From contig NZ_CP034072.1 of NCBI RefSeq assembly GCF_003855255.1, positions 5,756,396 to 5,820,395 of the forward strand: DNA of 64,000 bases, written 5' to 3'. Each line of letters begins with the position of its first letter. The first letter of the stretch is position 1. A program made the position numbers and the translations under genes. The stretch comes from Mycolicibacterium nivoides (lineage in GTDB: Bacteria > Actinomycetota > Actinomycetes > Mycobacteriales > Mycobacteriaceae). Shown here piece after piece: positions 1 through 64,000 of the stretch. The notes under the pieces were generated by a model. The model did no database searches. It was not told the origin of the DNA and saw nothing but the letters and a program-made list of their open reading frames with translations.

Positions 1-507
1 GCTGGTGGTCTGCACCATCCGCTCGGGTGCACCGGGGATGCCGAGCAGGTTCCCGCGCGGGAACCTGTCGATCTCACTGGTCTTGACCGTGGTCGGGTTG
101 TCCGCCTTCCCGGCGATCAACCGCGCGGAGGTCAGGTTGAGCACAGGGTGGAGCTGCTCACCGACCCGCACGTACAGGGCCGCCGTCGACCGGTCGGCGA
201 GGACCGTGTCATTGCCCGCCGATCCACCCGGCCGGAACAGAGAGAACAGGAAACAGCCGACCAGACCCGTGACGAGGATCAGGGCACCGGTCAACACTGC
301 CCGGCTCTGGGTGCGCAGCGGGTCGACCAACATGCGGGTGTCGTGCAGCGCCACGCCAGAAGCGATGCGGCGCATGACGAATCGCCAGCCCGTCACCTGG
401 TTCTTGGTGACAAAGCCACGCCGGTACTGCACACCGTCGGGATTCTCGTTGTTCGGGGTGCGGGACGAGAACGACCGCCGATCCTCCGAAGGCCCGGGCG
501 TGGTCAT
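1..507 (-). CDS. eccB3: ESX-3 type VII secretion core protein EccB3 (N-terminal part, runs off the left edge)
   Basis: EccB is the single-pass membrane subunit of the ESX core complex, anchored in the inner membrane with a large periplasmic domain. The 169 visible codons start at ATG 507-505 and show a cytoplasmic N-terminus containing YRRGFVTKNQVTGWRFVMRR, then one hydrophobic helix (about residues 70-90) and the start of the periplasmic part with DRSTAALYVRVGEQLHPVLN, all typical of EccB. The start overlaps the eccA3 stop by four bases (ATGA), so the two are co-translated. ESX-3 exports EsxG/EsxH and serves mycobactin-dependent iron uptake. The assignment to ESX-3 rests on the gene order methyltransferase-eccA-eccB and the iron-box-like promoter. 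The C-terminus lies outside the window. Confidence 0.93.
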   Translation of the reverse strand, partial: MTTPGPSEDRRSFSSRTPNNENPDGVQYRRGFVTKNQVTGWRFVMRRIASGVALHDTRMLVDPLRTQSRAVLTGALILVTGLVGCFLFSLFRPGGSAGNDTVLADRSTAALYVRVGEQLHPVLNLTSARLIAGKADNPTTVKTSEIDRFPRGNLLGIPGAPERMVQTTS

Positions 508-2330
508 TCGGGCACCGTCAGGCCCAGGCCACGCAGCAGCGGGGCAGCCGAATTGGTCACGTCACCGGCGGTGATCGTCATCATCTCCTCGTCGGTGAAG
601 TCGTCGTGTTCGGAATGATCAAGGCGGTACTCGCGTTCCTCCTCGGAACGCTCGACCAGGTTGCGGACGAAGCGGCCGTTACCGGCGATGTCGAGGCTGC
701 GTCGCGGCACACCGTTGGCGTCCGGCATGGTGGCTTCGGCCAGATAGCCGAACAGCCTCTCCATGTCGTCGTGGGCGGCCTTCTCGAATGTGCTGTCACG
801 CTTCTCGGCCATCCGCTCGGCGATCTCGACGAGTTCGGACGAGGAGTACGACGGGAAGTCGATGCTGCGCGTGAAGCGCGAACGCAGACCTTCGTTGGTG
901 TCGAGGAACATGTCGAGGTCCTTGCGGTACCCCGCGACGATCACGACGAGCCGGTCGCGGTCGTTCTCCATGCGCGCCAGCAGCGTGTCGATGGCGACCA
1001 GACCGAAGTCGTTCTTGGCGCCGGTGGACACAAGCGCGTAGGCCTCGTCGAGGAACAGCACGCCGTCCAGCGCGCTGTCGATGATGGCGTTGGTCTTGGC
1101 CTCGGTCTCACCGATGTGCTGGCCGATCAGGTCGGCGCGGTGCACCTCGCGGACCGTCTCCTTCTTGAGAAGTCCCAGGCCGCAATAGATCTTGGCGACG
1201 ACGCGGGCGATCGTGGTCTTACCCGTACCGGGAGGACCCGCGAACACCAGGTGGTTGGTGCGCTGGGCCACGGCCAGCCCGCGTTCCTGGCGGCGGATCG
1301 ACATGGCGACCGAGCTCTTGAGCCGAGCCACCTGGAACTTCACTTCTTCCAGGCCGATGAACTCGGCAAGTTCGGCTTCGGCCTCGACGAGCAGGTGCGC
1401 CTTGCGCTCCTTGGCACCCGGGTCGACGAAGTCCGACTCCGTCGGTTCGGTCTCCGGATCCCACGGATCGGATCGGGCGTCGATGCGTGCGGCGGTGGTG
1501 ATGAGCAGCCCGAAGGTCGGATCCAACAGGGCCTCTTCGACCTGCTTGTTCTCCGGGTGGGCCGCGAACAGGTCCTGCAGAACTTCGTTGGCGTCCTCGT
1601 CCTCGCCCTGCGCACGCAGGGTCAGCGCCTTGGCCAGGGCGCCGTCGAGCGCGGCCACCGCGATCGGGCCGGACGGGTCCTCCAGGTAGGACAGCGCGGG
1701 TGCCAGCATGCCGAGGCGCGCCAGCGCGATGCCCAGGGTGATCCGCGCGGCGTGCGCGGCGACCTCGTCGAGCGACGGGTTGGTGACCACCGGGGTGAGC
1801 AGACGCACCACGTCGGACCAGCGCTCGGCGTGGTGGTTGAACACGACCCGGAGCCAGGTGGCGTTCAGCCACCCGGGGCGACGGGCCAGCAGTTCGGCCA
1901 CCAGCGCATCGGCCTCGGCACGTGCGCCCGATGCATAGCGCCTTGCGGCGTAGGCGAGCTGGAAGTCGTCGACGTCAACGGCCCGGAACTGCAGGTACAG
2001 CCCACTGTCGTAGGTGAACCCGAGGTCGCCGGCAGCCAGGTCGATCTGCCGCTGCAGCAGGCCGGCACTGCCCCGGGTGCGCCACACCGCGTCGATGACC
2101 GGTCCGGACACATCGCCCGCGGCGGCCAGGCCGGTCCAGGCGTCACAGTGGTCATGCGCGATGCGAGTCAGACCAGCAAAGCCGGTCCGGGCCGCGTCGA
2201 CATCGGCCGGGCGTTGCCGGTCGTTCACCGTCAGGCCCAGCGCACGACAACATGTGGCGAAGCGGCTGATCACATCGCGATCGAGCCGGGGCGCTCCCTG
2301 TGCTGGAGCCGCAAGCGTGTCACTACCCAT
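504..2330 (-). CDS. eccA3: ESX-3 type VII secretion AAA+ ATPase EccA3
   Basis: EccA is the soluble cytosolic AAA+ ATPase of ESX systems, thought to act on substrate-chaperone complexes. The 608-residue product has the family layout: an N-terminal TPR-like helical half (to about residue 300), then a CbxX/CfqX-type AAA+ domain with Walker A GPPGTGKTT near residue 365, Walker B VLFLDEAY and an arginine-finger region in NEGLRSRFTR. Length matches mycobacterial EccA paralogues (about 570-630). The ATG at 2330 is the first methionine. The gene is followed by eccB3 with a 4-base overlap and preceded by an iron-box-like palindrome, as expected for the IdeR-regulated ESX-3 operon. Confidence 0.95.
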   Translation of the reverse strand: MGSDTLAAPAQGAPRLDRDVISRFATCCRALGLTVNDRQRPADVDAARTGFAGLTRIAHDHCDAWTGLAAAGDVSGPVIDAVWRTRGSAGLLQRQIDLAAGDLGFTYDSGLYLQFRAVDVDDFQLAYAARRYASGARAEADALVAELLARRPGWLNATWLRVVFNHHAERWSDVVRLLTPVVTNPSLDEVAAHAARITLGIALARLGMLAPALSYLEDPSGPIAVAALDGALAKALTLRAQGEDEDANEVLQDLFAAHPENKQVEEALLDPTFGLLITTAARIDARSDPWDPETEPTESDFVDPGAKERKAHLLVEAEAELAEFIGLEEVKFQVARLKSSVAMSIRRQERGLAVAQRTNHLVFAGPPGTGKTTIARVVAKIYCGLGLLKKETVREVHRADLIGQHIGETEAKTNAIIDSALDGVLFLDEAYALVSTGAKNDFGLVAIDTLLARMENDRDRLVVIVAGYRKDLDMFLDTNEGLRSRFTRSIDFPSYSSSELVEIAERMAEKRDSTFEKAAHDDMERLFGYLAEATMPDANGVPRRSLDIAGNGRFVRNLVERSEEEREYRLDHSEHDDFTDEEMMTITAGDVTNSAAPLLRGLGLTVPE

Positions 2331-2371
2331 ATGCGTGCACGGGAGCGAAGCCCCCGATTCTCTCCCTTATG

Positions 2372-2414
2372 TATGGCTAAGCTAACTTTTGCTGAAGTTA
2401 GCATTGCATAACTT
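2372..2414 (-). promoter_or_regulatory. IdeR-like iron box and overlapping palindromes upstream of eccA3
   Basis: Bases 2372-2390 match the remembered IdeR consensus (TTAGGTTAGGCTAACCTAA) at 12 of 19 positions, including the core GCTAAC. Overlapping it is a perfect inverted repeat, GCTAACTT (2381-2388) and AAGTTAGC (2395-2402), six bases apart, and a further AAGTTA/TAACTT pair (2395-2414). ESX-3 is known to be repressed by IdeR when iron is plentiful (and by Zur in M. tuberculosis). The site lies about 40 bases before the eccA3 start, consistent with a repressor site over the promoter. Confidence 0.7.
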
Positions 2415-2456
2415 AAGTGTCGAGAGGCACGTACTCGAGCTAGGTCGTGAACTGCC

Positions 2457-3362
2457 TCACCTTTTGGTCGCAGAGACCAAGGTGATAGTTCCCGTCATCC
2501 CGCCGGCTTCGGAGTCGGCAGCGGGCACGGGCCGACCCACATCGACCAGATACTGGTGCAACGGTGTCGCCACCGCGTCCCAGCCCCGCGAGCCGAACCA
2601 CTGATCCGCCGGCTCGTGTTGCTGGTTGTACACGAGCGTGAAAAAGGCGTTCTCCTCGCCGGACGACACCGCTTCTTCGCGCTTGGCCGCGAAGGCCTCG
2701 GCCGGCATCGGCACCGCCTCCTCGATGCCGACAAAGCTGCCCGGCGCGGCCAGCGCATCGATTCCAGCAAACAGCTTCTCCTGTGCTGTGGCAGGCAGAT
2801 AGATCAACAATCCCTCGGCGATCCACGCCGACGGCCGCGACGGGTCGAAGCCGCTTTCCTGCAGGGCCCGCGGCCAGTCGTCGCGCAGATCGATCGCCAC
2901 CTCGCGGCGCTCGGCCGCGGGCTCCTCCCCCAACTGATCCACGGTGTCGCGCTTGAATTCGAGCACCCGGGGCTGGTCCAACTCGTACACCACGGTGCCG
3001 TCGACCCACGGCAGCCGGTAGGCGCGCGAGTCGAGGCCGGCCGCCAACAGCACCACCTGTTGCACCCCGGCTTCGATTGCCCGGGTGAAGTACTCGTCGA
3101 AGTACTTCGTGCGGGCCCCCTGAAAATTGACGAAATTCTCGCCGAACTCGGTCTGCAGCGGATGCTCGGGGTCGGTGCCCTCGACCGCGGTCGTCCACTC
3201 GCCCCCGACCTTGCGGCAGAACACCTCGGCATATTGGTCGACGGCCAGAGGATCGCCCTTCTGAGCCTCCAATGCCCTTGAGGCAGCTACGAATAACGCC
3301 GTCTGCCCAACGCTCGAGGTGATGTCCCAGTTGTCATTGTCTGTTCGGCCAACGCTACGCAC
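2457..3362 (-). CDS. SAM-dependent methyltransferase, TIGR00027/leucine-carboxyl-methyltransferase-like family
   Basis: This protein of 301 residues belongs to the large mycobacterial family of putative S-adenosylmethionine methyltransferases (PF04072-like). Visible family marks are [20 protein letters not shown] at the N-terminus, the SAM-binding segment [17 protein letters not shown] followed by the acidic VVYELDQP, and [11 protein letters not shown]. The substrate is unknown; members have been linked to lipid or small-molecule methylation without firm proof. A GTG start at 3362 is used because the conserved RTDND segment follows within eight residues. It lies just upstream of eccA3 on the same strand, matching Rv0281 next to Rv0282 as I recall it. 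A relative occurs at 8710. Confidence 0.85.
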
Positions 3363-3392
3363 CTGCGCGAGGGTACGCCGCGAATCTGGCAG

Positions 3393-4295
3393 CTACACCA
3401 GTGGTCGACCGGTGCGGATCCGCCAGTCGAGGTCTTTGAGCAGCACGTTGAACGGGAACTGCCGCACGAACGACGGCAGCAGGTCGTTGACCGTGCGCAG
3501 CACCGCGATCAGCCGGTCGAACCGCTTCTGACTCTTGGCATCCCACGGCAGCCGCATCTCGTCGCGGAACCGCTGCGGAAGAAAGCCCGTGGTGATCAGT
3601 AGTGCCACCGCGTCGAGTCGGCGCTGCACCGCGCGGGGCAGCCTCGGATTCTTGGGTCGGCCCGCCGCGATCGGATACAGGTAGCCACGCACGGTGTCGT
3701 CGATGCGCAGCCGCTCCAGCGATTCCTCCCAGTACCGGTCGAACGCGGCGCGGTCGGCCGGCCACATGTCCTCGGGCACCTGCAGCGTGGTGCCCATCGT
3801 GACGCTCTCGCGGTAGTGACGGTCAGCGGTCTCGTCGTCCAGCTCGCCGATGAACATCCGGAACACGTCGACCCCGCCCTTATAGAGGCACGCGGCCACC
3901 CACAGCTGCAGGTTCTTGTCGAACGCGTTGTACTTCACCGGGCTGTCCTCGGTGGAATACACCTGCGCGTGGGCCTTGTTGACCGCGCGCCGGTAGGCCG
4001 CCTTCTGCGCGTCGGAGCCCCGGGTGGCCACGGCCAGATAGGTGAAAGTGGTCCTCGCCCGCTTGATGGGATGCAGGTCGGTGCGGCCGCTGTCGACGCG
4101 ACTCTCCACGACGCCGTAGCCGACGCCCGGGTTGGCCAGCTGCATGATCACGTTGGCCGGACCAGCCAGCAGTGCCACACCCATCAGCCCGTCGTCGAAG
4201 CTGGCGGCTCGCCGGCGACGCTTGGGCGCAGCCCCCGGGCGCGACGAGTCACTCATCGCCCGTTCGACATGCGGGATCGGTTCGCTGACCGTCAT
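3393..4295 (-). CDS. MpaB-family (DUF2236) oxygenase-like protein
   Basis: The product is about 300 residues and contains the DUF2236/MpaB layout related to latex-clearing-protein haem oxygenases: LLAGPANVIMQLANPGVGYGV, then RTTFTYLAVATRGSDAQKAAY, AVNKAHAQVYS and the segment FDKNLQLWVAACLYKG. Histidines in NKAHAQV and in the substrate helix are plausible haem ligands, but the reaction is not known for mycobacterial members. The ATG at 4295 is chosen because GGAAGGGG precedes it; an in-frame TTG 15 bases upstream overlaps that ribosome site. It is divergent from the TetR gene at 4372, the same pairing as Rv0276/Rv0275c as I recall, so TetR probably controls it. Confidence 0.82.
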   Translation of the reverse strand: MTVSEPIPHVERAMSDSSRPGAAPKRRRRAASFDDGLMGVALLAGPANVIMQLANPGVGYGVVESRVDSGRTDLHPIKRARTTFTYLAVATRGSDAQKAAYRRAVNKAHAQVYSTEDSPVKYNAFDKNLQLWVAACLYKGGVDVFRMFIGELDDETADRHYRESVTMGTTLQVPEDMWPADRAAFDRYWEESLERLRIDDTVRGYLYPIAAGRPKNPRLPRAVQRRLDAVALLITTGFLPQRFRDEMRLPWDAKSQKRFDRLIAVLRTVNDLLPSFVRQFPFNVLLKDLDWRIRTGRPLV

Positions 4296-4339
4296 GGCCA
4301 CCCCTTCCAAAACTGAGAACGTGTGATTCCTGATATTGG

Positions 4340-4356
4340 CCTGTCAGCCTGACGGG
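4340..4356. promoter_or_regulatory. Candidate TetR operator between divergent genes
   Basis: The sequence CCTGTCAG-C-CTGACGGG is an almost perfect 17-base inverted repeat (one mismatch per arm pair). It lies in the 76-base gap between the MpaB-like gene and the divergent TetR gene, 16 bases before the TetR GTG. Its position suits a repressor site acting on both promoters. The link to this TetR is inferred from position only. Confidence 0.5.
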
Positions 4357-4371
4357 TGTCAAGATGTGTGA

Positions 4372-4986
4372 GTGAAGCAGGTTCGTCCGTACCGCGGCAT
4401 CGAGGCTGCCGACCGCCTCGCGCAGCGGCGCAGCCAGCTACTGGAGGCGGGGCTGGACCTACTGGGGGCCGAGGACGCCGAGGTGACGGTGCGCGCCGTG
4501 TGCCGCACCGCCGGGTTGGCCGCGCGATATTTCTACGAGAGCTTCGCCGACAAAGACGACTTCATCGGCGCGGTCTACGACTGGGTGATCACCGATATCG
4601 CGACCTCGACGCAGGCCGCCGTCGCCGCCGTCCCACTGGCCGACCAGACCATGGCCGGGATGACCAACATCGTGCACCTGATCGCCCAGGATCGGCGGAT
4701 CGGCCGGCTGCTGTTCAGCGTCAAACTGTCCAACGAGGTGCTGACCCGCAAGCGCGTCGAATCCGTGGCGCTCTTCGCCACCCTCCTCGGTCAGCACGCC
4801 GGCGATGCCCTGCACCTGCAGGAGAACGACTACCTCAGAGCCACTTCCTATTTCGCGGTCGGCGGCGTGACCCAGACGATCAGCGCGTGGCTGTCCGGTG
4901 AGATCGCGCTGTCTCCCGAACAGCTCATCAAACAGTTGCGGTCGATGCTCGACGCAGTGGCCGGCATGCAACAACCGGGGAGCTGA
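4372..4986 (+). CDS. TetR-family transcriptional regulator
   Basis: This 204-residue protein has an N-terminal TetR helix-turn-helix (about residues 12-60): RRSQLLEAGLDLLGAEDAEV, TVRAVCRTAGLAARYFYESF and ADKDDFIGAVYDW, which follow the classic recognition-helix pattern ending in RYFYE. The rest is the helical ligand-binding/dimer domain. It starts at GTG 4372 shortly after a near-perfect inverted repeat. The divergent MpaB-like gene is the likely target; Rv0275c is its remembered M. tuberculosis counterpart. The ligand is unknown. An AraC remnant begins two bases after its stop codon. Confidence 0.88.
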   Translation: MKQVRPYRGIEAADRLAQRRSQLLEAGLDLLGAEDAEVTVRAVCRTAGLAARYFYESFADKDDFIGAVYDWVITDIATSTQAAVAAVPLADQTMAGMTNIVHLIAQDRRIGRLLFSVKLSNEVLTRKRVESVALFATLLGQHAGDALHLQENDYLRATSYFAVGGVTQTISAWLSGEIALSPEQLIKQLRSMLDAVAGMQQPGS

Positions 4987-4987
4987 C

Positions 4988-5414
4988 GTGCCGGGCCCGG
5001 TGTTGCTGCGCCCCGGCCCGGCGCTGGCCGCCCGCATCCAGTTCTTCGGATACTGGCAGAACACCCAGGCCGTGACCCATCGCAGCCGGGCGCTCCCCCG
5101 CGGCGCCGCGACCGTGATCATCGATCTCGACGCGCGCCCTGACCGGGTTGTCGGCCCGCCGGCTGATCGCGTCGTTCCGTTCCGAGGTGGGCCTGACTCC
5201 CAAGACCTATCTGCGGGTGCGCCGGTTCCAGGCTGCGATGAGGATGCTCGACGCCGGGGACGTCCGCGGCGCCCGGATCGCGGCCGATCTGGGCTACTTC
5301 GACCAGGCGCACTTCGTCCGGGAGTTCCGGTCGTTCACCGCCATGACGCCGACGCAGTACACCCAGCGCCGCACATGGCTGCCCAGCCATGTCGGCGTCA
5401 GCCCCGGCCGGTGA
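4988..5414 (+). pseudogene. Remnant of an AraC-family regulator (internal deletion plus frame change)
   Basis: Two pieces of one AraC-type regulator lie head to tail in different frames. From GTG 4988 one frame encodes an N-terminal segment of the AraC sensor domain (RPGPALAARIQFFGYWQ, then HRSRALPRGAATVIIDL). Around 5125-5140 a second frame takes over with the second half of an AraC DNA-binding domain: LTGLSARRLIASFRSEVGLT, RVRRFQAAMRML, IAADLGYFDQAHFVREFRSF, MTPTQYTQRRT. Most of the middle of a normal protein (roughly 100-150 residues) is missing at the junction, so this is a decayed gene with an internal deletion. Its end overlaps the end of the convergent esterase gene by 17 bases. Confidence 0.8.
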
Positions 5415-6807
5415 ACCTACGCGTCACCGATGCCGCCCAGCCCGGATCACCCGTGGTGGCATAGCCGACCCAGGCACCGTGCATCTGGGCGGCCAATGTG
5501 GCGGGAGGCTCGCCGGGCCCGAGCAGCGCAGCCGGGCCGCGCAACGACTCCAGTCCGATCCGGTCGAACACGAACGGCAGCTCAACCGCATGGGCTGCAC
5601 CCAGCGTGCCGTCCACAGCTTCTGAGCGCCAAGAGAATTCGTAACGGTGGGTACCGGCACCCGCCAGTTGCTCATGAGCTCGGGCGGTGCGGTCGCTGCC
5701 GGAGCGGAACAACGCGTCACCGAGAATCGCTGCGCGCAGCTCACCCCAGCCCGCACGAGGAAGGCGCGAGCGGTACTGCCGGACCAGATTCGCGGGGTCG
5801 GGGGCCACGCGCGCGGCGAGTCGCTCGACGTCGTCGCGGGTGGTGGAGGCGAGTTGAGACTGCGGGGCCAGGTACAGGTTGCCCTCCTCGGCGTTGGTCC
5901 CGATGAGCAGCCCAACTTCGGGATTGAGCCGCTGCGCCGGTTGCTCGGCCAGCACCAGGCTGAACGGGCTCAATCCCAGCAGCGGGTCGAAATGTTCTTC
6001 GGTGTGCAAATCGAGCCCGGACAGCCCGGAAACCACCTCGACGAGCTGTTCGTCGGAGAGCTGGTCGAAGCCTGCGACGGTGGGCTCGACGCCCAGAGAC
6101 TGGGCCGCGGCCCTGGTCACCCGGCCGGCCTGCGCTGGGCTGAAAGCACCGAACCCGTTGCCGCTCTGCATGATTGCACGGCGGATCAGGGACTGCACAC
6201 CAGGGGTTCCCAGCACTCCGGCGGTGACCGTCGCGCCCGCGGACTGGCCGAACAGGGTGACGTTGCCGGGATCCCCGCCGAATGCCTCGATATTGGTCTG
6301 CACCCAGGCCAGCGCGGCCAGCACGTCGAGCAGCCCGCGGTTGGGTACCGCCCCGGGCAGAGCCAGAAATCCGGTGATCCCGAGCCGGTAGGTGACCGTC
6401 ACCAGCACCACGCCGTCGCGGGCGAAGGCGGTTCCGTCGTAGAGCACCGAGCGGGTGGAGCCGGCGACGAAGCCGCCGCCGTGGACGAACACCATGACCG
6501 GACGGCGCTGCGCGTTCGGCGGGGCCCAGACGTTGACCGTGAGATAGTCGTCGCCGCGCACCCAGCCCGGCCCGAAGAAGGGCGACATGTCCAGGCGTCC
6601 GAAGCCGTTGCGGGGTGGCTGCGGAGCGGTCGGTCCGGGCCTGATCGCATCGCGTAGGTCGCGCCACGGTTCGTGGGCGATCGGCGCCGCGAAGCGGCCC
6701 GCGGTCATAGGTGCTGCGGCGTAAGGGATACCGAGAAATATCTGCGCGTCCGGGGTCTGGAAACCACGCACGGCACCGGTTGCCGTCCCGACGATCGGAT
6801 CGTCCAT
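5398..6807 (-). CDS. Carboxylesterase, type-B family
   Basis: The product (469 residues) is an alpha/beta-hydrolase of the carboxylesterase type-B family (PF00135), which hydrolyses carboxylic esters. In order it shows FLGIPYAAAP, DDYLTVNVWAP, the oxyanion-hole motif VFVHGGGFVAGS, LGITGFLALPG, and the nucleophile elbow VTLFGQSAGATV. The acidic residue is probably in GTNAEEGNLY and the histidine in GAAHAVELPFVF, completing the triad. No signal peptide is visible, so it is probably cytosolic. The ATG at 6807 is preferred: it has GGAGGG nine bases upstream and lies two bases after the stop of the metallo-hydrolase gene, so the two form an operon. Confidence 0.9.
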   Translation of the reverse strand: MDDPIVGTATGAVRGFQTPDAQIFLGIPYAAAPMTAGRFAAPIAHEPWRDLRDAIRPGPTAPQPPRNGFGRLDMSPFFGPGWVRGDDYLTVNVWAPPNAQRRPVMVFVHGGGFVAGSTRSVLYDGTAFARDGVVLVTVTYRLGITGFLALPGAVPNRGLLDVLAALAWVQTNIEAFGGDPGNVTLFGQSAGATVTAGVLGTPGVQSLIRRAIMQSGNGFGAFSPAQAGRVTRAAAQSLGVEPTVAGFDQLSDEQLVEVVSGLSGLDLHTEEHFDPLLGLSPFSLVLAEQPAQRLNPEVGLLIGTNAEEGNLYLAPQSQLASTTRDDVERLAARVAPDPANLVRQYRSRLPRAGWGELRAAILGDALFRSGSDRTARAHEQLAGAGTHRYEFSWRSEAVDGTLGAAHAVELPFVFDRIGLESLRGPAALLGPGEPPATLAAQMHGAWVGYATTGDPGWAASVTRRFTGRG

Positions 6808-6809
6808 CC

Positions 6810-7718
6810 TCACGAACCCTCCGCCACCCGGTCGAACGGTGCCCATGCCTTGATCGCGTACCTGTCGCCGTCGCGCATCACCTCGGCACCGCCGTGCCCG
6901 CCGAAATGGGCCGGTATCACCAGTGTGTTGGTGTCGGCGGCCTGGCCCAGCACCCGCCGCCGGGTGGCTCGCGCCTGCACCGGGTCCTCGCAGTAGCAGC
7001 TGTTGGTGTCGGGGTCGACGACCTGCAGCGCCGTGTGCATCATGTCGCCGACGAAAACAGCACGGTCACTGCCGGACCGCAGCCTGACCACCGCCGAGCC
7101 CGGGGTGTGGCCCGGGGCCGCCTCGAGCGCGAGGTTGGCGTCGATCTGAAAACCCTCCTCCCACAACACTGTTTGTCCCCCTGCATGGACGGGGGCCACG
7201 CTGTCGAGGAACACGTTGTCCCGCCCTGGCACCGGGTCGCCCCGATTCGCCGGGTTCCAGAAATCGAAGTCGGCCAACGGCATCAGATAGGTGGCGTTCG
7301 GAAAGGTCGGGATCCAGTTGCCGTCGTCGAGGTAGGTGTTCCAGCCGACGTGGTCGACATGGAGGTGGGTGTTGATCACCACGTCGACATCCTCGGGAGC
7401 GACACCGGCCCGGGAGAGGTTCCCGAGAAAATCGGTGTCCAGGTGATGCCAGACCGGGGCATGCGGCCGGTCCTTGTGATTGCCCACCCCGGTGTCGACC
7501 AGGATGGTCCTGCCCTCGCTGCGCAGCAGCCAGGTCTGAATGGCGCAGACGCAGACATCGTTGTCGGGGTCGTAGAAGTCGGGCGCCATCCATCCCTCGT
7601 TGCGTCGCCACACCTCGTCAGAACTCTCCGGGAAGAACTCCCGCGGCGACAACCGCACCGAGCCGTAATACTCCATCACCCGGGTCACGCTGACGTCGCC
7701 CAAAACGATTTCGTTCAT
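6810..7718 (-). CDS. MBL-fold metallo-hydrolase (lactonase-like)
   Basis: This protein has the metallo-beta-lactamase metal-binding motif THLHVDHVGW (HxHxDH) near residue 113, a following VFVGDMMHT aspartate and APGHTPGSAV histidine, and a final VIPAHFGG histidine, so both zinc sites look intact. The length (about 302) and the leading TWLLRSEGRTILVDTGVG resemble the AHL-lactonase/quorum-quenching and related hydrolase branch, but the substrate cannot be told. Start is taken at the ATG at 7718 (MNEIVLGDVS); an in-frame GTG at 7736 is possible. It is followed by the esterase gene after two bases and is divergent from the XRE regulator. Confidence 0.87.
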   Translation of the reverse strand: MNEIVLGDVSVTRVMEYYGSVRLSPREFFPESSDEVWRRNEGWMAPDFYDPDNDVCVCAIQTWLLRSEGRTILVDTGVGNHKDRPHAPVWHHLDTDFLGNLSRAGVAPEDVDVVINTHLHVDHVGWNTYLDDGNWIPTFPNATYLMPLADFDFWNPANRGDPVPGRDNVFLDSVAPVHAGGQTVLWEEGFQIDANLALEAAPGHTPGSAVVRLRSGSDRAVFVGDMMHTALQVVDPDTNSCYCEDPVQARATRRRVLGQAADTNTLVIPAHFGGHGGAEVMRDGDRYAIKAWAPFDRVAEGS

Positions 7719-7763
7719 GGAATCCAGCCTGGTCACGCCCTGTCAGCTCAGCCAGGCCCCACT

Positions 7764-7790
7764 GTGCCTACCCCTGGCGGGGATAGGCAC
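7764..7790. promoter_or_regulatory. Inverted-repeat operator between metallo-hydrolase/esterase operon and XRE regulator
   Basis: GTGCCTACCCC and GGGATAGGCAC form an imperfect 27-base inverted repeat with a 5-base centre and one mismatch per arm. It sits in the 102-base divergent promoter region between the genes starting at 7718 and 7821. This is a likely binding site for the XRE-family regulator beside it, which would control the hydrolase operon and itself. Confidence 0.6.
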
Positions 7791-7820
7791 GGCTCATCGG
7801 ACCGCAGGCATAGTGGGGTC

Positions 7821-8702
7821 ATGACCACCGGACAACTCGGCGAATTCCTGCGGGCCCGGCGCGGTCGGCTGCATCCAGAGGATGTGGGTCTGTCCCGGTA
7901 CGGCGAGCGGCGCCGGGTCGCGGGGCTGCGACGGGAAGAAGTTGCCCAGCTCGCCGGCGTCAGCGTGTCGTATTACACGCGGCTGGAACAGGGACAATCG
8001 GCCAATGCCTCGGAGGCGATCCTTGAAGCGCTGGCTCGGGCTCTGCAACTGGATGTTCACGAGCAGGCGCATCTGCGGGAGCTGGCATCACGGCGCGCGC
8101 AGCCGCCTCGACGTCCTCCCGTCGAGCACGTCAGCGCGTTGACGCGCGATCTGTTGCGCTCGCTGGACCACCTGCCGGTGCTGGTGCTCGGACGCCGCAC
8201 CGATGTGCTGGCCTGGAACGAGCTGGGACACGCGCTGCTGGCCGGCCACGTGGATTTCACGTCGGTGGACAACCCGGCGACCCGGCCGAACCTGGCCCGG
8301 CTACTGTTCCTCGATCCCCATACTCGCGATCTCTACGTGGATTGGCACCGCAAGGTCCGGACGGTGGTCGGCAGCCTCCGCCTGGCGGCGGGTCGGCATC
8401 CCGACGACGCACTGCTGTCCGCCCTGATCGGTGAATTATCGGTCAAGAGCGAGGAATTCGTGTCGCTGTGGGCTGATCACCGGGTCAAACCCTGCGAGGC
8501 GGACTCCTATGACCTGCGCCATCCGCTCGCCGGACCACTCACGGTCACGATGCAGAATCTGACGCTGGCCCGCGACGCCGAGCAATCACTGGTTGTGGTG
8601 ACGACGGCGGAGGGCTCGAGTTCGGCGGACGCGTTGCAGCTGCTTGGGCGGGAATCCCGGGGCAAAAATATCCAAGACCCGAGCCCTGCCGGACGCGCAT
8701 GA
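7821..8702 (+). CDS. XRE-family regulator with MmyB-like ligand-binding domain
   Basis: The 293-residue product has an N-terminal helix-turn-helix (RRVAGLRREEVAQLAGVSVS, then YYTRLEQGQSANASEAILEA, about residues 30-75) followed by the MmyB-like PAS-type domain (PF17765) with LTRDLLRSLDHLPVLVLGRR, DVLAWNELGHALLAG and WHRKVRTVVGSLRLAAGRHP. Actinobacterial members usually repress a neighbouring oxidoreductase or hydrolase gene. The ATG at 7821 follows a clear divergent palindrome, and the divergent metallo-hydrolase/esterase pair is the probable target. Ligand unknown. Confidence 0.88.
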   Translation: MTTGQLGEFLRARRGRLHPEDVGLSRYGERRRVAGLRREEVAQLAGVSVSYYTRLEQGQSANASEAILEALARALQLDVHEQAHLRELASRRAQPPRRPPVEHVSALTRDLLRSLDHLPVLVLGRRTDVLAWNELGHALLAGHVDFTSVDNPATRPNLARLLFLDPHTRDLYVDWHRKVRTVVGSLRLAAGRHPDDALLSALIGELSVKSEEFVSLWADHRVKPCEADSYDLRHPLAGPLTVTMQNLTLARDAEQSLVVVTTAEGSSSADALQLLGRESRGKNIQDPSPAGRA

Positions 8703-8709
8703 TGGCGAC

Positions 8710-9546
8710 ATGACCAACTCCGGACAGACTCCAGGTCAGGCAGTGGCCGACACCGGCGTCCTGGTGGCGGCAATCCGCGCCGAGGAAACCCGCCGCCCCG
8801 ACCGGCTTTTCGATGATCCGTTCGCAGATCGCCTGGCCGGTGAGTCCGGTCGGCGGATGCTCGCTGAAGCCGTCGCCACCAGTGGTGACAAGTCCACGCT
8901 GCAGATCGTGGTGCGCACCCGGTTCTGGGATGAGGCACTGCTCACCGCCGTGCCACCGGTCAGGCAGGTGGTGATCGTCGCCGCGGGCCTGGACGCCCGG
9001 GCCTACCGGCTGCCGTGGCCCGACGGCACCACGGTGTTCGAACTCGATCAGCCCGCGGTGATCGAGGCCAAGGCTGAGGCGCTGGCCGGCGAAGAACCGC
9101 GCTGCCGGCGCGTGGCCATCGGTGTCGATCTCACCACCGACTGGACCGATACCTTGCGGTCCAACGGCTTTGACCCGGAATTACCTGCCGTCTGGTTGAT
9201 GGAAGGGCTGCTGCAGTATCTGGACGAGGGCGCCGTGCACACGCTGTTCGAGCGGGTCGACGCGCTCTCGGCGCCCGGTTCGGTGCTGCTCTACGACATC
9301 GTCGGCAAGACACTGCTGGACAGCGTGATGCTGGCCCCGGTCCTCGAACAGATGTCCCGCAACGGGGCGCCGTGGCTGTTCGGCACCGACGCCCCGGAGC
9401 AGCTGTGTGAGCGACTGGGCTGGTCGGCGGTCGTCACCGATGTGGCCGCACCGGGGAACGAGTGGAACCGGTGGTTCGCCCCCGCGGTCCCGCTGGATGT
9501 CCCGGGAGTGCCGCGCGGGTATTTCGTCACCGCCACCAAGTCCTGA
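8710..9546 (+). CDS. SAM-dependent methyltransferase, TIGR00027 family
   Basis: This 278-residue protein is a second member of the family seen at 2457. It shows TGVLVAAIRAEETRRPDRLF, DDPFADRLAG, the SAM-binding VVIVAAGLDARAYRLPWPDG, then TTVFELDQPAVIEAK and WLMEGLLQYL. The ATG at 8710 gives the usual family N-terminus; the frame is open further upstream but that part overlaps the XRE gene. It lies eight bases after the XRE stop and may be co-transcribed with it. The methyl acceptor is unknown. Confidence 0.85.
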   Translation: MTNSGQTPGQAVADTGVLVAAIRAEETRRPDRLFDDPFADRLAGESGRRMLAEAVATSGDKSTLQIVVRTRFWDEALLTAVPPVRQVVIVAAGLDARAYRLPWPDGTTVFELDQPAVIEAKAEALAGEEPRCRRVAIGVDLTTDWTDTLRSNGFDPELPAVWLMEGLLQYLDEGAVHTLFERVDALSAPGSVLLYDIVGKTLLDSVMLAPVLEQMSRNGAPWLFGTDAPEQLCERLGWSAVVTDVAAPGNEWNRWFAPAVPLDVPGVPRGYFVTATKS

Positions 9547-9670
9547 CGCCGGAACGCGGTAGCTCCCTCAACCACTCCTGCCACGCACTGCGACGAATGT
9601 GCAGGTGTCTGTGACCACAGGCCGAGAATGCCGCAACAAGCTACACACTCGGCGCAGTGTCGGGAATCGG

Positions 9671-10249
9671 TTACCCGGCCGGCACCGGCGGCCGCCGGTC
9701 AGCCGCGGTCTTGGGCGCCGCCTGCACGTCGTTGTCAGCGAATTCCTTGGTCCAGCAAGCGAATTCCAGGGTGATCCCGTCCGGGTCGAGGAAGTAGAAC
9801 GACCGAACGTAGACCCCGGGATGCACCGTCGCCGACGCCTGCATCGGGCTGTCGTCGTGGTTGAGCACCGGGCCGACGCGAACACCCTTGGCCTTGAGCT
9901 TCTGCCGGTACTCGTCGAACTTCTCGGCGGGCACGTGCAGGGCGATGTGGTTGAGCGATCCGGTGGCGCTGACGAATTCGCCGATGCCGGGGATCGCGGC
10001 CGGCGCGGAGATCCCGGGCACGCCGTCGGGTGCCTCACGGAACCAGAAGAAGGCGATGCAGTCCCCGTTGCCCGCGTCGAAGAAGAAGTGCTGCCCCATG
10101 CCGCCGGGCAGATCGAGCGATTTGATCAGGGGCATGCCGAGCACGTTGGTGTAGAAGTCGACCGTGCGCGCCATGTCCGCGCACACCAGCGCCACATGGT
10201 TGATTCCGCCGAACTCGAACTCAGAGTTGGGATTGTTGGGCTTGATCAC
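9671..10249 (-). CDS. VOC-family (glyoxalase/extradiol-dioxygenase fold) protein
   Basis: The product (about 192 residues) carries a vicinal-oxygen-chelate domain: INHVALVCADMARTVDFYTN at the start of the first module, GNGDCIAFFWF, SLNHIALHVPAEKFDEYRQK at the second, and SFYFLDPDGITLEFACWT at the end, giving candidate metal ligands His/Glu. The substrate is unknown. The GTG at 10249 is chosen because CCGGAGG lies nine bases upstream; an in-frame ATG at 10312 falls inside a 26-base operator palindrome and has no ribosome site. Its remembered M. tuberculosis counterpart is Rv0274, divergent from a TetR gene as here. Confidence 0.83.
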   Translation of the reverse strand: MIKPNNPNSEFEFGGINHVALVCADMARTVDFYTNVLGMPLIKSLDLPGGMGQHFFFDAGNGDCIAFFWFREAPDGVPGISAPAAIPGIGEFVSATGSLNHIALHVPAEKFDEYRQKLKAKGVRVGPVLNHDDSPMQASATVHPGVYVRSFYFLDPDGITLEFACWTKEFADNDVQAAPKTAADRRPPVPAG

Positions 10250-10297
10250 GTCGATGAACCTCCGGGGCGAACGCGCCAAGGACTGGCGCAGATGCGA

Positions 10298-10323
10298 ATC
10301 TGAATCTAACATCAGATTCAGAT
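10298..10323. promoter_or_regulatory. 26-base TetR-type operator palindrome
   Basis: ATCTGAATCT (10298-10307) and AGATTCAGAT (10314-10323) are perfect ten-base inverted arms separated by six bases. The palindrome lies between the divergent VOC and TetR genes, ending seven bases before the TetR ATG. Its size and symmetry fit a dimeric TetR site, so autoregulation plus control of the VOC gene is likely. Confidence 0.75.
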
Positions 10324-10330
10324 GTGATCA

Positions 10331-10978
10331 ATGGCCGTGAGGAAATCTGTGACCGTCAGTCCCCGTACCCCGTTGCCGACCGCGCGTGGCCGCCAGACCC
10401 AGGCGGCGATCGACACCGCGGCCCGTGCGGTGATCGCCCGCAAGGGCATCCTGGCCACCACGATCTCCGACATCGCCTCCGAGGCAGGCCGGTCGGCCGC
10501 GTCGTTCTACAACTACTACGCCTCGAAAGAAGCGATGGTCCGCGAATGGGCCCTGCGATTCCGTAACGAGGCCCGCGAACGCGCCCTTCCCGCGACCGGA
10601 CCGAACCTGACCAACTGGGAACGCAGCTACCAGGCCGCCTCCGCCCATTGGACGACCTACCGGCACCGGCTGGCCGAGATCATCGCCGTGTCCCAGATGG
10701 CGATGATCGACGACGACTTCGCCGAATACTGGGACGAGATCTGCCAGCTGCCGATCGCGATGATCACCGAGATGGTCAAACATGCTCAGCAGCAAGGATT
10801 CTGCCCCGACGACGATGCCCACCTGACCGCTGTTGCGCTGGTGTCGATGCTCAACCAGTTCTGCTACGTCCAGCTGTCCGGAGGGCGCGACGCCGCCGCC
10901 GATGACTCCGCCTGCATCACCACCCTGGCCAACGTGTTCTACCGGACCATCTACCACGAGGAGACCCCCCGCTCATGA
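10331..10978 (+). CDS. TetR-family transcriptional regulator
   Basis: The 215-residue protein has a TetR DNA-binding domain (about residues 20-70): RQTQAAIDTAARAVIARKGI, LATTISDIASEAGRSAASFY, NYYASKEAMVREW. The C-terminal part is helical and includes a substrate-pocket region (YRHRLAEIIAVSQMAMIDDD). The ATG at 10331 sits immediately after a 26-base palindrome that is probably its own operator. Its stop overlaps the next gene (hydrolase) by ATGA, so it is part of an operon with the hydrolase and probably the dehydrogenase. It corresponds to Rv0273c as I recall the order. Confidence 0.9.
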   Translation: MAVRKSVTVSPRTPLPTARGRQTQAAIDTAARAVIARKGILATTISDIASEAGRSAASFYNYYASKEAMVREWALRFRNEARERALPATGPNLTNWERSYQAASAHWTTYRHRLAEIIAVSQMAMIDDDFAEYWDEICQLPIAMITEMVKHAQQQGFCPDDDAHLTAVALVSMLNQFCYVQLSGGRDAAADDSACITTLANVFYRTIYHEETPRS

Positions 10979-12102
10979 CCAATGCGTCACCGGAAGTGGT
11001 TCGCGAGTTCATCGGCCTGGAATCGCCTACGGCCCAGCGCGCGGGCGCGGGCGGATACCCCTGCCAGGGCCTCTATTACCGGAGCGCGGACCACAAGCCC
11101 ACGGTCGCGGTGATCGCCACGCACTACCAGATCGACTTCTCCGAGCACTACATCGCCGACTACCTGGCGAGCAGGGGCATCGGCTTCCTCGGCTGGAACA
11201 CCCGCTTCCGCGGATTCGAGAGCAGCTTCCTGCTGGACCACGCGCTGGTCGACATCGGGGTGGGCGTGCGCTGGCTCCGTGAGGTACAGGGCATCGAAAC
11301 CGTTGTTCTGCTGGGTAATTCCGGTGGCGGTTCCTTGATGGCGGCCTACCAGTCTCAAGCTGTCGATCCGAACGTCCGGCCACTCGAGGGCATGCGGCCG
11401 GCCGCGGGCCTGACCGAACTGCTGCCCGCCGACGGGTATGTGGCCAGCGCGGCCCATCCGGGCCGCCCGGACGTGCTGACCGCCTGGATGGACGGGGCGG
11501 TCGTCGACGAGAACGACGCCATCGCCAGCGACCCCGACCTGGACCTGTTCGACGAGCGCAACCCGGCACCGTTTTCGGCCGAGTTCGTGGCGCGCTACCG
11601 CGCGGCCCAGGTCGCCCGCAACGAGAAGATCACCGACTGGGCCGAGGACGAACTCAAAAGGATTCAGGCAGAGGGGTATTCGGACCGGCCGTTCACCGTG
11701 ATGCGCACCTGGGCCGACCCGAGGATGGTCGATCCGACGGTCGAGCCGACCCGCAGGCAGCCCAACCTGTGCTACGCCGGGGTGCCGATCAAGGCCAACC
11801 GGTCGGCGCGCGGCATCGCCGCGGCCACCACCGTCCGCAATTGGATCGGCATGTGGAGCCTGCGGCATGCCCAGACCCGGGCTGAACCGCACCTGGCCCG
11901 GATCGCCTGCCCGGCCCTGGTGATCAACGCCGACCAGGACACCGGGGTCTACCCATCCGACGCCAAACGCATCTACGACGCGCTGGCGAGCACGGACAAG
12001 TCCCAGTGCTCCATCGACACCGATCATTACTTCACCACTCCGGGCGCGCGCGACGAGCAGGCCGATACCATCGCTCGATGGATCACGAAGCGGTGGCGGT
12101 GA
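10975..12102 (+). CDS. Alpha/beta-hydrolase
   Basis: The 375-residue product is an alpha/beta-hydrolase: PTVAVIATHYQIDFSEHYIA gives the oxyanion region, VVLLGNSGGGSLMAAYQSQA the nucleophile elbow (GNSGGG), and the late segment ARIACPALVINADQDTGVYP the acidic strand, followed by SIDTDHYFTTPG with the candidate catalytic histidine. No signal peptide is seen. It starts four bases inside the end of the TetR gene and is followed with a GTGA overlap by a 2-hydroxyacid dehydrogenase. Rv0272c is the remembered counterpart. Substrate unknown; a place in fatty-acid or xenobiotic ester metabolism is inference from the adjacent acyl-CoA dehydrogenase. Confidence 0.82.
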   Translation: MTNASPEVVREFIGLESPTAQRAGAGGYPCQGLYYRSADHKPTVAVIATHYQIDFSEHYIADYLASRGIGFLGWNTRFRGFESSFLLDHALVDIGVGVRWLREVQGIETVVLLGNSGGGSLMAAYQSQAVDPNVRPLEGMRPAAGLTELLPADGYVASAAHPGRPDVLTAWMDGAVVDENDAIASDPDLDLFDERNPAPFSAEFVARYRAAQVARNEKITDWAEDELKRIQAEGYSDRPFTVMRTWADPRMVDPTVEPTRRQPNLCYAGVPIKANRSARGIAAATTVRNWIGMWSLRHAQTRAEPHLARIACPALVINADQDTGVYPSDAKRIYDALASTDKSQCSIDTDHYFTTPGARDEQADTIARWITKRWR

Positions 12103-13067
12103 ACCCCGGCCGGATCAAGGTCCTGGCCCACTTCACGCCTGGTGACAAGGTGATGGATTTTCTTGCACCTCACCAGGACTGGCTTGATGTGACGTTCTGC
12201 GCCGAGGACGACGACGCCACGTTCTACCGGGAGCTTCCCTCCGCCGAGGTGCTCTGGCATGTGTTGCGGCCGGTGTCCGGTGACGACCTGGAGCGCGGTC
12301 TGCGGCTGCGGCTGGTGCACAAGTTGGGCGCCGGAGTGAACACCATCGACGTCGACACCGCTACCCGGCTGGGCATCCTGGTCGCCAACATGCCCGGGGC
12401 CAATGCGCCCTCGGTGGCCGAGGGCACCGTGCTGCTGATGCTGGCCGCACTGCGCAGGTTGCCCGAGCTCGACCGTGCCACGCGGGACGGCACGGGCTGG
12501 CCCTCGGATCACACCTTGGGCGAAACCGTGCGCGACATCAGCGGGTGCACCGTCGGCCTGCTCGGCTACGGCAACGTCGCCAAGCGGGTGGAGAAGATCG
12601 TGGTCGCGATGGGCGCCGATCCCTCACAGGTGATCCACACCAGCACCCGCGACACCGGCCATCCGCAGTGGCGCAGCCTGCCGGATCTCTTGGCCGCCAG
12701 CGATATCGTCTCGCTTCACCTCCCGCTGACCGAGGCCACCAGCGGGCTCCTCGACAGCAAGGCCCTGGCTTCGATGAAGCCCGGCGCCGTCGTCGTCAAC
12801 ACCGCGCGCGGTCCGATCATCGACGAGTCCGCCCTCGTCGAGGCGCTGCGCACCGGGCAGTTGGCCGCGGCAGGCCTGGACGTCTTCGCCGAGGAGCCGG
12901 TGGCACCGGGAAATCCCCTGCTGGAGCTGCCCAATGTGGTGCTCACCCCGCACGTCACCTGGTACACCGTCGACACCATGCGCCGCTACCTGACCATGGC
13001 GGTCGACAACTGCCGGCGCATTCGCGACGGCGAGCACCTGGCCCACGTAGTAAACGGGGTTAGATAG
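12099..13067 (+). CDS. D-isomer-specific 2-hydroxyacid dehydrogenase family protein
   Basis: The protein (about 322 residues) has the NAD-binding motif GCTVGLLGYGNVAKRVEKIV and all three family catalytic residues: Arg in VVNTARGPIID, Glu in LDVFAEEPV and His in VLTPHVTWYT. Such enzymes interconvert 2-oxo and D-2-hydroxy acids; the third position of the glycine motif (GYGNVA, not GxGxxG) is slightly unusual. GTG at 12099 overlaps the preceding stop by four bases; an in-frame ATG at 12078 is the alternative. I do not recall a counterpart between Rv0272c and Rv0271c, so this looks like an insertion into the backbone. Confidence 0.83.
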   Translation: MNPGRIKVLAHFTPGDKVMDFLAPHQDWLDVTFCAEDDDATFYRELPSAEVLWHVLRPVSGDDLERGLRLRLVHKLGAGVNTIDVDTATRLGILVANMPGANAPSVAEGTVLLMLAALRRLPELDRATRDGTGWPSDHTLGETVRDISGCTVGLLGYGNVAKRVEKIVVAMGADPSQVIHTSTRDTGHPQWRSLPDLLAASDIVSLHLPLTEATSGLLDSKALASMKPGAVVVNTARGPIIDESALVEALRTGQLAAAGLDVFAEEPVAPGNPLLELPNVVLTPHVTWYTVDTMRRYLTMAVDNCRRIRDGEHLAHVVNGVR

Positions 13068-13152
13068 GCCGCTGGAGTGGCGCCGGTCACGCCGGGGTAC
13101 CCTCGGCCCAACCGACCGGTTAATAGATATATGCCCCGGATGGAGGAACCGC

Positions 13153-15360
13153 ATGCCTATTGCGATCACGTCTGAGCACAGCGATCTGGCCGATTCTGTT
13201 CGGTCTCTGGTAGCGCGGGTGGCGCCCTCGGAGCTGCTCCACGAGGCCCTTGAAGTGCCGATCCCCAATCCTCCCCCTTATTGGAAAGCCGCCGCCGAGC
13301 AGGGCCTGCAGGGCGTTCACCTCTCGGAAGCCGTTGGCGGGCAAGGCTTCGGAATCCTCGAGCTGGCCATCACCTTGGCCGAGTTCGGCTACGGCGCGGT
13401 CCCGGGGCCGTTCGTCCCTTCGGCGATCGCCGGCGCGCTGATCTCGGCCGACGACCCCGAGGCCAAGATCCTGGGTGGGCTGGCCTCCGGCGAGACCATC
13501 GCCGCCTATGCCATCGACTCGGGCCTGACCGCGACCCGGCACGGCGACGGCCTGGTCATCCGCGGCGAGGCGCGGGCGGTGCCTGCCGCGGCGCAGGCCT
13601 CGGTGCTGGTGCTGCCGGTCGCGATCGAGTCCGGAGTCCAGTGGGTGGTGCTCGACGCCGCCCAGCTGGAGATCGAGCCGGTGCGGAGCGTCGACCCCCT
13701 GCGCCCGCTGGCCCACGTACGGGCCAACGCCACCGAGGTGACCTTGGACGAGGACGCTGGTCGCGTTCTTTCTCGGCTGAGCCGCGCCCACGCCCGCGCC
13801 CTGATCACGACCCTGCTGTCAGCCGAGGCGATCGGTGTCGCCCGCTGGGCCACCGACACCGCCACCGCCTACGCCAAGATCCGCGAACAATTCGGCAGGC
13901 CGATCGGCCAGTTCCAGGCGATCAAGCACAAGTGCGCCGGGATGATCGCCGAGACCGAGCGGGCGACGGCCGCGGTCTGGGATGCCGCCCGCGCGCTCGA
14001 CGACGCCCAGGAAGACCCTTCTGCAGAAACCCATTTCGAGTTCGCCGCCGCGGTGACGGCCACCCTGGCACCTGCCGCCGCGCAGCACACCACCCAGGAC
14101 TGCATCCAGGTGCACGGCGGTATCGGATTCACCTGGGAGCACGACACCAACGTCTACTACCGGCGCGCACTTGTGCTGGCCGCGTGCTTCGGCCGGTCCT
14201 CGGACTACCCGCAGGCGGTGGTCGATACCGCGACGACAACCGGAATGCGTCCGGTCGACATCGACCTTGATTCCGACACCGAGAGGCTGCGCGACGAGAT
14301 CCGCGCGGAAGTTGCCGGACTCAAGGCGATTCCGAGTGGCGCCGAGCGCAACACCGCGATCGCCGAGGGCGGATGGGTGCAGCCGCACCTGCCCAGGCCG
14401 TGGGGCCGCGCGTCGGAACCCATCGAGCAGATCATCATCGCCCAGGAGTTCAACACCGGGCGCGTGCGGCGGCCACAGATGGGCATCGCCTCATGGATCA
14501 TCCCGTCGATCGTGGCGTTCGGCACCGACGAGCAGAAGCAGCGCTTCCTGCCGCCGACATTCCGTGGCGAGATGATCTGGTGCCAGCTGTTTTCCGAGCC
14601 GGGGGCTGGATCGGACCTGGCCAGCCTGACCACCAAGGCCACCAAGGTCGACGGCGGCTGGCGCATCACCGGGCAGAAGATCTGGACGACGGGTGCACAG
14701 TTCTCTGAGTGGGGTGCCCTGCTGGCGCGGACGGACTCCAGCGCTCCGAAACACAATGGCATCACGTACTTCCTGCTCGACATGAAGTCCCCCGGCGTCG
14801 AGGTGAAGCCACTGCGGGAGCTGACCGGCAACGCGATGTTCAACACCGTGTTCATCGACGACGTGTTCGTGCCCGACGACATGGTGCTCGGTGAGGTCAA
14901 CCGCGGATGGGAGGTCAGCCGCAACACGCTGACCAACGAGCGGGTGTCGATCGGCAGCAGTGAGCCACCGTTCCTGGCCAACCTCGACCAGTTCGTGGAA
15001 TTCCTGCGGGACGGGCAGTTCGACCAGATCGAGCAGAATCACGCCGGGCAACTGATCGCCGAGGGTCACGCCGCCAAGGTGCTGAACCTGCGGTCGACCC
15101 TGCTGACATTGGCCGGCGGAGATGCCATGCCTGCCGCGGCGATCTCCAAGCTGCTGTCGATGAAGACCGGCCAGGGCTACGCGGAGTTCGCGGTGGCCTC
15201 CTTCGGCACCGACGGGGCCGTCGGGGATCCCGAACAGGAATTCGGCCGCTGGGCCGAGTACCTGTTGGCCAGCCGAGCCACCACGATCTACGGCGGTACC
15301 ACCGAGGTTCAGCTCAACATCATCGCCGAACGCCTGTTGGGCCTGCCCCGCGACCCGTAA
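13153..15360 (+). CDS. fadE6: Two-domain acyl-CoA dehydrogenase FadE6-like
   Basis: This 735-residue protein is two acyl-CoA dehydrogenase units joined in one chain. The N-terminal unit (about 1-365) carries YAKIREQFGRPIGQFQAIKH and IQVHGGIGFTWEHDTNVYYR; the C-terminal unit (about 375-735) carries WCQLFSEPGAGSDLASL, GQKIWTTGAQ and IYGGTTEVQLNIIAERLLG, where the Glu of GGTTEV is the usual catalytic-base position. M. tuberculosis FadE6 (Rv0271c, about 731 residues) has the same length and neighbours. It should oxidise an acyl-CoA at the alpha-beta position with FAD; which unit is catalytic and which is degenerate cannot be settled here. A purine-rich GGAGG precedes ATG 13153. Confidence 0.88.
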   Translation: MPIAITSEHSDLADSVRSLVARVAPSELLHEALEVPIPNPPPYWKAAAEQGLQGVHLSEAVGGQGFGILELAITLAEFGYGAVPGPFVPSAIAGALISADDPEAKILGGLASGETIAAYAIDSGLTATRHGDGLVIRGEARAVPAAAQASVLVLPVAIESGVQWVVLDAAQLEIEPVRSVDPLRPLAHVRANATEVTLDEDAGRVLSRLSRAHARALITTLLSAEAIGVARWATDTATAYAKIREQFGRPIGQFQAIKHKCAGMIAETERATAAVWDAARALDDAQEDPSAETHFEFAAAVTATLAPAAAQHTTQDCIQVHGGIGFTWEHDTNVYYRRALVLAACFGRSSDYPQAVVDTATTTGMRPVDIDLDSDTERLRDEIRAEVAGLKAIPSGAERNTAIAEGGWVQPHLPRPWGRASEPIEQIIIAQEFNTGRVRRPQMGIASWIIPSIVAFGTDEQKQRFLPPTFRGEMIWCQLFSEPGAGSDLASLTTKATKVDGGWRITGQKIWTTGAQFSEWGALLARTDSSAPKHNGITYFLLDMKSPGVEVKPLRELTGNAMFNTVFIDDVFVPDDMVLGEVNRGWEVSRNTLTNERVSIGSSEPPFLANLDQFVEFLRDGQFDQIEQNHAGQLIAEGHAAKVLNLRSTLLTLAGGDAMPAAAISKLLSMKTGQGYAEFAVASFGTDGAVGDPEQEFGRWAEYLLASRATTIYGGTTEVQLNIIAERLLGLPRDP

Positions 15361-15386
15361 TCTTCCCGCGCGAGACTTTCTCTTGC

Positions 15387-15446
15387 GCGAGCAGACGCGA
15401 ATGTCCCTCAAAACCCGTGTTTTGGGGAACATTCACGTCTGCTCGC
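15387..15446. terminator. 60-base palindromic hairpin between convergent genes
   Basis: Two 28-base arms (15387-15414 and 15419-15446) pair at 25 of 28 positions around a four-base loop CCGT; the arms begin GCGAGCAGACG and end CGTCTGCTCGC. It lies between the convergent fadE6 and GntR genes. GCGAGCAGACG-type repeats recur in mycobacterial intergenic spaces, from memory, so it is probably a bidirectional transcription terminator and also a dispersed repeat. Confidence 0.75.
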
Positions 15447-15472
15447 CGGGTAACTGGAGTGCGAGGCTGCTC

Positions 15473-16183
15473 TCATGAGCGCGTTGCTTTGGCGACGAGT
15501 TCGCGTACGTCGCGCAGGTGGTCTTCCATGGCCCGACGCGCGGCGAGACCGTCGTGAGTCCGAACCGCATCGAAGATCTCCTGGTGACCACGTACCGACG
15601 CGCAGCGCCCGTGCCTCGTGGAATGCGAGTGCTTACGCACCTCACCGGTCCACTCGCTGGCCAAGGTCTGCAGTGCGGTCAGAAGCGGGTTCTGCGCGGC
15701 CTGCGCGAGCAGCAGGTGAAACTCGACGTCGAGGCGAAGTGACTCGGCCTGCAGCAGGTTCTCGTGCGACTTGTCGAGGACGTCGCGAAGCTGCAACAGG
15801 TTCGCCGACGTAGCCCGGTGTGCCGCGAGTTCTGCGATCGAGGGCTCGATGACAGAACGCAATTCGGCGGCATGCTCTTGCTCTGTGCCGCCGCCGGCTA
15901 TCGCCAGTAGCTCGTCGACGCTCGCCGTCGGCGCCAACACGATGGTTCCGCGGCCCCGGACGCGCGAGACGAGACGCTTCGATTCGAGCTCGTGCATCGC
16001 CTCGCGAAGCGAGGACCGCGATACTGACATCGACGCCGCGAGCTCACGTTCCGACGGGAGTCGCGTTCCGGGCGAGATCTCGCCCGTCGCGATGAGACGC
16101 TCGAAATGTGCTGCCAGCGCGACCGATACACTTTGCGGCCGCTGGATCAACGGCGGGATCGCCCCGCCTGCAGGTGCGTTCAA
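15473..16183 (-). CDS. GntR-family regulator, FadR/FCD subfamily
   Basis: The 236-residue product has the GntR winged helix (about residues 15-75): VSVALAAHFERLIATGEISP, GTRLPSERELAASMSVSRSS, LREAMHELESKRLVSRVRGR, then an FCD ligand domain with the metal-type residues in LRSVIEPSIAELAAHRA, EFHLLLAQAAQNPLL and the final GHQEIFDAVRTHDGLAARRAM...DHL histidine pattern. The frame is open far upstream, but the TTG at 16183 is preceded by GGGAGG and gives the standard FCD length. It is divergent from the transporter/RidA/formamidase operon, which it probably controls. Confidence 0.82.
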   Translation of the reverse strand: MNAPAGGAIPPLIQRPQSVSVALAAHFERLIATGEISPGTRLPSERELAASMSVSRSSLREAMHELESKRLVSRVRGRGTIVLAPTASVDELLAIAGGGTEQEHAAELRSVIEPSIAELAAHRATSANLLQLRDVLDKSHENLLQAESLRLDVEFHLLLAQAAQNPLLTALQTLASEWTGEVRKHSHSTRHGRCASVRGHQEIFDAVRTHDGLAARRAMEDHLRDVRELVAKATRS

Positions 16184-16353
16184 CTCGGTTCCTGCCTCCC
16201 TGTTCAGATCCCAACATAGGTCCGATGGTCGGGCCAAGCAGTCCAAAAACCGACGCTGGCCGTTTCCGTCGGGATAACTCTTTGTTACCCGTGTTACGAG
16301 ACGCGTTCCCGGCGTGCTGCTCCGTTGGCGGCCACCTAATTTCAATCCCAGTT

Positions 16354-16370
16354 GGCCGGACCATCCGGCC
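16354..16370. promoter_or_regulatory. Candidate GntR operator
   Basis: GGCCGGA-CCA-TCCGGCC is a perfect 17-base inverted repeat in the 230-base divergent region between the GntR gene (start 16183) and the binding-protein gene (start 16414). Nothing else in this gap is as symmetric. Assignment to the GntR protein is positional. Confidence 0.5.
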
Positions 16371-16413
16371 ATGACCGCCCGCTCCCCTTCCGCGTCAGTG
16401 AATAGGACCTGCC

Positions 16414-17325
16414 ATGAATCGCTCGCGTTGCACTGCACTTCTCGCCGTGGCCGTCGGTGTCGCACTCGCCGGTTGTTCCTCCTCGACGGAGGCGGCCACC
16501 ACCGAAAAAGCGAGTGAATACAGCGATCTGGCCTCATCCGCGGCATGCACTGACCTGCGCGCCAAGAATCCGGATCTCGACGGCAAGACCCTCACCAATG
16601 CGATCAACCCCTACACGCCCGGGTATGAGACGGTGAATCCGGAAAACCCCAGCGAATACCACGGTTTCGATATCGACCTGGGAAATGCGCTCGGCGCCTG
16701 TCTGGGCTTCGACAACGACTACATCCCCGTCGGGTTCTCCGAACTCATCCCGACAGTCGCCAGTGGCCAGGCCGACTGGATCCTCTCCAACCTCTACGCG
16801 ACGAAGGAGCGCGCCGCCGGCGGAGTCGACTTCATCAGCTACTCAAAGGTATTCGACGGCATCCTGGTGGCCAAGGGCAACCCGAAGAAGATCACCGGGA
16901 TCGACACCTCGCTGTGCGGGCTCACAGTCGGACTCAACAAGGGATACGTCGAAGTACCGCTCGTCGAGGCTGTCGGGCCCGCCTGCGCAGCAGCCGGCCT
17001 CAAGGCGCCGACCGTCAGCCTGTTCGACTCGAGCGCCGACTGCACGCAAGCAGTCCTCGCCGGCCGCGCGGACGCGTACATGAACGACGTCAACACGGTC
17101 AACGGATTCGTCGCGGCCCATCCGGACAAGCTCGACTCGGCCGAGACCGTAATGCTCGACTACACGATCGGTATCGGGGTGCCACAGGGCAAGCACGAGT
17201 TCCGCGATGCCATCCAGGCCGCCCTCACCGAGGTGCAGTCGAGCGGGCTGCAGGACAAGCTCGCCGCCAAATGGAAGCTGACGGAGAACGCGGTCGCCGA
17301 ACCGACGATCCTCAGCGTCGGCTGA
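16414..17325 (+). CDS. ABC transporter substrate-binding lipoprotein, polar amino-acid (family 3) type
   Basis: This 303-residue protein begins with a lipoprotein signal peptide: basic residues, a hydrophobic core and lipobox LAGC with Cys21, so it should be anchored on the outer face of the membrane. The mature part follows the SBP family 3 pattern (YHGFDIDLGNALGACLGFDN, FSELIPTVASGQADWILSNL, AGRADAYMNDVNTVNGFVAA). Such proteins bind amino acids or related small polar compounds. It is followed after 56 bases by the permease-ATPase fusion. With RidA and a formamidase downstream, the ligand may be an amide or amine-containing compound; that is inference. Confidence 0.88.
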   Translation: MNRSRCTALLAVAVGVALAGCSSSTEAATTEKASEYSDLASSAACTDLRAKNPDLDGKTLTNAINPYTPGYETVNPENPSEYHGFDIDLGNALGACLGFDNDYIPVGFSELIPTVASGQADWILSNLYATKERAAGGVDFISYSKVFDGILVAKGNPKKITGIDTSLCGLTVGLNKGYVEVPLVEAVGPACAAAGLKAPTVSLFDSSADCTQAVLAGRADAYMNDVNTVNGFVAAHPDKLDSAETVMLDYTIGIGVPQGKHEFRDAIQAALTEVQSSGLQDKLAAKWKLTENAVAEPTILSVG

Positions 17326-17381
17326 TGTCGCCGCTCAACATCAAAGCGACCCAACGCATATGACAGAAGTGAGGTGAGCTC

Positions 17382-18914
17382 ATGGACCAATTCCTGCACT
17401 ACCTGACGCTGCCGTGGCTGCTCGACGGCATGTTGTTCACCCTCCAGCTCACGCTGTACGGCTTTGGCGGCGGTGTCGTGCTCGGCGCTCTCCTTGCCGC
17501 ACTGCAACTCACGAGATCTCGCGCGCTCACCGCGATCGGCCGTACCTACGTCGTCATCTACCGTGGCACGCCGCTGATCCTGCAGCTGGTGTTCGTCTTC
17601 ACCGCGCTACCCCACATCGGAATCACGCTGCCGCCCTTGGTCGCCGGCTCGGTCGCCCTCGCGATGAACGAAGCGGTCTTCATCTCCGAGATCCTGCGCT
17701 CGGGAATCAAGGGCGTCGACCCGGGACAGTCACTCGCCGGCCGAGCTCTCGGCCTGGCACCCCGCAAGCTCATGCGGCGCGTGATCGCCCCTCAGGCATT
17801 CCGGTCGATGATCCCCGCCCTGGGCAACGAGTTCATATCCACCATGAAAAACAGTGCGCTGGCGTCGGTCATCGCTGTACCCGAGCTCACCCTTCGCACC
17901 CAACAGCTCGCCTCGGCCACCTTCGACTACTTCTCGATCTACTTCGCGACGGCCGTCATGTACCTCACACTCACCGCCGTCCTCAGCGTCGTCCAGCTGG
18001 TTCTCGAGGACGCGCTCAACCTCGACCGCGACCACAAGTCCCTGCTGTCCCGACTGGGGTTCCGGCGCCGGACGAGCACACCGGCTCCGCCGGCGAACCC
18101 CGCGGTCGCGCCCACGGCTGCCGCCGAACGTCAGGACATCGGGGAGACCATCCTCGAAGTCCACGACCTGCACAAGGCCTATGGCGAGAACCGGGTGCTC
18201 AACGGCATCAGCATGTCGGTGCGGCAGGGCGAAGTCATTGCGCTGCTGGGGCCGAGTGGATCCGGGAAGAGCACCCTGCTGCGCACGATCAACCATCTCG
18301 AGTCGGTCGACACCGGAACGGTTCGCGTCGCCGGACAGACCCTCGGCTACACCGAGTCCGGTACTCCGCTACCCGAAAGACAGATCGCGCGTGCCCGCAT
18401 CGCCGCCGGCATCGGCATGGTCTTCCAGCACTTCAACCTGTTCAAGCACATGACGGTGAAGGAGAACATCGCGGCGCCGCTGCGCTGGATCCAGCGCCTG
18501 CCCCCGGAGGAGGCTGCCGAGCGTGCCGACCTGCTGCTGTCGCAGGTAGGCCTGGCGGACAAAGCCGATGTTCTCCCGCACCGGCTGTCCGGCGGGCAGC
18601 AACAGCGGGTCGGGATCGCGCGTGCCCTGGCCGCCCGCCCCAGGGTCCTGCTGCTCGATGAACCGACAAGTGCGCTCGACCCCGAACTCGTCGCGGAGGT
18701 CCTCGGCGTCATCCGCGGCCTGGCCCACCACCACGGCCTCACGATGATCATCGCGACGCACCAGTTGCGGTTCGCTCTTGAGGTCGCCGACCGGGTCGTC
18801 TTCATGGCAGGCGGAGTCGTCGTAGAAGAGGGCACCGCCGAGCAGGTGATCACCCGGCCGCAGAACCCGGTCACCGCCCGATTCGTCAACGCGATGCAGC
18901 TGGCCGACGCATGA
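17382..18914 (+). CDS. Fused amino-acid-type ABC transporter permease and ATPase
   Basis: One 510-residue chain combines both transporter halves. Residues 1-220 form a HisM/GlnP-type permease with about five membrane helices and the EAA-loop segment GQSLAGRALGLAPRKLMRRV. After a proline/alanine linker (about 228-255) comes a GlnQ-type ATPase: Walker A GPSGSGKST near residue 290, signature LSGGQQQR, Walker B LLLDEP and H-loop IIATHQ. Polar amino-acid importers normally encode these as separate proteins, so the fusion is notable; two such chains could make a complete importer. AAGTGAGGTGAG precedes ATG 17382, and its end overlaps the RidA gene by ATGA. Confidence 0.9.
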   Translation: MDQFLHYLTLPWLLDGMLFTLQLTLYGFGGGVVLGALLAALQLTRSRALTAIGRTYVVIYRGTPLILQLVFVFTALPHIGITLPPLVAGSVALAMNEAVFISEILRSGIKGVDPGQSLAGRALGLAPRKLMRRVIAPQAFRSMIPALGNEFISTMKNSALASVIAVPELTLRTQQLASATFDYFSIYFATAVMYLTLTAVLSVVQLVLEDALNLDRDHKSLLSRLGFRRRTSTPAPPANPAVAPTAAAERQDIGETILEVHDLHKAYGENRVLNGISMSVRQGEVIALLGPSGSGKSTLLRTINHLESVDTGTVRVAGQTLGYTESGTPLPERQIARARIAAGIGMVFQHFNLFKHMTVKENIAAPLRWIQRLPPEEAAERADLLLSQVGLADKADVLPHRLSGGQQQRVGIARALAARPRVLLLDEPTSALDPELVAEVLGVIRGLAHHHGLTMIIATHQLRFALEVADRVVFMAGGVVVEEGTAEQVITRPQNPVTARFVNAMQLADA

Positions 18915-19345
18915 TCGGCAAACAGTCCTTCAGTTTCACTGCCGTCGAAGGCATTCCGCCGCAGGTCGGTCCGTTCGCCCACGCAACACGGTGGGGAGAC
19001 ACCCTGTACGTGACCGGCCAGATGCCCACCGATCCCGGGACCGGCCGACTCATCGCCGGCGACGTGGCCGAGCAGGCGAATCAAGTCATGGCCAATCTTT
19101 CGGCGGTACTCGCCCAGTTCGACGCCACGCTCGACGACGCCCTGATGGTGCGCGTCTACCTCACCGACTTCGACGACTTCGACGTGTTCAACGCCGAATA
19201 CGTCAAGTGGTTCGCCGGACCGCTGCCCAGCCGTACCTGTGTCGGGGTCACCGGCCTTGCGGTGGGAGCGGCCGTCGAGATCGATCTCATCGTCGGGCTT
19301 TCCCGGCCACAGTCCAACCTCACCCCCGCACCCATGGAGGCATGA
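18911..19345 (+). CDS. RidA/YjgF-family protein (enamine/imine deaminase family)
   Basis: The 144-residue product has the RidA fold marks GIPPQVGPFAHATRWGDTLY, VTGQMPTDPGTGRLIAGDVA, the mid-helix AEQANQVMANLSAVLAQF and a final RTCVGVTGLAVGAAVEIDLI. In RidA the catalytic arginine lies in an R-x-C/x-V motif near residue 105; the Arg of SRTCVGV fits. RidA hydrolyses reactive enamines/imines and some relatives act in catabolic steps. It overlaps the transporter gene (ATGA) and the formamidase gene (TGATG), so it belongs to that pathway rather than being the housekeeping copy. Another RidA-type gene lies at 60017. Confidence 0.88.
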   Translation: MIGKQSFSFTAVEGIPPQVGPFAHATRWGDTLYVTGQMPTDPGTGRLIAGDVAEQANQVMANLSAVLAQFDATLDDALMVRVYLTDFDDFDVFNAEYVKWFAGPLPSRTCVGVTGLAVGAAVEIDLIVGLSRPQSNLTPAPMEA

Positions 19346-20466
19346 TGATCTTCCCGACTCTTCATCCAGGCGAAGGCCACATCGGTGGCGAGCACTACCT
19401 GCAATCACACCCCGACGACGTGTTCTGGGGATGGCTTCCCAACGCGAGGACGAAGCCCGTGCTCTCGGTGGCGTCCGGCGAGACGGTGACGATCGACACC
19501 GTGAGCCATGAGGGGATCCTCGAAGACCAAGGGCGAGACCCTGTTTCGTACTTCGCGCAGTTCGGCGTCCAGAACGTCCTCAAGGACGTCATCGACATCG
19601 CGGCGAGTCCCCTAGCCCATGACGACACCTGTGGCCCACACATCGTCACGGGGCCGATCCATGTCGGCGAGGCGCGCCCCGGTGACGTACTCAAGGTCGA
19701 GATTCTCGACCTCGCGATGCGTGTTCCCTACGGCTTCATCAGCAGCCGGCACGGTTACGGCGCCCTCGCCGGCGAGTTCCCCGAGTTTCCCGACTCCGAG
19801 CCGGTACGCGCGGTCGACCAGATCGTCTCGATGGGCACGATCAGTCATTTCAGCTGGGTCGAGAAGCACCAAGGGATGCCCTACGGCATGCTGTCGGCGG
19901 GCAGCGGCACCGGCCGTACCGTGCGATTCCCGATCAACCCGTTCCTTGGGATCATGGGCGTCGCCCGGGCAACCGAGGATCCGGTGCCATCGGTACCTCC
20001 CGGGGACCACGGCGGCAACATCGACATCAAGCATGTCGTGGCGGGTTCGACCCTGTATCTGCCCGTGCAGGTCGACGGGGCCGGCTTTTTCACGGGCGAC
20101 CCGCATTTCGCACAGGGAAATGGCGAGGTCGCGCTGACGGCGCTCGAAGCACCTCTCCGGGCCACCGTGCGACTGTCCGTTCTGAAGTCCGACGACGCGC
20201 GGGCAGCGGTGGGCGCCGTCGCAAACCCGGTAGTGGAAACCGCGACGCACTGGATCCCGACCGGCATGGACGCCGACCTCGACGAGGCCATGCGCATCGC
20301 GGTCCGAAATGCCGTCACGTTTCTCAATACTCGGCTGAACGTACCGCGCGATGTCGCCTTCGCGTACCTCTCGGCGGCCGGCGATTTCGAGGTGAGCCAG
20401 GTGGTGGACGCGGTCAAGGGAGTGCACTGCATGATCCGGAAGGCCGACTGGGCCGCTTGGTCCTAG
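19345..20466 (+). CDS. Acetamidase/formamidase family amidohydrolase
   Basis: The 373-residue protein matches the acetamidase/formamidase family (PF03069), which releases ammonia from short amides. Family features include HIVTGPIHVGEARPGDVLKV, ILDLAMRVPYGFISSRHGYG, RFPINPFLGIMGVA, the HGGNIDIKHVVAGSTLYLPV segment and FTGDPHFAQGNGEVALTALE with conserved acidic residues. ATG 19345 overlaps the RidA stop by one base with GGAGG just upstream; ATG 19342 is an alternative. As the last gene of the transporter-RidA operon, followed by a hairpin terminator, it probably performs the ammonia-releasing step. Confidence 0.9.
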   Translation: MIFPTLHPGEGHIGGEHYLQSHPDDVFWGWLPNARTKPVLSVASGETVTIDTVSHEGILEDQGRDPVSYFAQFGVQNVLKDVIDIAASPLAHDDTCGPHIVTGPIHVGEARPGDVLKVEILDLAMRVPYGFISSRHGYGALAGEFPEFPDSEPVRAVDQIVSMGTISHFSWVEKHQGMPYGMLSAGSGTGRTVRFPINPFLGIMGVARATEDPVPSVPPGDHGGNIDIKHVVAGSTLYLPVQVDGAGFFTGDPHFAQGNGEVALTALEAPLRATVRLSVLKSDDARAAVGAVANPVVETATHWIPTGMDADLDEAMRIAVRNAVTFLNTRLNVPRDVAFAYLSAAGDFEVSQVVDAVKGVHCMIRKADWAAWS

Positions 20467-20481
20467 GCAGTTTCACCGTCC

Positions 20482-20500
20482 GGCCCCGGAAACCGGGGCC
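20482..20500 (+). terminator. Hairpin terminator after the formamidase operon
   Basis: GGCCCCGG-AAA-CCGGGGCC is a perfect eight-base-pair stem with a three-base loop, 16 bases after the formamidase stop. No U-run follows, as is common in mycobacteria. Confidence 0.65.
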
Positions 20501-20576
20501 AAAGCGACCTGCCCGTTCGCCACCGCTGGTGCTACCGTCGAAATAGGCGGCTACCAGAAACGGTTGACACTCAACG

Positions 20577-20864
20577 ATGAGCACGTCACGACTACGCATT
20601 CTGCGCCCGGTGCTGCTGGGCGCGGCTGCGCTGTCTGTCGTCATCGCGCCGACCGCCGTGTGGGGGCAGGTCTCCCCGGCGCCCGCCCGGATCCAAGCCG
20701 ACCCATGTGTGAACGGCGTCATTCCGTGGAACCCCTACGTGGTGAACTGCAATCTGCAGCCCAGGCCACCCCGGATACGCGGGTCCGCTCCCGATGCCGG
20801 CGCCATCATCGCGTGCCGCGGCAAGCCTGGATGTCTGGCCTGGTACATCAACGGGCCGCCGTGA
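20577..20864 (+). CDS. Small secreted protein of unknown function
   Basis: A 95-residue product with a clear signal peptide: basic start, hydrophobic stretch PVLLGAAALSVVIAPTAV and a likely cleavage near residue 30. The mature part is short, proline-rich and contains four cysteines (DPCVNG, VNCNLQ, IACRGKPGCLAWY), suggesting two disulfides outside the membrane. I do not recognise the family. It stands alone between the formamidase terminator and a small membrane-protein gene on the same strand. Confidence 0.65.
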   Translation: MSTSRLRILRPVLLGAAALSVVIAPTAVWGQVSPAPARIQADPCVNGVIPWNPYVVNCNLQPRPPRIRGSAPDAGAIIACRGKPGCLAWYINGPP

Positions 20865-20881
20865 CGATGTGAGCGGGCGTC

Positions 20882-21193
20882 ATGGGAAGCGACGAGGACG
20901 ACGTCGAAAAGAGTTGGCATGACCCGCAGATGTTCCGATCCGCGGTGGGTTACGTGCTGGCTGTGCTCGCTGTCGCCGGCGTTGCCCTGACGTTCTATGC
21001 CTTCGATCATTCCGTGCTGTCGGCGTCGCTGGTTCCGACGATCGTGTTCGTCGGAGGGGTCGGGGCATTCGTCCGGACCTACCAGGTGTGGCGAGCCGAG
21101 GGCACCTGGCCCATCTGGCAGGGCGCAGGGTGGTTCCTGCTGGCGTTCTCGTTGATGTGCCTGGCGGTGCCCGGCTCAGCGTTACTCTCCTAG
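20882..21193 (+). CDS. Small integral membrane protein
   Basis: The 103-residue product has an acidic cytoplasmic start (GSDEDDVEKSWHD) and three hydrophobic segments: about residues 20-40 (VGYVLAVLAVAGVALTFYAF), 45-65 and 82-100. The pattern resembles uncharacterised actinobacterial membrane proteins; no function can be assigned. It begins 17 bases after the small secreted protein and could be co-transcribed with it. Its last 12 bases overlap the end of the convergent SDR gene. Confidence 0.7.
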   Translation: MGSDEDDVEKSWHDPQMFRSAVGYVLAVLAVAGVALTFYAFDHSVLSASLVPTIVFVGGVGAFVRTYQVWRAEGTWPIWQGAGWFLLAFSLMCLAVPGSALLS

Positions 21194-22048
21194 CGCACCC
21201 TTGGGGAGCGCGGCTTCGACTGCACGATTCCGGTCGAGAGCTGTTTTCGCCAGCCGCAAGGACAACCGCGGTGACAGCCGCTCCAGGTACCAGAACGCCT
21301 TCCACCATGCCGGCACGATGATGATCGCGTCATTGCGCATCACGGCACGGACCACCCGGTCGGCAAACACGTGAGGATCCATGGGCCGCAACGGCTCCCA
21401 GACCTTCTTGATGAACTCTTCATCTGTGACGCCAGGGGCCTTGAGCCGCCCGAACTTGCCACCGGTGAGGATCGGGGTGCGGATCACGCCCGGGCAGAGC
21501 GCCGAAACCCGCACGTTGTGGCGATCGGCCTCGACTCGCAGTGTCCGCGAGATCGCGACGACGGCATGTTTGGTGGCGGAGTAGCTCGCCTGCCCCGCGC
21601 CGGTCATGAGACCTGCCATCGACGCCGTGTTCACGATGTGACCGCTGCGCTGCCGGATCATGATCGGGTAGACCGCCTGGATGCCGTGCACGACACCGCG
21701 CAGGTTCACATCGAAGACGTCGTTCCAGTCGTCGAGCGTGTAGGAGTCGACTTCGCCCCCGACCCCGATGCCCGCGTTGTTGAACAGATAGTCGATGCGG
21801 CCCGACTGTTCCACCACCGTGGTCGCCACGCGTTCGAACGCGGCGGGGTCGCGCACGTCGAGCTCGATCGCGTGTGCTGTTCCACCGCCCGCATCGAGAC
21901 GGCCTGCGAGGTCCTGTGCGGCGTCGATCTGCCGGTCGGCTATCCAGACCTCGGCGCCTTCGCCGGCCAGCCTGGCCGCCAGCGCAGCACCGATACCTGA
22001 TGCGCCACCGGTGATGACGGCGACCTTGCCTGACGCACTCGACCCCAT
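21182..22048 (-). CDS. Short-chain dehydrogenase/reductase (classical SDR)
   Basis: The 288-residue protein has the classical SDR signature: cofactor motif TGGASGIGAALAARL, FNNAGIGVGGE, catalytic Ser in NTASMAG and Tyr-Lys in YSATKHA, then ALCPGVIRTPI. Its C-terminal extension WWKAFWYLERLSPRLSLRLA is seen in mycobacterial SDRs that act near membranes or on lipid-like substrates. The cofactor is probably NAD(P); substrate unknown. It is read in the same direction as the next SDR and FadD2, so these three may form a loosely spaced unit. Confidence 0.88.
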   Translation of the reverse strand: MGSSASGKVAVITGGASGIGAALAARLAGEGAEVWIADRQIDAAQDLAGRLDAGGGTAHAIELDVRDPAAFERVATTVVEQSGRIDYLFNNAGIGVGGEVDSYTLDDWNDVFDVNLRGVVHGIQAVYPIMIRQRSGHIVNTASMAGLMTGAGQASYSATKHAVVAISRTLRVEADRHNVRVSALCPGVIRTPILTGGKFGRLKAPGVTDEEFIKKVWEPLRPMDPHVFADRVVRAVMRNDAIIIVPAWWKAFWYLERLSPRLSLRLAKTALDRNRAVEAALPKGALGE

Positions 22049-22104
22049 GGCCGCAGAATACGTTCGATCTCGCTGCCCCGCCGGGAGTTTTGGCTGACTA
22101 AGGG

Positions 22105-22887
22105 CTAGGGCAGAATCGAGTCGACGTAACCGCCGTCGACCCGCAGCGCTCCGCCCGTGGTGGCCGAGGCCAGCGGAGAGGCCAAGTACGTCACCATGTT
22201 TGCGATCTCTTCGGGCTCGATCAGTCGCTGGATCAACGACTGCGGCCGGTGCTTGATCATGAATTCGCGCTGCGCCTCATCCCACGGCAGCGATTTGTCG
22301 ACGAGTTGGTACACGAAGTCCTCGACACCCGCCGTGTGGGTCGGCCCGGCGATCACCGAGTTCACGGTCACCCCACTACCCGCGGCTTCCTTGGCGAAAC
22401 CGCGCGATACGGCGAGCAGCGCCGTCTTGGAGACGCCGTAATGGATCATCTCCGCCGGCGTGACAATGGCGGAGTCACTGGCGATCTGGATCGCCCGGCC
22501 CCAGCCCCGCTGAGTCATCCCGGGCAGGTAACTGCGGATAAGTCGCACCGAGGCAAGGACATTCACGTCGAAGTAGGTGCGCCACTGCTCGTCGGTGATC
22601 TCCAACGGCGGCACCGCCCCGAAGATCCCCAGGTTGTTCACCAGGATGTCGACATCGGGCAGCTGACGCAGCAGGTCGGCCGTTCCCTCCTCGGTGGATA
22701 CGTCGGCGGCGACGCCCAGGACATCGAACTCGCTCAGTTTGGAGACGGCTTCATCGACGCGGGCCTGCGTGCGACCGTTGACGGCGACACGGGCGCCGCT
22801 GCGCGCCAGTTGCTCGGCGATTGCCAGCCCGATGCCCTGTGTCGAACCCGTGACGAGCGCGGTCTTTCCGGTCAGTTCGATGTTCAC
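22105..22887 (-). CDS. Short-chain dehydrogenase/reductase (classical SDR)
   Basis: This 260-residue SDR shows TGSTQGIGLAIAEQL, LVNNLGIFGAVPP, Ser in IQIASDSAIV and Tyr-Lys in YGVSKTALLA; the end GGALRVDGGYVDSIL is typical of the family. The arginine NGRTQARVDEA after the second strand suggests NADP preference. It lies 30 bases after the FadD2 start-to-stop unit on the same strand (FadD2 ends at 22917, this starts at 22887), so FadD2 and this SDR are likely co-transcribed. Substrate unknown. Confidence 0.88.
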   Translation of the reverse strand: MNIELTGKTALVTGSTQGIGLAIAEQLARSGARVAVNGRTQARVDEAVSKLSEFDVLGVAADVSTEEGTADLLRQLPDVDILVNNLGIFGAVPPLEITDEQWRTYFDVNVLASVRLIRSYLPGMTQRGWGRAIQIASDSAIVTPAEMIHYGVSKTALLAVSRGFAKEAAGSGVTVNSVIAGPTHTAGVEDFVYQLVDKSLPWDEAQREFMIKHRPQSLIQRLIEPEEIANMVTYLASPLASATTGGALRVDGGYVDSILP

Positions 22888-22916
22888 AAGGCTGTACTAC
22901 CACCGATGTGGGCAAA

Positions 22917-24590
22917 CTATTCCAGGTTGCGTAGCTCGCGCTTGAGGATCTTGCCGGTCGGGTTGCGCGGCAGCTCGTCGAGGAAGACCACCTCACGCGG
23001 CACCTTGTACCGCGCCAGGTGCTCTTTGACGTAGGTCTTGATCGAGTCTTCGTCAAGGTCGGCACCCTCGGCCTTCACCACGAAGGCCTTCAGCCGGGCA
23101 CCCCACTCCTTGTCCTCGACACCGAGTGCGGTCGCCTCGATGACATCGGGATGACCACTGATCAGATCCTCGACCTCGGCCGGGAACACGTTCTCACCGC
23201 CGGAGACGATCATCTCGTCATCACGGCCGCTGACATAGAGCAGACCGTGCTCGTCGAAGTATCCGACATCGCCCGACGACAACATGCCGTCGATGATCTG
23301 CTTCCCCCCGCCGCCGGTATAACCCTTGAACGGGAACGTGTTTCGCACGAAGATGCGGCCCACCTGGCCCTGCGGCAGCTCGTTGCCGTTGTCGTCGATG
23401 ATCTTGACGGTGATGCCCTTGACCACCGGCCCGACCGTCGACGGGTTGATCGACAGGTCCTTGGGCCGGGCGATGCTCGCGAACGCGATCTCGGTCGATC
23501 CGTAGAGGTTGTAGATGACCGGCCCGAGGTCCTTGAGCGCCCGGGAGGCCAGCTCGGCGCCGAGCTGGGACCCGGAGACGAACACGATCCGAAGTGAGGA
23601 CAGATTGGGCTTCGGCTTCATCTGCTCGAGATGGTCGAGCATCCGCGAGAGCATGACGGGCACCACCACCATGGCGGTGACCTGGTGTTTCTCAACGTCT
23701 TCCAACACGGTGGCGGGCTTGAACCGGCGACGCAGCACCAGGGTGGTTCCCAGCATCATCGCGATGGTGGCGTGCAGGAAGCCGAGCGCGTGGAACATCG
23801 GCGCGGGCAGCGACGTGACCTCGCCCGCCTTGAACGGGACATGCGACAGCACGCCCCCGATCGGGGCGAGCGACGGCGGGGCGGCCCGGTTGGCCCCCTT
23901 GGGCGTCCCGGTGGTGCCGCTGGTCAGGATGATGATCGACGGGTGCTTGCTGGCCTTGGGGGCGGGCCGGCCATTGCCGCGCGCGATGACATCGGCCAGG
24001 GTCTCGTCGGTGCTGCCGGAGGGCTTGTCGGAATCCGGGTTGACGCCCAGCGCCCGCAGTTTGCCCAGCTCCGGCTCGGCATGGGCCACAGCCGCGGTGT
24101 ACTCGTCGTCGTAGATGATCACCTTGGCGCCCTCGCGCTCGGAGACCTCTTTGATCTGCGGGCCGGAGAACTCGGAGTTGAGCAGGATGATCCGGGCGCC
24201 CACCCGGGCAGCGCCGTACAGCGCGACCAGGAACCAACGGTGGTTACGGGCCAGGATCCCCACGCCGTCACCGCCCCTGACGCCCATCGTGAGCAGCTCG
24301 TGGGCCACCGCGTGCGCCGCGGCGTCGAGCTCCCCGAACGTCAGCTCGCCCTCGTCGTCGATCACCGCGGCACGCTTGGGATGCCGACGCGCGTTGAGCG
24401 CCGGGATCATCCCGATCTCGCCCCAGGTGCGGATGTCACCGAGCATGGCCAGGATGTTCTGCGGGGGCTCCAGCCGTAGCGCACCCGCCTCGAACATCTT
24501 GCGGGCGTAGTGCAATTCGGCCGCGCCCCGCTCCGCGTACTGCTTGGCCTTCGCGGTCACATTCGCCGGCAGATCAGACAGACTTGGCAT
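22917..24590 (-). CDS. fadD2: Acyl-CoA synthetase FadD2-like
   Basis: The 557-residue product is an adenylate-forming acyl-CoA synthetase. It has the P-loop IIILTSGTTGTPKGANR, the substrate/ATP motif NLYGSTEIAFASIA, the SSGDVGYFDEHGLLYVSGRD hinge segment, and the C-terminal lysine motif NPTGKILKREL. It activates a fatty acid or similar carboxylate with ATP and CoA. The ATG at 24590 gives the length expected for FadD2 (Rv0270, about 560). An open frame continues upstream but runs into the divergent polD gene. Position next to the polD1 gene reproduces the Rv0269c/Rv0270 arrangement as I recall it. Confidence 0.88.
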   Translation of the reverse strand: MPSLSDLPANVTAKAKQYAERGAAELHYARKMFEAGALRLEPPQNILAMLGDIRTWGEIGMIPALNARRHPKRAAVIDDEGELTFGELDAAAHAVAHELLTMGVRGGDGVGILARNHRWFLVALYGAARVGARIILLNSEFSGPQIKEVSEREGAKVIIYDDEYTAAVAHAEPELGKLRALGVNPDSDKPSGSTDETLADVIARGNGRPAPKASKHPSIIILTSGTTGTPKGANRAAPPSLAPIGGVLSHVPFKAGEVTSLPAPMFHALGFLHATIAMMLGTTLVLRRRFKPATVLEDVEKHQVTAMVVVPVMLSRMLDHLEQMKPKPNLSSLRIVFVSGSQLGAELASRALKDLGPVIYNLYGSTEIAFASIARPKDLSINPSTVGPVVKGITVKIIDDNGNELPQGQVGRIFVRNTFPFKGYTGGGGKQIIDGMLSSGDVGYFDEHGLLYVSGRDDEMIVSGGENVFPAEVEDLISGHPDVIEATALGVEDKEWGARLKAFVVKAEGADLDEDSIKTYVKEHLARYKVPREVVFLDELPRNPTGKILKRELRNLE

Positions 24591-24644
24591 GTCGCCACAA
24601 TAAGTGACATCTATCGCACCGCGGGCAGTAACTACCATGTGGTC

Positions 24645-25874
24645 ATGGCCGGTGCAGTGTCGCTGGAGATAGACGGCCTCGAGGTGGCCGTCAGCAACCC
24701 CGACAAGGTGGTCTTCCCTGATGCGCACGTCACCAAGCTGGACCTGATCAACTACTACCGGTCGGTGGCTGACGGCGCCCTTCGCGGGGTATACGGACGT
24801 CCGATGATCCTCAAACGGTTCGTCAAGGGCATCTCCGCCGAGGCCATCTTCCAGAAGCGGGCACCCGAGAAGCGGCCGGATTATGTGGACGTCGCCGAGC
24901 TCAAGTACCGGTCCGGCACGTCGGCCAAGGAGGCGGTCCTGCGCGACACCGCGGGCCTGGCGTGGGCGGTGAACCTGGGGTGCGTCGATCTGAACCCGCA
25001 CGCGGTGCGGGCCGAGGATCTCGACCATCCCGACGAGCTGCGGGTCGACCTGGATCCGATGCCCGGCGTCGGCTGGTCACAGATCGTCGACGTCGCCCAG
25101 GTGGCCCGCGAGGTGCTGGAGGAGCACGGTCTGACGGCGTGGCCCAAGACTTCGGGCTCGCGCGGCTTCCACGTCTACGCGCGCATCCACCCGAGGTGGC
25201 CGTTCACCAAGGTTCGGCTCGCCGCCGAAACCGTGGCCCGGGAGGTGGAGCGACGCGTTCCCGATCTCGCGACGGCGCGCTGGTGGAAGGAAGAACGAGG
25301 CACCCGGGTCTTCGTCGACTTCAACCAGAACGCCAAGGACCGCACGGTGGCCTCGGCCTACTCGGTACGAGCCACGCCCGATGCCCGGGTTTCCACGCCG
25401 CTGCGCTGGGACGAGGTCGACGGGTGCCGTCCGGAGGCGTTCACGGTCGCCACTGTGCCCGACCGGTTCACCGAGATCGGCGACCCGTGGGAGGGCATGG
25501 ACATCACGGTCGGCGAGTTGGACCCGTTGCTTGCGCTCGCCAAGGAGCTCGGCCCGGCCGAGAAGGCACCGAAGGGCGCCTCGCACGATGGGCGAAGACA
25601 ATCGACCATGCCCCTGATCGAGATCGCCAAGACCAAGACGAAGGATGAGGCGATGGCGGCGCTGGACGTGTGGCGCGAGCGCTATCCCGCGGTGGCCGGG
25701 CGGCTGGAGCCCGTCGACATCCTGCTCGACGGGATGCGGGGCCCGAGTTCGATCTGGTACCGCGTGCGGATCAACCTGCAGCACGTGCCCGAGGCCGAGC
25801 GCCCGCCGCAGGAAGAGCTGCTCGCCGACTACAACCCGTGGGAGAACTACCGCGGTGCACAGTGGAAGCACTGA
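24645..25874 (+). CDS. polD1: LigD-polymerase-domain-like polymerase/primase PolD1
   Basis: This 409-residue protein is a stand-alone relative of the polymerase domain of bacterial NHEJ ligase LigD (archaeo-eukaryotic primase fold). Visible marks are NPDKVVFPDAHVTKLDLINY, the metal-binding LRVDLDPMPG, SGSRGFHVYARIHPRWPF and a third acidic site in TRVFVDFNQNAKDRTVASAY. The last about 85 residues (from MPLIEIAKTKTKDEAM) form an extension after the core. Mycobacterial PolD1 proteins are known to add nucleotides and fill gaps in vitro with ribonucleotide preference. The ATG at 24645 is likely; GTG 24639 is possible. It is divergent from fadD2. Confidence 0.87.
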   Translation: MAGAVSLEIDGLEVAVSNPDKVVFPDAHVTKLDLINYYRSVADGALRGVYGRPMILKRFVKGISAEAIFQKRAPEKRPDYVDVAELKYRSGTSAKEAVLRDTAGLAWAVNLGCVDLNPHAVRAEDLDHPDELRVDLDPMPGVGWSQIVDVAQVAREVLEEHGLTAWPKTSGSRGFHVYARIHPRWPFTKVRLAAETVAREVERRVPDLATARWWKEERGTRVFVDFNQNAKDRTVASAYSVRATPDARVSTPLRWDEVDGCRPEAFTVATVPDRFTEIGDPWEGMDITVGELDPLLALAKELGPAEKAPKGASHDGRRQSTMPLIEIAKTKTKDEAMAALDVWRERYPAVAGRLEPVDILLDGMRGPSSIWYRVRINLQHVPEAERPPQEELLADYNPWENYRGAQWKH

Positions 25875-25917
25875 CTTTTCCACCGGGACCGCACTCGACC
25901 AGGCCTGAGTGGAGCGC

Positions 25918-26379
25918 TCAGGCCTCCGCCGTCGCCTTGATCGCGGCGAGTGTCTGGGGGATGCCTGTCTTCGCAGATTGGGTGCGCGTGGCGATCTCGG
26001 ATTCAGCCCTATCGCCGAAGCGGTCGTGAAAGCCTGCGATGCCCTTGGGCTTGAAGTGCCAGGATTGGGTGAGGCGCGTGCCACCGTCGACCGGCTCCAG
26101 GGTGAATCCCCAACGGACCCACCCGTTGTTGACCTCCCAGGCGAACTCGCGGCCGGGGTCGGCGGCGACCACCTGGCTGCGAGTCTCCCACGTCCGCTCG
26201 GGCGTCTCGTTGCGTCCGGTGAACCAGGCACCGACCTCTGGGCCGCCGCCGTCATCCCACCAGCACGCCCGGCACTGCGGACTCCATTCACCCATCCGGG
26301 TGATGTCGGAGACCAGGCTGTACACGTCCTCGGGAGCACGTGCGACATGGATCGAGTGGGCGAATTCGAGATCGGTCAT
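25918..26379 (-). CDS. SRPBCC-family (START-like) protein
   Basis: The 153-residue product has the polyketide-cyclase/START-like fold pattern: FAHSIHVARAPEDVYSLVSD, RMGEWSPQCRACWWDDGGGP, FTLEPVDGGTRLTQSW and a C-terminal amphipathic helix. Such proteins bind hydrophobic ligands; no catalytic residues can be named. It is downstream of the ArsR gene on the same strand (119 bases away) and so may belong to that regulator's set. Confidence 0.78.
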   Translation of the reverse strand: MTDLEFAHSIHVARAPEDVYSLVSDITRMGEWSPQCRACWWDDGGGPEVGAWFTGRNETPERTWETRSQVVAADPGREFAWEVNNGWVRWGFTLEPVDGGTRLTQSWHFKPKGIAGFHDRFGDRAESEIATRTQSAKTGIPQTLAAIKATAEA

Positions 26380-26498
26380 GCGTCTCTCCTATGTCGAGCC
26401 ACTGCCGTTTGGCAAGCGGTGAACGACGACGCATCGTGGATTGGCTCGGGCTTGCCCAATGTCTGGCACTCCTTCGTCCTTGCGCGGCACCCAGCCGC

Positions 26499-26783
26499 CT
26501 ACAGACCGTTACGTTCGGCGACCAGCAAGGCCAGCAACCCCGGGAATTGCCGGTCGATCTCCACGCGCCGGAGCAACACACCTTTGCGGTTGCCGTAGTC
26601 GGTGAGCTGGATCAACCCGCTCTCACCGAGCACCCGAAAGTGGTGGGTTGCGGTCGACTTGGTGACCTTCAGCGCAAATGACGAGCAGGTGTGCTCCACA
26701 TCCTCCTCGGCCTCGGCGAGCTCGGCCACAACGCGCCGGCGATGCGGGTCGGCCAGCGCTGCCAGGACAGTACCCAGCGTCAT
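26499..26783 (-). CDS. ArsR-family transcriptional regulator
   Basis: The 94-residue protein is a winged-helix ArsR member: TLGTVLAALADPHRRRVVAE, STATHHFRVLGESGLIQLTD and YGNRKGVLLRRVEIDRQFPG. No ArsR metal-binding cysteine motif (ELCVCDL) is present; the single Cys in EHTCSSFALK lies at the equivalent helix, so the signal need not be a metal. ATG 26783 gives the compact family length; GTG 26795 is another option. Two matched palindromes in the divergent promoter region are probable binding sites controlling the NmrA-like gene. Confidence 0.82.
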   Translation of the reverse strand: MTLGTVLAALADPHRRRVVAELAEAEEDVEHTCSSFALKVTKSTATHHFRVLGESGLIQLTDYGNRKGVLLRRVEIDRQFPGLLALLVAERNGL

Positions 26784-26819
26784 ATCGGATTCCACTGCCG
26801 CGCAACCTATCCCCACGCA

Positions 26820-26877
26820 GGTACGATTTGCATCGTACCTTCAACGTGGCTAACCTCGCGTACGAAGTTCATCGTAC
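26820..26877. promoter_or_regulatory. Tandem ArsR-type operators
   Basis: Two inverted repeats share the half-site GTACGA: the first is GGTACGAT-TTGC-ATCGTACC (26820-26839, perfect) and the second GTACGA-AGTTCA-TCGTAC (26860-26877, perfect six-base arms). They lie 20 bases apart between the divergent ArsR gene and the NmrA-like reductase gene, the expected place for an autoregulating repressor. Confidence 0.75.
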
Positions 26878-26906
26878 CTTCTCGGTGCGTGATCGAAGGA
26901 GAGCTC

Positions 26907-27782
26907 ATGTGCGCACACCACAACGAGACGGTCGCCGTCACCGGCGTCACCGGAGCGTTGGGCAGCCGAATCGCAGCGGCACTCGCCGAGCGCGAGGTTC
27001 CACAGCTACTCGTGGCGCGTAACCCCGCGGCCCTGCCCGACCTTGTCGGGGCGCAACGCCGAGGCCCCGCCGAGTATGCCGACGCCGCTGCGATGCGGCA
27101 GGCACTGGACGGTGCGTCGACCTTGATCTTGATCTCCGGGCACCCGACGGGCCGTCGCCTGGAAGAACATGCCACCGTGGTGGAAGCCGGTCTCGCCGTC
27201 GGGGTGCAACGAGTCCTCTATGTCTCGCTGCTCGGAGCAGGTCCGGTCGCCACCTACCGCAATGCCCGCGACCACTGGCTCACCGAGCAGTTCATCGCCG
27301 GAACAAGGTTGCGCCACACCATCTTCCGCGCCGGATTCTACGGTGCGACGCCCGCCGCGCTGGCCGACGAGAACCTCGTCATCCGCGGCCCGGGCGGCAC
27401 CGGGCAGGCCGCGTTCGTCACTCACGGTGATATCGCCGCGGTCGTCGCCGCCGTCGCCGCGGATTCGAGTACCGAACACGACGGTGCGATCCTCGAAATC
27501 ACCGGACCCGAGCTACTCACGCTTGAGCAAGCGGTGGCCAAGATCGCCGCGGCGACGGGGCGGCCGTACCGCTATCACGCCGAGACCCTGGAAGAGGCGT
27601 TCAGCAGCCGTTGGCAACAAGGCATCAGCGGCAACCAGATCGAGGCCTGGATCTCCTGGTATCAGGCCATTGCCCGCGGCGACGTCTCCGCGCTGACCGA
27701 TGTGGTCGAGTCGGTGACGGGCAATCCGGCCACTGGAATCGAGCGTTCCGACTGGTGGCCCGAGCCGAATACGTCCTACTGA
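26907..27782 (+). CDS. NmrA-like NAD(P)-binding reductase
   Basis: The 291-residue protein is an atypical SDR of the NmrA/quinone-oxidoreductase group: N-terminal Rossmann motif VAVTGVTGALGSRIAAALAE, LLVARNPAALPDL after the second strand, STLILISGH, VLYVSLLGAG and TIFRAGFYGATP. It lacks the classical YxxxK, as usual for this group. ATG 26907 has GAAGGAGAG just upstream. Two ArsR-type operators stand in its promoter, so it is probably induced by the ArsR ligand, perhaps a quinone or electrophile; that last point is inference. Confidence 0.83.
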   Translation: MCAHHNETVAVTGVTGALGSRIAAALAEREVPQLLVARNPAALPDLVGAQRRGPAEYADAAAMRQALDGASTLILISGHPTGRRLEEHATVVEAGLAVGVQRVLYVSLLGAGPVATYRNARDHWLTEQFIAGTRLRHTIFRAGFYGATPAALADENLVIRGPGGTGQAAFVTHGDIAAVVAAVAADSSTEHDGAILEITGPELLTLEQAVAKIAAATGRPYRYHAETLEEAFSSRWQQGISGNQIEAWISWYQAIARGDVSALTDVVESVTGNPATGIERSDWWPEPNTSY

Positions 27783-27822
27783 CTTCCGTCCGGCTCACCT
27801 GTTCGAGGAGTGCGATACTGCC

Positions 27823-28389
27823 GTGGTGATCGATGCTGGGGCGGTTCGGGTATTCGCCGTCGGCTCGCCAGATCTCGCGGCACGGATGACCGGGCCCACC
27901 ACGGCGCTCCTGCAGGAATTGGTGGCCGGGGACGCCGCGTTGGGCTGGGTCGATCCACCATCGGAGGCCGAGGTTGCGGAGCTGCTGGGCGCGATCACCC
28001 GCGGAGCCGGTGACGGTGACGCCGCCCTGCTGATCGCCGAGGTGGACGGCCAGTTGGCAGGGTTCGGTTACTGGCGTAGGTACGCACGTCCGACGCATCG
28101 GCCACATGCGGATGTGGAAAGGGTCGCGGTCGATCCGCGATGGCAAGGCCTCGGCATCGGCCGGCGCCTGATGACGGCATTGGTCCAGGCCGCCGCGGAT
28201 TCAGATGTGGAGGTGCTGACCCTCGATCTCAGGGGTGACAACCAGCGCGCCGCGCGGCTCTATGAGTCCTTGGGCTTCAAACGCTATGGCCTGCTCGAAG
28301 GATTCGTCGCGGTGGGTCAGCGACGGTACGACAAGTTGTTCTATGCCCGGGATTTACGTCAACGGCCCGGAACGGTGTCGCACCCCTGA
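27823..28389 (+). CDS. GNAT-family N-acetyltransferase
   Basis: The 188-residue product shows the GNAT acetyl-CoA site: VERVAVDPRWQGLGIGRRLM (motif A, Q-x-x-G-x-G), LTLDLRGDNQRAARLYESLG (motif B) and FKRYGLLEGFVAVG. It transfers an acetyl group from acetyl-CoA to an unknown amine. GTG 27823 is taken as the start, with GAGGAG 12 bases upstream; GTG 27826 is also possible. It follows the NmrA-like gene by 40 bases on the same strand. Confidence 0.82.
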   Translation: MVIDAGAVRVFAVGSPDLAARMTGPTTALLQELVAGDAALGWVDPPSEAEVAELLGAITRGAGDGDAALLIAEVDGQLAGFGYWRRYARPTHRPHADVERVAVDPRWQGLGIGRRLMTALVQAAADSDVEVLTLDLRGDNQRAARLYESLGFKRYGLLEGFVAVGQRRYDKLFYARDLRQRPGTVSHP

Positions 28390-28394
28390 CCGGA

Positions 28395-28655
28395 AGCACG
28401 CCGGCCAACAATTCTGCGGTGCCCTCAGGTGATTCGACGTGGAAGTGGTGGCTTCCCGAATCGACGAGCACGATGTCGATTCGGTCGCGATAGCGGTAAT
28501 GGCACCGAGATCGGTTCTGTCACAACCCCAGCCGTGGACAAACACGAGGGCGGCCCATCGGCCGGGCCGGTCACCGTGTACCGGATCGTGGTCTCGTGCG
28601 GACGTTGGACCTCGCGGACCGCGGCAGTCCATTTCGTCGCCGACAGCGCTTCCTT
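28395..28655 (-). pseudogene. Remnant of an alpha/beta-hydrolase (internal deletion and frameshifts)
   Basis: Read leftwards, three frames contain consecutive parts of one alpha/beta-hydrolase. First comes AAVREVQRPHETTIRYTVTG followed by PADGP, then in another frame ALVFVHGWGCDRTD (oxyanion-hole HGWG), then directly a C-terminal piece YRDRIDIVLVDSGSHHFHVE with SPEGTAELLAGVL. The nucleophile elbow and most of the centre are absent. This is a decayed gene of about 260 bases where an intact one would need about 800. It lies between the GNAT gene and lutA. Confidence 0.75.
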
Positions 28656-28766
28656 TCGAGACGGAGTTGGCTCCCTGGCCGTTTTCCGCGGGGCACGCCC
28701 GACAACAGCGGCCTCCCCGCTCGAATTCCCGGCATACTGTGGTTACATCACGCCCTAGGAGTGTCC

Positions 28767-29501
28767 ATGCGAATCGCCCTGTTCGCGACCTGCCTGGCGG
28801 ATGCGATGTTCCCACCCGCGGCGATCGCCACGGTGCAGTTGCTCGAGCGCCTCGGCCACCAGGTGGTCTTCCCGCCCAGCCAAACCTGTTGCGGCCAAAT
28901 GCATGTCAATACCGGTTATCTCAAAGAAGCCACCGCACTGGTGCGCAACCACGTCCAGGCCTTCGAATCCGCGAACTGCGACGCCGTGGTCGCGCCGTCG
29001 GGCTCGTGTGTGGGGTCGGTACGGCACCAGCACACGATGGTGGCCCGCCGGGCCGGTGACGAGGATCTGGCCGAACGTGCCGAACGACTGGCCGGACGGA
29101 CCTACGAGTTGTCGGAACTGCTGATCGACGTGCTCGGCGTCGATGACGTCGGTGCCTACTATCCGCACCGCGTCACCTACCACCCGACCTGCCACTCGCT
29201 GCGCATGCTCGGGGTCGGCGACAAGCCGCTGCGGCTACTGCGCAATGTGCGGGGACTGACGCTGGTGCAGTTGCCCGAGGCCGAATCCTGTTGCGGCTTC
29301 GGCGGAACCTTCGCGATCAAGAACTCCGATACGTCCACCGCCATGCTGGCCGACAAGATGACCCACATCCTGGAGACCGGGGCCGAGGTGTGCAGCGCCG
29401 GGGACTCCTCGTGCCTGATGCACATCGGCGGCGGGCTGAGCCGGCTACGCTCGGGCGTGCGTACCGTGCACCTGGCCGAGATCCTGGCGGCCGAACGATG
29501 A
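28767..29501 (+). CDS. lutA: L-lactate utilisation protein LutA, Fe-S oxidoreductase subunit
   Basis: LutA is one of three subunits of the iron-sulfur L-lactate dehydrogenase system LutABC. The 244-residue product has two CCG-domain copies: FPPSQTCCGQMHVNTGY with GSCVGSVRHQH, and TYHPTCHSLR with AESCCGFGGTFAIKN and CSAGDSSCLMHIGGG, which supply cysteine ligands. ATG 28767 has AGGAG five bases upstream. Its stop overlaps lutB (ATGA). The operon oxidises L-lactate to pyruvate; no permease or LutR regulator is adjacent. Confidence 0.92.
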   Translation: MRIALFATCLADAMFPPAAIATVQLLERLGHQVVFPPSQTCCGQMHVNTGYLKEATALVRNHVQAFESANCDAVVAPSGSCVGSVRHQHTMVARRAGDEDLAERAERLAGRTYELSELLIDVLGVDDVGAYYPHRVTYHPTCHSLRMLGVGDKPLRLLRNVRGLTLVQLPEAESCCGFGGTFAIKNSDTSTAMLADKMTHILETGAEVCSAGDSSCLMHIGGGLSRLRSGVRTVHLAEILAAER

Positions 29502-30964
29502 GCGAATTCCTGGGCACCCCCGGCGTCGGAAACCTCCGCGGTGACGTACCGTTTCCCGTCGCCGCCCGCACCGCGCTCGCCAACTCCCAGTTGCGCCGCA
29601 ACATCGGGCACGCCACCCACACCATTCGCACCAAGCGTCTCAACGCAATCCGCGAATGCGACGACTGGGAGCAGTTGCGCGCCGCGGGCAGCGCCCTCAA
29701 ACAGGACGTCATGGCGCGGCTTCCCGAGTTGCTCGTGCAGCTCGAAGACAACGTCACCAAACGCGGCGGCGTGGTGCACTGGGCCCGCGACGGCGATGAG
29801 GCCAACCGCATCGTCGCCGACCTGATCCGCGCCACGGGCTCGGACGAAGTGGTGAAGGTCAAGTCGATGGCCACCCAGGAGATCGGGCTCAACGAGTATC
29901 TGGAGGCCCAGGGCATCGCCGCGTTCGAAACCGATCTTGCCGAGTTGATCGTGCAGCTCGGCCACGACAAGCCCAGCCACATCCTGGTACCGGCCATCCA
30001 CCGCAACCGCGCCGAGATCCGTGAGATCTTCGACCGGGAGATGCCCGACGCGGGTGAGCTCACCGATGATCCCCGGGTACTGGCGATGGCGGCCAGGGCC
30101 CATCTGCGACGCAAGTTCCTCACCGCGCAGGTCGCGGTCAGCGGCGCCAACTTCGGCATCGCCGAGACCGGCACGCTCGCGGTCGTGGAGTCCGAAGGCA
30201 ACGGACGGATGTGCCTGACGCTGCCGCGGACGCTGATCACCGTGATGGGCATCGAGAAGATCGTGCCGGCGTTCACCGACCTCGAGGTGTTCATGCAATT
30301 GCTGCCGCGCTCCTCGACGGCGGAGCGGATGAACCCGTACACCTCGATGTGGACCGGCGTGCATCCTGGCGATGGTCCGCAGGAATTCCACCTGGTCCTG
30401 CTGGACAACGGCCGCACCCGGGTGCTGGCCGATGAGGTGGGACGCGCCGCCCTGCACTGCATCCGGTGCAGTGCATGCCTGAACGTCTGCCCGGTCTACG
30501 AACGCACCGGCGGCCACGCCTACGGCTCGGTCTATCCCGGACCGATCGGGGCGATCCTGAGTCCCCAGCTCACGGGCACCACCGGCCACGACGACCCCAA
30601 CGCCAGCCTGCCCTACGCCTCGTCGCTGTGCGGAGCGTGCTTCGAAGCCTGTCCGGTGCGCATCGACATCCCGTCGATCCTGGTCCACCTGCGCGCCGCC
30701 CAGGTGGACCAGGAAAGGGGAGGCCTGCCCGGCGGACAGGATCTGGCGATGAAAGCCGCGGGCTGGGCGATGGCCGACGCGGGCCGGTTCTCGCTGGCCG
30801 AGAAGGCCCTCGGCGTCGGGCGGCTGATCGCCGGGCGGGATCACCTCATCTCCGCGCTGCCCTGGCCGGCTTCCAAGTGGACGGCCAGCCGAGACATTCC
30901 CGAGCCGCCCGCCGAGACATTCCGGCAGTGGTGGAAGCGCACCCATGAGGGAGACCGAGGGTGA
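29498..30964 (+). CDS. lutB: L-lactate utilisation protein LutB, ferredoxin-type subunit
   Basis: The 488-residue product combines an N-terminal LUD (DUF162) domain (about 70-300, with VVKVKSMATQEIGLNEYLEA and GANFGIAETGTLAVVESEGN) with two 4Fe-4S binding motifs near residues 325-390, CIRCSACLNVCPVY and CGACFEACPVRIDIP, and a helical C-terminal tail. This is the full LutB layout. It overlaps lutA and lutC by four bases each, showing tight translational coupling in the L-lactate oxidation operon. Confidence 0.93.
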   Translation: MSEFLGTPGVGNLRGDVPFPVAARTALANSQLRRNIGHATHTIRTKRLNAIRECDDWEQLRAAGSALKQDVMARLPELLVQLEDNVTKRGGVVHWARDGDEANRIVADLIRATGSDEVVKVKSMATQEIGLNEYLEAQGIAAFETDLAELIVQLGHDKPSHILVPAIHRNRAEIREIFDREMPDAGELTDDPRVLAMAARAHLRRKFLTAQVAVSGANFGIAETGTLAVVESEGNGRMCLTLPRTLITVMGIEKIVPAFTDLEVFMQLLPRSSTAERMNPYTSMWTGVHPGDGPQEFHLVLLDNGRTRVLADEVGRAALHCIRCSACLNVCPVYERTGGHAYGSVYPGPIGAILSPQLTGTTGHDDPNASLPYASSLCGACFEACPVRIDIPSILVHLRAAQVDQERGGLPGGQDLAMKAAGWAMADAGRFSLAEKALGVGRLIAGRDHLISALPWPASKWTASRDIPEPPAETFRQWWKRTHEGDRG

Positions 30965-31581
30965 CGGGCCCGACGCCTGAGGCCCGAGCTGCGGTGCTCG
31001 GCCGGGTTCGCGCCGCCCTTGCGTCGGCGCCGCCTGAGGCCGTCGCGGTGCCGCGCAACTATCACCGTGAGACGTTGTCCGGCGCGGGCAACGTCGAGCG
31101 GTTCGCCGAGACGGTCGCCGAGTACCGCGCCCGGGTGCATCGCATCGAGGTCCATGCGATCGCGTCGACCGTTCTCGAACTGGTCGGGCCGGGCGCCACG
31201 GTGGTCATCCCGGCCGACCTACCGATCGAATGGGTGGCGGGGGTGACGACGGTCGCCGACACGCCGGCGCTGAGTGTCGAGCAGCTCGACCGCGCCGATG
31301 CGGTGCTGACCGGATGCGCGCTGGGGATCGCCGCGACCGGGACGATCGTTCTGGATGCGGGTCCCGGGCAGGGGCGGCGTGCGCTGACCCTGGTGCCCGA
31401 CCATCACGTCTGCGTGGTCCGGACCGATCAGATCGTCGACACCGTGCCGCAGGCATTCGCCGAGCTGGCGCCGACGCGGCCGCTGACGTTCATCTCCGGT
31501 CCCAGCGCCACCAGCGACATCGAACTACAGCGCGTAGAAGGAGTCCACGGGCCCAGGACGCTCGACGTGCTGATCGTGTGA
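30961..31581 (+). CDS. lutC: L-lactate utilisation protein LutC
   Basis: The 206-residue product is a LUD-domain protein of the LutC type: RAAVLGRVRAALAS at the start, ADAVLTGCALGIAATGTIVL, RRALTLVPDHHVCVVRTDQI and the end TFISGPSATSDIELQRVEGV with HGPRTLDVLIV, matching the family C-terminus. GTG 30961 overlaps the lutB stop (GTGA). It completes the LutABC L-lactate dehydrogenase system. Confidence 0.92.
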   Translation: MTGPTPEARAAVLGRVRAALASAPPEAVAVPRNYHRETLSGAGNVERFAETVAEYRARVHRIEVHAIASTVLELVGPGATVVIPADLPIEWVAGVTTVADTPALSVEQLDRADAVLTGCALGIAATGTIVLDAGPGQGRRALTLVPDHHVCVVRTDQIVDTVPQAFAELAPTRPLTFISGPSATSDIELQRVEGVHGPRTLDVLIV

Positions 31582-31727
31582 ACCTTACCGGCGAGTAGGC
31601 CCGGGAGGGTTCTTAGCAAAGTATTAACGCTGGCTCCCAGCCGCCTTATTTTGCCCGCATAGCGTCATGAACAGGTTGACGCGACGGAGCTCAGCCAGAG
31701 CTCAGGAAAGACGGCGGGAGGCTGATC

Positions 31728-32177
31728 ATGACATTCACGAACAACACCCCGGCAATGGATCGACACTTTCGGTACGGGAACTCGGCAGTCATCTGCGAAG
31801 GCGCATCAATGCGCGCGCAGTGCCGCCAACTGGCGACAGTGGTGACCATCAAGGGAGACGTCGACAGGAACAACATCGACCAGATCGCGTCGTATGTTAA
31901 TCGGTTCATCCTTGCCGAGAAGCCTTTGGCGCTCGATCTGAGTGGCGTGAACAGCTTTGAACCGCAGGCGATCTCGCTGTTCTACAACATCGATGAAAAG
32001 TGCGGCGCACTGGGCGTGGACTGGACGGTAGTCGCCAGCCAGCCGGTCGTCGGCGAGATCCACCACCAGGACGTGGACGTACCGCTCAGCTCGTCGGTGC
32101 CCGAAGCCCTGCATCACTTCGCTGAAGGCAACACGGCACGCCGCCGGTTGCTCCCCCTGCTTATCAAGAGCGCCTGA
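31728..32177 (+). CDS. STAS-domain protein (anti-sigma-factor-antagonist-like)
   Basis: The 149-residue protein has a STAS-like fold: VVTIKGDVDRNNIDQIASYV, LDLSGVNSFEPQAISLFYNI and CGALGVDWTVVASQPVVGEI. The serine of the segment PLALDLSGVNSFEP is at the position phosphorylated in anti-sigma-factor antagonists such as SpoIIAA, though the surrounding motif is divergent. It may take part in stress-sigma partner switching; no kinase or sigma gene is adjacent. GGCGGGAGG precedes ATG 31728. A promoter probably lies in the 146-base gap after lutC. Confidence 0.68.
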   Translation: MTFTNNTPAMDRHFRYGNSAVICEGASMRAQCRQLATVVTIKGDVDRNNIDQIASYVNRFILAEKPLALDLSGVNSFEPQAISLFYNIDEKCGALGVDWTVVASQPVVGEIHHQDVDVPLSSSVPEALHHFAEGNTARRRLLPLLIKSA

Positions 32178-32193
32178 GAGAAAGGCCAACGCA

Positions 32194-32259
32194 ATGTTGA
32201 TCGATGTTCGCTGGTTGACCCGCCTGCTTCGCAATCGTCACCGGGCGGTGCGCACCTAG
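32194..32259 (+). CDS. Possible 21-codon micro-ORF
   Basis: An ATG at 32194 preceded by GAGAAAGG (spacing 8) opens a 21-residue basic reading frame (MLIDVRWLTRLLRN at its start, then more Arg/His) ending at TAG 32257. It lies 17 bases after the STAS gene and 24 bases before a very strong terminator. It may be a small protein co-expressed with the STAS gene; nothing else supports it. Confidence 0.35.
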   Translation: MLIDVRWLTRLLRNRHRAVRT

Positions 32260-32282
32260 TCCATCGCACACGAGACAACTCC

Positions 32283-32319
32283 CGAAATGGCTGCCAGACC
32301 CGGTCTGGCAGCCATTTCG
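32283..32319. terminator. Strong intrinsic terminator between convergent transcripts
   Basis: Perfect 18-base arms, CGAAATGGCTGCCAGACC (32283-32300) and its complement (32302-32319), are separated by one base, giving a hairpin of about 16 pairs followed by TGTGTTT. It serves the STAS gene on one side and the lipoprotein gene on the other. Confidence 0.88.
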
Positions 32320-32351
32320 TGTGTTTATGGCAAATCCCTGGCAAGCCCTGG

Positions 32352-33797
32352 TCACTGAACCTTCGTGATTGCCGGTGGCTTCCACGTGCCGTCGATGATC
32401 GACGGCGGGGCTTCCTTCGGCCAGTACAGCCGCAGCATGAGGTTGAACTTGCCGGCCGGTGCGGGCAGCCAGTTGGCTTCCTTGCCCGGGCCGGGGTTCT
32501 CGTGCTGCAGGTAGAGATCGACCGATCCGTCGGGGTTGGTGACGAACGGATTCCGCTGGCTCAGCGTGTAGCGGTTGAGCGGATTGTCGACGAAGAAGTA
32601 GCCCTCGTCGTACATGGTCAGTGACCAGAACCCGTTGACGGGCGGGAATTGGTCCTTGTCGAAATGCACCGTGTACTTGTCGGCGCCGTCGTAGGCCTGG
32701 CCGTCGGTGTCGGCTTCCGAGGTTGGGTAGACCGCATCCTGGGGCAGGTTGGCACCCAGGCCGATGGCGGTGATCAACGCGCGCTGGAGATAGTCGGTGC
32801 CGTACTGTCCGGTCTCTGTGGTGAACCGCCAGCCGTTGACGTTCTCCAGTTCTTTGAAGCGGGCCATGATCTTCTCGAAGCCTTCTTTGGGAACTGACTG
32901 CAACGCCGCAGCCACGTCGGGACCGAGCTTGCCGATGTCGAACTTCTCCCCCGCGACGATGCCGAGTTCGGCCATCTTGTCCACGATCAGCCGGTCGGCC
33001 TCGCTGGGCGGGTTGTTCTTCATCAACGTGGCCAGCAGATCGAAGTACGCTTCGGCGCTCAGATTGTTGACCTGGTCGCGGACCGGCGTCTTCATGTCGA
33101 TGGTCGGATCGACCTTGCCTGCCGGCGGGGTGTACGGCTTGCCGTATGAACTGAGCGGCACCAGCGAGATCTCGTCCTGCAACTTGTGCACCGCGGCGTA
33201 ATCCTCTGGCGTGCCATCGCAGTAGATGCGGCCCAGCAGCCACACCGTCGAGGTGGGGGACTTGTACTCCTTCACGCCGGCGGGCAGCGTGCCTTTCCAG
33301 CCCGGACCGGTGATGGCGTAGGTCTGCGGGCCCGTGCCGGTCGTGCGCTTCCCGGGTACCTCGAAGACGTTGGTGTAGCCGTCGAGCATCGGGAACAGGT
33401 AGTAGCGGTCGTGAGCGTCCGGCAAGGTCAGCACCCACGGCTCGTTCTTGACGTCGATGAATCCGTTTGTGTACAGCGTGTCGGCGTTCGGTGCGGTGAC
33501 GTCGCGGAACTGGGCATTCGGGTACTCACGCATCCGCATCAACTGCCCCATCGGCGCCCGCGGCGCCTCAACTTGGGCGACATTGGTCATCACGCGCCGC
33601 GTCATCTCAACGGTGACAAGGGGATACCCGTACACGTAGGCATCCAGGGCTATGGCCTTGGCCTGGTCGGGCGTCAACCGCCCGGGCCCGGACTGCTCGC
33701 CTTCATCTGACGAAGGCGAACACGCCAGGGTGCCCATCATCAAGAGTGCGGTGCCGAGCGCGACGAGCCGCTTGACCACACGCCTGTCCTTATTCAC
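32352..33797 (-). CDS. DUF1254/DUF1214-domain lipoprotein
   Basis: The 481-residue product begins with basic residues, a hydrophobic core (LVALGTALLMMGTLA) and Cys followed by SPSSDEGE, so it is probably a lipoprotein, although the lipobox is imperfect. The body has a DUF1254 domain (LDAYVYGYPLVTVEMTRRVM, then FRDVTAPNADTLYTNGFIDV, DRYYLFPMLDGYTNVF) and a C-terminal DUF1214 domain (VNGFWSLTMYDEGYFFVDNP, NWLPAPAGKFNLMLRLYWP). The biochemical role is unknown. GTG 33797 has AGAGAGGAA nine bases upstream; the gene lies 33 bases after the sulfatase stop, so they form an operon. Confidence 0.85.
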   Translation of the reverse strand: MNKDRRVVKRLVALGTALLMMGTLACSPSSDEGEQSGPGRLTPDQAKAIALDAYVYGYPLVTVEMTRRVMTNVAQVEAPRAPMGQLMRMREYPNAQFRDVTAPNADTLYTNGFIDVKNEPWVLTLPDAHDRYYLFPMLDGYTNVFEVPGKRTTGTGPQTYAITGPGWKGTLPAGVKEYKSPTSTVWLLGRIYCDGTPEDYAAVHKLQDEISLVPLSSYGKPYTPPAGKVDPTIDMKTPVRDQVNNLSAEAYFDLLATLMKNNPPSEADRLIVDKMAELGIVAGEKFDIGKLGPDVAAALQSVPKEGFEKIMARFKELENVNGWRFTTETGQYGTDYLQRALITAIGLGANLPQDAVYPTSEADTDGQAYDGADKYTVHFDKDQFPPVNGFWSLTMYDEGYFFVDNPLNRYTLSQRNPFVTNPDGSVDLYLQHENPGPGKEANWLPAPAGKFNLMLRLYWPKEAPPSIIDGTWKPPAITKVQ

Positions 33798-33830
33798 GAA
33801 GAATATTTCCTCTCTTGGGTTTTCCACCGG

Positions 33831-36170
33831 CTAGGTGTATGCGACGTGGACGCGGTGAATCTGCCCTTCGAACGGGAAAGGCGCGCGTTCGCGGTAGTCG
33901 AGCGATACCGGCGAGCCCAGGCAGGTACCGATGTCGAGGCAGTCGTTGGCGGTGAACAACAACGGTGCGCTGATCGGGACCTGACCACTGGCAATCGTTT
34001 CGCCGTTGCGCGCGACGGTGATGTCGAGCGGGCCGCCCGGGCGTGGGTCCGCGTACTGGGTGGTCACGGTGATCGTGGCACGCCCCGGCGGCACCTTGCC
34101 CTCAGTGCGGATCTTGGTGCGCGACAGAATGAACAGGTTGAACTCGTAGCAGAGCTGGCCCTCGTCGAGGTAGACCGTGAGGCCGCCTGCCGCGGCACCG
34201 AGGGCGTACAGCACCCCGTTCGCATTGGCGGGGATGTCGACGTCGATGGTGACGACATTGTTCTTGTTGCCCAGCGCCGGGGCACAGAATTCCGGCATCC
34301 GGATGGTGTCACCCGAGAACTCCCACTCCTTGTAGGGCGGGGTGATGCGCAACTCGGGGTGGTAGACCGGAACCCACAGTCCACCGCCGATCGGCAGCAC
34401 CGCATTGCGGGCCGCTTCGACCATGAACATCTCCCGCATCTGCGCGAGTTTCTCGGGCTGTTCAGCGGCGAGATCGTGGGCCTGCGACCAGTCTTCGTCG
34501 AGGTGGTACAGCTCCCACGTGTCGTTGTCGGGGGTCCAGGTGGCGATACCCGGCGGCTGGCCGGGTACCCAAGGAAGACGAGGCCCACGCGCCGAGGCCA
34601 TCCAGCCGTCGTGGTAGATACCACGGCTGCCCATGACCTCGAAGTACTGGGTCTTTTTGCCGCCGGGTGCGTTTCGGTCTCCCAGTGTGCGGGCGAAGCT
34701 CGCTCCCGCCAGCGGCATCTGCGGTTCACCGTTGACCACCTGCGGCGGCGCGATTCCGACGATGTCGTAGATGGTCGGGACGATGTCGTTGCAGTGCAGG
34801 AACACGTCGCGTGGGGCGGTGTCCGCGTTGATCCGGGCAGGCCAGCGCACCGCCATCGGATTACGCGTGCCACCCAGGTGGGAGGCGAGCAGTTTCATGC
34901 CCTTGTACGGCGTGCTGCCTGCCCACGCCCAGCCCGCGTGGTACTGGTTGTCCACCAGTGGAGAACCGAGTACGTCGAGGCCGCCGAGTTCCTCGAGGGC
35001 GTCGATGTGCTGGCGGACCGTCGTGGGAATCCCGTTTTGCGCCAGCAGTTCGGCGATTGTGCCGTTCTGCCCTTCGCCCGACGAGCCGTTGTCACCCCAG
35101 ATGTAGAAGAACAGGGTGTTGTCGGCATAGCCGAGCGATTCGAGCTCATCGGCGATGCGGCCGACCTGGACGTCGACATGTTCGGCGTAACCGGCGGCGA
35201 CCTCCATCAGACGGCGCTGGAACGGCTTCTCGTCCTCGGGGATGTCATCCCAGGCCGCCATCGCTTCATCGCGCTCGGTCAGGGCACAGTCCGGCGGAAT
35301 CCAGCCCTTGTCCTTGGCACGCTCGAACACCCGCTGCCGGTAGGCATCCCAGCCGTCGTCGAACTTGCCCGCGTACTTGTCGGCCCACTCCTTCATGATG
35401 TGGTGCGGTCCGTGCAGGCAACCGCTGGCCCAATACATCATGAACGGCTTGTCAGCGTTGAACGCCTTGTGCCGGCGCAGCCAGGAGATGGCGTCGTCGG
35501 CCAGATCCTCCGAGAGGTGGTAGCCCTCTTCGGGAGTCTTCGGCGGGGCGACCACGGTGGTGTTACGTACCAGGTTCGGTTCGTACTGTGAGGCCTCACC
35601 GGCCAGGAACCCGTAGAAGTACTCGAAACCCAAACCGGTGGGCCAGTTCTCGAAGGGACCGGCCGCAGTGGTCTCCTCGGCGGGGGTGTTGTGCCACTTC
35701 CCGAAGGCCGATGTCGCGTAGCCGTACTGCTTGAGCACTTCGGCCACGGTGGCGCTCGATCGCGGGATCTTGCCGGCGTAGCCGTCCCAGTCGTTGGCCA
35801 ACTCAGCGATCTGGCCGTTGCCGATCTCGTGGTGGTTGCGGCCGGTGAGCAGCGACGCCCGGGTCGGCGAGCACATCGCGGTGGTGTGAAAGCGGTTGTA
35901 GGACACGCCTTCAGCGCAGATGCGGTCGAGCGTCGATGTGGCGATCTCGCCGCCGAACGTCGAGGGCAAGCCTGGGCCCGCATCGTCGATGAGCACGATG
36001 ACGATGTTCGGCGAGTCGTCGTGTAGCCGCTTGGGGATCGCGCGCGGGTTGTACGTCGACTCCTGCAACGTCCGCCCCGCGATACTGCCCGACGGAACCG
36101 GCGGGAATGGCAAAACGCCACCGTCCGGTAGAACCGCCGACACCAAATCGTCACCCTGCACGTCAGACAC
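33831..36170 (-). CDS. Formylglycine-dependent arylsulfatase-family sulfatase
   Basis: The 779-residue protein is a type I sulfatase. It has metal ligands in NIVIVLIDDAGPGLPSTFGG, the formylglycine signature CSPTRASLLTGRNHHE (Cys100, Arg104), FGKWHNTPAEE and WASGCLHGPHHIMKEWADKY, and the second metal site in FFYIWGDNGSSGEG. The long C-terminal part after residue 550 matches the AtsA/AtsD-size mycobacterial sulfatases (about 787). Cys100 must be converted to formylglycine by a separate enzyme not in this window. No signal peptide is visible. GTG 36170 is preceded by AGGAGAGGGG. It heads an operon with the DUF1254 lipoprotein. Confidence 0.9.
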   Translation of the reverse strand: MSDVQGDDLVSAVLPDGGVLPFPPVPSGSIAGRTLQESTYNPRAIPKRLHDDSPNIVIVLIDDAGPGLPSTFGGEIATSTLDRICAEGVSYNRFHTTAMCSPTRASLLTGRNHHEIGNGQIAELANDWDGYAGKIPRSSATVAEVLKQYGYATSAFGKWHNTPAEETTAAGPFENWPTGLGFEYFYGFLAGEASQYEPNLVRNTTVVAPPKTPEEGYHLSEDLADDAISWLRRHKAFNADKPFMMYWASGCLHGPHHIMKEWADKYAGKFDDGWDAYRQRVFERAKDKGWIPPDCALTERDEAMAAWDDIPEDEKPFQRRLMEVAAGYAEHVDVQVGRIADELESLGYADNTLFFYIWGDNGSSGEGQNGTIAELLAQNGIPTTVRQHIDALEELGGLDVLGSPLVDNQYHAGWAWAGSTPYKGMKLLASHLGGTRNPMAVRWPARINADTAPRDVFLHCNDIVPTIYDIVGIAPPQVVNGEPQMPLAGASFARTLGDRNAPGGKKTQYFEVMGSRGIYHDGWMASARGPRLPWVPGQPPGIATWTPDNDTWELYHLDEDWSQAHDLAAEQPEKLAQMREMFMVEAARNAVLPIGGGLWVPVYHPELRITPPYKEWEFSGDTIRMPEFCAPALGNKNNVVTIDVDIPANANGVLYALGAAAGGLTVYLDEGQLCYEFNLFILSRTKIRTEGKVPPGRATITVTTQYADPRPGGPLDITVARNGETIASGQVPISAPLLFTANDCLDIGTCLGSPVSLDYRERAPFPFEGQIHRVHVAYT

Positions 36171-36288
36171 CGCGCCCCTCTCCTCTACGGGAACTTGGTC
36201 TGTGCAGCCGACCACTGGTGGGGCAAGCCGCGCAGCCGATTCACCCCGACCCGGGCATCCACTGTGCAGCAAACTGCCAGCTTCTGTC

Positions 36289-36325
36289 TTGACATTCCAG
36301 GACAAATCTTTGACATTGTGGGACA
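36289..36325 (+). promoter_or_regulatory. Direct-repeat site before the AraC regulator
   Basis: TTGACATTCCAGGACA (36289-36304) and TTGACATTGTGGGACA (36310-36325) are direct repeats 21 bases apart, two turns of the helix, with the common form TTGACATT-N3-GGACA. AraC-type monomers bind such direct repeats. The second copy runs into the AraC start codon, and the first lies 119 bases from the divergent sulfatase start. Confidence 0.6.
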
Positions 36326-37341
36326 TGGCCGTGATCCGGGGCACGGCACTCACGAATTTTCACCAACTCGTCGCCGAACTCGGCGGAGATAGTCACGCAC
36401 TGCTCGCCGACGCTCACATTCCGTACGACGACGTCGGTCGCCAGGACCGGTTCATCTCGCTTCCCAACGGCGCCCAGATGCTCGAAGACACCGCCGCCAC
36501 ACTCGAAACCCCCGATTTCGGGCGGCGTTTGGCGCTCCTCCAAGGCATCGACATCCTGGGCCCGGTCGGGCTAGCGGGCCGCAATGCCGCCACCGTTGCC
36601 GATGCGTTCATGATTTTCGAGAAGTTCATGGCGGCCTACAGCCCCTCGATCACCGCCCGGGTGACCCCACATCTCGACCCGGAACTACCACGCTTCGAAT
36701 TCGAATTCCTGCTCGACCCGTCACCCCCGCAAGCCCAGGCGATCGAACTGTCGCTGGGAGTCACGCTGCGGGTCCTGCGGCTGTTCCTCGGCGCCGCCTA
36801 CCGGCCGGTCGCGGTGCACCTGCCCCACACCGCACTGGCACCCGCCGACGACTATCAGAGCTACTTCGGTTGCCCGCCACGCTTTTTCGAGCCGGTCGCG
36901 GGCTTCACCCTGCGCACCACCGATCTGCAGCGCCCACTGCCCGCCGATCAACTCGCTCACCAGACCGCGGTCGATTACCTTGCCCAGGTGATGGGCGAAT
37001 TCAACCCGGCGACCAGCCAATTGGTGCGCACCCTGGTGCGCCAACTCCTGCCCACCGGGGCCATCGGCCTGGCCGACATCGCCCGTCACATCGCCCTGCA
37101 CCCCAAGGCACTGCAGCGGCGGCTGCGCGCCGAGAACGCCACGTTCGCCGACCTGGTCGACCAGACGCGCCGCGAGGCCGCGCAACGCCTGCTGCTCGAC
37201 ACCGATCTGGCCCTCGACCAGCTGTGCCGCCAACTCGGCTACGCCGAGCAGAGCGTCCTCACCCGATCCTGCAAACGGTGGTTCGGCACGACTCCCACGG
37301 CCTACCGCAACACCCGGATCGCGTCGCCGCCTCAGCCCTGA
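36325..37341 (+). CDS. AraC-family transcriptional regulator (arabinose-binding-domain type)
   Basis: The 338-residue protein has an N-terminal AraC_binding domain of the OruR/ArgR-like type (GTALTNFHQLVAELGGDSHA through LGPVGLAGRNAATVADAF and YRPVAVHLPHTALAPADDYQ) and a C-terminal double helix-turn-helix: GLADIARHIALHPKALQRRL, RREAAQRLLLDTDLALDQLC, QLGYAEQSVLTRSCKRWFGT. ATG 36325 overlaps a direct repeat that is probably its own site. It is divergent from the sulfatase/DUF1254 operon, its likely target. The effector is unknown. Confidence 0.88.
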   Translation: MAVIRGTALTNFHQLVAELGGDSHALLADAHIPYDDVGRQDRFISLPNGAQMLEDTAATLETPDFGRRLALLQGIDILGPVGLAGRNAATVADAFMIFEKFMAAYSPSITARVTPHLDPELPRFEFEFLLDPSPPQAQAIELSLGVTLRVLRLFLGAAYRPVAVHLPHTALAPADDYQSYFGCPPRFFEPVAGFTLRTTDLQRPLPADQLAHQTAVDYLAQVMGEFNPATSQLVRTLVRQLLPTGAIGLADIARHIALHPKALQRRLRAENATFADLVDQTRREAAQRLLLDTDLALDQLCRQLGYAEQSVLTRSCKRWFGTTPTAYRNTRIASPPQP

Positions 37342-37474
37342 ACACCGGCCCACCAAGCCGAGCCACGTCTTTGCCGAGCGAACGATCCGTCGCGCATCCC
37401 CCTTCCCAACTGCTAATGTTCGGCCCGCCGGGCGATGCAATCGGCACCTGCCCACCTCGGGAAGGAGTCCCGCT

Positions 37475-37861
37475 GTGTCCCGCACACTTTCCACGGTGCG
37501 CTACGGAATGGTCCCGGCTTTCGCGGCCGGTGCCGTCGGGATCGCCGTCGGTCTGCTCAGCCCGGTGACCGCTGTGGCCGAGCCGCCGCCGCGCCCGCCC
37601 AACTGCACGGCCGCCGACCTGGCCGGCATCGCCTCGGGCGTCGCCGCCTCGACGTCGACATACCTGTTCACCCACCCGGATGTGAACGATTTCTACACAA
37701 GTCTGCGAAGCCGTCCGGACGAAGAGACTCCGGAGGCCACTCGCGCCTACTTCGACGCCAACCCGCAGGCCCACGCCGACCTCGCCGGGATCCGTCAACC
37801 ACTCACCGACTTCCGAGCCCGGTGCGGTATCAAGGCACCTGATCAGCCATTAGGACAATGA
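37475..37861 (+). CDS. Haemophore-related secreted protein (Rv0203/Rv1174c-like family)
   Basis: The 128-residue product has a signal peptide ending near residue 35 (AVGIAVGLLSPVTAVAEP) and a mature domain with two cysteines (NCTAADLAGIASGVAAST, FRARCGIKAP) and the segment YLFTHPDVNDFYTSL. This is the mycobacterial haemophore-related family whose founding members bind haem outside the cell. Haem binding here is inferred from family membership. GTG 37475 has GGAAGGAG upstream, and its stop overlaps the next small secreted-protein gene by ATGA. Confidence 0.82.
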   Translation: MSRTLSTVRYGMVPAFAAGAVGIAVGLLSPVTAVAEPPPRPPNCTAADLAGIASGVAASTSTYLFTHPDVNDFYTSLRSRPDEETPEATRAYFDANPQAHADLAGIRQPLTDFRARCGIKAPDQPLGQ

Positions 37862-38172
37862 TGTACACCCCAACGCCTCGATCATCCTGGCTCCGCGCCG
37901 CCACGGTCGCGCTTGCCTTCACCGCGCTGCCCGGCGCCATCGTCCTGGCCGCCCCGGCCGGGACCGCCAACGCCGACGTATGCGCGAGTGCCGGCCGTCG
38001 GATCTCGGTGGGCGGCTGCGTCAACATCGCCGATGCGGTCTCCCCCTACGTGCCACCGCCGACGTACTACGCGCCGCTTCCCGAGGATCCGCCACCGCCG
38101 CCGCCGGGCGCGAACGTCAGCGGCTGCATCGGCTACAACGGGCGGTGGGTCCACGCGGGCGGCTGCAACTAG
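37858..38172 (+). CDS. Small secreted cysteine-containing protein
   Basis: The 104-residue product has a signal peptide (RAATVALAFTALPGAIVLAA, cleavage near NADVC) and a mature part with four cysteines (DVCASAG, GGCVNIA, SGCIGYN, AGGCN) around a proline-rich centre (PPPTYYAPLPEDPPPPPP). The family is not recognised. It overlaps the haemophore-like gene by four bases, so the two are made together and may act together outside the membrane; that is inference from the overlap. Confidence 0.7.
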   Translation: MMYTPTPRSSWLRAATVALAFTALPGAIVLAAPAGTANADVCASAGRRISVGGCVNIADAVSPYVPPPTYYAPLPEDPPPPPPGANVSGCIGYNGRWVHAGGCN

Positions 38173-38173
38173 C

Positions 38174-39397
38174 TCAGGCGATCGCGCCGGAGTCCTTGAG
38201 CTCGCTGATCCGATCCCAGTCGATGCCGAGTTCCATCAGCACGATCTCGGTGTGCTCGGACGCCTGTGGCGCGCGCGTGGTCTCCAGCGGTTCGTGATTG
38301 AACTGCACGGGCCCGCGCACCACCTTGAACGGCTTGCCGCCGTCGGTGGCCTCCACCTCGACGATCATGTCGTTGGCGACGGCCTGGTCGTCTCCGGCGA
38401 GGTCGACGAGGCTCTGGAACGGCGCCCACTGGCCCTTCATGGTCTTGAGGTGCTGGCGCCAGTACTCGAACGGCTTACTGCCGATCGCCTGCGCGATGAG
38501 CTCGACGCCTTCCGAGGCATTCTCGATCAGCGGCAGCACGTCGCAGAACCGCGGGTCGTCGGCCAATTCGGGCAGACCGAGGTGTTCGAAGGCATCGCGG
38601 ATATAGCCCGTCGGACTGACGATGCACAGGTTGATGGTGCCTCCGTCGGAAGTCCGGTAGTTGGCCATGAACGGGTTGACCGAGGTGGCATCGTCCGGCA
38701 TCAGCGAGCGCATCGTCTCACCTGTCTCCATGCCCTGGGTGACGCTGGCACCGGCCGCCCACCAGGCGGTGCTGAGCAGCGAGACGTCGATCTCGGCGGT
38801 TTCTCCGGTGCGCTCCCGGTGGAACAAGGCGGCGGCGATGCCACCGGCGATGTTCATCCCGCCGATCGAATCGCCGAAGGCCGGGATGCCCTGGGACAGA
38901 GCACCATTGATCGCCTCCGGCGTGAGGGCGTGCCCCACGCCGCTGCGGGTCCAGAATGCGGTGCCGTCGAAGCCGCCGGTGTCGCGCTCCGGCCCCTTGT
39001 CGCCGTACGCACTGCCGCGGGCATAGATGATGTTCGGGTTCACCGCGCGGATGTGCTCGACGTCGAACTTGTTCTTCTGCCGTTGGGCGGGCAGGTAATT
39101 GGTGAGGAACACATCGGCGGTCTTGGCGATCTCGTACAGGATCTCCTGGCCGCCGGGGGTCGAGACGTCGATGCCGACGCTGCGCTTGCCGCGGTTGGGA
39201 TGCTCGATGAGCGGATGACGGTTGGGGTCGAGCTGGAACCCGCCCATGTTGATGAAGCCGCGCTGGGTATCGCCGCGGACGGGGTGCTCCACCTTAATGA
39301 CGTCGGCGCCCCAGTCGGCGAGGATGGCACCCGCCGCCGGTACGAAGGTGAACTGAGCGACCTCAAGCACTCGCACGCCCTGCATGACCTTGATCAA
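38174..39397 (-). CDS. CaiB/BaiF-family (class III) CoA transferase
   Basis: The 407-residue protein shows class III CoA-transferase marks: GVRVLEVAQFTFVPAAGAIL, ADWGADVIKVEHPVRGDTQR, GKRSVGIDVSTPGGQEILYE, AKTADVFLTNYLP and the active-site region IPAFGDSIGGMNIAGGI, whose Asp is at the position that forms the acyl-enzyme intermediate. It moves CoA between an unknown acyl-CoA and acid. The neighbours (SDR, SnoaL-like, MarR, acyl-CoA dehydrogenase) suggest an isoprenoid, steroid or branched-chain acid route; that is inference. A small palindrome, ACTTAC-G-GTAAGT, lies at 39417-39429 just before its start. Confidence 0.88.
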   Translation of the reverse strand: MIKVMQGVRVLEVAQFTFVPAAGAILADWGADVIKVEHPVRGDTQRGFINMGGFQLDPNRHPLIEHPNRGKRSVGIDVSTPGGQEILYEIAKTADVFLTNYLPAQRQKNKFDVEHIRAVNPNIIYARGSAYGDKGPERDTGGFDGTAFWTRSGVGHALTPEAINGALSQGIPAFGDSIGGMNIAGGIAAALFHRERTGETAEIDVSLLSTAWWAAGASVTQGMETGETMRSLMPDDATSVNPFMANYRTSDGGTINLCIVSPTGYIRDAFEHLGLPELADDPRFCDVLPLIENASEGVELIAQAIGSKPFEYWRQHLKTMKGQWAPFQSLVDLAGDDQAVANDMIVEVEATDGGKPFKVVRGPVQFNHEPLETTRAPQASEHTEIVLMELGIDWDRISELKDSGAIA

Positions 39398-39494
39398 CGC
39401 GGCTCCTCACCGTTGGACTTACGGTAAGTGTAGCGAGACGGTTTCCGGCGGATGTACCGCGCGCGAATCCGCACTCTCCGGCGCCGCACTGTCG

Positions 39495-40235
39495 TCAGGT
39501 CTGAATCTGTCCACCGTCGACGGCCAACTCCGCTCCGGTCATGAAGCTGCTCTGATCCGAGGCCAGGAACAGCACCGCAGAGGCGATCTCTTCAGGGCGG
39601 CCGAGCCGCTTCATCGGCACCTGCGCGGCCATACCGTCGAGCAGATCCTGTTTCTGGTCAGCCGGCGCCAAGCCCGTCAGCCCGGGTGTTTCGATCGGTC
39701 CGGGCACGATGGTGTTGACGCGGATCTTGCGGTCGGCCAGTTCAGCAGCCCAGGTGCGGCCGAGCGACCGGATGGCCGCCTTGGATGCCGCGTAGAGCCC
39801 GAACGCGGGCACACCCTCGGAAGCGGCGGTGGAGCCGGCGAGGACTATCGAGGCGCCCTCGTTGAGCAGCGGCAGCACCTTCTGCACAGTGAACACGGTG
39901 CCTGCGACGTTGCGATCGAAGTTGTCCCGGTAGTGCTCCGGGGTGACCTCGGGGAGAGTCGCGAAGTCGCCACCGCCCGCGTTGGCGAAGACGACGTCGA
40001 GCCCCTTGCCGCGCTTGCCGATCTCCTGGGCGAGGGTGTCGAGCTCGTCGATCTTGCTGATGTCGCTCTGAATGCCGTGGGCGCCGATGGAGGCGGCCGC
40101 TTCGTCCAGGCGAGCGCGGTCGCGGCCGGTGATGAAGACGTAGGCACCTTCGTCGGCGAGCCGTCGTGCGGTGGCCAGGCCGATGCCTGAGGTTCCTCCG
40201 GTGACCAGTGCCGTCTTGCCGTCGAGCTGTCCCAT
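39495..40235 (-). CDS. Short-chain dehydrogenase/reductase (classical SDR)
   Basis: The 246-residue SDR has LVTGGTSGIGLATARRLADE, VVFANAGGGDFATLPE, Ser in VLAGSTAASEGV, Tyr-Lys in YAASKAAIRSLG and the usual C-terminus TGAELAVDGGQIQT. The arginine in FITGRDRARLDEAA suggests NADP use. It lies 61 bases after the SnoaL-like gene on the same strand, and a copy of the MarR-type operator stands 47 bases before its start. Confidence 0.9.
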   Translation of the reverse strand: MGQLDGKTALVTGGTSGIGLATARRLADEGAYVFITGRDRARLDEAAASIGAHGIQSDISKIDELDTLAQEIGKRGKGLDVVFANAGGGDFATLPEVTPEHYRDNFDRNVAGTVFTVQKVLPLLNEGASIVLAGSTAASEGVPAFGLYAASKAAIRSLGRTWAAELADRKIRVNTIVPGPIETPGLTGLAPADQKQDLLDGMAAQVPMKRLGRPEEIASAVLFLASDQSSFMTGAELAVDGGQIQT

Positions 40236-40281
40236 GTTCGGACTCCGTTCGTATGCGGTTCGTGTTCCGACCGCTACAACA

Positions 40282-40299
40282 TAAGTGACATATCACCTA
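40282..40299. promoter_or_regulatory. MarR-type operator, copy before the SDR gene
   Basis: TAAGTGA-CATA-TCACCTA is an inverted repeat with one mismatch and the same half-site and four-base spacing as the perfect copy at 40676. It overlaps the last bases of the SnoaL-like gene and precedes the SDR gene, so the neighbouring MarR probably controls a promoter for the SDR. Confidence 0.6.
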
Positions 40300-40659
40300 T
40301 TCCGGGGAGTTCAGCACTGTCCACATGCGAACGATTCGCTCACTCGATATCTCGGCCACGTCGAAGCCCGATGCCACTGTGACATCGTCCGCGGTACGCA
40401 CTTCCCAGGCCAGAAACCCGAGCCCACGAGTCTTCCGAACCGGACCAGCCTTCACGAAATGCAGTCCCTGCAGCCTTTCCTGCAGCTCAGCCGCTTTGGC
40501 GTCGAGTTCGTCGCGTCCGGTGGCGACGCCTTCGTCGTCGATCCACTGCACGTCGTCCGCGTAAGTGGTCGCGATGGCCTCAGCGCGGAGCTTCGGGTCG
40601 CGCTGGTCGAACACGGCGAGAAGATTGGCCTCCATAAGGCGGGTGGTGACGTCATCCAT
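40297..40659 (-). CDS. SnoaL/NTF2-like protein
   Basis: The 120-residue product has an NTF2-like fold typical of SnoaL-like proteins: MEANLLAVFDQRDPKLRAEA, TYADDVQWIDDEGVATGRDE, LHFVKAGPVRKTRGLGFLAW and VASGFDVAEISSERIVRMWT. Members act as isomerases, hydrolases or binding proteins; none of the catalytic pairs can be assigned here. ATG 40659 has AGGAG eight bases upstream; starting further upstream would place the start within a palindromic operator. It follows the MarR gene on the same strand. Confidence 0.83.
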   Translation of the reverse strand: MDDVTTRLMEANLLAVFDQRDPKLRAEAIATTYADDVQWIDDEGVATGRDELDAKAAELQERLQGLHFVKAGPVRKTRGLGFLAWEVRTADDVTVASGFDVAEISSERIVRMWTVLNSPE

Positions 40660-40675
40660 TGCTCTACTCCTGACT

Positions 40676-40697
40676 TTTAGGTGATAGTTCACCTAAA
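40676..40697. promoter_or_regulatory. Perfect MarR-type operator before the SnoaL-like gene
   Basis: TTTAGGTGA (40676-40684) and TCACCTAAA (40689-40697) are perfect nine-base inverted arms with a four-base centre. The site lies between the MarR stop and the SnoaL-like start, and shares its half-site with 40282-40299. The adjacent MarR is the obvious candidate to bind both. Confidence 0.75.
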
Positions 40698-40699
40698 TG

Positions 40700-41206
40700 C
40701 TAGCTCGACGCGGCAGGTAGTGAGCTGTTGTGATTGAGGTTGACGTGGATATGTTCGAGTGCCGCGGTGAACGGTGCCAGCAGGTTGTCGGGCAGTGGAT
40801 CGAAGAAGAGGCTGCGCACCAGATCGACATGGGCGGGCGCGGCCTCCTCGATGGCCCGCTGCCCGCTCTCGGTGAGCATGACGTTGGTCGTGCGGCCATC
40901 CTCGGCGCTGGGGCGGCGTTCGGTCAGGCCGCGTTCCTCCATGCGCCGCAACTGATGTGACAGCCGACTGCGCTCCCAACCGATCTGCGCGGCGAGATCG
41001 CCGACGCGCATGCCCTCATCGCGCGCGCTCAACGCCACCAGCACGTCGTAATCGGCGAGCGACAACCCGGAGTCGGCCTGCAATTGGCGGTTCATCTCGT
41101 AGTTCATCCGCAGTTGCACGCGCATGTAGGCGATCCAGGCGCGCTGCTGCTTCGGCGTCAGCCACCCCTGCTTCGGTGATGTGTCCCGCACTTTTCTCGG
41201 CGCCAC
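40700..41206 (-). CDS. MarR-family transcriptional regulator
   Basis: The 168-residue protein has a MarR winged helix: SGLSLADYDVLVALSARDEG, MRVGDLAAQIGWERSRLSHQ, LRRMEERGLTERRPSAEDGR, TTNVMLTESGQRAIEEAAPA, framed by the N- and C-terminal dimer helices (WIAYMRVQLRMNYEMNRQLQ). There is no ATG; GTG 41206 gives a typical length, with GTG 41191 another option. Two copies of an AGGTGA-type palindrome downstream mark its likely targets, the SnoaL-like and SDR genes. Confidence 0.85.
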   Translation of the reverse strand: MAPRKVRDTSPKQGWLTPKQQRAWIAYMRVQLRMNYEMNRQLQADSGLSLADYDVLVALSARDEGMRVGDLAAQIGWERSRLSHQLRRMEERGLTERRPSAEDGRTTNVMLTESGQRAIEEAAPAHVDLVRSLFFDPLPDNLLAPFTAALEHIHVNLNHNSSLPAASS

Positions 41207-41496
41207 GTTTTCAGTATGACCTGGGCACCCGGCCGTGCACTCACGGTAGGCACGGTGAGACCCGGTGACCGTCGAGCTTCGCACCGGCGCCGAACGTCAG
41301 CGCGCGTGGCACACCATCCTCGAATTCTGGCCCAATTACGCGTTGGCGCAGAAACGTGCGGGCGACCGAGCTTTTCGGATCTTCGCACCACGACGAACGT
41401 CTCCAGATCACCCGAGGGCGTGACCTGACCGAATGCCGGGTACCCACCCCCGAACGGGGTTACCGTCGAGTAGGGCCAGACGTATGGAGGCCGGTG
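41207..41496. other. 290-base divergent intergenic region
   Basis: The gap lies between the MarR gene and the divergent acyl-CoA dehydrogenase gene. It must hold both promoters. I see only a ribosome site (GGAGG, eight bases before 41497) and a loose GGTACCC/GGGTTACC inverted pair near 41440-41465; no MarR-type palindrome is present. Confidence 0.5.
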
Positions 41497-43386
41497 ATGA
41501 CCGCTACCGGAGAAGTCAACGAACGACAAGCCAGGCAGGTCGCCGAGGAGGCGCGGGAAGCGCAGTGGCACCAGCCCAGCTTCGGCAAAGAACTGTTTCT
41601 CGGCAGATTGCGGCTGGATCTGGTCCACCCGTACCCGCGTGGTCCCGCCGAGACCACGGAGCGCGGCGAGGCATTCCTGGCCAAGCTGCGGGCGTTCTGC
41701 GAGACGCAGATCGACGCCGCGGTCATCGAACGCGACGCGCAGATCCCGGACCAGGTGATCCGGGGCTTGAAGGAACTCGGCGCGTTCGGGATGAAGATCT
41801 CCCCCGAATACGACGGGCTCGGCCTGTCTCAGGTGTACTACAACAAGGCACTCACCCTGGTCGGCTCGGTCCACCCCGCGCTGGGGGCCTTGCTGTCGGC
41901 GCACCAGTCGATCGGGGTACCTCAGCCGGTGTCGATGTTCGGGACAGCCGAGCAGAAACGCACCTGGCTGCCCCGGTGCACGCGGGAGATCAGCGCGTTC
42001 CTGCTGACCGAACCGGATGTCGGCAGTGACCCGGCCCGCCTGCACGCCACCGCCACGCCGGACGGCGATGACTACCTGCTCGACGGCGTCAAACTGTGGA
42101 CCACCAACGGTGTGATCGCGGACCTGCTCGTGGTGATGGCACAGGTGCCTGCGAGCGACGGGCATCGCGGCGGTATCACCGCATTCGTCGTCGAGGCGGA
42201 TACACCCGGCATCGTTGTCACCAACCGCAACGCGTTCATGGGACTACGCGGAATCGAGAACGGTCTGACCAAGCTGACGGACGTGCGGGTGCCGGCCACG
42301 AACCGCATCGGCCGCGAGGGAGAAGGGCTCAAGATCGCCCTGACCACGCTCAACGTGGGACGTCTGTCGCTGCCGGCCGTGTGTACCGGAACGGCGAAGT
42401 GGAGTCTGAAGATCGCCAGGGAATGGTCGAAGGAACGCGTGCAGTGGGGCCGGCCGGTCGGTGAGCACGACGCGGTGGCCGGCAAGGTGGCGTTCATCGC
42501 GGCTACCGCCTACGGCATTGAGTCGATGGTCGAGCTCGCCGGCGAACTGGCCGACGCGGGCCGCACCGACATCCGGATCGAGGCCGCGCTCGCCAAGCTC
42601 TACGGCTCCGAGATGGCGTGGCTGATCGCCGACGAACTGGTGCAGATTCGTGGCGGCCGCGGCTTCGAGACCGCCGAGTCACTGGCCGCCCGCGGGGAAC
42701 GCGGCGTGCCCGCCGAGCAAGTCCTGCGCGACATGCGGATCAACCGGATCTTCGAGGGTTCCACCGAGATCATGCATCTGATGCTGGCCCGCGAGGCGGT
42801 CGACGCGCACCTCTCGGTGGCCGGCGACATCATCGACCCGGAGGCCGACCTCAGGAAGAAGGCGAAAGCGGCCGCGCAGGCCGGCAAGTTCTATGCGCGC
42901 TGGCTGCCCACCCTGGTCGCCGGAAAAGGCCAGTTGCCAACGTCATTCACCGAGTTCGGGCCACTGGCCGAGCACCTGCGCTATGTCGAGCGGGCCAGCC
43001 GAAAACTCGCCCGCAGCACCTTCTACGCGATGTCGCGGTGGCAGGGCAGGCTGGAACACAAACAACGCTTCCTCGGCCGGGTCGTCGACATCGGAGCGGA
43101 GCTGTTCGCGATGACGGCGGCCTGCGTCCGGACCCGCAGCGGCACGCCGGACTCCGCCGTCGACCTCGCCGACGCGTTCTGTCGCCAGTCCCGGGTGCGG
43201 GCCGAGCAGCTGTTCACCGAACTCTGGGACAACAGCGACGATACCGACCGCACGCTGGCGCACGAGGTGCTCGCCGGTAGCTACACGTGGCTGGAGGACG
43301 GAATCATCGATCCGTCGATCGAAGGGCCGTGGATCGCCCAGGAGGGCGGCGACGTGACGGAGGACGTGCACCGGGTCATCCGGTGA
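41497..43386 (+). CDS. Long acyl-CoA dehydrogenase (VLCAD/FadE10-like)
   Basis: The 629-residue protein is a long acyl-CoA dehydrogenase of the ACAD9/VLCAD type. The catalytic core (about 60-440) shows FGMKISPEYDGLGLSQVYYN, AFLLTEPDVGSDPARLHATA, GVKLWTTNGVIADLLVVMAQ, ITAFVVEADTPGIVVTNR and RINRIFEGSTEIMHLMLARE, whose Glu in EGSTEI is the expected base. A 180-residue C-terminal extension follows, as in VLCAD. Size and pattern recall M. tuberculosis FadE10 (Rv0873), but identity is not certain. It would oxidise long-chain acyl-CoA with FAD. GGAGG lies eight bases before ATG 41497. Confidence 0.87.
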   Translation: MTATGEVNERQARQVAEEAREAQWHQPSFGKELFLGRLRLDLVHPYPRGPAETTERGEAFLAKLRAFCETQIDAAVIERDAQIPDQVIRGLKELGAFGMKISPEYDGLGLSQVYYNKALTLVGSVHPALGALLSAHQSIGVPQPVSMFGTAEQKRTWLPRCTREISAFLLTEPDVGSDPARLHATATPDGDDYLLDGVKLWTTNGVIADLLVVMAQVPASDGHRGGITAFVVEADTPGIVVTNRNAFMGLRGIENGLTKLTDVRVPATNRIGREGEGLKIALTTLNVGRLSLPAVCTGTAKWSLKIAREWSKERVQWGRPVGEHDAVAGKVAFIAATAYGIESMVELAGELADAGRTDIRIEAALAKLYGSEMAWLIADELVQIRGGRGFETAESLAARGERGVPAEQVLRDMRINRIFEGSTEIMHLMLAREAVDAHLSVAGDIIDPEADLRKKAKAAAQAGKFYARWLPTLVAGKGQLPTSFTEFGPLAEHLRYVERASRKLARSTFYAMSRWQGRLEHKQRFLGRVVDIGAELFAMTAACVRTRSGTPDSAVDLADAFCRQSRVRAEQLFTELWDNSDDTDRTLAHEVLAGSYTWLEDGIIDPSIEGPWIAQEGGDVTEDVHRVIR

Positions 43387-43464
43387 ACAAAGTACTTGCA
43401 GACGTGAACAATCCACGGGCGCAGTCTTCCTCACGACCCGCGACGCTCGTAGACTCACAGGGTT

Positions 43465-43845
43465 ATGACGACCCCGTCAAACGCGCACGGCCGCGGATGG
43501 GGACAGCGGCCGCATTCGTTAGATGCGCTCGATCACCGTCTCTCCCGTAGACAGGCACGTCAGATGAGCCGGCGGTTCGCCGGGGTCGGCGTCGGCATCG
43601 CCGCCGCGCGCCTACGCGAAATATCCTGCGGCGCACCCGCCGCCGACGCTGAACTGGCGGGTGTCGAATTCGCGGTCGTCGCAGATGAACTCATGCACGA
43701 CGAGCGGATCGCGAAACTGGCGCGCGGCAAGCAGCGCTGCGCGTCGTGGTTCGTGATCATCGTCATGGGGCTGATCATGTTCAGTTCACTACTGTGCATG
43801 GTCGTGCTGATGTTGAGCCTGATGCAGCACTCGGCGCCGTTCTGA
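43465..43845 (+). CDS. Hypothetical protein with one C-terminal membrane helix
   Basis: The 126-residue product has a basic, arginine-rich N-terminal half (DHRLSRRQARQMSRRFAGVG), a mixed middle and one long hydrophobic helix at about 96-120 (VIIVMGLIMFSSLLCMVVLM). It resembles a tail-anchored cytoplasmic protein. The family is not recognised. It follows the acyl-CoA dehydrogenase by 78 bases and ends nine bases before the convergent gabD stop. Confidence 0.65.
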   Translation: MTTPSNAHGRGWGQRPHSLDALDHRLSRRQARQMSRRFAGVGVGIAAARLREISCGAPAADAELAGVEFAVVADELMHDERIAKLARGKQRCASWFVIIVMGLIMFSSLLCMVVLMLSLMQHSAPF

Positions 43846-43853
43846 GCGACCGC

Positions 43854-45308
43854 TCAGTCGAACGCAACGCTGAAGTACTGCGTCTCCTGGAACTCGTGCA
43901 GACCCTCACGGGCACCTTCGCGACCGAGCCCGCTCTGCTTCATCCCGCCGAACGGGGTCGACGGGTCGGACACGATGCCCCGGTTGATACCGACCATGCC
44001 CGCGTCGAACGACTCCGCGAGCCGCAGCGCATCCTGTAGACGGCCCGCAAAAACGTAAGCCGCCAAACCATATTCGGTGTCGTTGACCCAGCGCAGGAGA
44101 TCGTCCTCGTCCTCCCACACCACCACCGGGGCGACGGGCCCGAAGATCTCGTCGGCCAGGATCGCGGCATCCGGTGCGACACCGGTCAGCAGCGTGGGAG
44201 CGACGAACCAGCCCGCGGCCGGCACGTCGGCCTGTGCGGAGATCACGGCACCGTCGGCCACCGCGGCATCGATCGCGGCAGCCACTCGCTGCGCTGCGCG
44301 CTCGCTCACCAGCGGACCGATCTGCGACGCCGGATCCGATGCCGGCCCCACGCGCAGTGCCGCGACCTCGGCGCCCAAACCGGCGACGAACCGGTCGACC
44401 ACCGATGCATGCACATAGAACCGGTTGGCCGCGGTGCAGGCCTGACCGCCGCCGCGGAACTTGGCCACCATGGCGCCTGCGATGGCCGCCTCGACGTCGG
44501 CATCGGCGGTGACGACGAACGGGGCGTTGCCGCCGAGTTCCATGCTGGCGTTGACGATCCGGTCGGCAGCCTGCTTGAGCAGCACGCGGCCGACGCCGGT
44601 GGAGCCCGTGAACGACACCTTGCGGACCCGGTCATCGCTCAACCAGTTCTCGACCACGGCGGCGGCATCAGTGGTGGGCACCATGTTGACCACACCATCG
44701 GGAACACCTGCTGCCGAGAGGATTCCGGCGATCGCCAGTGCGGTCAGGGGTGTCTCGGCCGCCGGTTTGAGGACCACGGTGCAGCCCGCGGCCAATGCCG
44801 GGGCAATCTTGCGGGTGGCCATCGCGGCCGGGAAGTTCCACGGCGTCACCAGCGCGGCGACCCCGACCGGCTTGTGGGTGACCATCGTCCGGGTGCCACC
44901 GGCAGGGCTGACACCATAGGCGCCGTCGGTCCGCACCGCCTCCTCGGAGAACCAGCGGAAGAACTCGGCGGCATAGCCCACCTCGGCGCGGGCATCGGCC
45001 TGCGACTTGCCGTTCTCCGCACAGATCAGGGCCGCCAGCCGCTCGGTGTCGGCGACCATCAGATCGAACACCCGGCGCAGGATGTCGCTGCGCTGCCGCG
45101 GGCTGGTCCGGGCCCAGTCACCGAAGGCCCGGTGCGCGGCATCGACGGCCGAGCGGGCGTCCGTCACCGTGCCGTCGGCGACCTCGGCGATGGTCAGGCC
45201 GCTGGCCGGGTCGTACACCTCGAACGTCGAGGCAGCACCACGGGCCTGCCCGTCGATGAGGATGCCGTGCTTGGTGTCCAGTTCGGCGATCGCATTCTGC
45301 GTGTTCAC
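43854..45308 (-). CDS. gabD: Succinate-semialdehyde dehydrogenase
   Basis: The 484-residue aldehyde dehydrogenase has all catalytic parts: Asn in LVTPWNFPAAM, Lys in TVVLKPAAETP, the NAD motif VRKVSFTGSTGVGR, Glu in NASMELGGNAPF and the nucleophile Cys in GGGQACTAANRFYV. The sequence and its place immediately downstream of gabT (33-base gap) identify it as GabD, which oxidises succinate semialdehyde to succinate in the last step of GABA breakdown. Confidence 0.92.
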   Translation of the reverse strand: MNTQNAIAELDTKHGILIDGQARGAASTFEVYDPASGLTIAEVADGTVTDARSAVDAAHRAFGDWARTSPRQRSDILRRVFDLMVADTERLAALICAENGKSQADARAEVGYAAEFFRWFSEEAVRTDGAYGVSPAGGTRTMVTHKPVGVAALVTPWNFPAAMATRKIAPALAAGCTVVLKPAAETPLTALAIAGILSAAGVPDGVVNMVPTTDAAAVVENWLSDDRVRKVSFTGSTGVGRVLLKQAADRIVNASMELGGNAPFVVTADADVEAAIAGAMVAKFRGGGQACTAANRFYVHASVVDRFVAGLGAEVAALRVGPASDPASQIGPLVSERAAQRVAAAIDAAVADGAVISAQADVPAAGWFVAPTLLTGVAPDAAILADEIFGPVAPVVVWEDEDDLLRWVNDTEYGLAAYVFAGRLQDALRLAESFDAGMVGINRGIVSDPSTPFGGMKQSGLGREGAREGLHEFQETQYFSVAFD

Positions 45309-45341
45309 TCACGTCTCCCAGGGATCGAGTCGGACCGGCGG

Positions 45342-46688
45342 TCAGCGGGTCTCGGCGAAGATGGCGGCCAGGATGTCCAGGCCCTCCTCGAGCAGGTGGT
45401 CAGGCATCGACAGCGGCGGCAGGAACCGCAGCACGTTGCCGTAGGTACCGCAGGTCAGCACCACCAGGCCCTGGGCATGTGCGGCGGCAGAGACCTGCCT
45501 GGCCAGGTTGGCGTCGGGCTCGGTGGTGCCCGCCTTGACCAGTTCGACGGCGATCATGGCGCCGCGGCCGCGGACCTCGCCGATCCGGGAATCCTCGGCG
45601 GCGATCGCGTCGAGGCGGCCGATCATGGTCTTCTCGATCTCCACGGCGCGGGCCAGCAGTCCCTCACGCTCGATGGTGTCGATGACGGCGAGGGCAGCGG
45701 CGCACGCGATCGGGTTGCCGCCGTAGGTACCGCCGAGGCCGCCGGCATGCGGCGCGTCCATGATCTCGGCGCGACCGGTGACCGCCGACAGCGGCAGGCC
45801 ACCCGCGATGCCCTTGGCGGTGACGATCAGATCGGGCACGACGTCGTCGTGCTCGATGGCGAACATCGCACCGGTGCGGGCGAAGCCCGACTGCACCTCG
45901 TCGGCGACGAACACCGCGCCGTTGGCGGTACACCAGTCCTGCAGGGCGCGCAGGAAACCCGGTGCGGGAACGATGAAGCCGCCCTCGCCCTGAATGGGTT
46001 CGATCACCACGGCGGCAACGTTCTCGGCGCCGACCTGCTTGTCGATCAGGTCGAGGGCGCGGGCGGCCGCAGCCGCACCGTCGGTCTCGCCGTCACGGAA
46101 CGGGAACGATGTGGGCACCCGGTACACCTCACCGGCGAACGGCCCGAACCCGTTCTTGTACGGCTGGTTCTTGGCGGTCATGGCCATGGTGAGGTTGGTA
46201 CGGCCGTGGTAGGCGTGGTCGAACACCACGACGGCCTGCCTGCGGGTGTGGGCACGGGCGATCTTGACGGCGTTCTCGACGGCTTCCGCGCCGGAGTTGA
46301 ACAGCACGCTGCGCTTCTCGTGGTCACCGGGAGTGAGCCGGTTGAGCTCCTCGGCCACCCGCACATAGCCCTCGTACGGGGTGACCATGAAGCACGTGTG
46401 GGTGAACGCCGCGACCTGCTCGGCGACGGCCTCGACGACGGCCGGTGCGCTGTTGCCCACGGTGGTCACGGCGATACCGGAGCCGAAGTCGATGAGCTGG
46501 TTGCCATCGGCGTCCACGAGGATTCCGCCGCCCGCCGCGACCACGTAGACGGGCAGTGTCGTCCCGACGCCGCCGGCCACCGCAGCGGTCTTCCGTGCCT
46601 GCATCTCCTGCGAGATCGGGCCGGGAATGGCAGTGACGAGTCGGCGTTCCTGGGCGACGGCCGCACCCGCGATCTCAGCGATGGTCAC
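45342..46688 (-). CDS. gabT: 4-aminobutyrate aminotransferase
   Basis: The 448-residue class III aminotransferase shows GSGIAVTTVGNSAPAVVEAV, VLFNSGAEAVENAVKIARAH, YHGRTNLTMAMT, VIEPIQGEGGFIVPAPGFL, the PLP-binding Asp in VFVADEVQSGFARTG and the lysine in LIVTAKGIAGGLPL. Length equals M. tuberculosis GabT (449). It transfers the amino group of GABA to 2-oxoglutarate. GTG 46688 has AGGAGGAA just upstream. It heads gabT-gabD and is divergent from a PucR-type regulator with a palindrome between them. Confidence 0.93.
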   Translation of the reverse strand: MTIAEIAGAAVAQERRLVTAIPGPISQEMQARKTAAVAGGVGTTLPVYVVAAGGGILVDADGNQLIDFGSGIAVTTVGNSAPAVVEAVAEQVAAFTHTCFMVTPYEGYVRVAEELNRLTPGDHEKRSVLFNSGAEAVENAVKIARAHTRRQAVVVFDHAYHGRTNLTMAMTAKNQPYKNGFGPFAGEVYRVPTSFPFRDGETDGAAAAARALDLIDKQVGAENVAAVVIEPIQGEGGFIVPAPGFLRALQDWCTANGAVFVADEVQSGFARTGAMFAIEHDDVVPDLIVTAKGIAGGLPLSAVTGRAEIMDAPHAGGLGGTYGGNPIACAAALAVIDTIEREGLLARAVEIEKTMIGRLDAIAAEDSRIGEVRGRGAMIAVELVKAGTTEPDANLARQVSAAAHAQGLVVLTCGTYGNVLRFLPPLSMPDHLLEEGLDILAAIFAETR

Positions 46689-46760
46689 GTGTTCCTCCTG
46701 CTGCTGGCGGTTGTTTGTCCTCACGCTAGGGAACCGCGGGCATCGTCGGCAGGTCGGAAA

Positions 46761-46787
46761 TGCACAAATGGATGGCATCAATTGTGC
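46761..46787. promoter_or_regulatory. Palindrome between gabT and the PucR-type regulator
   Basis: TGCACAA (46761-46767) and TTGTGCA (46781-46787) are perfect seven-base arms 13 bases apart; inner bases ATGGATG/CATCAAT extend the symmetry imperfectly. It lies in the 112-base divergent promoter region, 14 bases before the regulator's ATG, and is the likely binding site of that regulator. Confidence 0.6.
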
Positions 46788-46800
46788 AAAACTGTCACCT

Positions 46801-48279
46801 ATGGTTCTGGTCGGCGATGTCCTGGATGTGCGCGCGCTCGGGTTGGTCGCCGTCGAGGTCTGTCACCGCGACGCACCGGTCCGCTGGGTGGCCACGAGTG
46901 AACTCGCCGATCCGGGGCCGTTCCTGGAGGGCGGGGAGATCCTGCTGACCACCGGTCTGGAAACCGGGGCCTGGCACGACCAGTGGGACGGCTACGTGCG
47001 CAGACTTGCCGACGCCGGTGTGGCCGCCGTGGGGTTCGCCATCGGCCTCACCCACGCCGAGACTCCTGCCGCCCTCGCGGCCGCCTGCCGAAGGCACCAG
47101 CTGAATCTGTTCGAGGTGCCGCGCCGCACCACCTTCGTCGCGATCAGCCGGCACGTCGCGCATCTACTGGAGGAACAGGAGTCGACCGCGACGCGCGAGT
47201 CACTCCAGATACAGCGCAAGCTCATCTCGGCCGCAGCCAAACCCGATCCTGTCGTCGCCGTCATCACCGCACTGGCCGCGGCGCTCGACGGCGCGACATG
47301 CCTGATGAATCCCGACGGCCGGGTCGTGACCGGCCCGGTTGGCACCCGCCGCAACGAGTTTCCGCTCGACGAGGTCGCCCAGGACGTCAAGCGGTTGCAG
47401 GCCCACGGATTGCGTTCGGCCGCAGCGCAGTCCAATCCGACGCTCTCCGTGTCCGTCCATCCCATCGGGCTACGCGGCCGGGCATCGGCCTACCTGGCCG
47501 CATTGGTGCCCGCCAGGGCATCGGAGGCGCAGCGCCAGGCCGTGACGACCGCGGTCGCCCTGCTCGGCCTCATCGACGAACAGGATCGTAGCCGCGCCAC
47601 GACCCGACAGCACCTCCGCAGCCGAGCACTCGAGCTGCTCGCCGAAAGCGATGACCGCACGGCGCAATTGGTGTTGGAGGTGGACCAACCAGCGGCCGAG
47701 CTGCCCAAGCACATCCGCTTCCTCCGGGCCACGGGAGACGAGTCCGCGATCGAGAACGCCGTGGCTTCCCTGGAGCGGCGGGGCATCCTCGCCGGGGTAT
47801 ACGTCGGCGAGCTGTGCGCGGTCGTCGCACCCGCGCAGGCGAAAGCAACCGGTTCACAGTTGGCCGAGGGCGGCCTACAGGTCGGCGTCGGGAATGCGGT
47901 GACACCCGGCGACGGCGCGACCGGCTATCGCACGGCCGGACTCGCACTCGCCCAGGCCACCGAGGTGTCCGGGGTGGTGCTGTGGGACCAGGTGATCGAC
48001 AATGGCCCGCTCAGTCTGATCGACCCCGAGAAAGCCGCGGCATTCGCCGAATCCTGGTTGCACGGGCTCGATTCCGAACAGCTGGAGATCCTGCGTTGCT
48101 TCTTGCGCCATCACGGATCGCGCCTGAAGGTCGCCGAGGAACTCGGCCTGCACCGCAACACCGTGCGCAACCGTCTCGCGGCCATCGAGGCGGCACTGCC
48201 CGGCAAGCTCGATGACCCGCAGACCCGGGTGAGCGCGTGGATCGCCCTGCAATCGGCTCCCGACGACCTCAGGCCTTGA
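46801..48279 (+). CDS. PucR-family transcriptional regulator of the gab genes
   Basis: The 492-residue protein has an N-terminal PucR sensor domain (VLVGDVLDVRALGLVAVEVC, then EGGEILLTTGLETGAWHDQW), a central GGDEF-like segment and a C-terminal PucR helix-turn-helix: ILRCFLRHHGSRLKVAEELG, LHRNTVRNRLAAIEAALPGK. PucR regulators commonly activate amine and purine catabolic operons. Divergence from gabT-gabD and a shared palindrome make it the GABA-pathway regulator, probably responding to GABA or succinate semialdehyde (inference). Confidence 0.9.
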   Translation: MVLVGDVLDVRALGLVAVEVCHRDAPVRWVATSELADPGPFLEGGEILLTTGLETGAWHDQWDGYVRRLADAGVAAVGFAIGLTHAETPAALAAACRRHQLNLFEVPRRTTFVAISRHVAHLLEEQESTATRESLQIQRKLISAAAKPDPVVAVITALAAALDGATCLMNPDGRVVTGPVGTRRNEFPLDEVAQDVKRLQAHGLRSAAAQSNPTLSVSVHPIGLRGRASAYLAALVPARASEAQRQAVTTAVALLGLIDEQDRSRATTRQHLRSRALELLAESDDRTAQLVLEVDQPAAELPKHIRFLRATGDESAIENAVASLERRGILAGVYVGELCAVVAPAQAKATGSQLAEGGLQVGVGNAVTPGDGATGYRTAGLALAQATEVSGVVLWDQVIDNGPLSLIDPEKAAAFAESWLHGLDSEQLEILRCFLRHHGSRLKVAEELGLHRNTVRNRLAAIEAALPGKLDDPQTRVSAWIALQSAPDDLRP

Positions 48280-49075
48280 AGTAGACGAACTGGTGACTGG
48301 TGGCCAGTAGGACGCCGGTGCGGCCGAACAGGTGCGCGCTCTGGTCGAAGTATCCGCCCGAGAACTTGTGCGCCCGCGCGGTGGCGAGGACGAAGTCGTC
48401 TCCCTGGACGGCCAACTGCTCGTCGTCGGCGTGGAAGTACACCGTGATCGTCACCGTGCCGGCCGGTACGAACTGGCCGTGGCGCAGGAAGACCCGCGGA
48501 TAGAAGATGTCGCTCACCGAGGCCAAAGCGGCGAAATCCATTGGCCTGGAAGGCGTGTTGCGCACCCACAGGGTTGTGGTGGATGTCGGCGATTCCACGG
48601 GGACTTCGCTGGGACTGGGCAGCGCCCCGTCGACGAACCGCATGTCATAGTTGTCGAACCACACCACGCCGAACGGCGGGACCGACGGCACGATGTCCTC
48701 GGGCGCCGGGGCCTGCGGCGCGGTGATCTCGGTGTCCGACCATCCTTGCCGTCGCAGTCCGAACACCGCGGTGGCGGTGGTCTTGACCTCGCCGTCCTGG
48801 CTGAGCTCGACGATCCAGTGCTGATTGGACCGGTTGGTCTTGACGGCCCTGGTCACGATATCGAACTCGCCGTCGGCGATCGGCGCCACGTAGTTCACCG
48901 TCAGGGCGATGGGCCGGCCGTGCCGTTGCGGGTGCAACTCGACCGCCCGCACGAGCGTGGCGGCCGTGATACCGCCGAAGGGGCCGACCATGTTGGCCCA
49001 CTCCGGCACCGTCTGCCCGCGCCACCGGCCGTCACCGGAGGGTTCGAGTTCAAGGGCGTTGTCCAAGGGATGCAC
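48269..49075 (-). CDS. Acyl-CoA thioesterase family protein (double hot-dog)
   Basis: The product (268 residues) has the TesB/TE-II-like double hot-dog pattern: WANMVGPFGGITAATLVRAV, ALTVNYVAPIADGEFDIVTR, RSNQHWIVELSQDGEVKTTA in the first fold and PAGTVTITVYFHADDEQLAV with GYFDQSAHLFGRTGVLLATS in the second, with DQSAH in the usual catalytic Asp region. It probably hydrolyses acyl-CoA. GTG 49075 begins the homologous region. Its last 11 bases overlap the end of the convergent PucR gene. The acyl-CoA dehydrogenase upstream on the same strand may be in the same unit. Confidence 0.8.
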   Translation of the reverse strand: MHPLDNALELEPSGDGRWRGQTVPEWANMVGPFGGITAATLVRAVELHPQRHGRPIALTVNYVAPIADGEFDIVTRAVKTNRSNQHWIVELSQDGEVKTTATAVFGLRRQGWSDTEITAPQAPAPEDIVPSVPPFGVVWFDNYDMRFVDGALPSPSEVPVESPTSTTTLWVRNTPSRPMDFAALASVSDIFYPRVFLRHGQFVPAGTVTITVYFHADDEQLAVQGDDFVLATARAHKFSGGYFDQSAHLFGRTGVLLATSHQFVYFKA

Positions 49076-49179
49076 CCGGCCACAGTACCCAGGCCGCCTC
49101 GCGTTGCTCGGCGCCGCCGGTGCCACCTTGCAGACCGCACCACCCGGGGGAACACCGTCAAAAAATTTGACGGTGACGG

Positions 49180-50340
49180 TCAGCCAGTTCGCTTGACCGG
49201 CGCATAGTTCGGCCGGCCCAACCCAAGCGCCTGCTGCGCGATCATGTTGCGGAACACCTCAAGGGTTCCGCCGTAAATGCCGGTCGGCCCGCCCAAACGG
49301 AAGATGTACTCGGCGGCGCCGTCGCCGGCGGCGCCGGTCGTCCCGACGGGCAAGGCGCCTGCCGATCCGACGATGTCCATGAGATCCGGGGACACCTCGC
49401 GCATGGTCTGGGCAATCGCGACGCGCCCGTACATGTCGGGGCTACTCATCGCGGCTTCCAGCCGGGCGATGCCCCGGCCCAGCCGATAGCGCGACGCGGC
49501 GTCGTCGGGGGCGACGGCCGCTACGCGATCGACAGCCTCGGCCATCAAGGTGATGTGCTCGGTCATGGTGGCGAGCTTCTGCAGGCCGCGGGTCTCGCGT
49601 TCGAACGTGCCGTGTTCGAGTTCGAGGGCACCGCGCAGCACCGTCCACCCGCCGTTGACCTCACCGACGCGGTACCGGTCGCTGACCCGCACGTCGCTGT
49701 AGTAGGTGATGTTGGTCCGGTCTCCGTCGACGGTGCGCAGCGGCTGGATCTCGACACCCGGGGCATCCAGCGGGACCAAGAACATCGTGAGGCTCTTGTG
49801 TTTGGCGGCGGCCGGGTCGGTGTTGGTCAGCAGGAACACGTACTGGGCGTTGTGCGCATTCGAGGTGAACATCTTGGAGCCGTTGATAATCCAGCTCTCG
49901 CCATCCCGAACCGCCCGGGTCTTGCAGGTCGCGACGTCGGACCCGCCTTCGGGTTCGGTGTAGCCCAGGCACAGGCGCAGGCTCCCGTCCAAGACACCCG
50001 GAAGCACCTCGTCGAGAAGCTCGGCCGAGGCGAACTTCTCCATCGTGTGCGCGACCATCGCGGTGGTCCCCCAGTGGAACCACGGGGTATGGGACCGGCC
50101 GATCTCCATTTCCCATATCCGTCGCCGGACCGCGCTGAATCCACCGTCGGCCTCGGCCTGGTAGTCACCAGCCAGGTATCCGGCCTCACCCAGGGCCAGA
50201 TGCACTGTCTCGTCGAAGTTCTCGCCAGTCTCGCGGTCATGCTCGATCACCTCGTCGGTGACGACCCGGGCCAGGAACGCCCGCAGCTCATCGCGGAAGG
50301 CCAGGTCCTCCTCGGAGAGCTCGACATGGGAGAAGTCCAT
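49180..50340 (-). CDS. Acyl-CoA dehydrogenase (FadE type)
   Basis: The 386-residue protein is a single-domain acyl-CoA dehydrogenase: LCLGYTEPEGGSDVATCKTR, GSKMFTSNAHNAQYVFLLTN, VPLDAPGVEIQPLRTV, WTVLRGALELEHGTFERETR and GGPTGIYGGTLEVFRNMIAQ, where the Glu of GGTLEV is at the base position. Resemblance to the alpha subunits of heteromeric mycobacterial dehydrogenases (steroid side-chain type) is noticeable in the last motif, but no partner gene lies next to it. It is followed by the thioesterase gene after 104 bases. Substrate unknown. Confidence 0.87.
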   Translation of the reverse strand: MDFSHVELSEEDLAFRDELRAFLARVVTDEVIEHDRETGENFDETVHLALGEAGYLAGDYQAEADGGFSAVRRRIWEMEIGRSHTPWFHWGTTAMVAHTMEKFASAELLDEVLPGVLDGSLRLCLGYTEPEGGSDVATCKTRAVRDGESWIINGSKMFTSNAHNAQYVFLLTNTDPAAAKHKSLTMFLVPLDAPGVEIQPLRTVDGDRTNITYYSDVRVSDRYRVGEVNGGWTVLRGALELEHGTFERETRGLQKLATMTEHITLMAEAVDRVAAVAPDDAASRYRLGRGIARLEAAMSSPDMYGRVAIAQTMREVSPDLMDIVGSAGALPVGTTGAAGDGAAEYIFRLGGPTGIYGGTLEVFRNMIAQQALGLGRPNYAPVKRTG

Positions 50341-50486
50341 CGGGACACCGTGACACTTCCGGGATCATTTGTAAAGACGACCTGGCGCCGGCGCAACAGC
50401 AACAGCAGTGCCCCGCCGGTCAGTTTGGCACTCACAGACGATTGATCTCGATCAGCCCTCGACGCGATGGACGGATTTCAATCACG

Positions 50487-51033
50487 ATGGACACCTCACA
50501 AAACTCGGGCATGGAGCGTCTACAGGGTGTGAAAGCCAAACCGCCGTTTGAGACCGTGGTTCGCAACCACGGCCCCACCGTCTTTCGGGTCTGTTGCGCC
50601 ATCGTCGGCGCGCGCGACGCCGACGACGCCTGGTCAGAAACATTTCTGGCGGCGATGAAGGCCTACCCCGACCTCCCGGCCGACACCAATTTCGAGGCCT
50701 GGCTGGTCACCGTGGCCCACCGCAAGGCCATCGACGTCACCCGGACCCGAACTCGCCAACCCATCCCGACCGACGTCGTCCCGGAAACACCGGGCCCCCG
50801 CACCGCCGAGAACTTCGACGACCTGGCCGCCGCGGTGGACCAGCTCCCGCACAAACAGAAACACGCCGTCGCCTACCACTACCTGGCCGGCCTGCCCTAT
50901 GACGAAATCGCCGAGATCCTCGGCGGCAGCGCCGCGGCCGCACGCCGTGCCTCCAGCGACGGCATCGCCACGCTACGCCGCACCTACCTCGGCGAACTCA
51001 CCGAGGTCGACGCGCCCCCGAAAGGAAAGACCC

Positions 51034-51041
<8 letters not shown>
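50487..51041 (+). CDS. ECF-type RNA polymerase sigma factor linked to alkylation-repair genes
   Basis: The product (184 residues from ATG 50487; ATG 50511 and TTG 50442 also possible) is a small sigma-70 factor of the ECF type. Region 2 is FETVVRNHGPTVFRVCCAIV, DADDAWSETFLAAMKAYPDL, NFEAWLVTVAHRKAIDVTRT; region 4 is VDQLPHKQKHAVAYHYLAGL, PYDEIAEILGGSAAAARRAS. Its last eight bases overlap ogt, so it heads the four-gene repair cassette. No anti-sigma gene is adjacent, which is unusual. It probably transcribes its own operon in response to alkylation (inference from linkage). Confidence 0.88.
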
Positions 51042-51641
<600 letters not shown>

Positions 51642-51645
<4 letters not shown>

Positions 51646-52361
51646 ACCGCGCGAACTCCTGGCAGCGACAGGTGGATGCCACCGACTGGAGCCGTGTCGG
51701 TGAAGAACTCGACAACACGGGATGTGCGTTGACCGGGCCGCTCCTGACACCGGCGGACGCCGCGGACATCGTCGCGCTCTACCCCGACGTGGGCCGGTTC
51801 CGATCGACGATCGACATGGCGCGCTACCGGTTCGGCGAAGGTCAGTACCGCTACTTCCGGCAGCCCTATCCGCCGGCCGTCACCGCACTGAAGCAGGCGC
51901 TGTATCCACACCTGCTGCCGATCGCGCGCACCTGGTGGGCCCGGCTCGGCCGGGCGGCTCCATGGCCTGATGACTTCGACGACTGGCTGCACATGTGCCA
52001 CGACGCCGGTCAGACCAAGACGACGGCGATCCTGCTGAAATACGGCGCCGGGGACTGGAATGCGCTACACCGCGACCTCTACGGCGAGTTGATCTTTCCG
52101 CTGCAGGTCGTGGTCAACCTGACCGACCCGGACGTCGACTACACCGGCGGCGAGTTCCTGCTCTACGAGCAACGAGCCCGCGCGCAATCGCGCGGTACCG
52201 CCACGGTCATCCCCCACGGGCACGGATTGGTTTTCACCACGCGCGACCGGCCGACCAAGTCGGTACGGGGTTGGTCGGCGGCACCCATCCGGCACGGTGT
52301 CTCCACAGTCCGTTCCGGGACCAGGTTCACCCTGGGCCTGGTGTTCCACGACGCCACATGA
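51642..52361 (+). CDS. 2-oxoglutarate/Fe(II)-dependent oxygenase (AlkB-context family)
   Basis: The 239-residue protein has the 2OG-Fe(II) facial triad in order: His and Asp in NALHRDLYGELIFPLQVVVN, and the distal His with a 2OG-binding Arg in PIRHGVSTVRSGTRFTLGLV; DPDVDYTGGEFLLYEQRARA lies between. It is not classical AlkB, but belongs to the family often found beside ogt/ada genes (PF09859-like). The segment QYRYFRQPYPPAVTALKQAL fits a substrate lid. A role in removing alkyl groups from DNA or RNA bases is inferred from its coupling with ogt. It overlaps neighbours by ATGA on both sides. Confidence 0.85.
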
Positions 52362-52624
52362 AGGCCTACACCCTGATCGGCGCCGACGGTCGCCCACATC
52401 GCAGCGGCACACCGGGAACCCTTGGGGGACACCACCGCAGCAAGATCTACGGCCGCCTCGACTGCCCGTCGGCCCAACGAGCCATCGCCGCCGGCGGCTA
52501 TGTCGGCCACCGGGTGTTCTTCGCCGATGCGCAGACCGCCGTATCCGCGGGCTACCGACCGTGCGCGGTCTGCCTGCCCGCCGCCTACCGGGAGTGGAAG
52601 ACCAGCCAGGGCGACGAGGCCTAA
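52358..52624 (+). CDS. Ada-type metal-binding domain protein
   Basis: The 88-residue product matches the N-terminal zinc domain of Ada (PF02805): GGHHRSKIYGRLDCPSAQRA, GGYVGHRVFFADAQTAVSAG, YRPCAVCLPAAYREW. Ada holds zinc with four cysteines, one of which is the methyl-phosphotriester acceptor. Here only three cysteines are in place (LDC, RPC, AVC); Gly stands where the first would be (IYGRL). So metal binding may persist while phosphotriester repair is doubtful. It ends the sigma-ogt-oxygenase cassette and its last four bases overlap the convergent mmpL gene. Confidence 0.82.
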   Translation: MKAYTLIGADGRPHRSGTPGTLGGHHRSKIYGRLDCPSAQRAIAAGGYVGHRVFFADAQTAVSAGYRPCAVCLPAAYREWKTSQGDEA

Positions 52625-55530
52625 CTCGTGGTCACCGGAAGGGCCGCGGTGTCGTCATCGTCCTCTCGGGGTACACGTGGCGGTGCAGGTTTGCGGAAGT
52701 GGTTGTCCCCGCGGGGATACACCACCTGCGGCCACCAGAACCACCGGCCCAGCAGCGTGGCGATCGACGGCATCAGCAGCGACCGCACGATCAATGTGTC
52801 CAGCAGCAGACCGATCGCGATCGTCGACCCCATCTGGGCCAGCACCACGAGGTCACTGCCCAGCATTGCCGCCATGGTCGCCGCGAACACCATGCCCGCC
52901 GAGGTCACCACGCCGCCGGTGCCACCCATCGAGCGGATGATGCCGGTCTTGAGGCCCGCGTGGATCTCTTCCTTGAACCGGGAGACCAGGAGCAGGTTGT
53001 AGTCCGACCCGACCGCCAACAGGATGATGACCGACATCAACATGACCAGCCAGTGCACGTGGATACCGAACAGGTCCTGCCACAACAACACCGAGATGCC
53101 GAAGGACGCCGCGATGGAACTCGCCGCGGTGCCGACGATCACGGCGGCAGCCACCATGCTGCGGGTGATGATCAGCATGATGATGAAGATCAGCGTCAAC
53201 GCCGACACCACCGCGATCATCAGGTCGTACCGAGCGCCGTCACTCATGTCCTTGTAGGTCGCCGCGACGCCACCCAGGTAGATCTTGGCGTCGGACAACG
53301 AGGACATCTTCAGGCCCTCCTGCGCGGCGGTGCGCTCGGCGTTGACCCGCGCGATGCCTTCCGGTGTGGCCGGGTCAGTCTGGTGGGTGATGAACATGCG
53401 CGCCGACTTGCCGTCGGGAGAGAGGAACATCTTCAGACCACGTTCGAAGTCCGGGTTGGTGAATGCCTCCGGCGGCAGGTAGAAGAGATCGTCGTTCTTG
53501 GCGTCGTCGAAACTCTGCCCCATGGCCAGCGCAGTGTCATTCATCGCCTGCATCTGGTCGATGAGTGCCTTCTGCGAGTTGTACGACGCCAGCGACAGGT
53601 CCCGGCTGGTCTTCATCGACGCGATCGTCTGCGGAAGCAGAGCGGTCAATTTTGGTGCGAGATCCGCTAATTGGTCCGTATTGACCTGCACCGACGCTGT
53701 CTTGTCGGTCAGTTCGTCAATGCCGTCGAGGGCATCGAAGACTGACTTCAGCGCCGCGCACATCGGTATGTCGAAGCAGTGCGGTTCCCAGTAGAAGTAA
53801 TTGCGCATCGGCCGGAACTGGTCATCGAAGTTCGCGATGTTGTCCCGCATCTTCTTGGTGACCTCGAGTAGCTCCTGCGACTTGGCCGCAGAGTCCTGCG
53901 TGAGCTTGGTCTGCCGGAGGGAGAGTTGGTACTGCTCTTCCAAGATGGAGATCGAGACATTGGTCGCGTCAACCATTTTCAGCTGGTTGGCCAACTGCTC
54001 CCGCTGGAACGGCAGGTTCAGATTGCTGGTCTGCCCTTGGATGGCGGTCTGAAACGGAATCGAGCTGTGCTGGATCGGGATACCCAACGGACGGGTGATG
54101 CTCTGCACCATCGCGATGCCCTCGGTGCGCAGCACGTTCTTCGCGACACGGTCCAGTACCAGCATGTCGGCCGGATTGCGCATGTCATGGGTGGATTCGA
54201 CCATCAGGATGTCCGGGTTCATCCGGGCCTGGGTGAAATGCCGATCCGCCGAGGCGAATCCGATGTTCACCGGAGCCTCGGTGGGCAGGTACCAACGGTC
54301 GTTGTAGGCGGGTTTGTAGCCGGGGACGGCCACCACTCCGATCAGCACCACGAATGCGCTGGCCACCAGTACCGGTGCGGGCCAACGGACCACCGTGGTG
54401 CCGACCTTGTACCAGAACCGGCCCTTGGCCACCTTTTTCGGCTCGTACAGGCCAACTTTGCTCCCCAGGTACAGGACCGCGGGGCCCATCGTGACCGCGG
54501 ACGCCACGACGACGATCATGCCGATCGCGACGGGGGCACCCATGGTGCTGAAGTAGGGAAGCCGGGCGAAGCTGAGGCAGTACGTAGCCCCGGCGATGGT
54601 CAGGCCCGACCCGATGATGACCGGGGCGACAGACTTGAACGTGGCGTAGTAGGCGTCTTCTCGGTCCAGCCCCTGACTCCGGTCCTCGCGGTAACGGCCG
54701 AAGATGAAGATGCCGTAGTCGGTCGCGGCCGCGATGGCCAGCATCGTGAGGATGTTGCCGGCGAAGGTCGTCAACCCGAACACGTCATGGCTGGCCAGAA
54801 CCGACACCAAGCCGCGCGACGACAACAGCCCCACACCGGTCAATAGCAACTGCACCAACGTGGTTCGGATCGACCGGTAGACGATCAGCAGCATCACCGC
54901 GATGGCGATCAGCGTGTAGAGGGTGATCGTGGCCAAACTCGCGTTGCCGATGACGTGCAGATCGTCGGTCAGCGCCGCCGGACCCGCGACGTAGGCCTGC
55001 ACGCCCGGCGGGGCCGGGGTTTCCTTGATGACCTCGCGGACCTTGTCCACGCCTTCGTTGGCGAGCGTCTGTCCCTGTTCGCCGGCGAGGTTCAGCATCA
55101 CGTAGGACGCTTTGCCATCGGCGCTCTGCGCCCCGGCCGCGGTGAGCGTGTCACCCCAGAAGTCCTGAATGTGCTGGATGTGCTCGGGATCCTCGCGCAG
55201 TTTGCGGATGATCTCGTTGTAGTACTCGTGGGCATCCGGGCCGAGCGCCCGGTCCCCCTCCACCACGATCATCACCGTGCTGTTGGAGTTGAACTCACCG
55301 AAATTGGCGCCCATTCGCTTCATCGCGATCATCGACGGCGCGTCCTCGGGCGCCATCGGCGCCGAGTGGAGCTCGCCGACCACCTCAAGCTGCGGCGCGA
55401 TGACGTTCACGACGACGGCGAAGGCGATCCAGAACAGCACCACCGGAATCGACAGGATTCGCAGCATGTGCGCGAAGTAGGGGCGGTGACCCCGATCATT
55501 CTTGGCGTGGGCGGCTGTGGAAGACGTCAT
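52621..55530 (-). CDS. mmpL: MmpL-family RND transporter
   Basis: The 969-residue protein is a mycobacterial MmpL of the MmpL4/MmpL5 size and type, moving lipids or siderophores across the inner membrane. It has 11-12 membrane helices, two large periplasmic loops, and the proton-relay Asp-Tyr pairs in AIAAATDYGIFIFGRYREDR and LLAVGSDYNLLLVSRFKEEI. The coiled-coil stretch at about 480-560 (LPFQREQLANQLKMVDATNV, ISILEEQYQLSLRQTKLTQD) forms the long periplasmic hairpin of the siderophore-export class. It follows mmpS with an ATGA overlap and meets the Ada-type gene tail to tail. Confidence 0.93.
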   Translation of the reverse strand: MTSSTAAHAKNDRGHRPYFAHMLRILSIPVVLFWIAFAVVVNVIAPQLEVVGELHSAPMAPEDAPSMIAMKRMGANFGEFNSNSTVMIVVEGDRALGPDAHEYYNEIIRKLREDPEHIQHIQDFWGDTLTAAGAQSADGKASYVMLNLAGEQGQTLANEGVDKVREVIKETPAPPGVQAYVAGPAALTDDLHVIGNASLATITLYTLIAIAVMLLIVYRSIRTTLVQLLLTGVGLLSSRGLVSVLASHDVFGLTTFAGNILTMLAIAAATDYGIFIFGRYREDRSQGLDREDAYYATFKSVAPVIIGSGLTIAGATYCLSFARLPYFSTMGAPVAIGMIVVVASAVTMGPAVLYLGSKVGLYEPKKVAKGRFWYKVGTTVVRWPAPVLVASAFVVLIGVVAVPGYKPAYNDRWYLPTEAPVNIGFASADRHFTQARMNPDILMVESTHDMRNPADMLVLDRVAKNVLRTEGIAMVQSITRPLGIPIQHSSIPFQTAIQGQTSNLNLPFQREQLANQLKMVDATNVSISILEEQYQLSLRQTKLTQDSAAKSQELLEVTKKMRDNIANFDDQFRPMRNYFYWEPHCFDIPMCAALKSVFDALDGIDELTDKTASVQVNTDQLADLAPKLTALLPQTIASMKTSRDLSLASYNSQKALIDQMQAMNDTALAMGQSFDDAKNDDLFYLPPEAFTNPDFERGLKMFLSPDGKSARMFITHQTDPATPEGIARVNAERTAAQEGLKMSSLSDAKIYLGGVAATYKDMSDGARYDLMIAVVSALTLIFIIMLIITRSMVAAAVIVGTAASSIAASFGISVLLWQDLFGIHVHWLVMLMSVIILLAVGSDYNLLLVSRFKEEIHAGLKTGIIRSMGGTGGVVTSAGMVFAATMAAMLGSDLVVLAQMGSTIAIGLLLDTLIVRSLLMPSIATLLGRWFWWPQVVYPRGDNHFRKPAPPRVPREDDDDTAALPVTTS

Positions 55531-55940
55531 GCGGACTTCACCAGGCAGTAGGTCTGGGGTTTGATCCCATTGGCTGATTGCTCCTCACGGACTGTGCCGT
55601 TCACGGTGACACGGCACCCGATTTCGCTGCCGTCGCCCAATGCCATGAGATTGGCGCTGACGGTCGGCAATGTGGTCGACAAGGTGACCGACCAGGGCAG
55701 CGGCGCCGTGACCTGGTGCACCTTCGCGTCTGGGTCGAAATAGCTGATCTGGGCGGTTGCGCCCGGCGGCCCGTACACGTCGTACACGAGGATCTTCGGA
55801 TTGAACTGGACGATCTCGATGCCGGCGCCCGCATTCGCGTTGAGGTCTTCGGAGCCGAACATCCGATGCAGGCGCGAGACAACCAGACCCGACACCGCAA
55901 GCACGACCACCAGAACCAACGGAATCCAGGCATTCTTCAT
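55527..55940 (-). CDS. mmpS: MmpS accessory membrane protein
   Basis: The 137-residue product has one N-terminal helix (WIPLVLVVVLAVSGLVVSRL), then the MmpS periplasmic domain: ILVYDVYGPPGATAQISYFD, PDAKVHQVTAPLPWSVTLST, and two cysteines (SEIGCRVTVNG, PQTYCLVKSA) placed for the family disulfide. It works with the overlapping MmpL. ATG 55940 (MKNAWIPL) is preferred, with GGGGAG upstream, and matches MmpS4/5 N-termini. Confidence 0.92.
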   Translation of the reverse strand: MKNAWIPLVLVVVLAVSGLVVSRLHRMFGSEDLNANAGAGIEIVQFNPKILVYDVYGPPGATAQISYFDPDAKVHQVTAPLPWSVTLSTTLPTVSANLMALGDGSEIGCRVTVNGTVREEQSANGIKPQTYCLVKSA

Positions 55941-56263
55941 CAAGCGAGCTCCCCGACCAGGACTCACTGACACCTCCCGACGATTACCCGAACCCGCCGA
56001 TGGCGATGACCCGCCCCGGCGACCGGCGAATTAGTTCGAATAACTATGTACAGCGTGGACAAACGTTACACCGGTCCACAACCCGCCGCAGTGGCGGCCT
56101 ATTTCCTGTGAACTCGCTGAAAGAAAGCTTGGGACAGTGGCTTTGGTCATGCAGCTCAACGTTGGTCGACATCCGCGGCCGCCAGGCCATTTGATATCAG
56201 CTACCTAGATCAACTACTATTATTCATAGATATTCTATGTATAAGTCGGGAGGTTGCCTGAGG
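55941..56263. other. 323-base divergent intergenic region, AT-rich on its right side
   Basis: The gap must hold the mmpS and sigma-factor promoters. From about 56150 it becomes distinctly AT-rich, ending with the perfect 15-base inverted repeat CATAGA-TAT-TCTATG (56225-56239) just before the sigma start. No IdeR-type box or MarR-type palindrome was seen on the mmpS side. Confidence 0.5.
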
Positions 56264-56890
56264 TTGAACAACAACACGGAACCACTGCCCGACAGCCAGG
56301 ACGCCACTCGGTTCGTCAACACCGTGCTGCCCTGCATCGAGCAAATCCGGGGGCGCGCGCGGCGGCTGACCACCAACACATATGACGCCGAGGACCTGAT
56401 CCAAGAGACAATGCTCAAGGCCTACAGCGGGTTTCACACCTTTCAGCCGGACTCGAATGCCCGCGCCTGGCTGTTCCGGATCATGTACAACAACTGGGTC
56501 AGCACCTATCGCACGCGTCAGCGGGGCGTGGCCGAGCAGCTCTGCGACGAATTCACCGATTGGCAGTTGTCCGCCGAAGCCCGCCACACCTCGTCGGGCC
56601 TGCGATCTGCCGAAGTGGAAGCCCTCGAGACCATGCGCGACGACGAGATCGCCGACGCGCTCCGTGCCATACCAGCGGTCAACCGCGTGACGGTATACCT
56701 CGCCGACGTGGAGGGCTATCCCTACCGCGAGATCGCCACCCTCATGGGCACTCCCATCGGAACGGTGATGTCGCGACTCGCACGTGGCCGCCGCCGGCTA
56801 CGCGAGCTGCTCGATGACGTCGCGAAGGACCGGGGGATCATCCGTGTCCCAGCAGGCGGTCCAGGTCCGTCGCCGCAATCGACCCGGTAG
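56264..56890 (+). CDS. ECF-type sigma factor (SigH-like group)
   Basis: The product (208 residues) is an ECF sigma factor with region 2 in YDAEDLIQETMLKAYSGFHT, ARAWLFRIMYNNWVSTYRTR and region 4 in IADALRAIPAVNRVTVYLAD, VEGYPYREIATLMGTPIGTV with MSRLARGRRRLRELL. The SigH/SigE-type wording is close, and fast-growing mycobacteria are known for extra SigH-like copies. TTG 56264 follows GGGAGG by ten bases and is preferred over ATG 56237, which sits within a palindrome and lacks a ribosome site. No anti-sigma (RshA-like CHCC protein) follows. Its last 53 bases overlap the 3' end of convergent aspA. Confidence 0.87.
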   Translation: MNNNTEPLPDSQDATRFVNTVLPCIEQIRGRARRLTTNTYDAEDLIQETMLKAYSGFHTFQPDSNARAWLFRIMYNNWVSTYRTRQRGVAEQLCDEFTDWQLSAEARHTSSGLRSAEVEALETMRDDEIADALRAIPAVNRVTVYLADVEGYPYREIATLMGTPIGTVMSRLARGRRRLRELLDDVAKDRGIIRVPAGGPGPSPQSTR

Positions 56891-58217
56891 CCAAGGCCAG
56901 ATCGCGTACCCCACCTCGACCGTCCAACACAGCCGCTGCGACCTGACTGGCTCGCGCGTAACCCAGGACTGGAATCAATGCGGTGACCACGCTGACGCTG
57001 CGCGCCGAGATTTCCTGCAAGTGATCACGATTGACTTCGATCCCATCCACGCAGTGAGTTCGCAACGTGTCGAATGCCCGGCTCATCCAGCCCATCACCT
57101 GCAACAGACCGTGACAGATGATCGGCTCAAAAGCATTGAGCTGGAGTTGCCCTCCCTCAGCTGCCAAGGTGACGGTCAGGTCGTTACCGATCACAGCGAA
57201 AGCGACCTGGTTGACCATCTCCGGGATGACCGGATTCACCTTGCCCGGCATGATGCTCGACCCGGCTTGCCGCGCCGGTAGCCGCAGCTCACCCAAACCC
57301 GCTTGAGGACCCGACGAGAGCAACCGCAGGTCGTTGCAGATCTTGGAGACCTTCACCGCCGTCCGTCTGAGCGTCGCAGACAGATGTAGGAACGAGCCGG
57401 TATCCGACGTGGCTTCGACGAGGTCGGTCGCAGTCACCACCGGCACCCCGGTGATCTCCCGCAAGTGGTCCGCCGCGGCGTGCGGATAGCCGATGACGCT
57501 CGTTATCCCCGTGCCGATAGCTGTTGCTCCCAAATTGATTTCACACAACAGGCGGCGCGCCTCCGCTATCCGCGCGAGCTCTTCCTCCACGGTCGACCGC
57601 CACGCGCCGAATTCCTGCCCCACCGTCATCGGCACGGCATCCTGAAGTTGAGTGCGCCCGATCTTGGGCACATCCGCGAATTCCTCGGCTTTGACACCGA
57701 ACGCATCGGCGAGCGCCCCGACCGCTTCCGCCAGCTCACCGAGTGCGGTGATGAGCGCAAGCTTGACCGCCGTCGGGTACACGTCGTTCGTCGACTGTCC
57801 CCTATTGACGTGATCATTGGGGTGTAGCTTGTCGTAGCTGCCCCGCGGATAGCCGAGCAGTTCGAGTGCCCGATTGGCGATGACCTCGTTTGCGTTCATG
57901 TTCGTCGAAGTACCTGCGCCGCCCTGAACTACGTCGACAACGAACTCCCCGTCCAAGTGACCGTCGATCACCTCCTGGCAGGCGCGGTCGATGACGGTCG
58001 CGCGTTCGCCGTCGAGGACTCCGAGATCACGATTTGCGCGAACTGCCGCCTGTTTGACCGCACCCAGCGCCGCGACAAGCGGCCGATGGCTGCCCACCGC
58101 GACACCACTGATCTGGAAGTTCTGCAGGGCCCGGGCAGTATGCACTCCCCAATAGACTGTTGCCGGAACATCCTGAGTACCAATCAGATCACGCTCGACA
58201 CGCACTTGTGATGTCAT
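56838..58217 (-). CDS. aspA: Aspartate ammonia-lyase (aspartase/fumarase superfamily)
   Basis: The 459-residue protein has all three superfamily regions: GGAGTSTNMNANEVIANRAL, the TxxQD-like GRTQLQDAVPMTVGQEFG, and the signature GSSIMPGKVNPVIPEMVNQV near residue 318 with the catalytic Ser. The NMNANEV and HPNDHVNRGQSTNDVYPTAV segments resemble AspA more than fumarase, but fumarase activity cannot be excluded. It splits L-aspartate into fumarate and ammonia. ATG 58217 overlaps the amidohydrolase stop (ATGA), making it the last gene of the six-gene operon; its end overlaps the sigma gene. Confidence 0.87.
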   Translation of the reverse strand: MTSQVRVERDLIGTQDVPATVYWGVHTARALQNFQISGVAVGSHRPLVAALGAVKQAAVRANRDLGVLDGERATVIDRACQEVIDGHLDGEFVVDVVQGGAGTSTNMNANEVIANRALELLGYPRGSYDKLHPNDHVNRGQSTNDVYPTAVKLALITALGELAEAVGALADAFGVKAEEFADVPKIGRTQLQDAVPMTVGQEFGAWRSTVEEELARIAEARRLLCEINLGATAIGTGITSVIGYPHAAADHLREITGVPVVTATDLVEATSDTGSFLHLSATLRRTAVKVSKICNDLRLLSSGPQAGLGELRLPARQAGSSIMPGKVNPVIPEMVNQVAFAVIGNDLTVTLAAEGGQLQLNAFEPIICHGLLQVMGWMSRAFDTLRTHCVDGIEVNRDHLQEISARSVSVVTALIPVLGYARASQVAAAVLDGRGGVRDLALATGSIAATDLDRLLGHG

Positions 58218-59356
58218 CGCGGTAGACGATCGGCGAAGACGTCGACCGCGGTCCACGCCAAGGCGATGGCGCCATCGTGAATGGCACGTTCGGCCATTTC
58301 CCCGACGCAGTGGTCGGCAAATTGCCGCTGATGGTTGAGCGCGGGCAGTGAGCCGATTCCGATGTAGGGATGAATCGCGGGGACAACCTGAGAGACATTT
58401 CCCATGTCGGTCGATGCGCGGTTCATCCGAGCCGCCTCATCGCCGGCGGCAAAACTGCGCCCCAACGCCTCGGCGCTGCGTCGGTATGCCGTCAAAGCTC
58501 TCTCATCGGTGCGGAATTCGGCGTATGGCTTGCTTTCCGGCCGCACCGACAGATCGCATCCACTGGCCAACGCACCCGCTTCGAAGCACCGCCACACCTT
58601 GGACTCCAGATCAGTGAGCTCTGCCAGGGATTCGGCGCGCACGTACCACCTGCCGCGCGTGCGCTCGGGTATCGCGTTGGGGGCCTCCCCCCCGCTGGTT
58701 ACCACGCCGTGCACCCGAACCGTTGCCGGGAGCTGCTGCCGGAGCAGCCCGAGGGCCACCTGCGCGATCGTGAACGCATCAGCAGCATTTCGACCGTGCT
58801 CAGGGTAGGCCGCGGCATGCGCGGCCTTGCCGGTGAAAGTGATCTCCGAGTGCGAGACAGCGAACGGTCGCGCCTCCGCGACGTCGACCGGGGCCGGGTG
58901 AGCCATCATGGCCAAATCGAGGCCATGGAACGCGCCACGCTCCAACATCTCGATCTTGCCGCCACCGCCCTCCTCGGCCGGCGTGCCAAACACCTCGACG
59001 GTGAAGCCCGCGTCATCTGCCACACTGGCCAGCGCCAGCGCCGCACCGGCCGACATCGCGGCGATCAAATTGTGCCCGCAGGCATGGCCAAGACCGGGGA
59101 GTGCGTCGTATTCGGCGCACAATCCGATCCGCACCCGACCCTGTCCGCTCCGCGCATGAAACGCGGTGTCTAGACCCAGATACGGTGTGGTGACTTCGAA
59201 TCCACCGTCGGCAAGGTATCCGCTCACCCACCGGACCGCTTGATGCTCGTTCCAGGCGGTCTCCGGATTGGCGTGTAGCTTTTCGGACAACGCTACAAGC
59301 GAGGGGAACAACTCTTCGACGGCGCTTTCCACGCGGTCCTTGAGGTCATTCGTCAC
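58214..59356 (-). CDS. M20-family amidohydrolase/peptidase (AbgB-like)
   Basis: The 380-residue zinc amidohydrolase shows IGLCAEYDALPGLGHACGHN (metal ligands), FGTPAEEGGGGKIEMLERGA (bridging acid), MMAHPAPVD and the dimerisation domain SEITFTGKAAHAAAYPEHGR, NAADAFTIAQVALGLLRQ. It resembles p-aminobenzoyl-glutamate and indole-acetyl-amino-acid hydrolases that free an amino acid from an N-acyl conjugate. Followed directly by aspartase, an N-acyl-aspartate conjugate is a reasonable substrate; that is inference. Its start overlaps the DUF1028 gene by 11 bases. Confidence 0.88.
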   Translation of the reverse strand: MTNDLKDRVESAVEELFPSLVALSEKLHANPETAWNEHQAVRWVSGYLADGGFEVTTPYLGLDTAFHARSGQGRVRIGLCAEYDALPGLGHACGHNLIAAMSAGAALALASVADDAGFTVEVFGTPAEEGGGGKIEMLERGAFHGLDLAMMAHPAPVDVAEARPFAVSHSEITFTGKAAHAAAYPEHGRNAADAFTIAQVALGLLRQQLPATVRVHGVVTSGGEAPNAIPERTRGRWYVRAESLAELTDLESKVWRCFEAGALASGCDLSVRPESKPYAEFRTDERALTAYRRSAEALGRSFAAGDEAARMNRASTDMGNVSQVVPAIHPYIGIGSLPALNHQRQFADHCVGEMAERAIHDGAIALAWTAVDVFADRLPR

Positions 59357-60020
59357 CGGGCACTCCGTAGGACGGTGCCAGATCGGGTCTGCGTGCCCGC
59401 AGTGTGTAGTCCTGGGCCTGCGGTTGCCATACCGACCAGATGTCCTCGAGTCGTGTGATCGGGTCGTCGTCCCAATCCACCCTCAGATCGGTCAGCGGCC
59501 ACTCTGCGTCGAATACCACGAGCAGACCGCACGAGTGCACCGGTCCTTCTTCTCCGCCGGCAGCTTCTCCGGCCCGCAATCCGGCCAGCAACCGGTCACC
59601 GAGGTGCTCGTCGGGTGCGGCCTCGAACGCTTCGACCATCGCCTGAGGCACCTTGTCCGAGGACAGCAGGTTGCCTGCGGCGATCACGTCGAGGCCAGTC
59701 GCGACGGTGTGAGTTCCCAATGTGCAAGCACCTGAATGGAACCCCATGTTGCCGGCAGCATCGATAACCGTGAGCTGCCGGTACTCCGGATAGGCAGCGC
59801 TGGCCACTACCTGGTCCATCGCTCCACGCGCGTCCGCACCGGCAGCGAGCCGGTCCAGGAGCTTCGAACCCAATGTCGGGTCGGTGACATTCTGAGTACA
59901 GGCCACCCCCACACCGGAGCGGGCCCACACACAGCGGGCTGCCACCGCGGGGCTCGAAGAGGTTACGACCGCTCCGAACATCCCGGTGCGAGAGCAGCGC
60001 CCGGCCAGCGAGAAAGTCAC
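59346..60020 (-). CDS. DUF1028-family protein
   Basis: The 224-residue product matches DUF1028 (PF06267), predicted to have an Ntn-hydrolase-like fold: TFSLAGRCSRTGMFGAVVTS at the start, VGVACTQNVTDPTLGSKLLD, GNMGFHSGACTLGTHTVATG, GLDVIAAGNLLSS, and the late VVFDAEWPLTDLRVDWDDDP. If so, an N-terminal residue could act after processing, but the family's chemistry is unknown to me. GTG 60020 overlaps the RidA stop (GTGA). Members often appear in amino-compound catabolic operons. Confidence 0.83.
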   Translation of the reverse strand: MTFSLAGRCSRTGMFGAVVTSSSPAVAARCVWARSGVGVACTQNVTDPTLGSKLLDRLAAGADARGAMDQVVASAAYPEYRQLTVIDAAGNMGFHSGACTLGTHTVATGLDVIAAGNLLSSDKVPQAMVEAFEAAPDEHLGDRLLAGLRAGEAAGGEEGPVHSCGLLVVFDAEWPLTDLRVDWDDDPITRLEDIWSVWQPQAQDYTLRARRPDLAPSYGVPGDE

Positions 60021-60463
60021 GGAATCACCGCCGTCACAGTCACTTCGACGACCCATTCCGGTCGAGCGAGGGAATCGATCACCAATCCGGTCGAGGCATA
60101 GAACACGCCCTTGAGGCGTTCACCGAGGACACGGTAGACGTCCTCCCGGTACCGCACGTCAGTGAGATACACGTGGCACGAGACGATGTGTTCCAGCGAT
60201 GCTCCGGCCTCGGACAGCAACATTTCGATGTTGTCCACTGTTTTGTGGGCCTGTCCCGCGGGGTCGCCCACGGCCACGCATTCACGCGTCTCGAGATCCT
60301 GGGCCACCTGCCCACGCAGGTATACCGTGTTGCCTGCGACCACGGCTTGGCACAGATCGTTGGACAGACTCTGTTCTGGATATGTGTCGGCGGTGTTGAA
60401 CGGCCGGATGCGGCGGTGCCCGCCGACCTCGATGGAGTCCGGGGTGGTGGTGGTGTTCGTCAT
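60017..60463 (-). CDS. RidA/YjgF-family protein
   Basis: The 148-residue protein has the RidA fold: IRPFNTADTYPEQSLSNDLC, AGNTVYLRGQVAQDLETREC, AQAHKTVDNIEMLLSEAGAS, ASTGLVIDSLARPEWVVEVT. The segment differs from canonical RidA at the R-x-C/V arginine, where it reads STGLVIDSLARPE, so true imine-deaminase activity is uncertain and a pathway-specific role is likely. ATG 60463 joins the HpaB stop as TGATG, and its end overlaps the DUF1028 gene. Confidence 0.86.
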   Translation of the reverse strand: MTNTTTTPDSIEVGGHRRIRPFNTADTYPEQSLSNDLCQAVVAGNTVYLRGQVAQDLETRECVAVGDPAGQAHKTVDNIEMLLSEAGASLEHIVSCHVYLTDVRYREDVYRVLGERLKGVFYASTGLVIDSLARPEWVVEVTVTAVIP

Positions 60464-61914
60464 CAGTTTCTCCCGTCGATGTTCTTGATCCCGGCGGACT
60501 GGCACATGAGTTCGGTTGCCGGCTCGAAGTCGTAGTTGTTGTAAACCGCCAGCAGGTGCGAGAACGGTGGCGATTGCGCGAACAGCTGAAAGGTCAGCCG
60601 GTGGTTGGCGTAGTCGGAGTTCAGCAGGTCACGGCCGTAGGCGAGTAGTTTTCTCCGCTCCTCGGCGTCCACGTCACCGATGGCGAAGTACTTCGACAGC
60701 CATCCGGCCGCCTCCTTGTTTCCGAAGGTGGCTGCGCTGGGGGTCAGGCTGATCTGGCATCCGGCCAGATCACGCACGAGGTGCACGATCCGCGGCAGAT
60801 TACTGCAGGCGAATACCCGGCCGGAGTACATCGTGGCTTGGTGTGGCATGAGATAGCCGCCGGGGCTCGGCTCGGCGAGTTCGATTGCCGCGGTGAGGAA
60901 TGCATTGATGCCTTCGCGGTATGCGGCTACCTCGGCGATCTTCTCCCGGACGCCCTGATGCATCTTGACGCCCGTTTGTCGCGCACTCGCGTGTGCGAAG
61001 CCCAACAGCAGGTCCGCCCAGCGCAGGTGGCGCTGGATGAACGGGAAGATGCTGTACCGGTGCAGGGTAGCTCTGATGAAGCTGGCGGCCTCCGTGTGTC
61101 GGTAGAAGAACACGTCCTCCCACGGGATCTCCACGTCGTCGAACACGATCATCGTGTCGATCTCGTCCACCCGGTTGGTCAGCGGGTAATCCTCTGCCGA
61201 CCGCATGCCCCGGAAGCCCGATCGGCAGATGTGCTTGATATCCGGATGTCCCATGTCAGCGCGGAACCCGACGGCATACTCGGAGTGCGTCTGGTTGTTC
61301 CAGTCGCCGATCGTTGGTTTGACGAACGCTTGATTCGAGTAAGCTGCGGCAGTCTCGAATTTGGCTCCCCGCACCACGATTCCGCGATCGTTCTCGCTGA
61401 CGACGCGGAGGAGGACATCCGGGTCCTGCTCCTGCGGCCACTTGGACCGGTCACCTTTGGGGTCGGTGTTGGCGGAGACATGGAACGGGTCCGTCAGGGT
61501 GGCAGTGCGGACGTGACGCACGATGTTCTCGGAGAATGCCGGATTGATCTTGTTCAGGACGTCCTGGCCGTCCGCCAGCGACCACATTTCGCCCACTGTT
61601 TCGTCGCCGACCCTGGTGACGACGCCTCCGGCATGGTTGAGGATGGTGTCTACACCGCGACGTTTGGCGTGCCAGTCCTCCTTGGTCAGCGGAGGCTTTG
61701 ATCCGATGGCGCAGATATCGCCGCTCTCGTCGTCGACGTAAGTCATGGTGTTCCGGGTCAGTTCGTCATGACCGAGGTCGTAGATCCGGGCCCGGATGTC
61801 GACGATCGGCTGGAACGCCGGATGCGTCGTGACGTCGTCGACACGCTCTCCGTCGATCCAGACGTTGCGTCCGTCGCGGATCGATTCCCGGTATTCCTCT
61901 CCGGTTCTGATCAT
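60463..61914 (-). CDS. HpaB-type flavin-dependent monooxygenase (4-hydroxyphenylacetate 3-hydroxylase family)
   Basis: The 483-residue protein belongs to the FADH2-dependent aromatic hydroxylase family (HpaB/PvcC): YRESIRDGRNVWIDGERVDD, FHVSANTDPKGDRSKWPQEQ, ENDRGIVVRGAKFETAAAYS, VFDDVEIPWEDVFFYRHTEA, and NLPRIVHLVRDLAGCQISLT. These enzymes add an oxygen atom to a phenol or heteroaromatic ring and need a separate flavin reductase, which is not seen in this window. It starts the enzyme part of the operon, 28 bases after the permease. Confidence 0.9.
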   Translation of the reverse strand: MIRTGEEYRESIRDGRNVWIDGERVDDVTTHPAFQPIVDIRARIYDLGHDELTRNTMTYVDDESGDICAIGSKPPLTKEDWHAKRRGVDTILNHAGGVVTRVGDETVGEMWSLADGQDVLNKINPAFSENIVRHVRTATLTDPFHVSANTDPKGDRSKWPQEQDPDVLLRVVSENDRGIVVRGAKFETAAAYSNQAFVKPTIGDWNNQTHSEYAVGFRADMGHPDIKHICRSGFRGMRSAEDYPLTNRVDEIDTMIVFDDVEIPWEDVFFYRHTEAASFIRATLHRYSIFPFIQRHLRWADLLLGFAHASARQTGVKMHQGVREKIAEVAAYREGINAFLTAAIELAEPSPGGYLMPHQATMYSGRVFACSNLPRIVHLVRDLAGCQISLTPSAATFGNKEAAGWLSKYFAIGDVDAEERRKLLAYGRDLLNSDYANHRLTFQLFAQSPPFSHLLAVYNNYDFEPATELMCQSAGIKNIDGRN

Positions 61915-61941
61915 TGATATTCCTTCTCTGTCGCGCGCCGC

Positions 61942-63396
61942 TCAGGCGCCGGTGGTGGGGTCGGGGGCAGGTTGAGCGCCGCGTGCGGCACGGAGGCGAT
62001 AGGCGAGCAGGATCACGCCGAATGCGACAAGGCTCAGGAGGAACTGAGAGCGGGTCTCTTCAATCAGGGACATCATGGTCAGCACAACAACCATCCACGC
62101 GATGGAGAACCACGACAGGTACGGGAAGCACCACATTTTCAAGCGCAAAGCCTCCGGGTCGGTGGCTTCGAGTCGTCGGCGCAGCCGGATCTCGGCGGAG
62201 ACCAAGATGATGTAGTAGATGAGCTGAATGGCCCCCGATGAGTTGATCAGGAAGATGAAGACCTGTTCGGGGAAGAAGTAGTTGGCCACTACGGCCGCGT
62301 ATCCCATCGAGGTGCCGGCCAGGATCGCCCGCACCGGGACGCCACGTCGGTTGACCTTGACCAGGGCCTTCGGCGCATCACCCTTTTCGGCCAGCGCGAA
62401 CAGCATTCGCGACGTGATGTACAGGCAGGAGTTCAGCGAGCTGAGTACCGCAGTGAGCACGATGGCTTCCATCACCACCGACATACCGGGAATCCCGATG
62501 TGCCCCAACACCACCGCGAATGGGCTCCGAATCGTCTCGCCGGTGAACGCGGTGTCCCAGGGCACCGCGGCAACGATCAGCAAGATGGATAGAACATAGA
62601 AGGCGAACACCCGCGCCATCACCTGCTTGGTCGCCCTGGCCGCGAACTCGACGGGTTTCTTGGACTCGGCCGCGGCGATCGTCGCGATTTCTGCGCCGCC
62701 CATCGAGAACAGCACCGTCACACTGCCCACGAGCGCGGCCACGATGCCGTACGGAAACATGCCGCCGTGCGAGAACAAGTTGGTCAAGCCGGGGCTGTCG
62801 GGTTTGCCTACGAGACCGAGCAAGAACAGGCCGGTAACGCAGATGAAAAAGATGATCGCGATGACTTTGATCGATGCGAACCAGAACTCCGCCTCACCAT
62901 AAGCCTTGACCGACAACAGATTGACGGCTGTCAGGAGCAGGACCAGACCGAGGCATAACAACCAGGCTGGAACTCCCGGAAGATAATTGGCGAGGATTCC
63001 CGCGCCGGCGACTGCCTCGATCGCGGCAACGACCACCCAGAAGTACCAGTAGAGCCAGCCCACGCTGAACCCCGCCCAGTGGCCGAGGCCGTCACGGGCG
63101 AAGTTCGCTACCGATCCCGATGATGGTCGTGCCACTGCCATTTCGCCGATGGCGCGTATGACGAAGATCATCAGTACGCCGGACAACGCGTAGCTGAGTA
63201 CAGCTGCGGGTCCGGTGCGATTGATCACCGCACCGCTGCCGACGAATAGACCCGCCCCGATGATGCCTCCGAGGGCGATCATCACAATGTGACGGTTGTC
63301 CAGGCTGCGCCGCAGCCCGTTCTCGGGGGAGGCACCGGCGTCGGACACTGGAAGCGGCTCCGTGGATGGTGCCGGCGCTCCACCGGACTGCTGCAT
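61942..63396 (-). CDS. Amino-acid permease, APC superfamily
   Basis: The 484-residue product has 12 membrane helices and the amino-acid transporter (AAT) signature: DNRHIVMIALGGIIGAGLFV, GSGAVINRTGPAAVLSYALS, then SMGGAEIATIAAAESKKPVE (helix 6 region) and SSLNSCLYITSRMLFALAEK. It resembles GabP/AnsP-type H+ symporters of the inner membrane. As the first gene of the operon, it probably imports the amino-acid-like substrate. It is divergent from the LysR gene. Confidence 0.92.
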   Translation of the reverse strand: MQQSGGAPAPSTEPLPVSDAGASPENGLRRSLDNRHIVMIALGGIIGAGLFVGSGAVINRTGPAAVLSYALSGVLMIFVIRAIGEMAVARPSSGSVANFARDGLGHWAGFSVGWLYWYFWVVVAAIEAVAGAGILANYLPGVPAWLLCLGLVLLLTAVNLLSVKAYGEAEFWFASIKVIAIIFFICVTGLFLLGLVGKPDSPGLTNLFSHGGMFPYGIVAALVGSVTVLFSMGGAEIATIAAAESKKPVEFAARATKQVMARVFAFYVLSILLIVAAVPWDTAFTGETIRSPFAVVLGHIGIPGMSVVMEAIVLTAVLSSLNSCLYITSRMLFALAEKGDAPKALVKVNRRGVPVRAILAGTSMGYAAVVANYFFPEQVFIFLINSSGAIQLIYYIILVSAEIRLRRRLEATDPEALRLKMWCFPYLSWFSIAWMVVVLTMMSLIEETRSQFLLSLVAFGVILLAYRLRAARGAQPAPDPTTGA

Positions 63397-63495
63397 AGGA
63401 ACTCCTGCCGTCAGGATGATGTGTTCCGTCGACTATGACGCCGCTCACCTACCCTGTACAGTCGAAGTATTTGAAGTTACCGATTGGTTTTATTG

Positions 63496-64000
63496 ATGTC
63501 TGATGCCACACTTCGCCAGCTCGAATACTTCATTGCGGCCGTTGAGGAAGGTTCGGTCACCGCTGCCGCCCAACGCCTGCATCTGTCACAGTCAGCGCTG
63601 TCAATGGCACTGGGCGAGTTGGAAAGAGCCCTCGGAGTGCAGGTACTGGTCCGGCATCGGCGCGGAGTGCGCCCCACCAGAATCGGCGAACAAGTCCTCG
63701 TCGACGCCCGCCGGCTCCTGGTGGATCTGGCCGACCTTCAGACCTCGGCGCGCGAGAGCCAGCACGGACTCACCGGGCGATTGATGGTGGGCTGCTACAG
63801 CACCTTGTCGCCAATGCTGCTCCCGCCGGTACTCAGCGAGTACGTCGTGCGCTTCCCCGGTGTCGACCTCACGTTCACCGAGGGCCCGCACGACGTGCTC
63901 ATCGACAACCTGCGTAACGGCACCCTCGACCTGGCGCTGCTCTACGACTACGGATCAGATCTTTCGGCCCACCGTGACGACCTGGACACCGAAGTCATCG
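63496..64000 (+). CDS. LysR-family transcriptional regulator (N-terminal part, runs off the right edge)
   Basis: The 168 visible codons encode a LysR DNA-binding domain (LRQLEYFIAAVEEGSVTAAA, QRLHLSQSALSMALGELERA, LGVQVLVRHRRGVRPTRIGE) and the start of the substrate domain (GRLMVGCYSTLSPMLLPPVL, SEYVVRFPGVDLTFTEGPHD). It is divergent from the permease-led operon with a 99-base gap and is probably its activator, responding to a pathway compound. The C-terminus is outside the window. Confidence 0.92.
   Translation, partial: MSDATLRQLEYFIAAVEEGSVTAAAQRLHLSQSALSMALGELERALGVQVLVRHRRGVRPTRIGEQVLVDARRLLVDLADLQTSARESQHGLTGRLMVGCYSTLSPMLLPPVLSEYVVRFPGVDLTFTEGPHDVLIDNLRNGTLDLALLYDYGSDLSAHRDDLDTEVI

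Follow-up and report, generated by a model that had tools for sequence, protein, structure and literature searches.

What compound is broken down by the enzymes encoded at one end of a 64,000-nucleotide stretch of Mycolicibacterium nivoides DNA (the window)? At positions 56838..64000, the window carries six minus-strand genes, encoding a permease, an HpaB-type monooxygenase, a RidA-family protein, a DUF1028 protein, an M20 amidohydrolase and an aspartase, together with a divergent LysR gene. The permease and HpaB genes are separated by 27 bases, and the following junctions overlap by 1 (HpaB/RidA), 4 (RidA/DUF1028), 11 (DUF1028/M20) and 4 bases (M20/aspartase). This layout suggests a single transcript, and the six genes would form one catabolic operon with a LysR regulator of its own, as a preliminary description of the locus had proposed. 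All of its genes are present, with the families it named, and its four overlaps in five junctions hold, with the remaining gap being 27 rather than 28 bases. Three starts were revised: those of RidA (60017-60463) and DUF1028 (59346-60020) were set by the N-termini of relatives together with the junction sequences, and that of the aspartase (56838-58217) was set solely by an ATG overlapping the M20 stop.

The preliminary description knew of no pathway that uses this set of genes, whereas the hin pathway does. Table 3 of PMC6467879 lists HinF as an FAD-monooxygenase (EC 1.14.13.5), HinL as an enamine deaminase, HinH as an amidase, HinG as an amidase (EC 3.5.1.8), HinI as aspartate ammonia-lyase and HinA as a permease; PMC8231116 describes hinFLHG, with aspartate and then fumarate as products, and HinK, a LysR-type protein that responds to imidazoleacetate. 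PMC6467879 prints GenBank accessions AWA45220-AWA45233 for the P. putida U Hin proteins. Both papers give end products and enzyme names but not intermediates. In a genome of the same genus (G361, locus L214), the order is HinF-like flavoprotein-RidA-DUF1028-M20-aspartase, identical to that of the window except that the HinF-like gene stands where the window has HpaB. The four shared proteins are 51.6–66.7% identical in alignments of the window to the congener (RidA, 66.7% over 132 residues; M20, 65.1%; aspartase, 57.8%). The same enzymes thus occur in a described pathway with assignments other than those first proposed, the oxygenase excepted. Our best reading is that the pathway is the known hin route, in which the single-component monooxygenase appears to be replaced by an HpaB-type two-component enzyme; we give a probability of roughly 0.87 to a hin-type operon for the catabolism of imidazole-4-acetate, derived from histamine, to aspartate and fumarate.

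HinF-like matches were found in 14 of 396 Actinomycetota genomes, and among the five surrounding regions examined only L214 had hin neighbours. None were seen at L215 (69% identical HinF-like protein), where the contig ends 1.2 kb on, or beside three matches of 40–45% identity. DUF1028 occurs in 106 of 149 Pseudomonas genomes; in 13 of 20 surrounding regions examined, from 18 genomes, a HinF-like flavoprotein (>500 bits, by a profile derived from 7 of the loci so counted) accompanied RidA, DUF1028 and M20. Of the other seven regions, one (L165) has a HinF-like fragment at its end, three (L154, L158 and L160) have RidA-DUF1028-M20 without a HinF-like gene, RidA lying near the region's end in L154 and L158 but not in L160, and three have a different DUF1028 and no RidA. 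HpaB was absent from all 20 regions; at E<=1e-110 it was found in 2 of the 149 Pseudomonas genomes (that of L030 among them) and in 5 of the 396 Actinomycetota genomes, the window genome included. No HinF-type FAD-monooxygenase matched in the window genome at E<=1e-80 (4 of 40 candidates scored), and HpaB occupies that slot. HpaB and HinF are not strict alternatives, since L102 carries both.

The HpaB-type flavin-dependent monooxygenase (60463..61914, minus strand; PF11794/PF03241) is proposed to be an imidazoleacetate monooxygenase in HinF's place. Its family match would also suit a true 4-hydroxyphenylacetate 3-hydroxylase in an operon degrading tyramine- or tyrosine-derived phenols, and one homologue (L016) has as its neighbour a copper amine oxidase that most resembles phenylethylamine oxidase. 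However, the protein falls below both NCBI HpaB model cut-offs (240.8 versus 480.2 bits and 149.1 versus 885.2 bits). Passages in PMC10816480 and PMC10537072 give the phenol-binding triad of true HpaB as Arg-Tyr-His; the Arg is kept in the homologues, and Tyr is replaced by Glu and His by Ser in 96 of 96 sequences. Aspartase and hut genes, moreover, would not fit a phenol pathway, and we regard phenol degradation as extremely unlikely. Genes for a flavin reductase, a transaminase, an amine oxidase and an aldehyde dehydrogenase (ALDH) are all missing from the operon; elsewhere the window genome has six flavin reductases and two copper amine oxidases. By eye, an amino-acid-permease-like frame lies beside one of these oxidases, and nothing clearly histamine-linked was seen at either.

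We compared the surroundings of HpaB at 96 loci (80 kept of 352 from one scan, 6 of 15 plasmid records, 5 and 4 from further searches, and the window), which include close kin such as L004 and L005 and leave out five duplicates (L152, L153, L193, L197 and L199). The open reading frame clusters of the relatives were crude, and members match the neighbour profiles by construction because the profiles were derived from those clusters. RidA and DUF1028 were both near HpaB in 65 of the 87 loci with >2.5 kb downstream (the window being one), so the grouping is more than chance. Among the 83 HpaB loci whose sequence extends far enough and that lack a neighbouring HutI, 15 have no DUF1028 nearby. The genes hutD, hutI, hutF and hutH and those for copper amine oxidase, class III transaminase, ALDH and aspartase are each near a minority of the HpaB homologues, aspartase near only 9 of 96.

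Three loci have HutI between the HpaB and RidA genes, and a fourth has it immediately after HpaB. Because DUF1028 is absent from all four, this arrangement hints that DUF1028 may open the imidazolone ring. These HutI proteins are 68–74% identical to one another and 33–39% identical to hut-linked HutI; because the four probably represent one event, the Fisher value of 0.0017 overstates independence. The data do not support a clean exchange of DUF1028 for HutI at the level of whole genomes, as all four genomes also have DUF1028-family genes. Identity to the window's DUF1028 is 30–41% for the G548 and G549 copies and for two of the three in G397; the third in G397 (59%) lies in a second hin cluster, and G547 has a fragment at the edge of a contig that could not be placed.

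Could the operon instead import an N-acyl-aspartate aromatic conjugate, hydroxylate its ring and release aspartate through M20, as first supposed? M20 and aspartase do share an operon, and among solved structures M20 is closest by sequence to Xaa-Arg dipeptidase and HmrA. The HinF-like flavoprotein in the congener's HpaB slot, the HutI genes adjoining HpaB and the rarity of aspartase near HpaB all argue against such a conjugate, whose import is unsupported and which we consider very unlikely. The N-acyl-aspartate is most likely internal N-formyl-aspartate, made in the cell by opening of the imidazole ring. The same chemistry might act on a related substrate, methylimidazoleacetate or another imidazole acid, with a PhyH dioxygenase added in some lineages: 11 of the 96 loci have PhyH close to HpaB, a few have Rieske oxygenases there, and the window operon has neither transaminase nor ALDH. 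That operon also lacks PhyH, however, and plain imidazoleacetate is favoured because of the HinF exchange in the congener, leaving a related acid unlikely.

From gene families, gene order, the HinF/HpaB exchange relative to the congener and recurrence beside hut and amine-oxidation genes, all seen in the sequence, we infer the substrate, each reaction and the assignment of the hydrolyses among DUF1028, RidA and M20. The intermediates are those of the textbook imidazoleacetate route. The permease (61942..63396, minus strand; APC family, GABA-permease-like) is a putative importer of histamine or imidazoleacetate in the HinA role; it scores 366 bits with PF00324 and 502.6 bits with TIGR01773, under the cut-off of 678.1, and 7 of the 96 loci, window included, have a similar permease close to HpaB. 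Using FADH2 supplied by a flavin reductase encoded elsewhere, HpaB would hydroxylate the imidazole ring to imidazolone-acetate, the job of HinF in Pseudomonas. DUF1028 and RidA would then convert imidazolone-acetate to N-formimino-aspartate and on to N-formyl-aspartate, our best guess being ring opening by DUF1028 and removal of the imino nitrogen by RidA.

The DUF1028 protein (59346..60020, minus strand; PF06267, 208.2 bits; HinH by position) is an Ntn-hydrolase-like amidase, the Ntn label being a source's own name, and it has a homologue in PDB 2imh (E=1.9e-16). Its corrected GTG start gives M-Thr-Phe-Ser, exposing Thr2, which is present in 90 of 90 hin-type members and is the predicted N-terminal nucleophile after Met removal. 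The RidA-family protein (HinL; 60017..60463, minus strand; PF01042) carries Ser at the position of the Arg in its relative PDB 3r0p and so lacks the catalytic Arg of canonical imine deaminases (R105 in E. coli); Ser stands there in >60% but not >90% of 97 RidA sequences.

The M20 metallo-amidohydrolase (58214..59356, minus strand; PF01546/PF07687; TIGR01891 187.6 bits, cut-off 153.75) is the proposed N-formyl-aspartate deformylase in the HinG role and would remove formate to leave aspartate. Aspartate ammonia-lyase (HinI; 56838..58217, minus strand) would convert aspartate to fumarate and ammonia; it reaches 661 bits with NF008909 (cut-off 510) and lies under the cut-offs of TIGR00839 (583.4 versus 681.2 bits) and NF011092, with fumarase models lower still. 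Family and context thus support the ring hydroxylation, RidA-linked imine-type step, M20 amide cleavage and aspartate-to-fumarate step outlined in the preliminary description. It is possible, though doubtful, that three families carry new reactions here, with DUF1028 a metal-free Ntn-type imidazolone amidohydrolase replacing zinc-dependent HutI, the Arg-less RidA removing the formimino nitrogen and the triad-less HpaB hydroxylating imidazole.

The LysR-type regulator (HinK role) is represented by its 5' part (63496..64000, plus strand), with ATG 63496 as the most likely start; the gene continues beyond the window and is complete in locus L002. LysR genes lie <=9 kb from HpaB in 60 of 96 loci. 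The regulator adjoins the operon as a putative counterpart of HinK and would sense an intermediate, as HinK senses imidazoleacetate. The intergenic stretch between LysR and permease (63397..63495, no strand assigned) is, from its layout, a probable promoter/operator region.

These assignments supply a testable substrate for widespread genes annotated "4-hydroxyphenylacetate 3-hydroxylase," "RidA" and "DUF1028," and a candidate reaction for DUF1028. They place two unrelated oxygenases in one operon slot within a single genus and would add mycobacteria to the likely users of histamine or imidazoleacetate. A review (PMC8231116) reported hin genes absent from Gram-positive bacteria, and they were later found in Brevibacterium (PMC6467879).

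Among known systems, the window monooxygenase resembles 4-hydroxyphenylacetate 3-hydroxylase HpaB (PDB 2yyk, 2yyg) in family, length, nearly full-length alignment and Arg100, and differs in Tyr104 to Glu, His142 to Ser, sub-cut-off scores and operon. The Rut pyrimidine pathway likewise uses a flavin monooxygenase with a RidA-family member and hydrolases to process an N-heterocycle, but its monooxygenase is unrelated, its substrate is different and the window RidA is far below the RutC cut-off (31.7 versus 169.1 bits); pyrrole-2-carboxylate and general Rut-like readings were dropped given the recurring HutI, HutD and aspartase and the HinF exchange. The Hut pathway (HutI, HutF) shares the logic from imidazolone to formimino- and formyl-amino acid, and HutI adjoins HpaB in the four relatives; the window pathway, in contrast, would have the acetate as its substrate and lead to aspartate, and the window genome has no HutI above cut-off. 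The putative hin genes of Brevibacterium (PMC6467879) are also actinobacterial, with neighbouring locus tags for HinF, HinL, HinH and HinI; their HinF is 60–63% identical to P. putida HinF and is therefore presumably not HpaB-type. Compared with the hin pathway of P. putida U and P. aeruginosa (hinFLHG, PA5393-PA5390), the window has a single six-gene operon that lacks homologues of hinC and hinD, an M20 of another kind than in the Pseudomonas loci (TIGR01891, Xaa-Arg-dipeptidase-like) and an HpaB-type monooxygenase instead of flavoprotein HinF, while RidA corresponds to HinL, DUF1028 by position to HinH and aspartase to HinI, with M20, permease and LysR in the roles of HinG, HinA and HinK.

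The six operon genes lie on the minus strand in the order permease (61942-63396), HpaB (60463-61914), RidA (60017-60463), DUF1028 (59346-60020), M20 (58214-59356) and aspartase (56838-58217), with the LysR gene divergent from 63496. Gene starts were revised for three operon genes, among them DUF1028, whose start was corrected to GTG. The genome is one contig of 6.9 Mb. Read by eye, the operon is flanked by two similar modules, one at 52621-56890 with ECF sigma factor, MmpS and MmpL genes and the other just past the window edge (1824-10234 of compared region L002) with another ECF sigma factor and MmpL. The aspartase gene and a convergent, sigma-factor-like frame (56237-56890, plus strand) share 53 bases at the 3' end of each (56838-56890).

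We compared 96 HpaB loci, comprising 80 from a species-genome scan (the best 80 of 352 relatives were retained), 6 from plasmids, 9 from sampled genomes and the window. By their titles, the best 80 of 352 come from Actinobacteria, Thermomicrobiales, Proteobacteria and SAR324; the closest (95%) belong to Mycobacterium sp. URHD0025 and two Mycolicibacterium peregrinum strains. More than 2.5 kb of downstream sequence was present in 87 loci. RidA and DUF1028 were both near HpaB in 65 of these 87, DUF1028 without RidA (within the set limits) in 3, RidA without DUF1028 in 6 and neither in 9; HutI adjoined HpaB in 4. Within 9 kb of HpaB, the 96 loci carried LysR (60), flavin reductase (42), M20 of the Pseudomonas kind (33) or of the window's kind (10), OYE-like (16), HDAC-like (12), PhyH (11), ALDH (13), class III aminotransferase (13), copper amine oxidase (7), HutD (8), HutH (5), HutF (4), aspartase (9), permease (7) and HinF-like (1) genes. 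Five of the nine aspartase loci are mycobacterial (the window and L003-L006); the others are L025, L050, L070 and L101, with L102 one more by annotation. In a Bacillus badius plasmid (L098), an FAD-synthetase-family gene sits between HpaB and RidA, and permease, HDAC-like, cytosine permease, aminotransferase and ALDH genes follow the core.

In true HpaB, phenol is held by Arg100, Tyr104 and His142 (PMC10816480, PMC10537072), residue names that found no match in PMC6506529. The aligned residues here are Arg101, Glu105 and Ser147, each identical in all 96 sequences (95 loci). Histidine-utilization genes accompany several homologues: hutH, hutF and hutI all exceed NCBI model cut-offs in L046, HutI above its cut-off is the gene between HpaB and RidA in L013, L014 and L016, and in L011 a HutI-like gene immediately follows HpaB, with no RidA thereafter. 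HutD is annotated close to the core on three plasmids, two from Paracoccus and one from Aminobacter, and was found by profile in five further loci. The closest PDB entry to the L016 copper amine oxidase is phenylethylamine oxidase; some homologues have such oxidases, transaminases or ALDH in their vicinity, which could supply imidazoleacetate from histamine. The genome of L013 has a second hin-like cluster (L149) with copper amine oxidase, DUF1028 and RidA, its HpaB frame split in two.

Imidazolone-acetate would require ring opening, imino nitrogen loss and formate loss, with DUF1028, RidA and M20 at hand. No HutI exceeded the cut-off in the window genome (best 32.9 bits), and DUF1028 was present in 0 of 4 loci with HutI adjacent to HpaB versus 68 of 83 others. 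However, these four HutI resemble one lineage and their genomes carry other DUF1028 copies. We consider the chances roughly even that DUF1028 opens the ring; formimino removal by RidA, in which a Ser occupies the canonical Arg position, is proposed more tentatively, at slightly less than even odds. Deformylation would fall to M20, and the reductase of HpaB may be one of six flavin reductases in the genome, all unlinked to the operon.

From its GTG start, DUF1028 begins Met-Thr-Phe-Ser, so that Thr2 would be N-terminal once Met is removed. All 90 hin-type members keep Thr2, as do all 8 that score lower; L069, counted among those 8, is a hin-type copy truncated by a contig end. The sole solved homologue found was 2imh. 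DUF1028 genes outside hin clusters (L159, L163, L171, L180-L183) score 143-172 bits against the hin-type profile and probably form another subfamily.

In Pseudomonas, histamine is converted through imidazoleacetate and aspartate to fumarate; the operon is hinFLHG, and the LysR regulator HinK responds to imidazoleacetate (PMC8231116). PMC6467879 names HinF as an FAD-monooxygenase (EC 1.14.13.5), describes HinL as an enamine deaminase and HinI as an aspartase, and classes both HinH and HinG as amidases. Of 20 Pseudomonas regions, none has HpaB, and 13 have RidA, DUF1028 and M20 grouped with a flavoprotein whose longest ORF gives about 430-465 residues. We identified this flavoprotein as the putative HinF by position, and a protein 79% identical to it is named for P. 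aeruginosa; the two scanned gave Pyr_redox_3 and FMO-like matches. In a Pseudomonas variant (L154, L155, L158, L165, L173), which perhaps serves a modified imidazole, DUF1028-M20 has PhyH and class II aldolase-like genes close by. Within the open-licence literature searched, the term DUF1028 was absent, and among the matches listed no imidazole term accompanied HpaB and no title or abstract opening described HpaB in place of HinF.

A genome of the window's own genus, G361, carries LysR, a HinF-like flavoprotein, RidA, DUF1028, M20 and aspartase on one strand, with ALDH and class III aminotransferase nearby and neither HpaB nor a window-kind permease in 19.5 kb. A search of the window genome at E<=1e-80 gave no HinF-like match. 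These comparisons place the window HpaB in the HinF slot. Among five Actinomycetota regions around HinF-like matches, only G361 had hin neighbours, and L102 has both HpaB and a HinF-like flavoprotein, which counts against the swap as a general rule. Between the window and G361, identity is 66.7% for RidA, 51.6% for DUF1028, 65.1% for M20 and 57.8% for aspartase; LysR is divergent in the window but shares the strand of the hin genes in G361, and the window operon begins with a permease.
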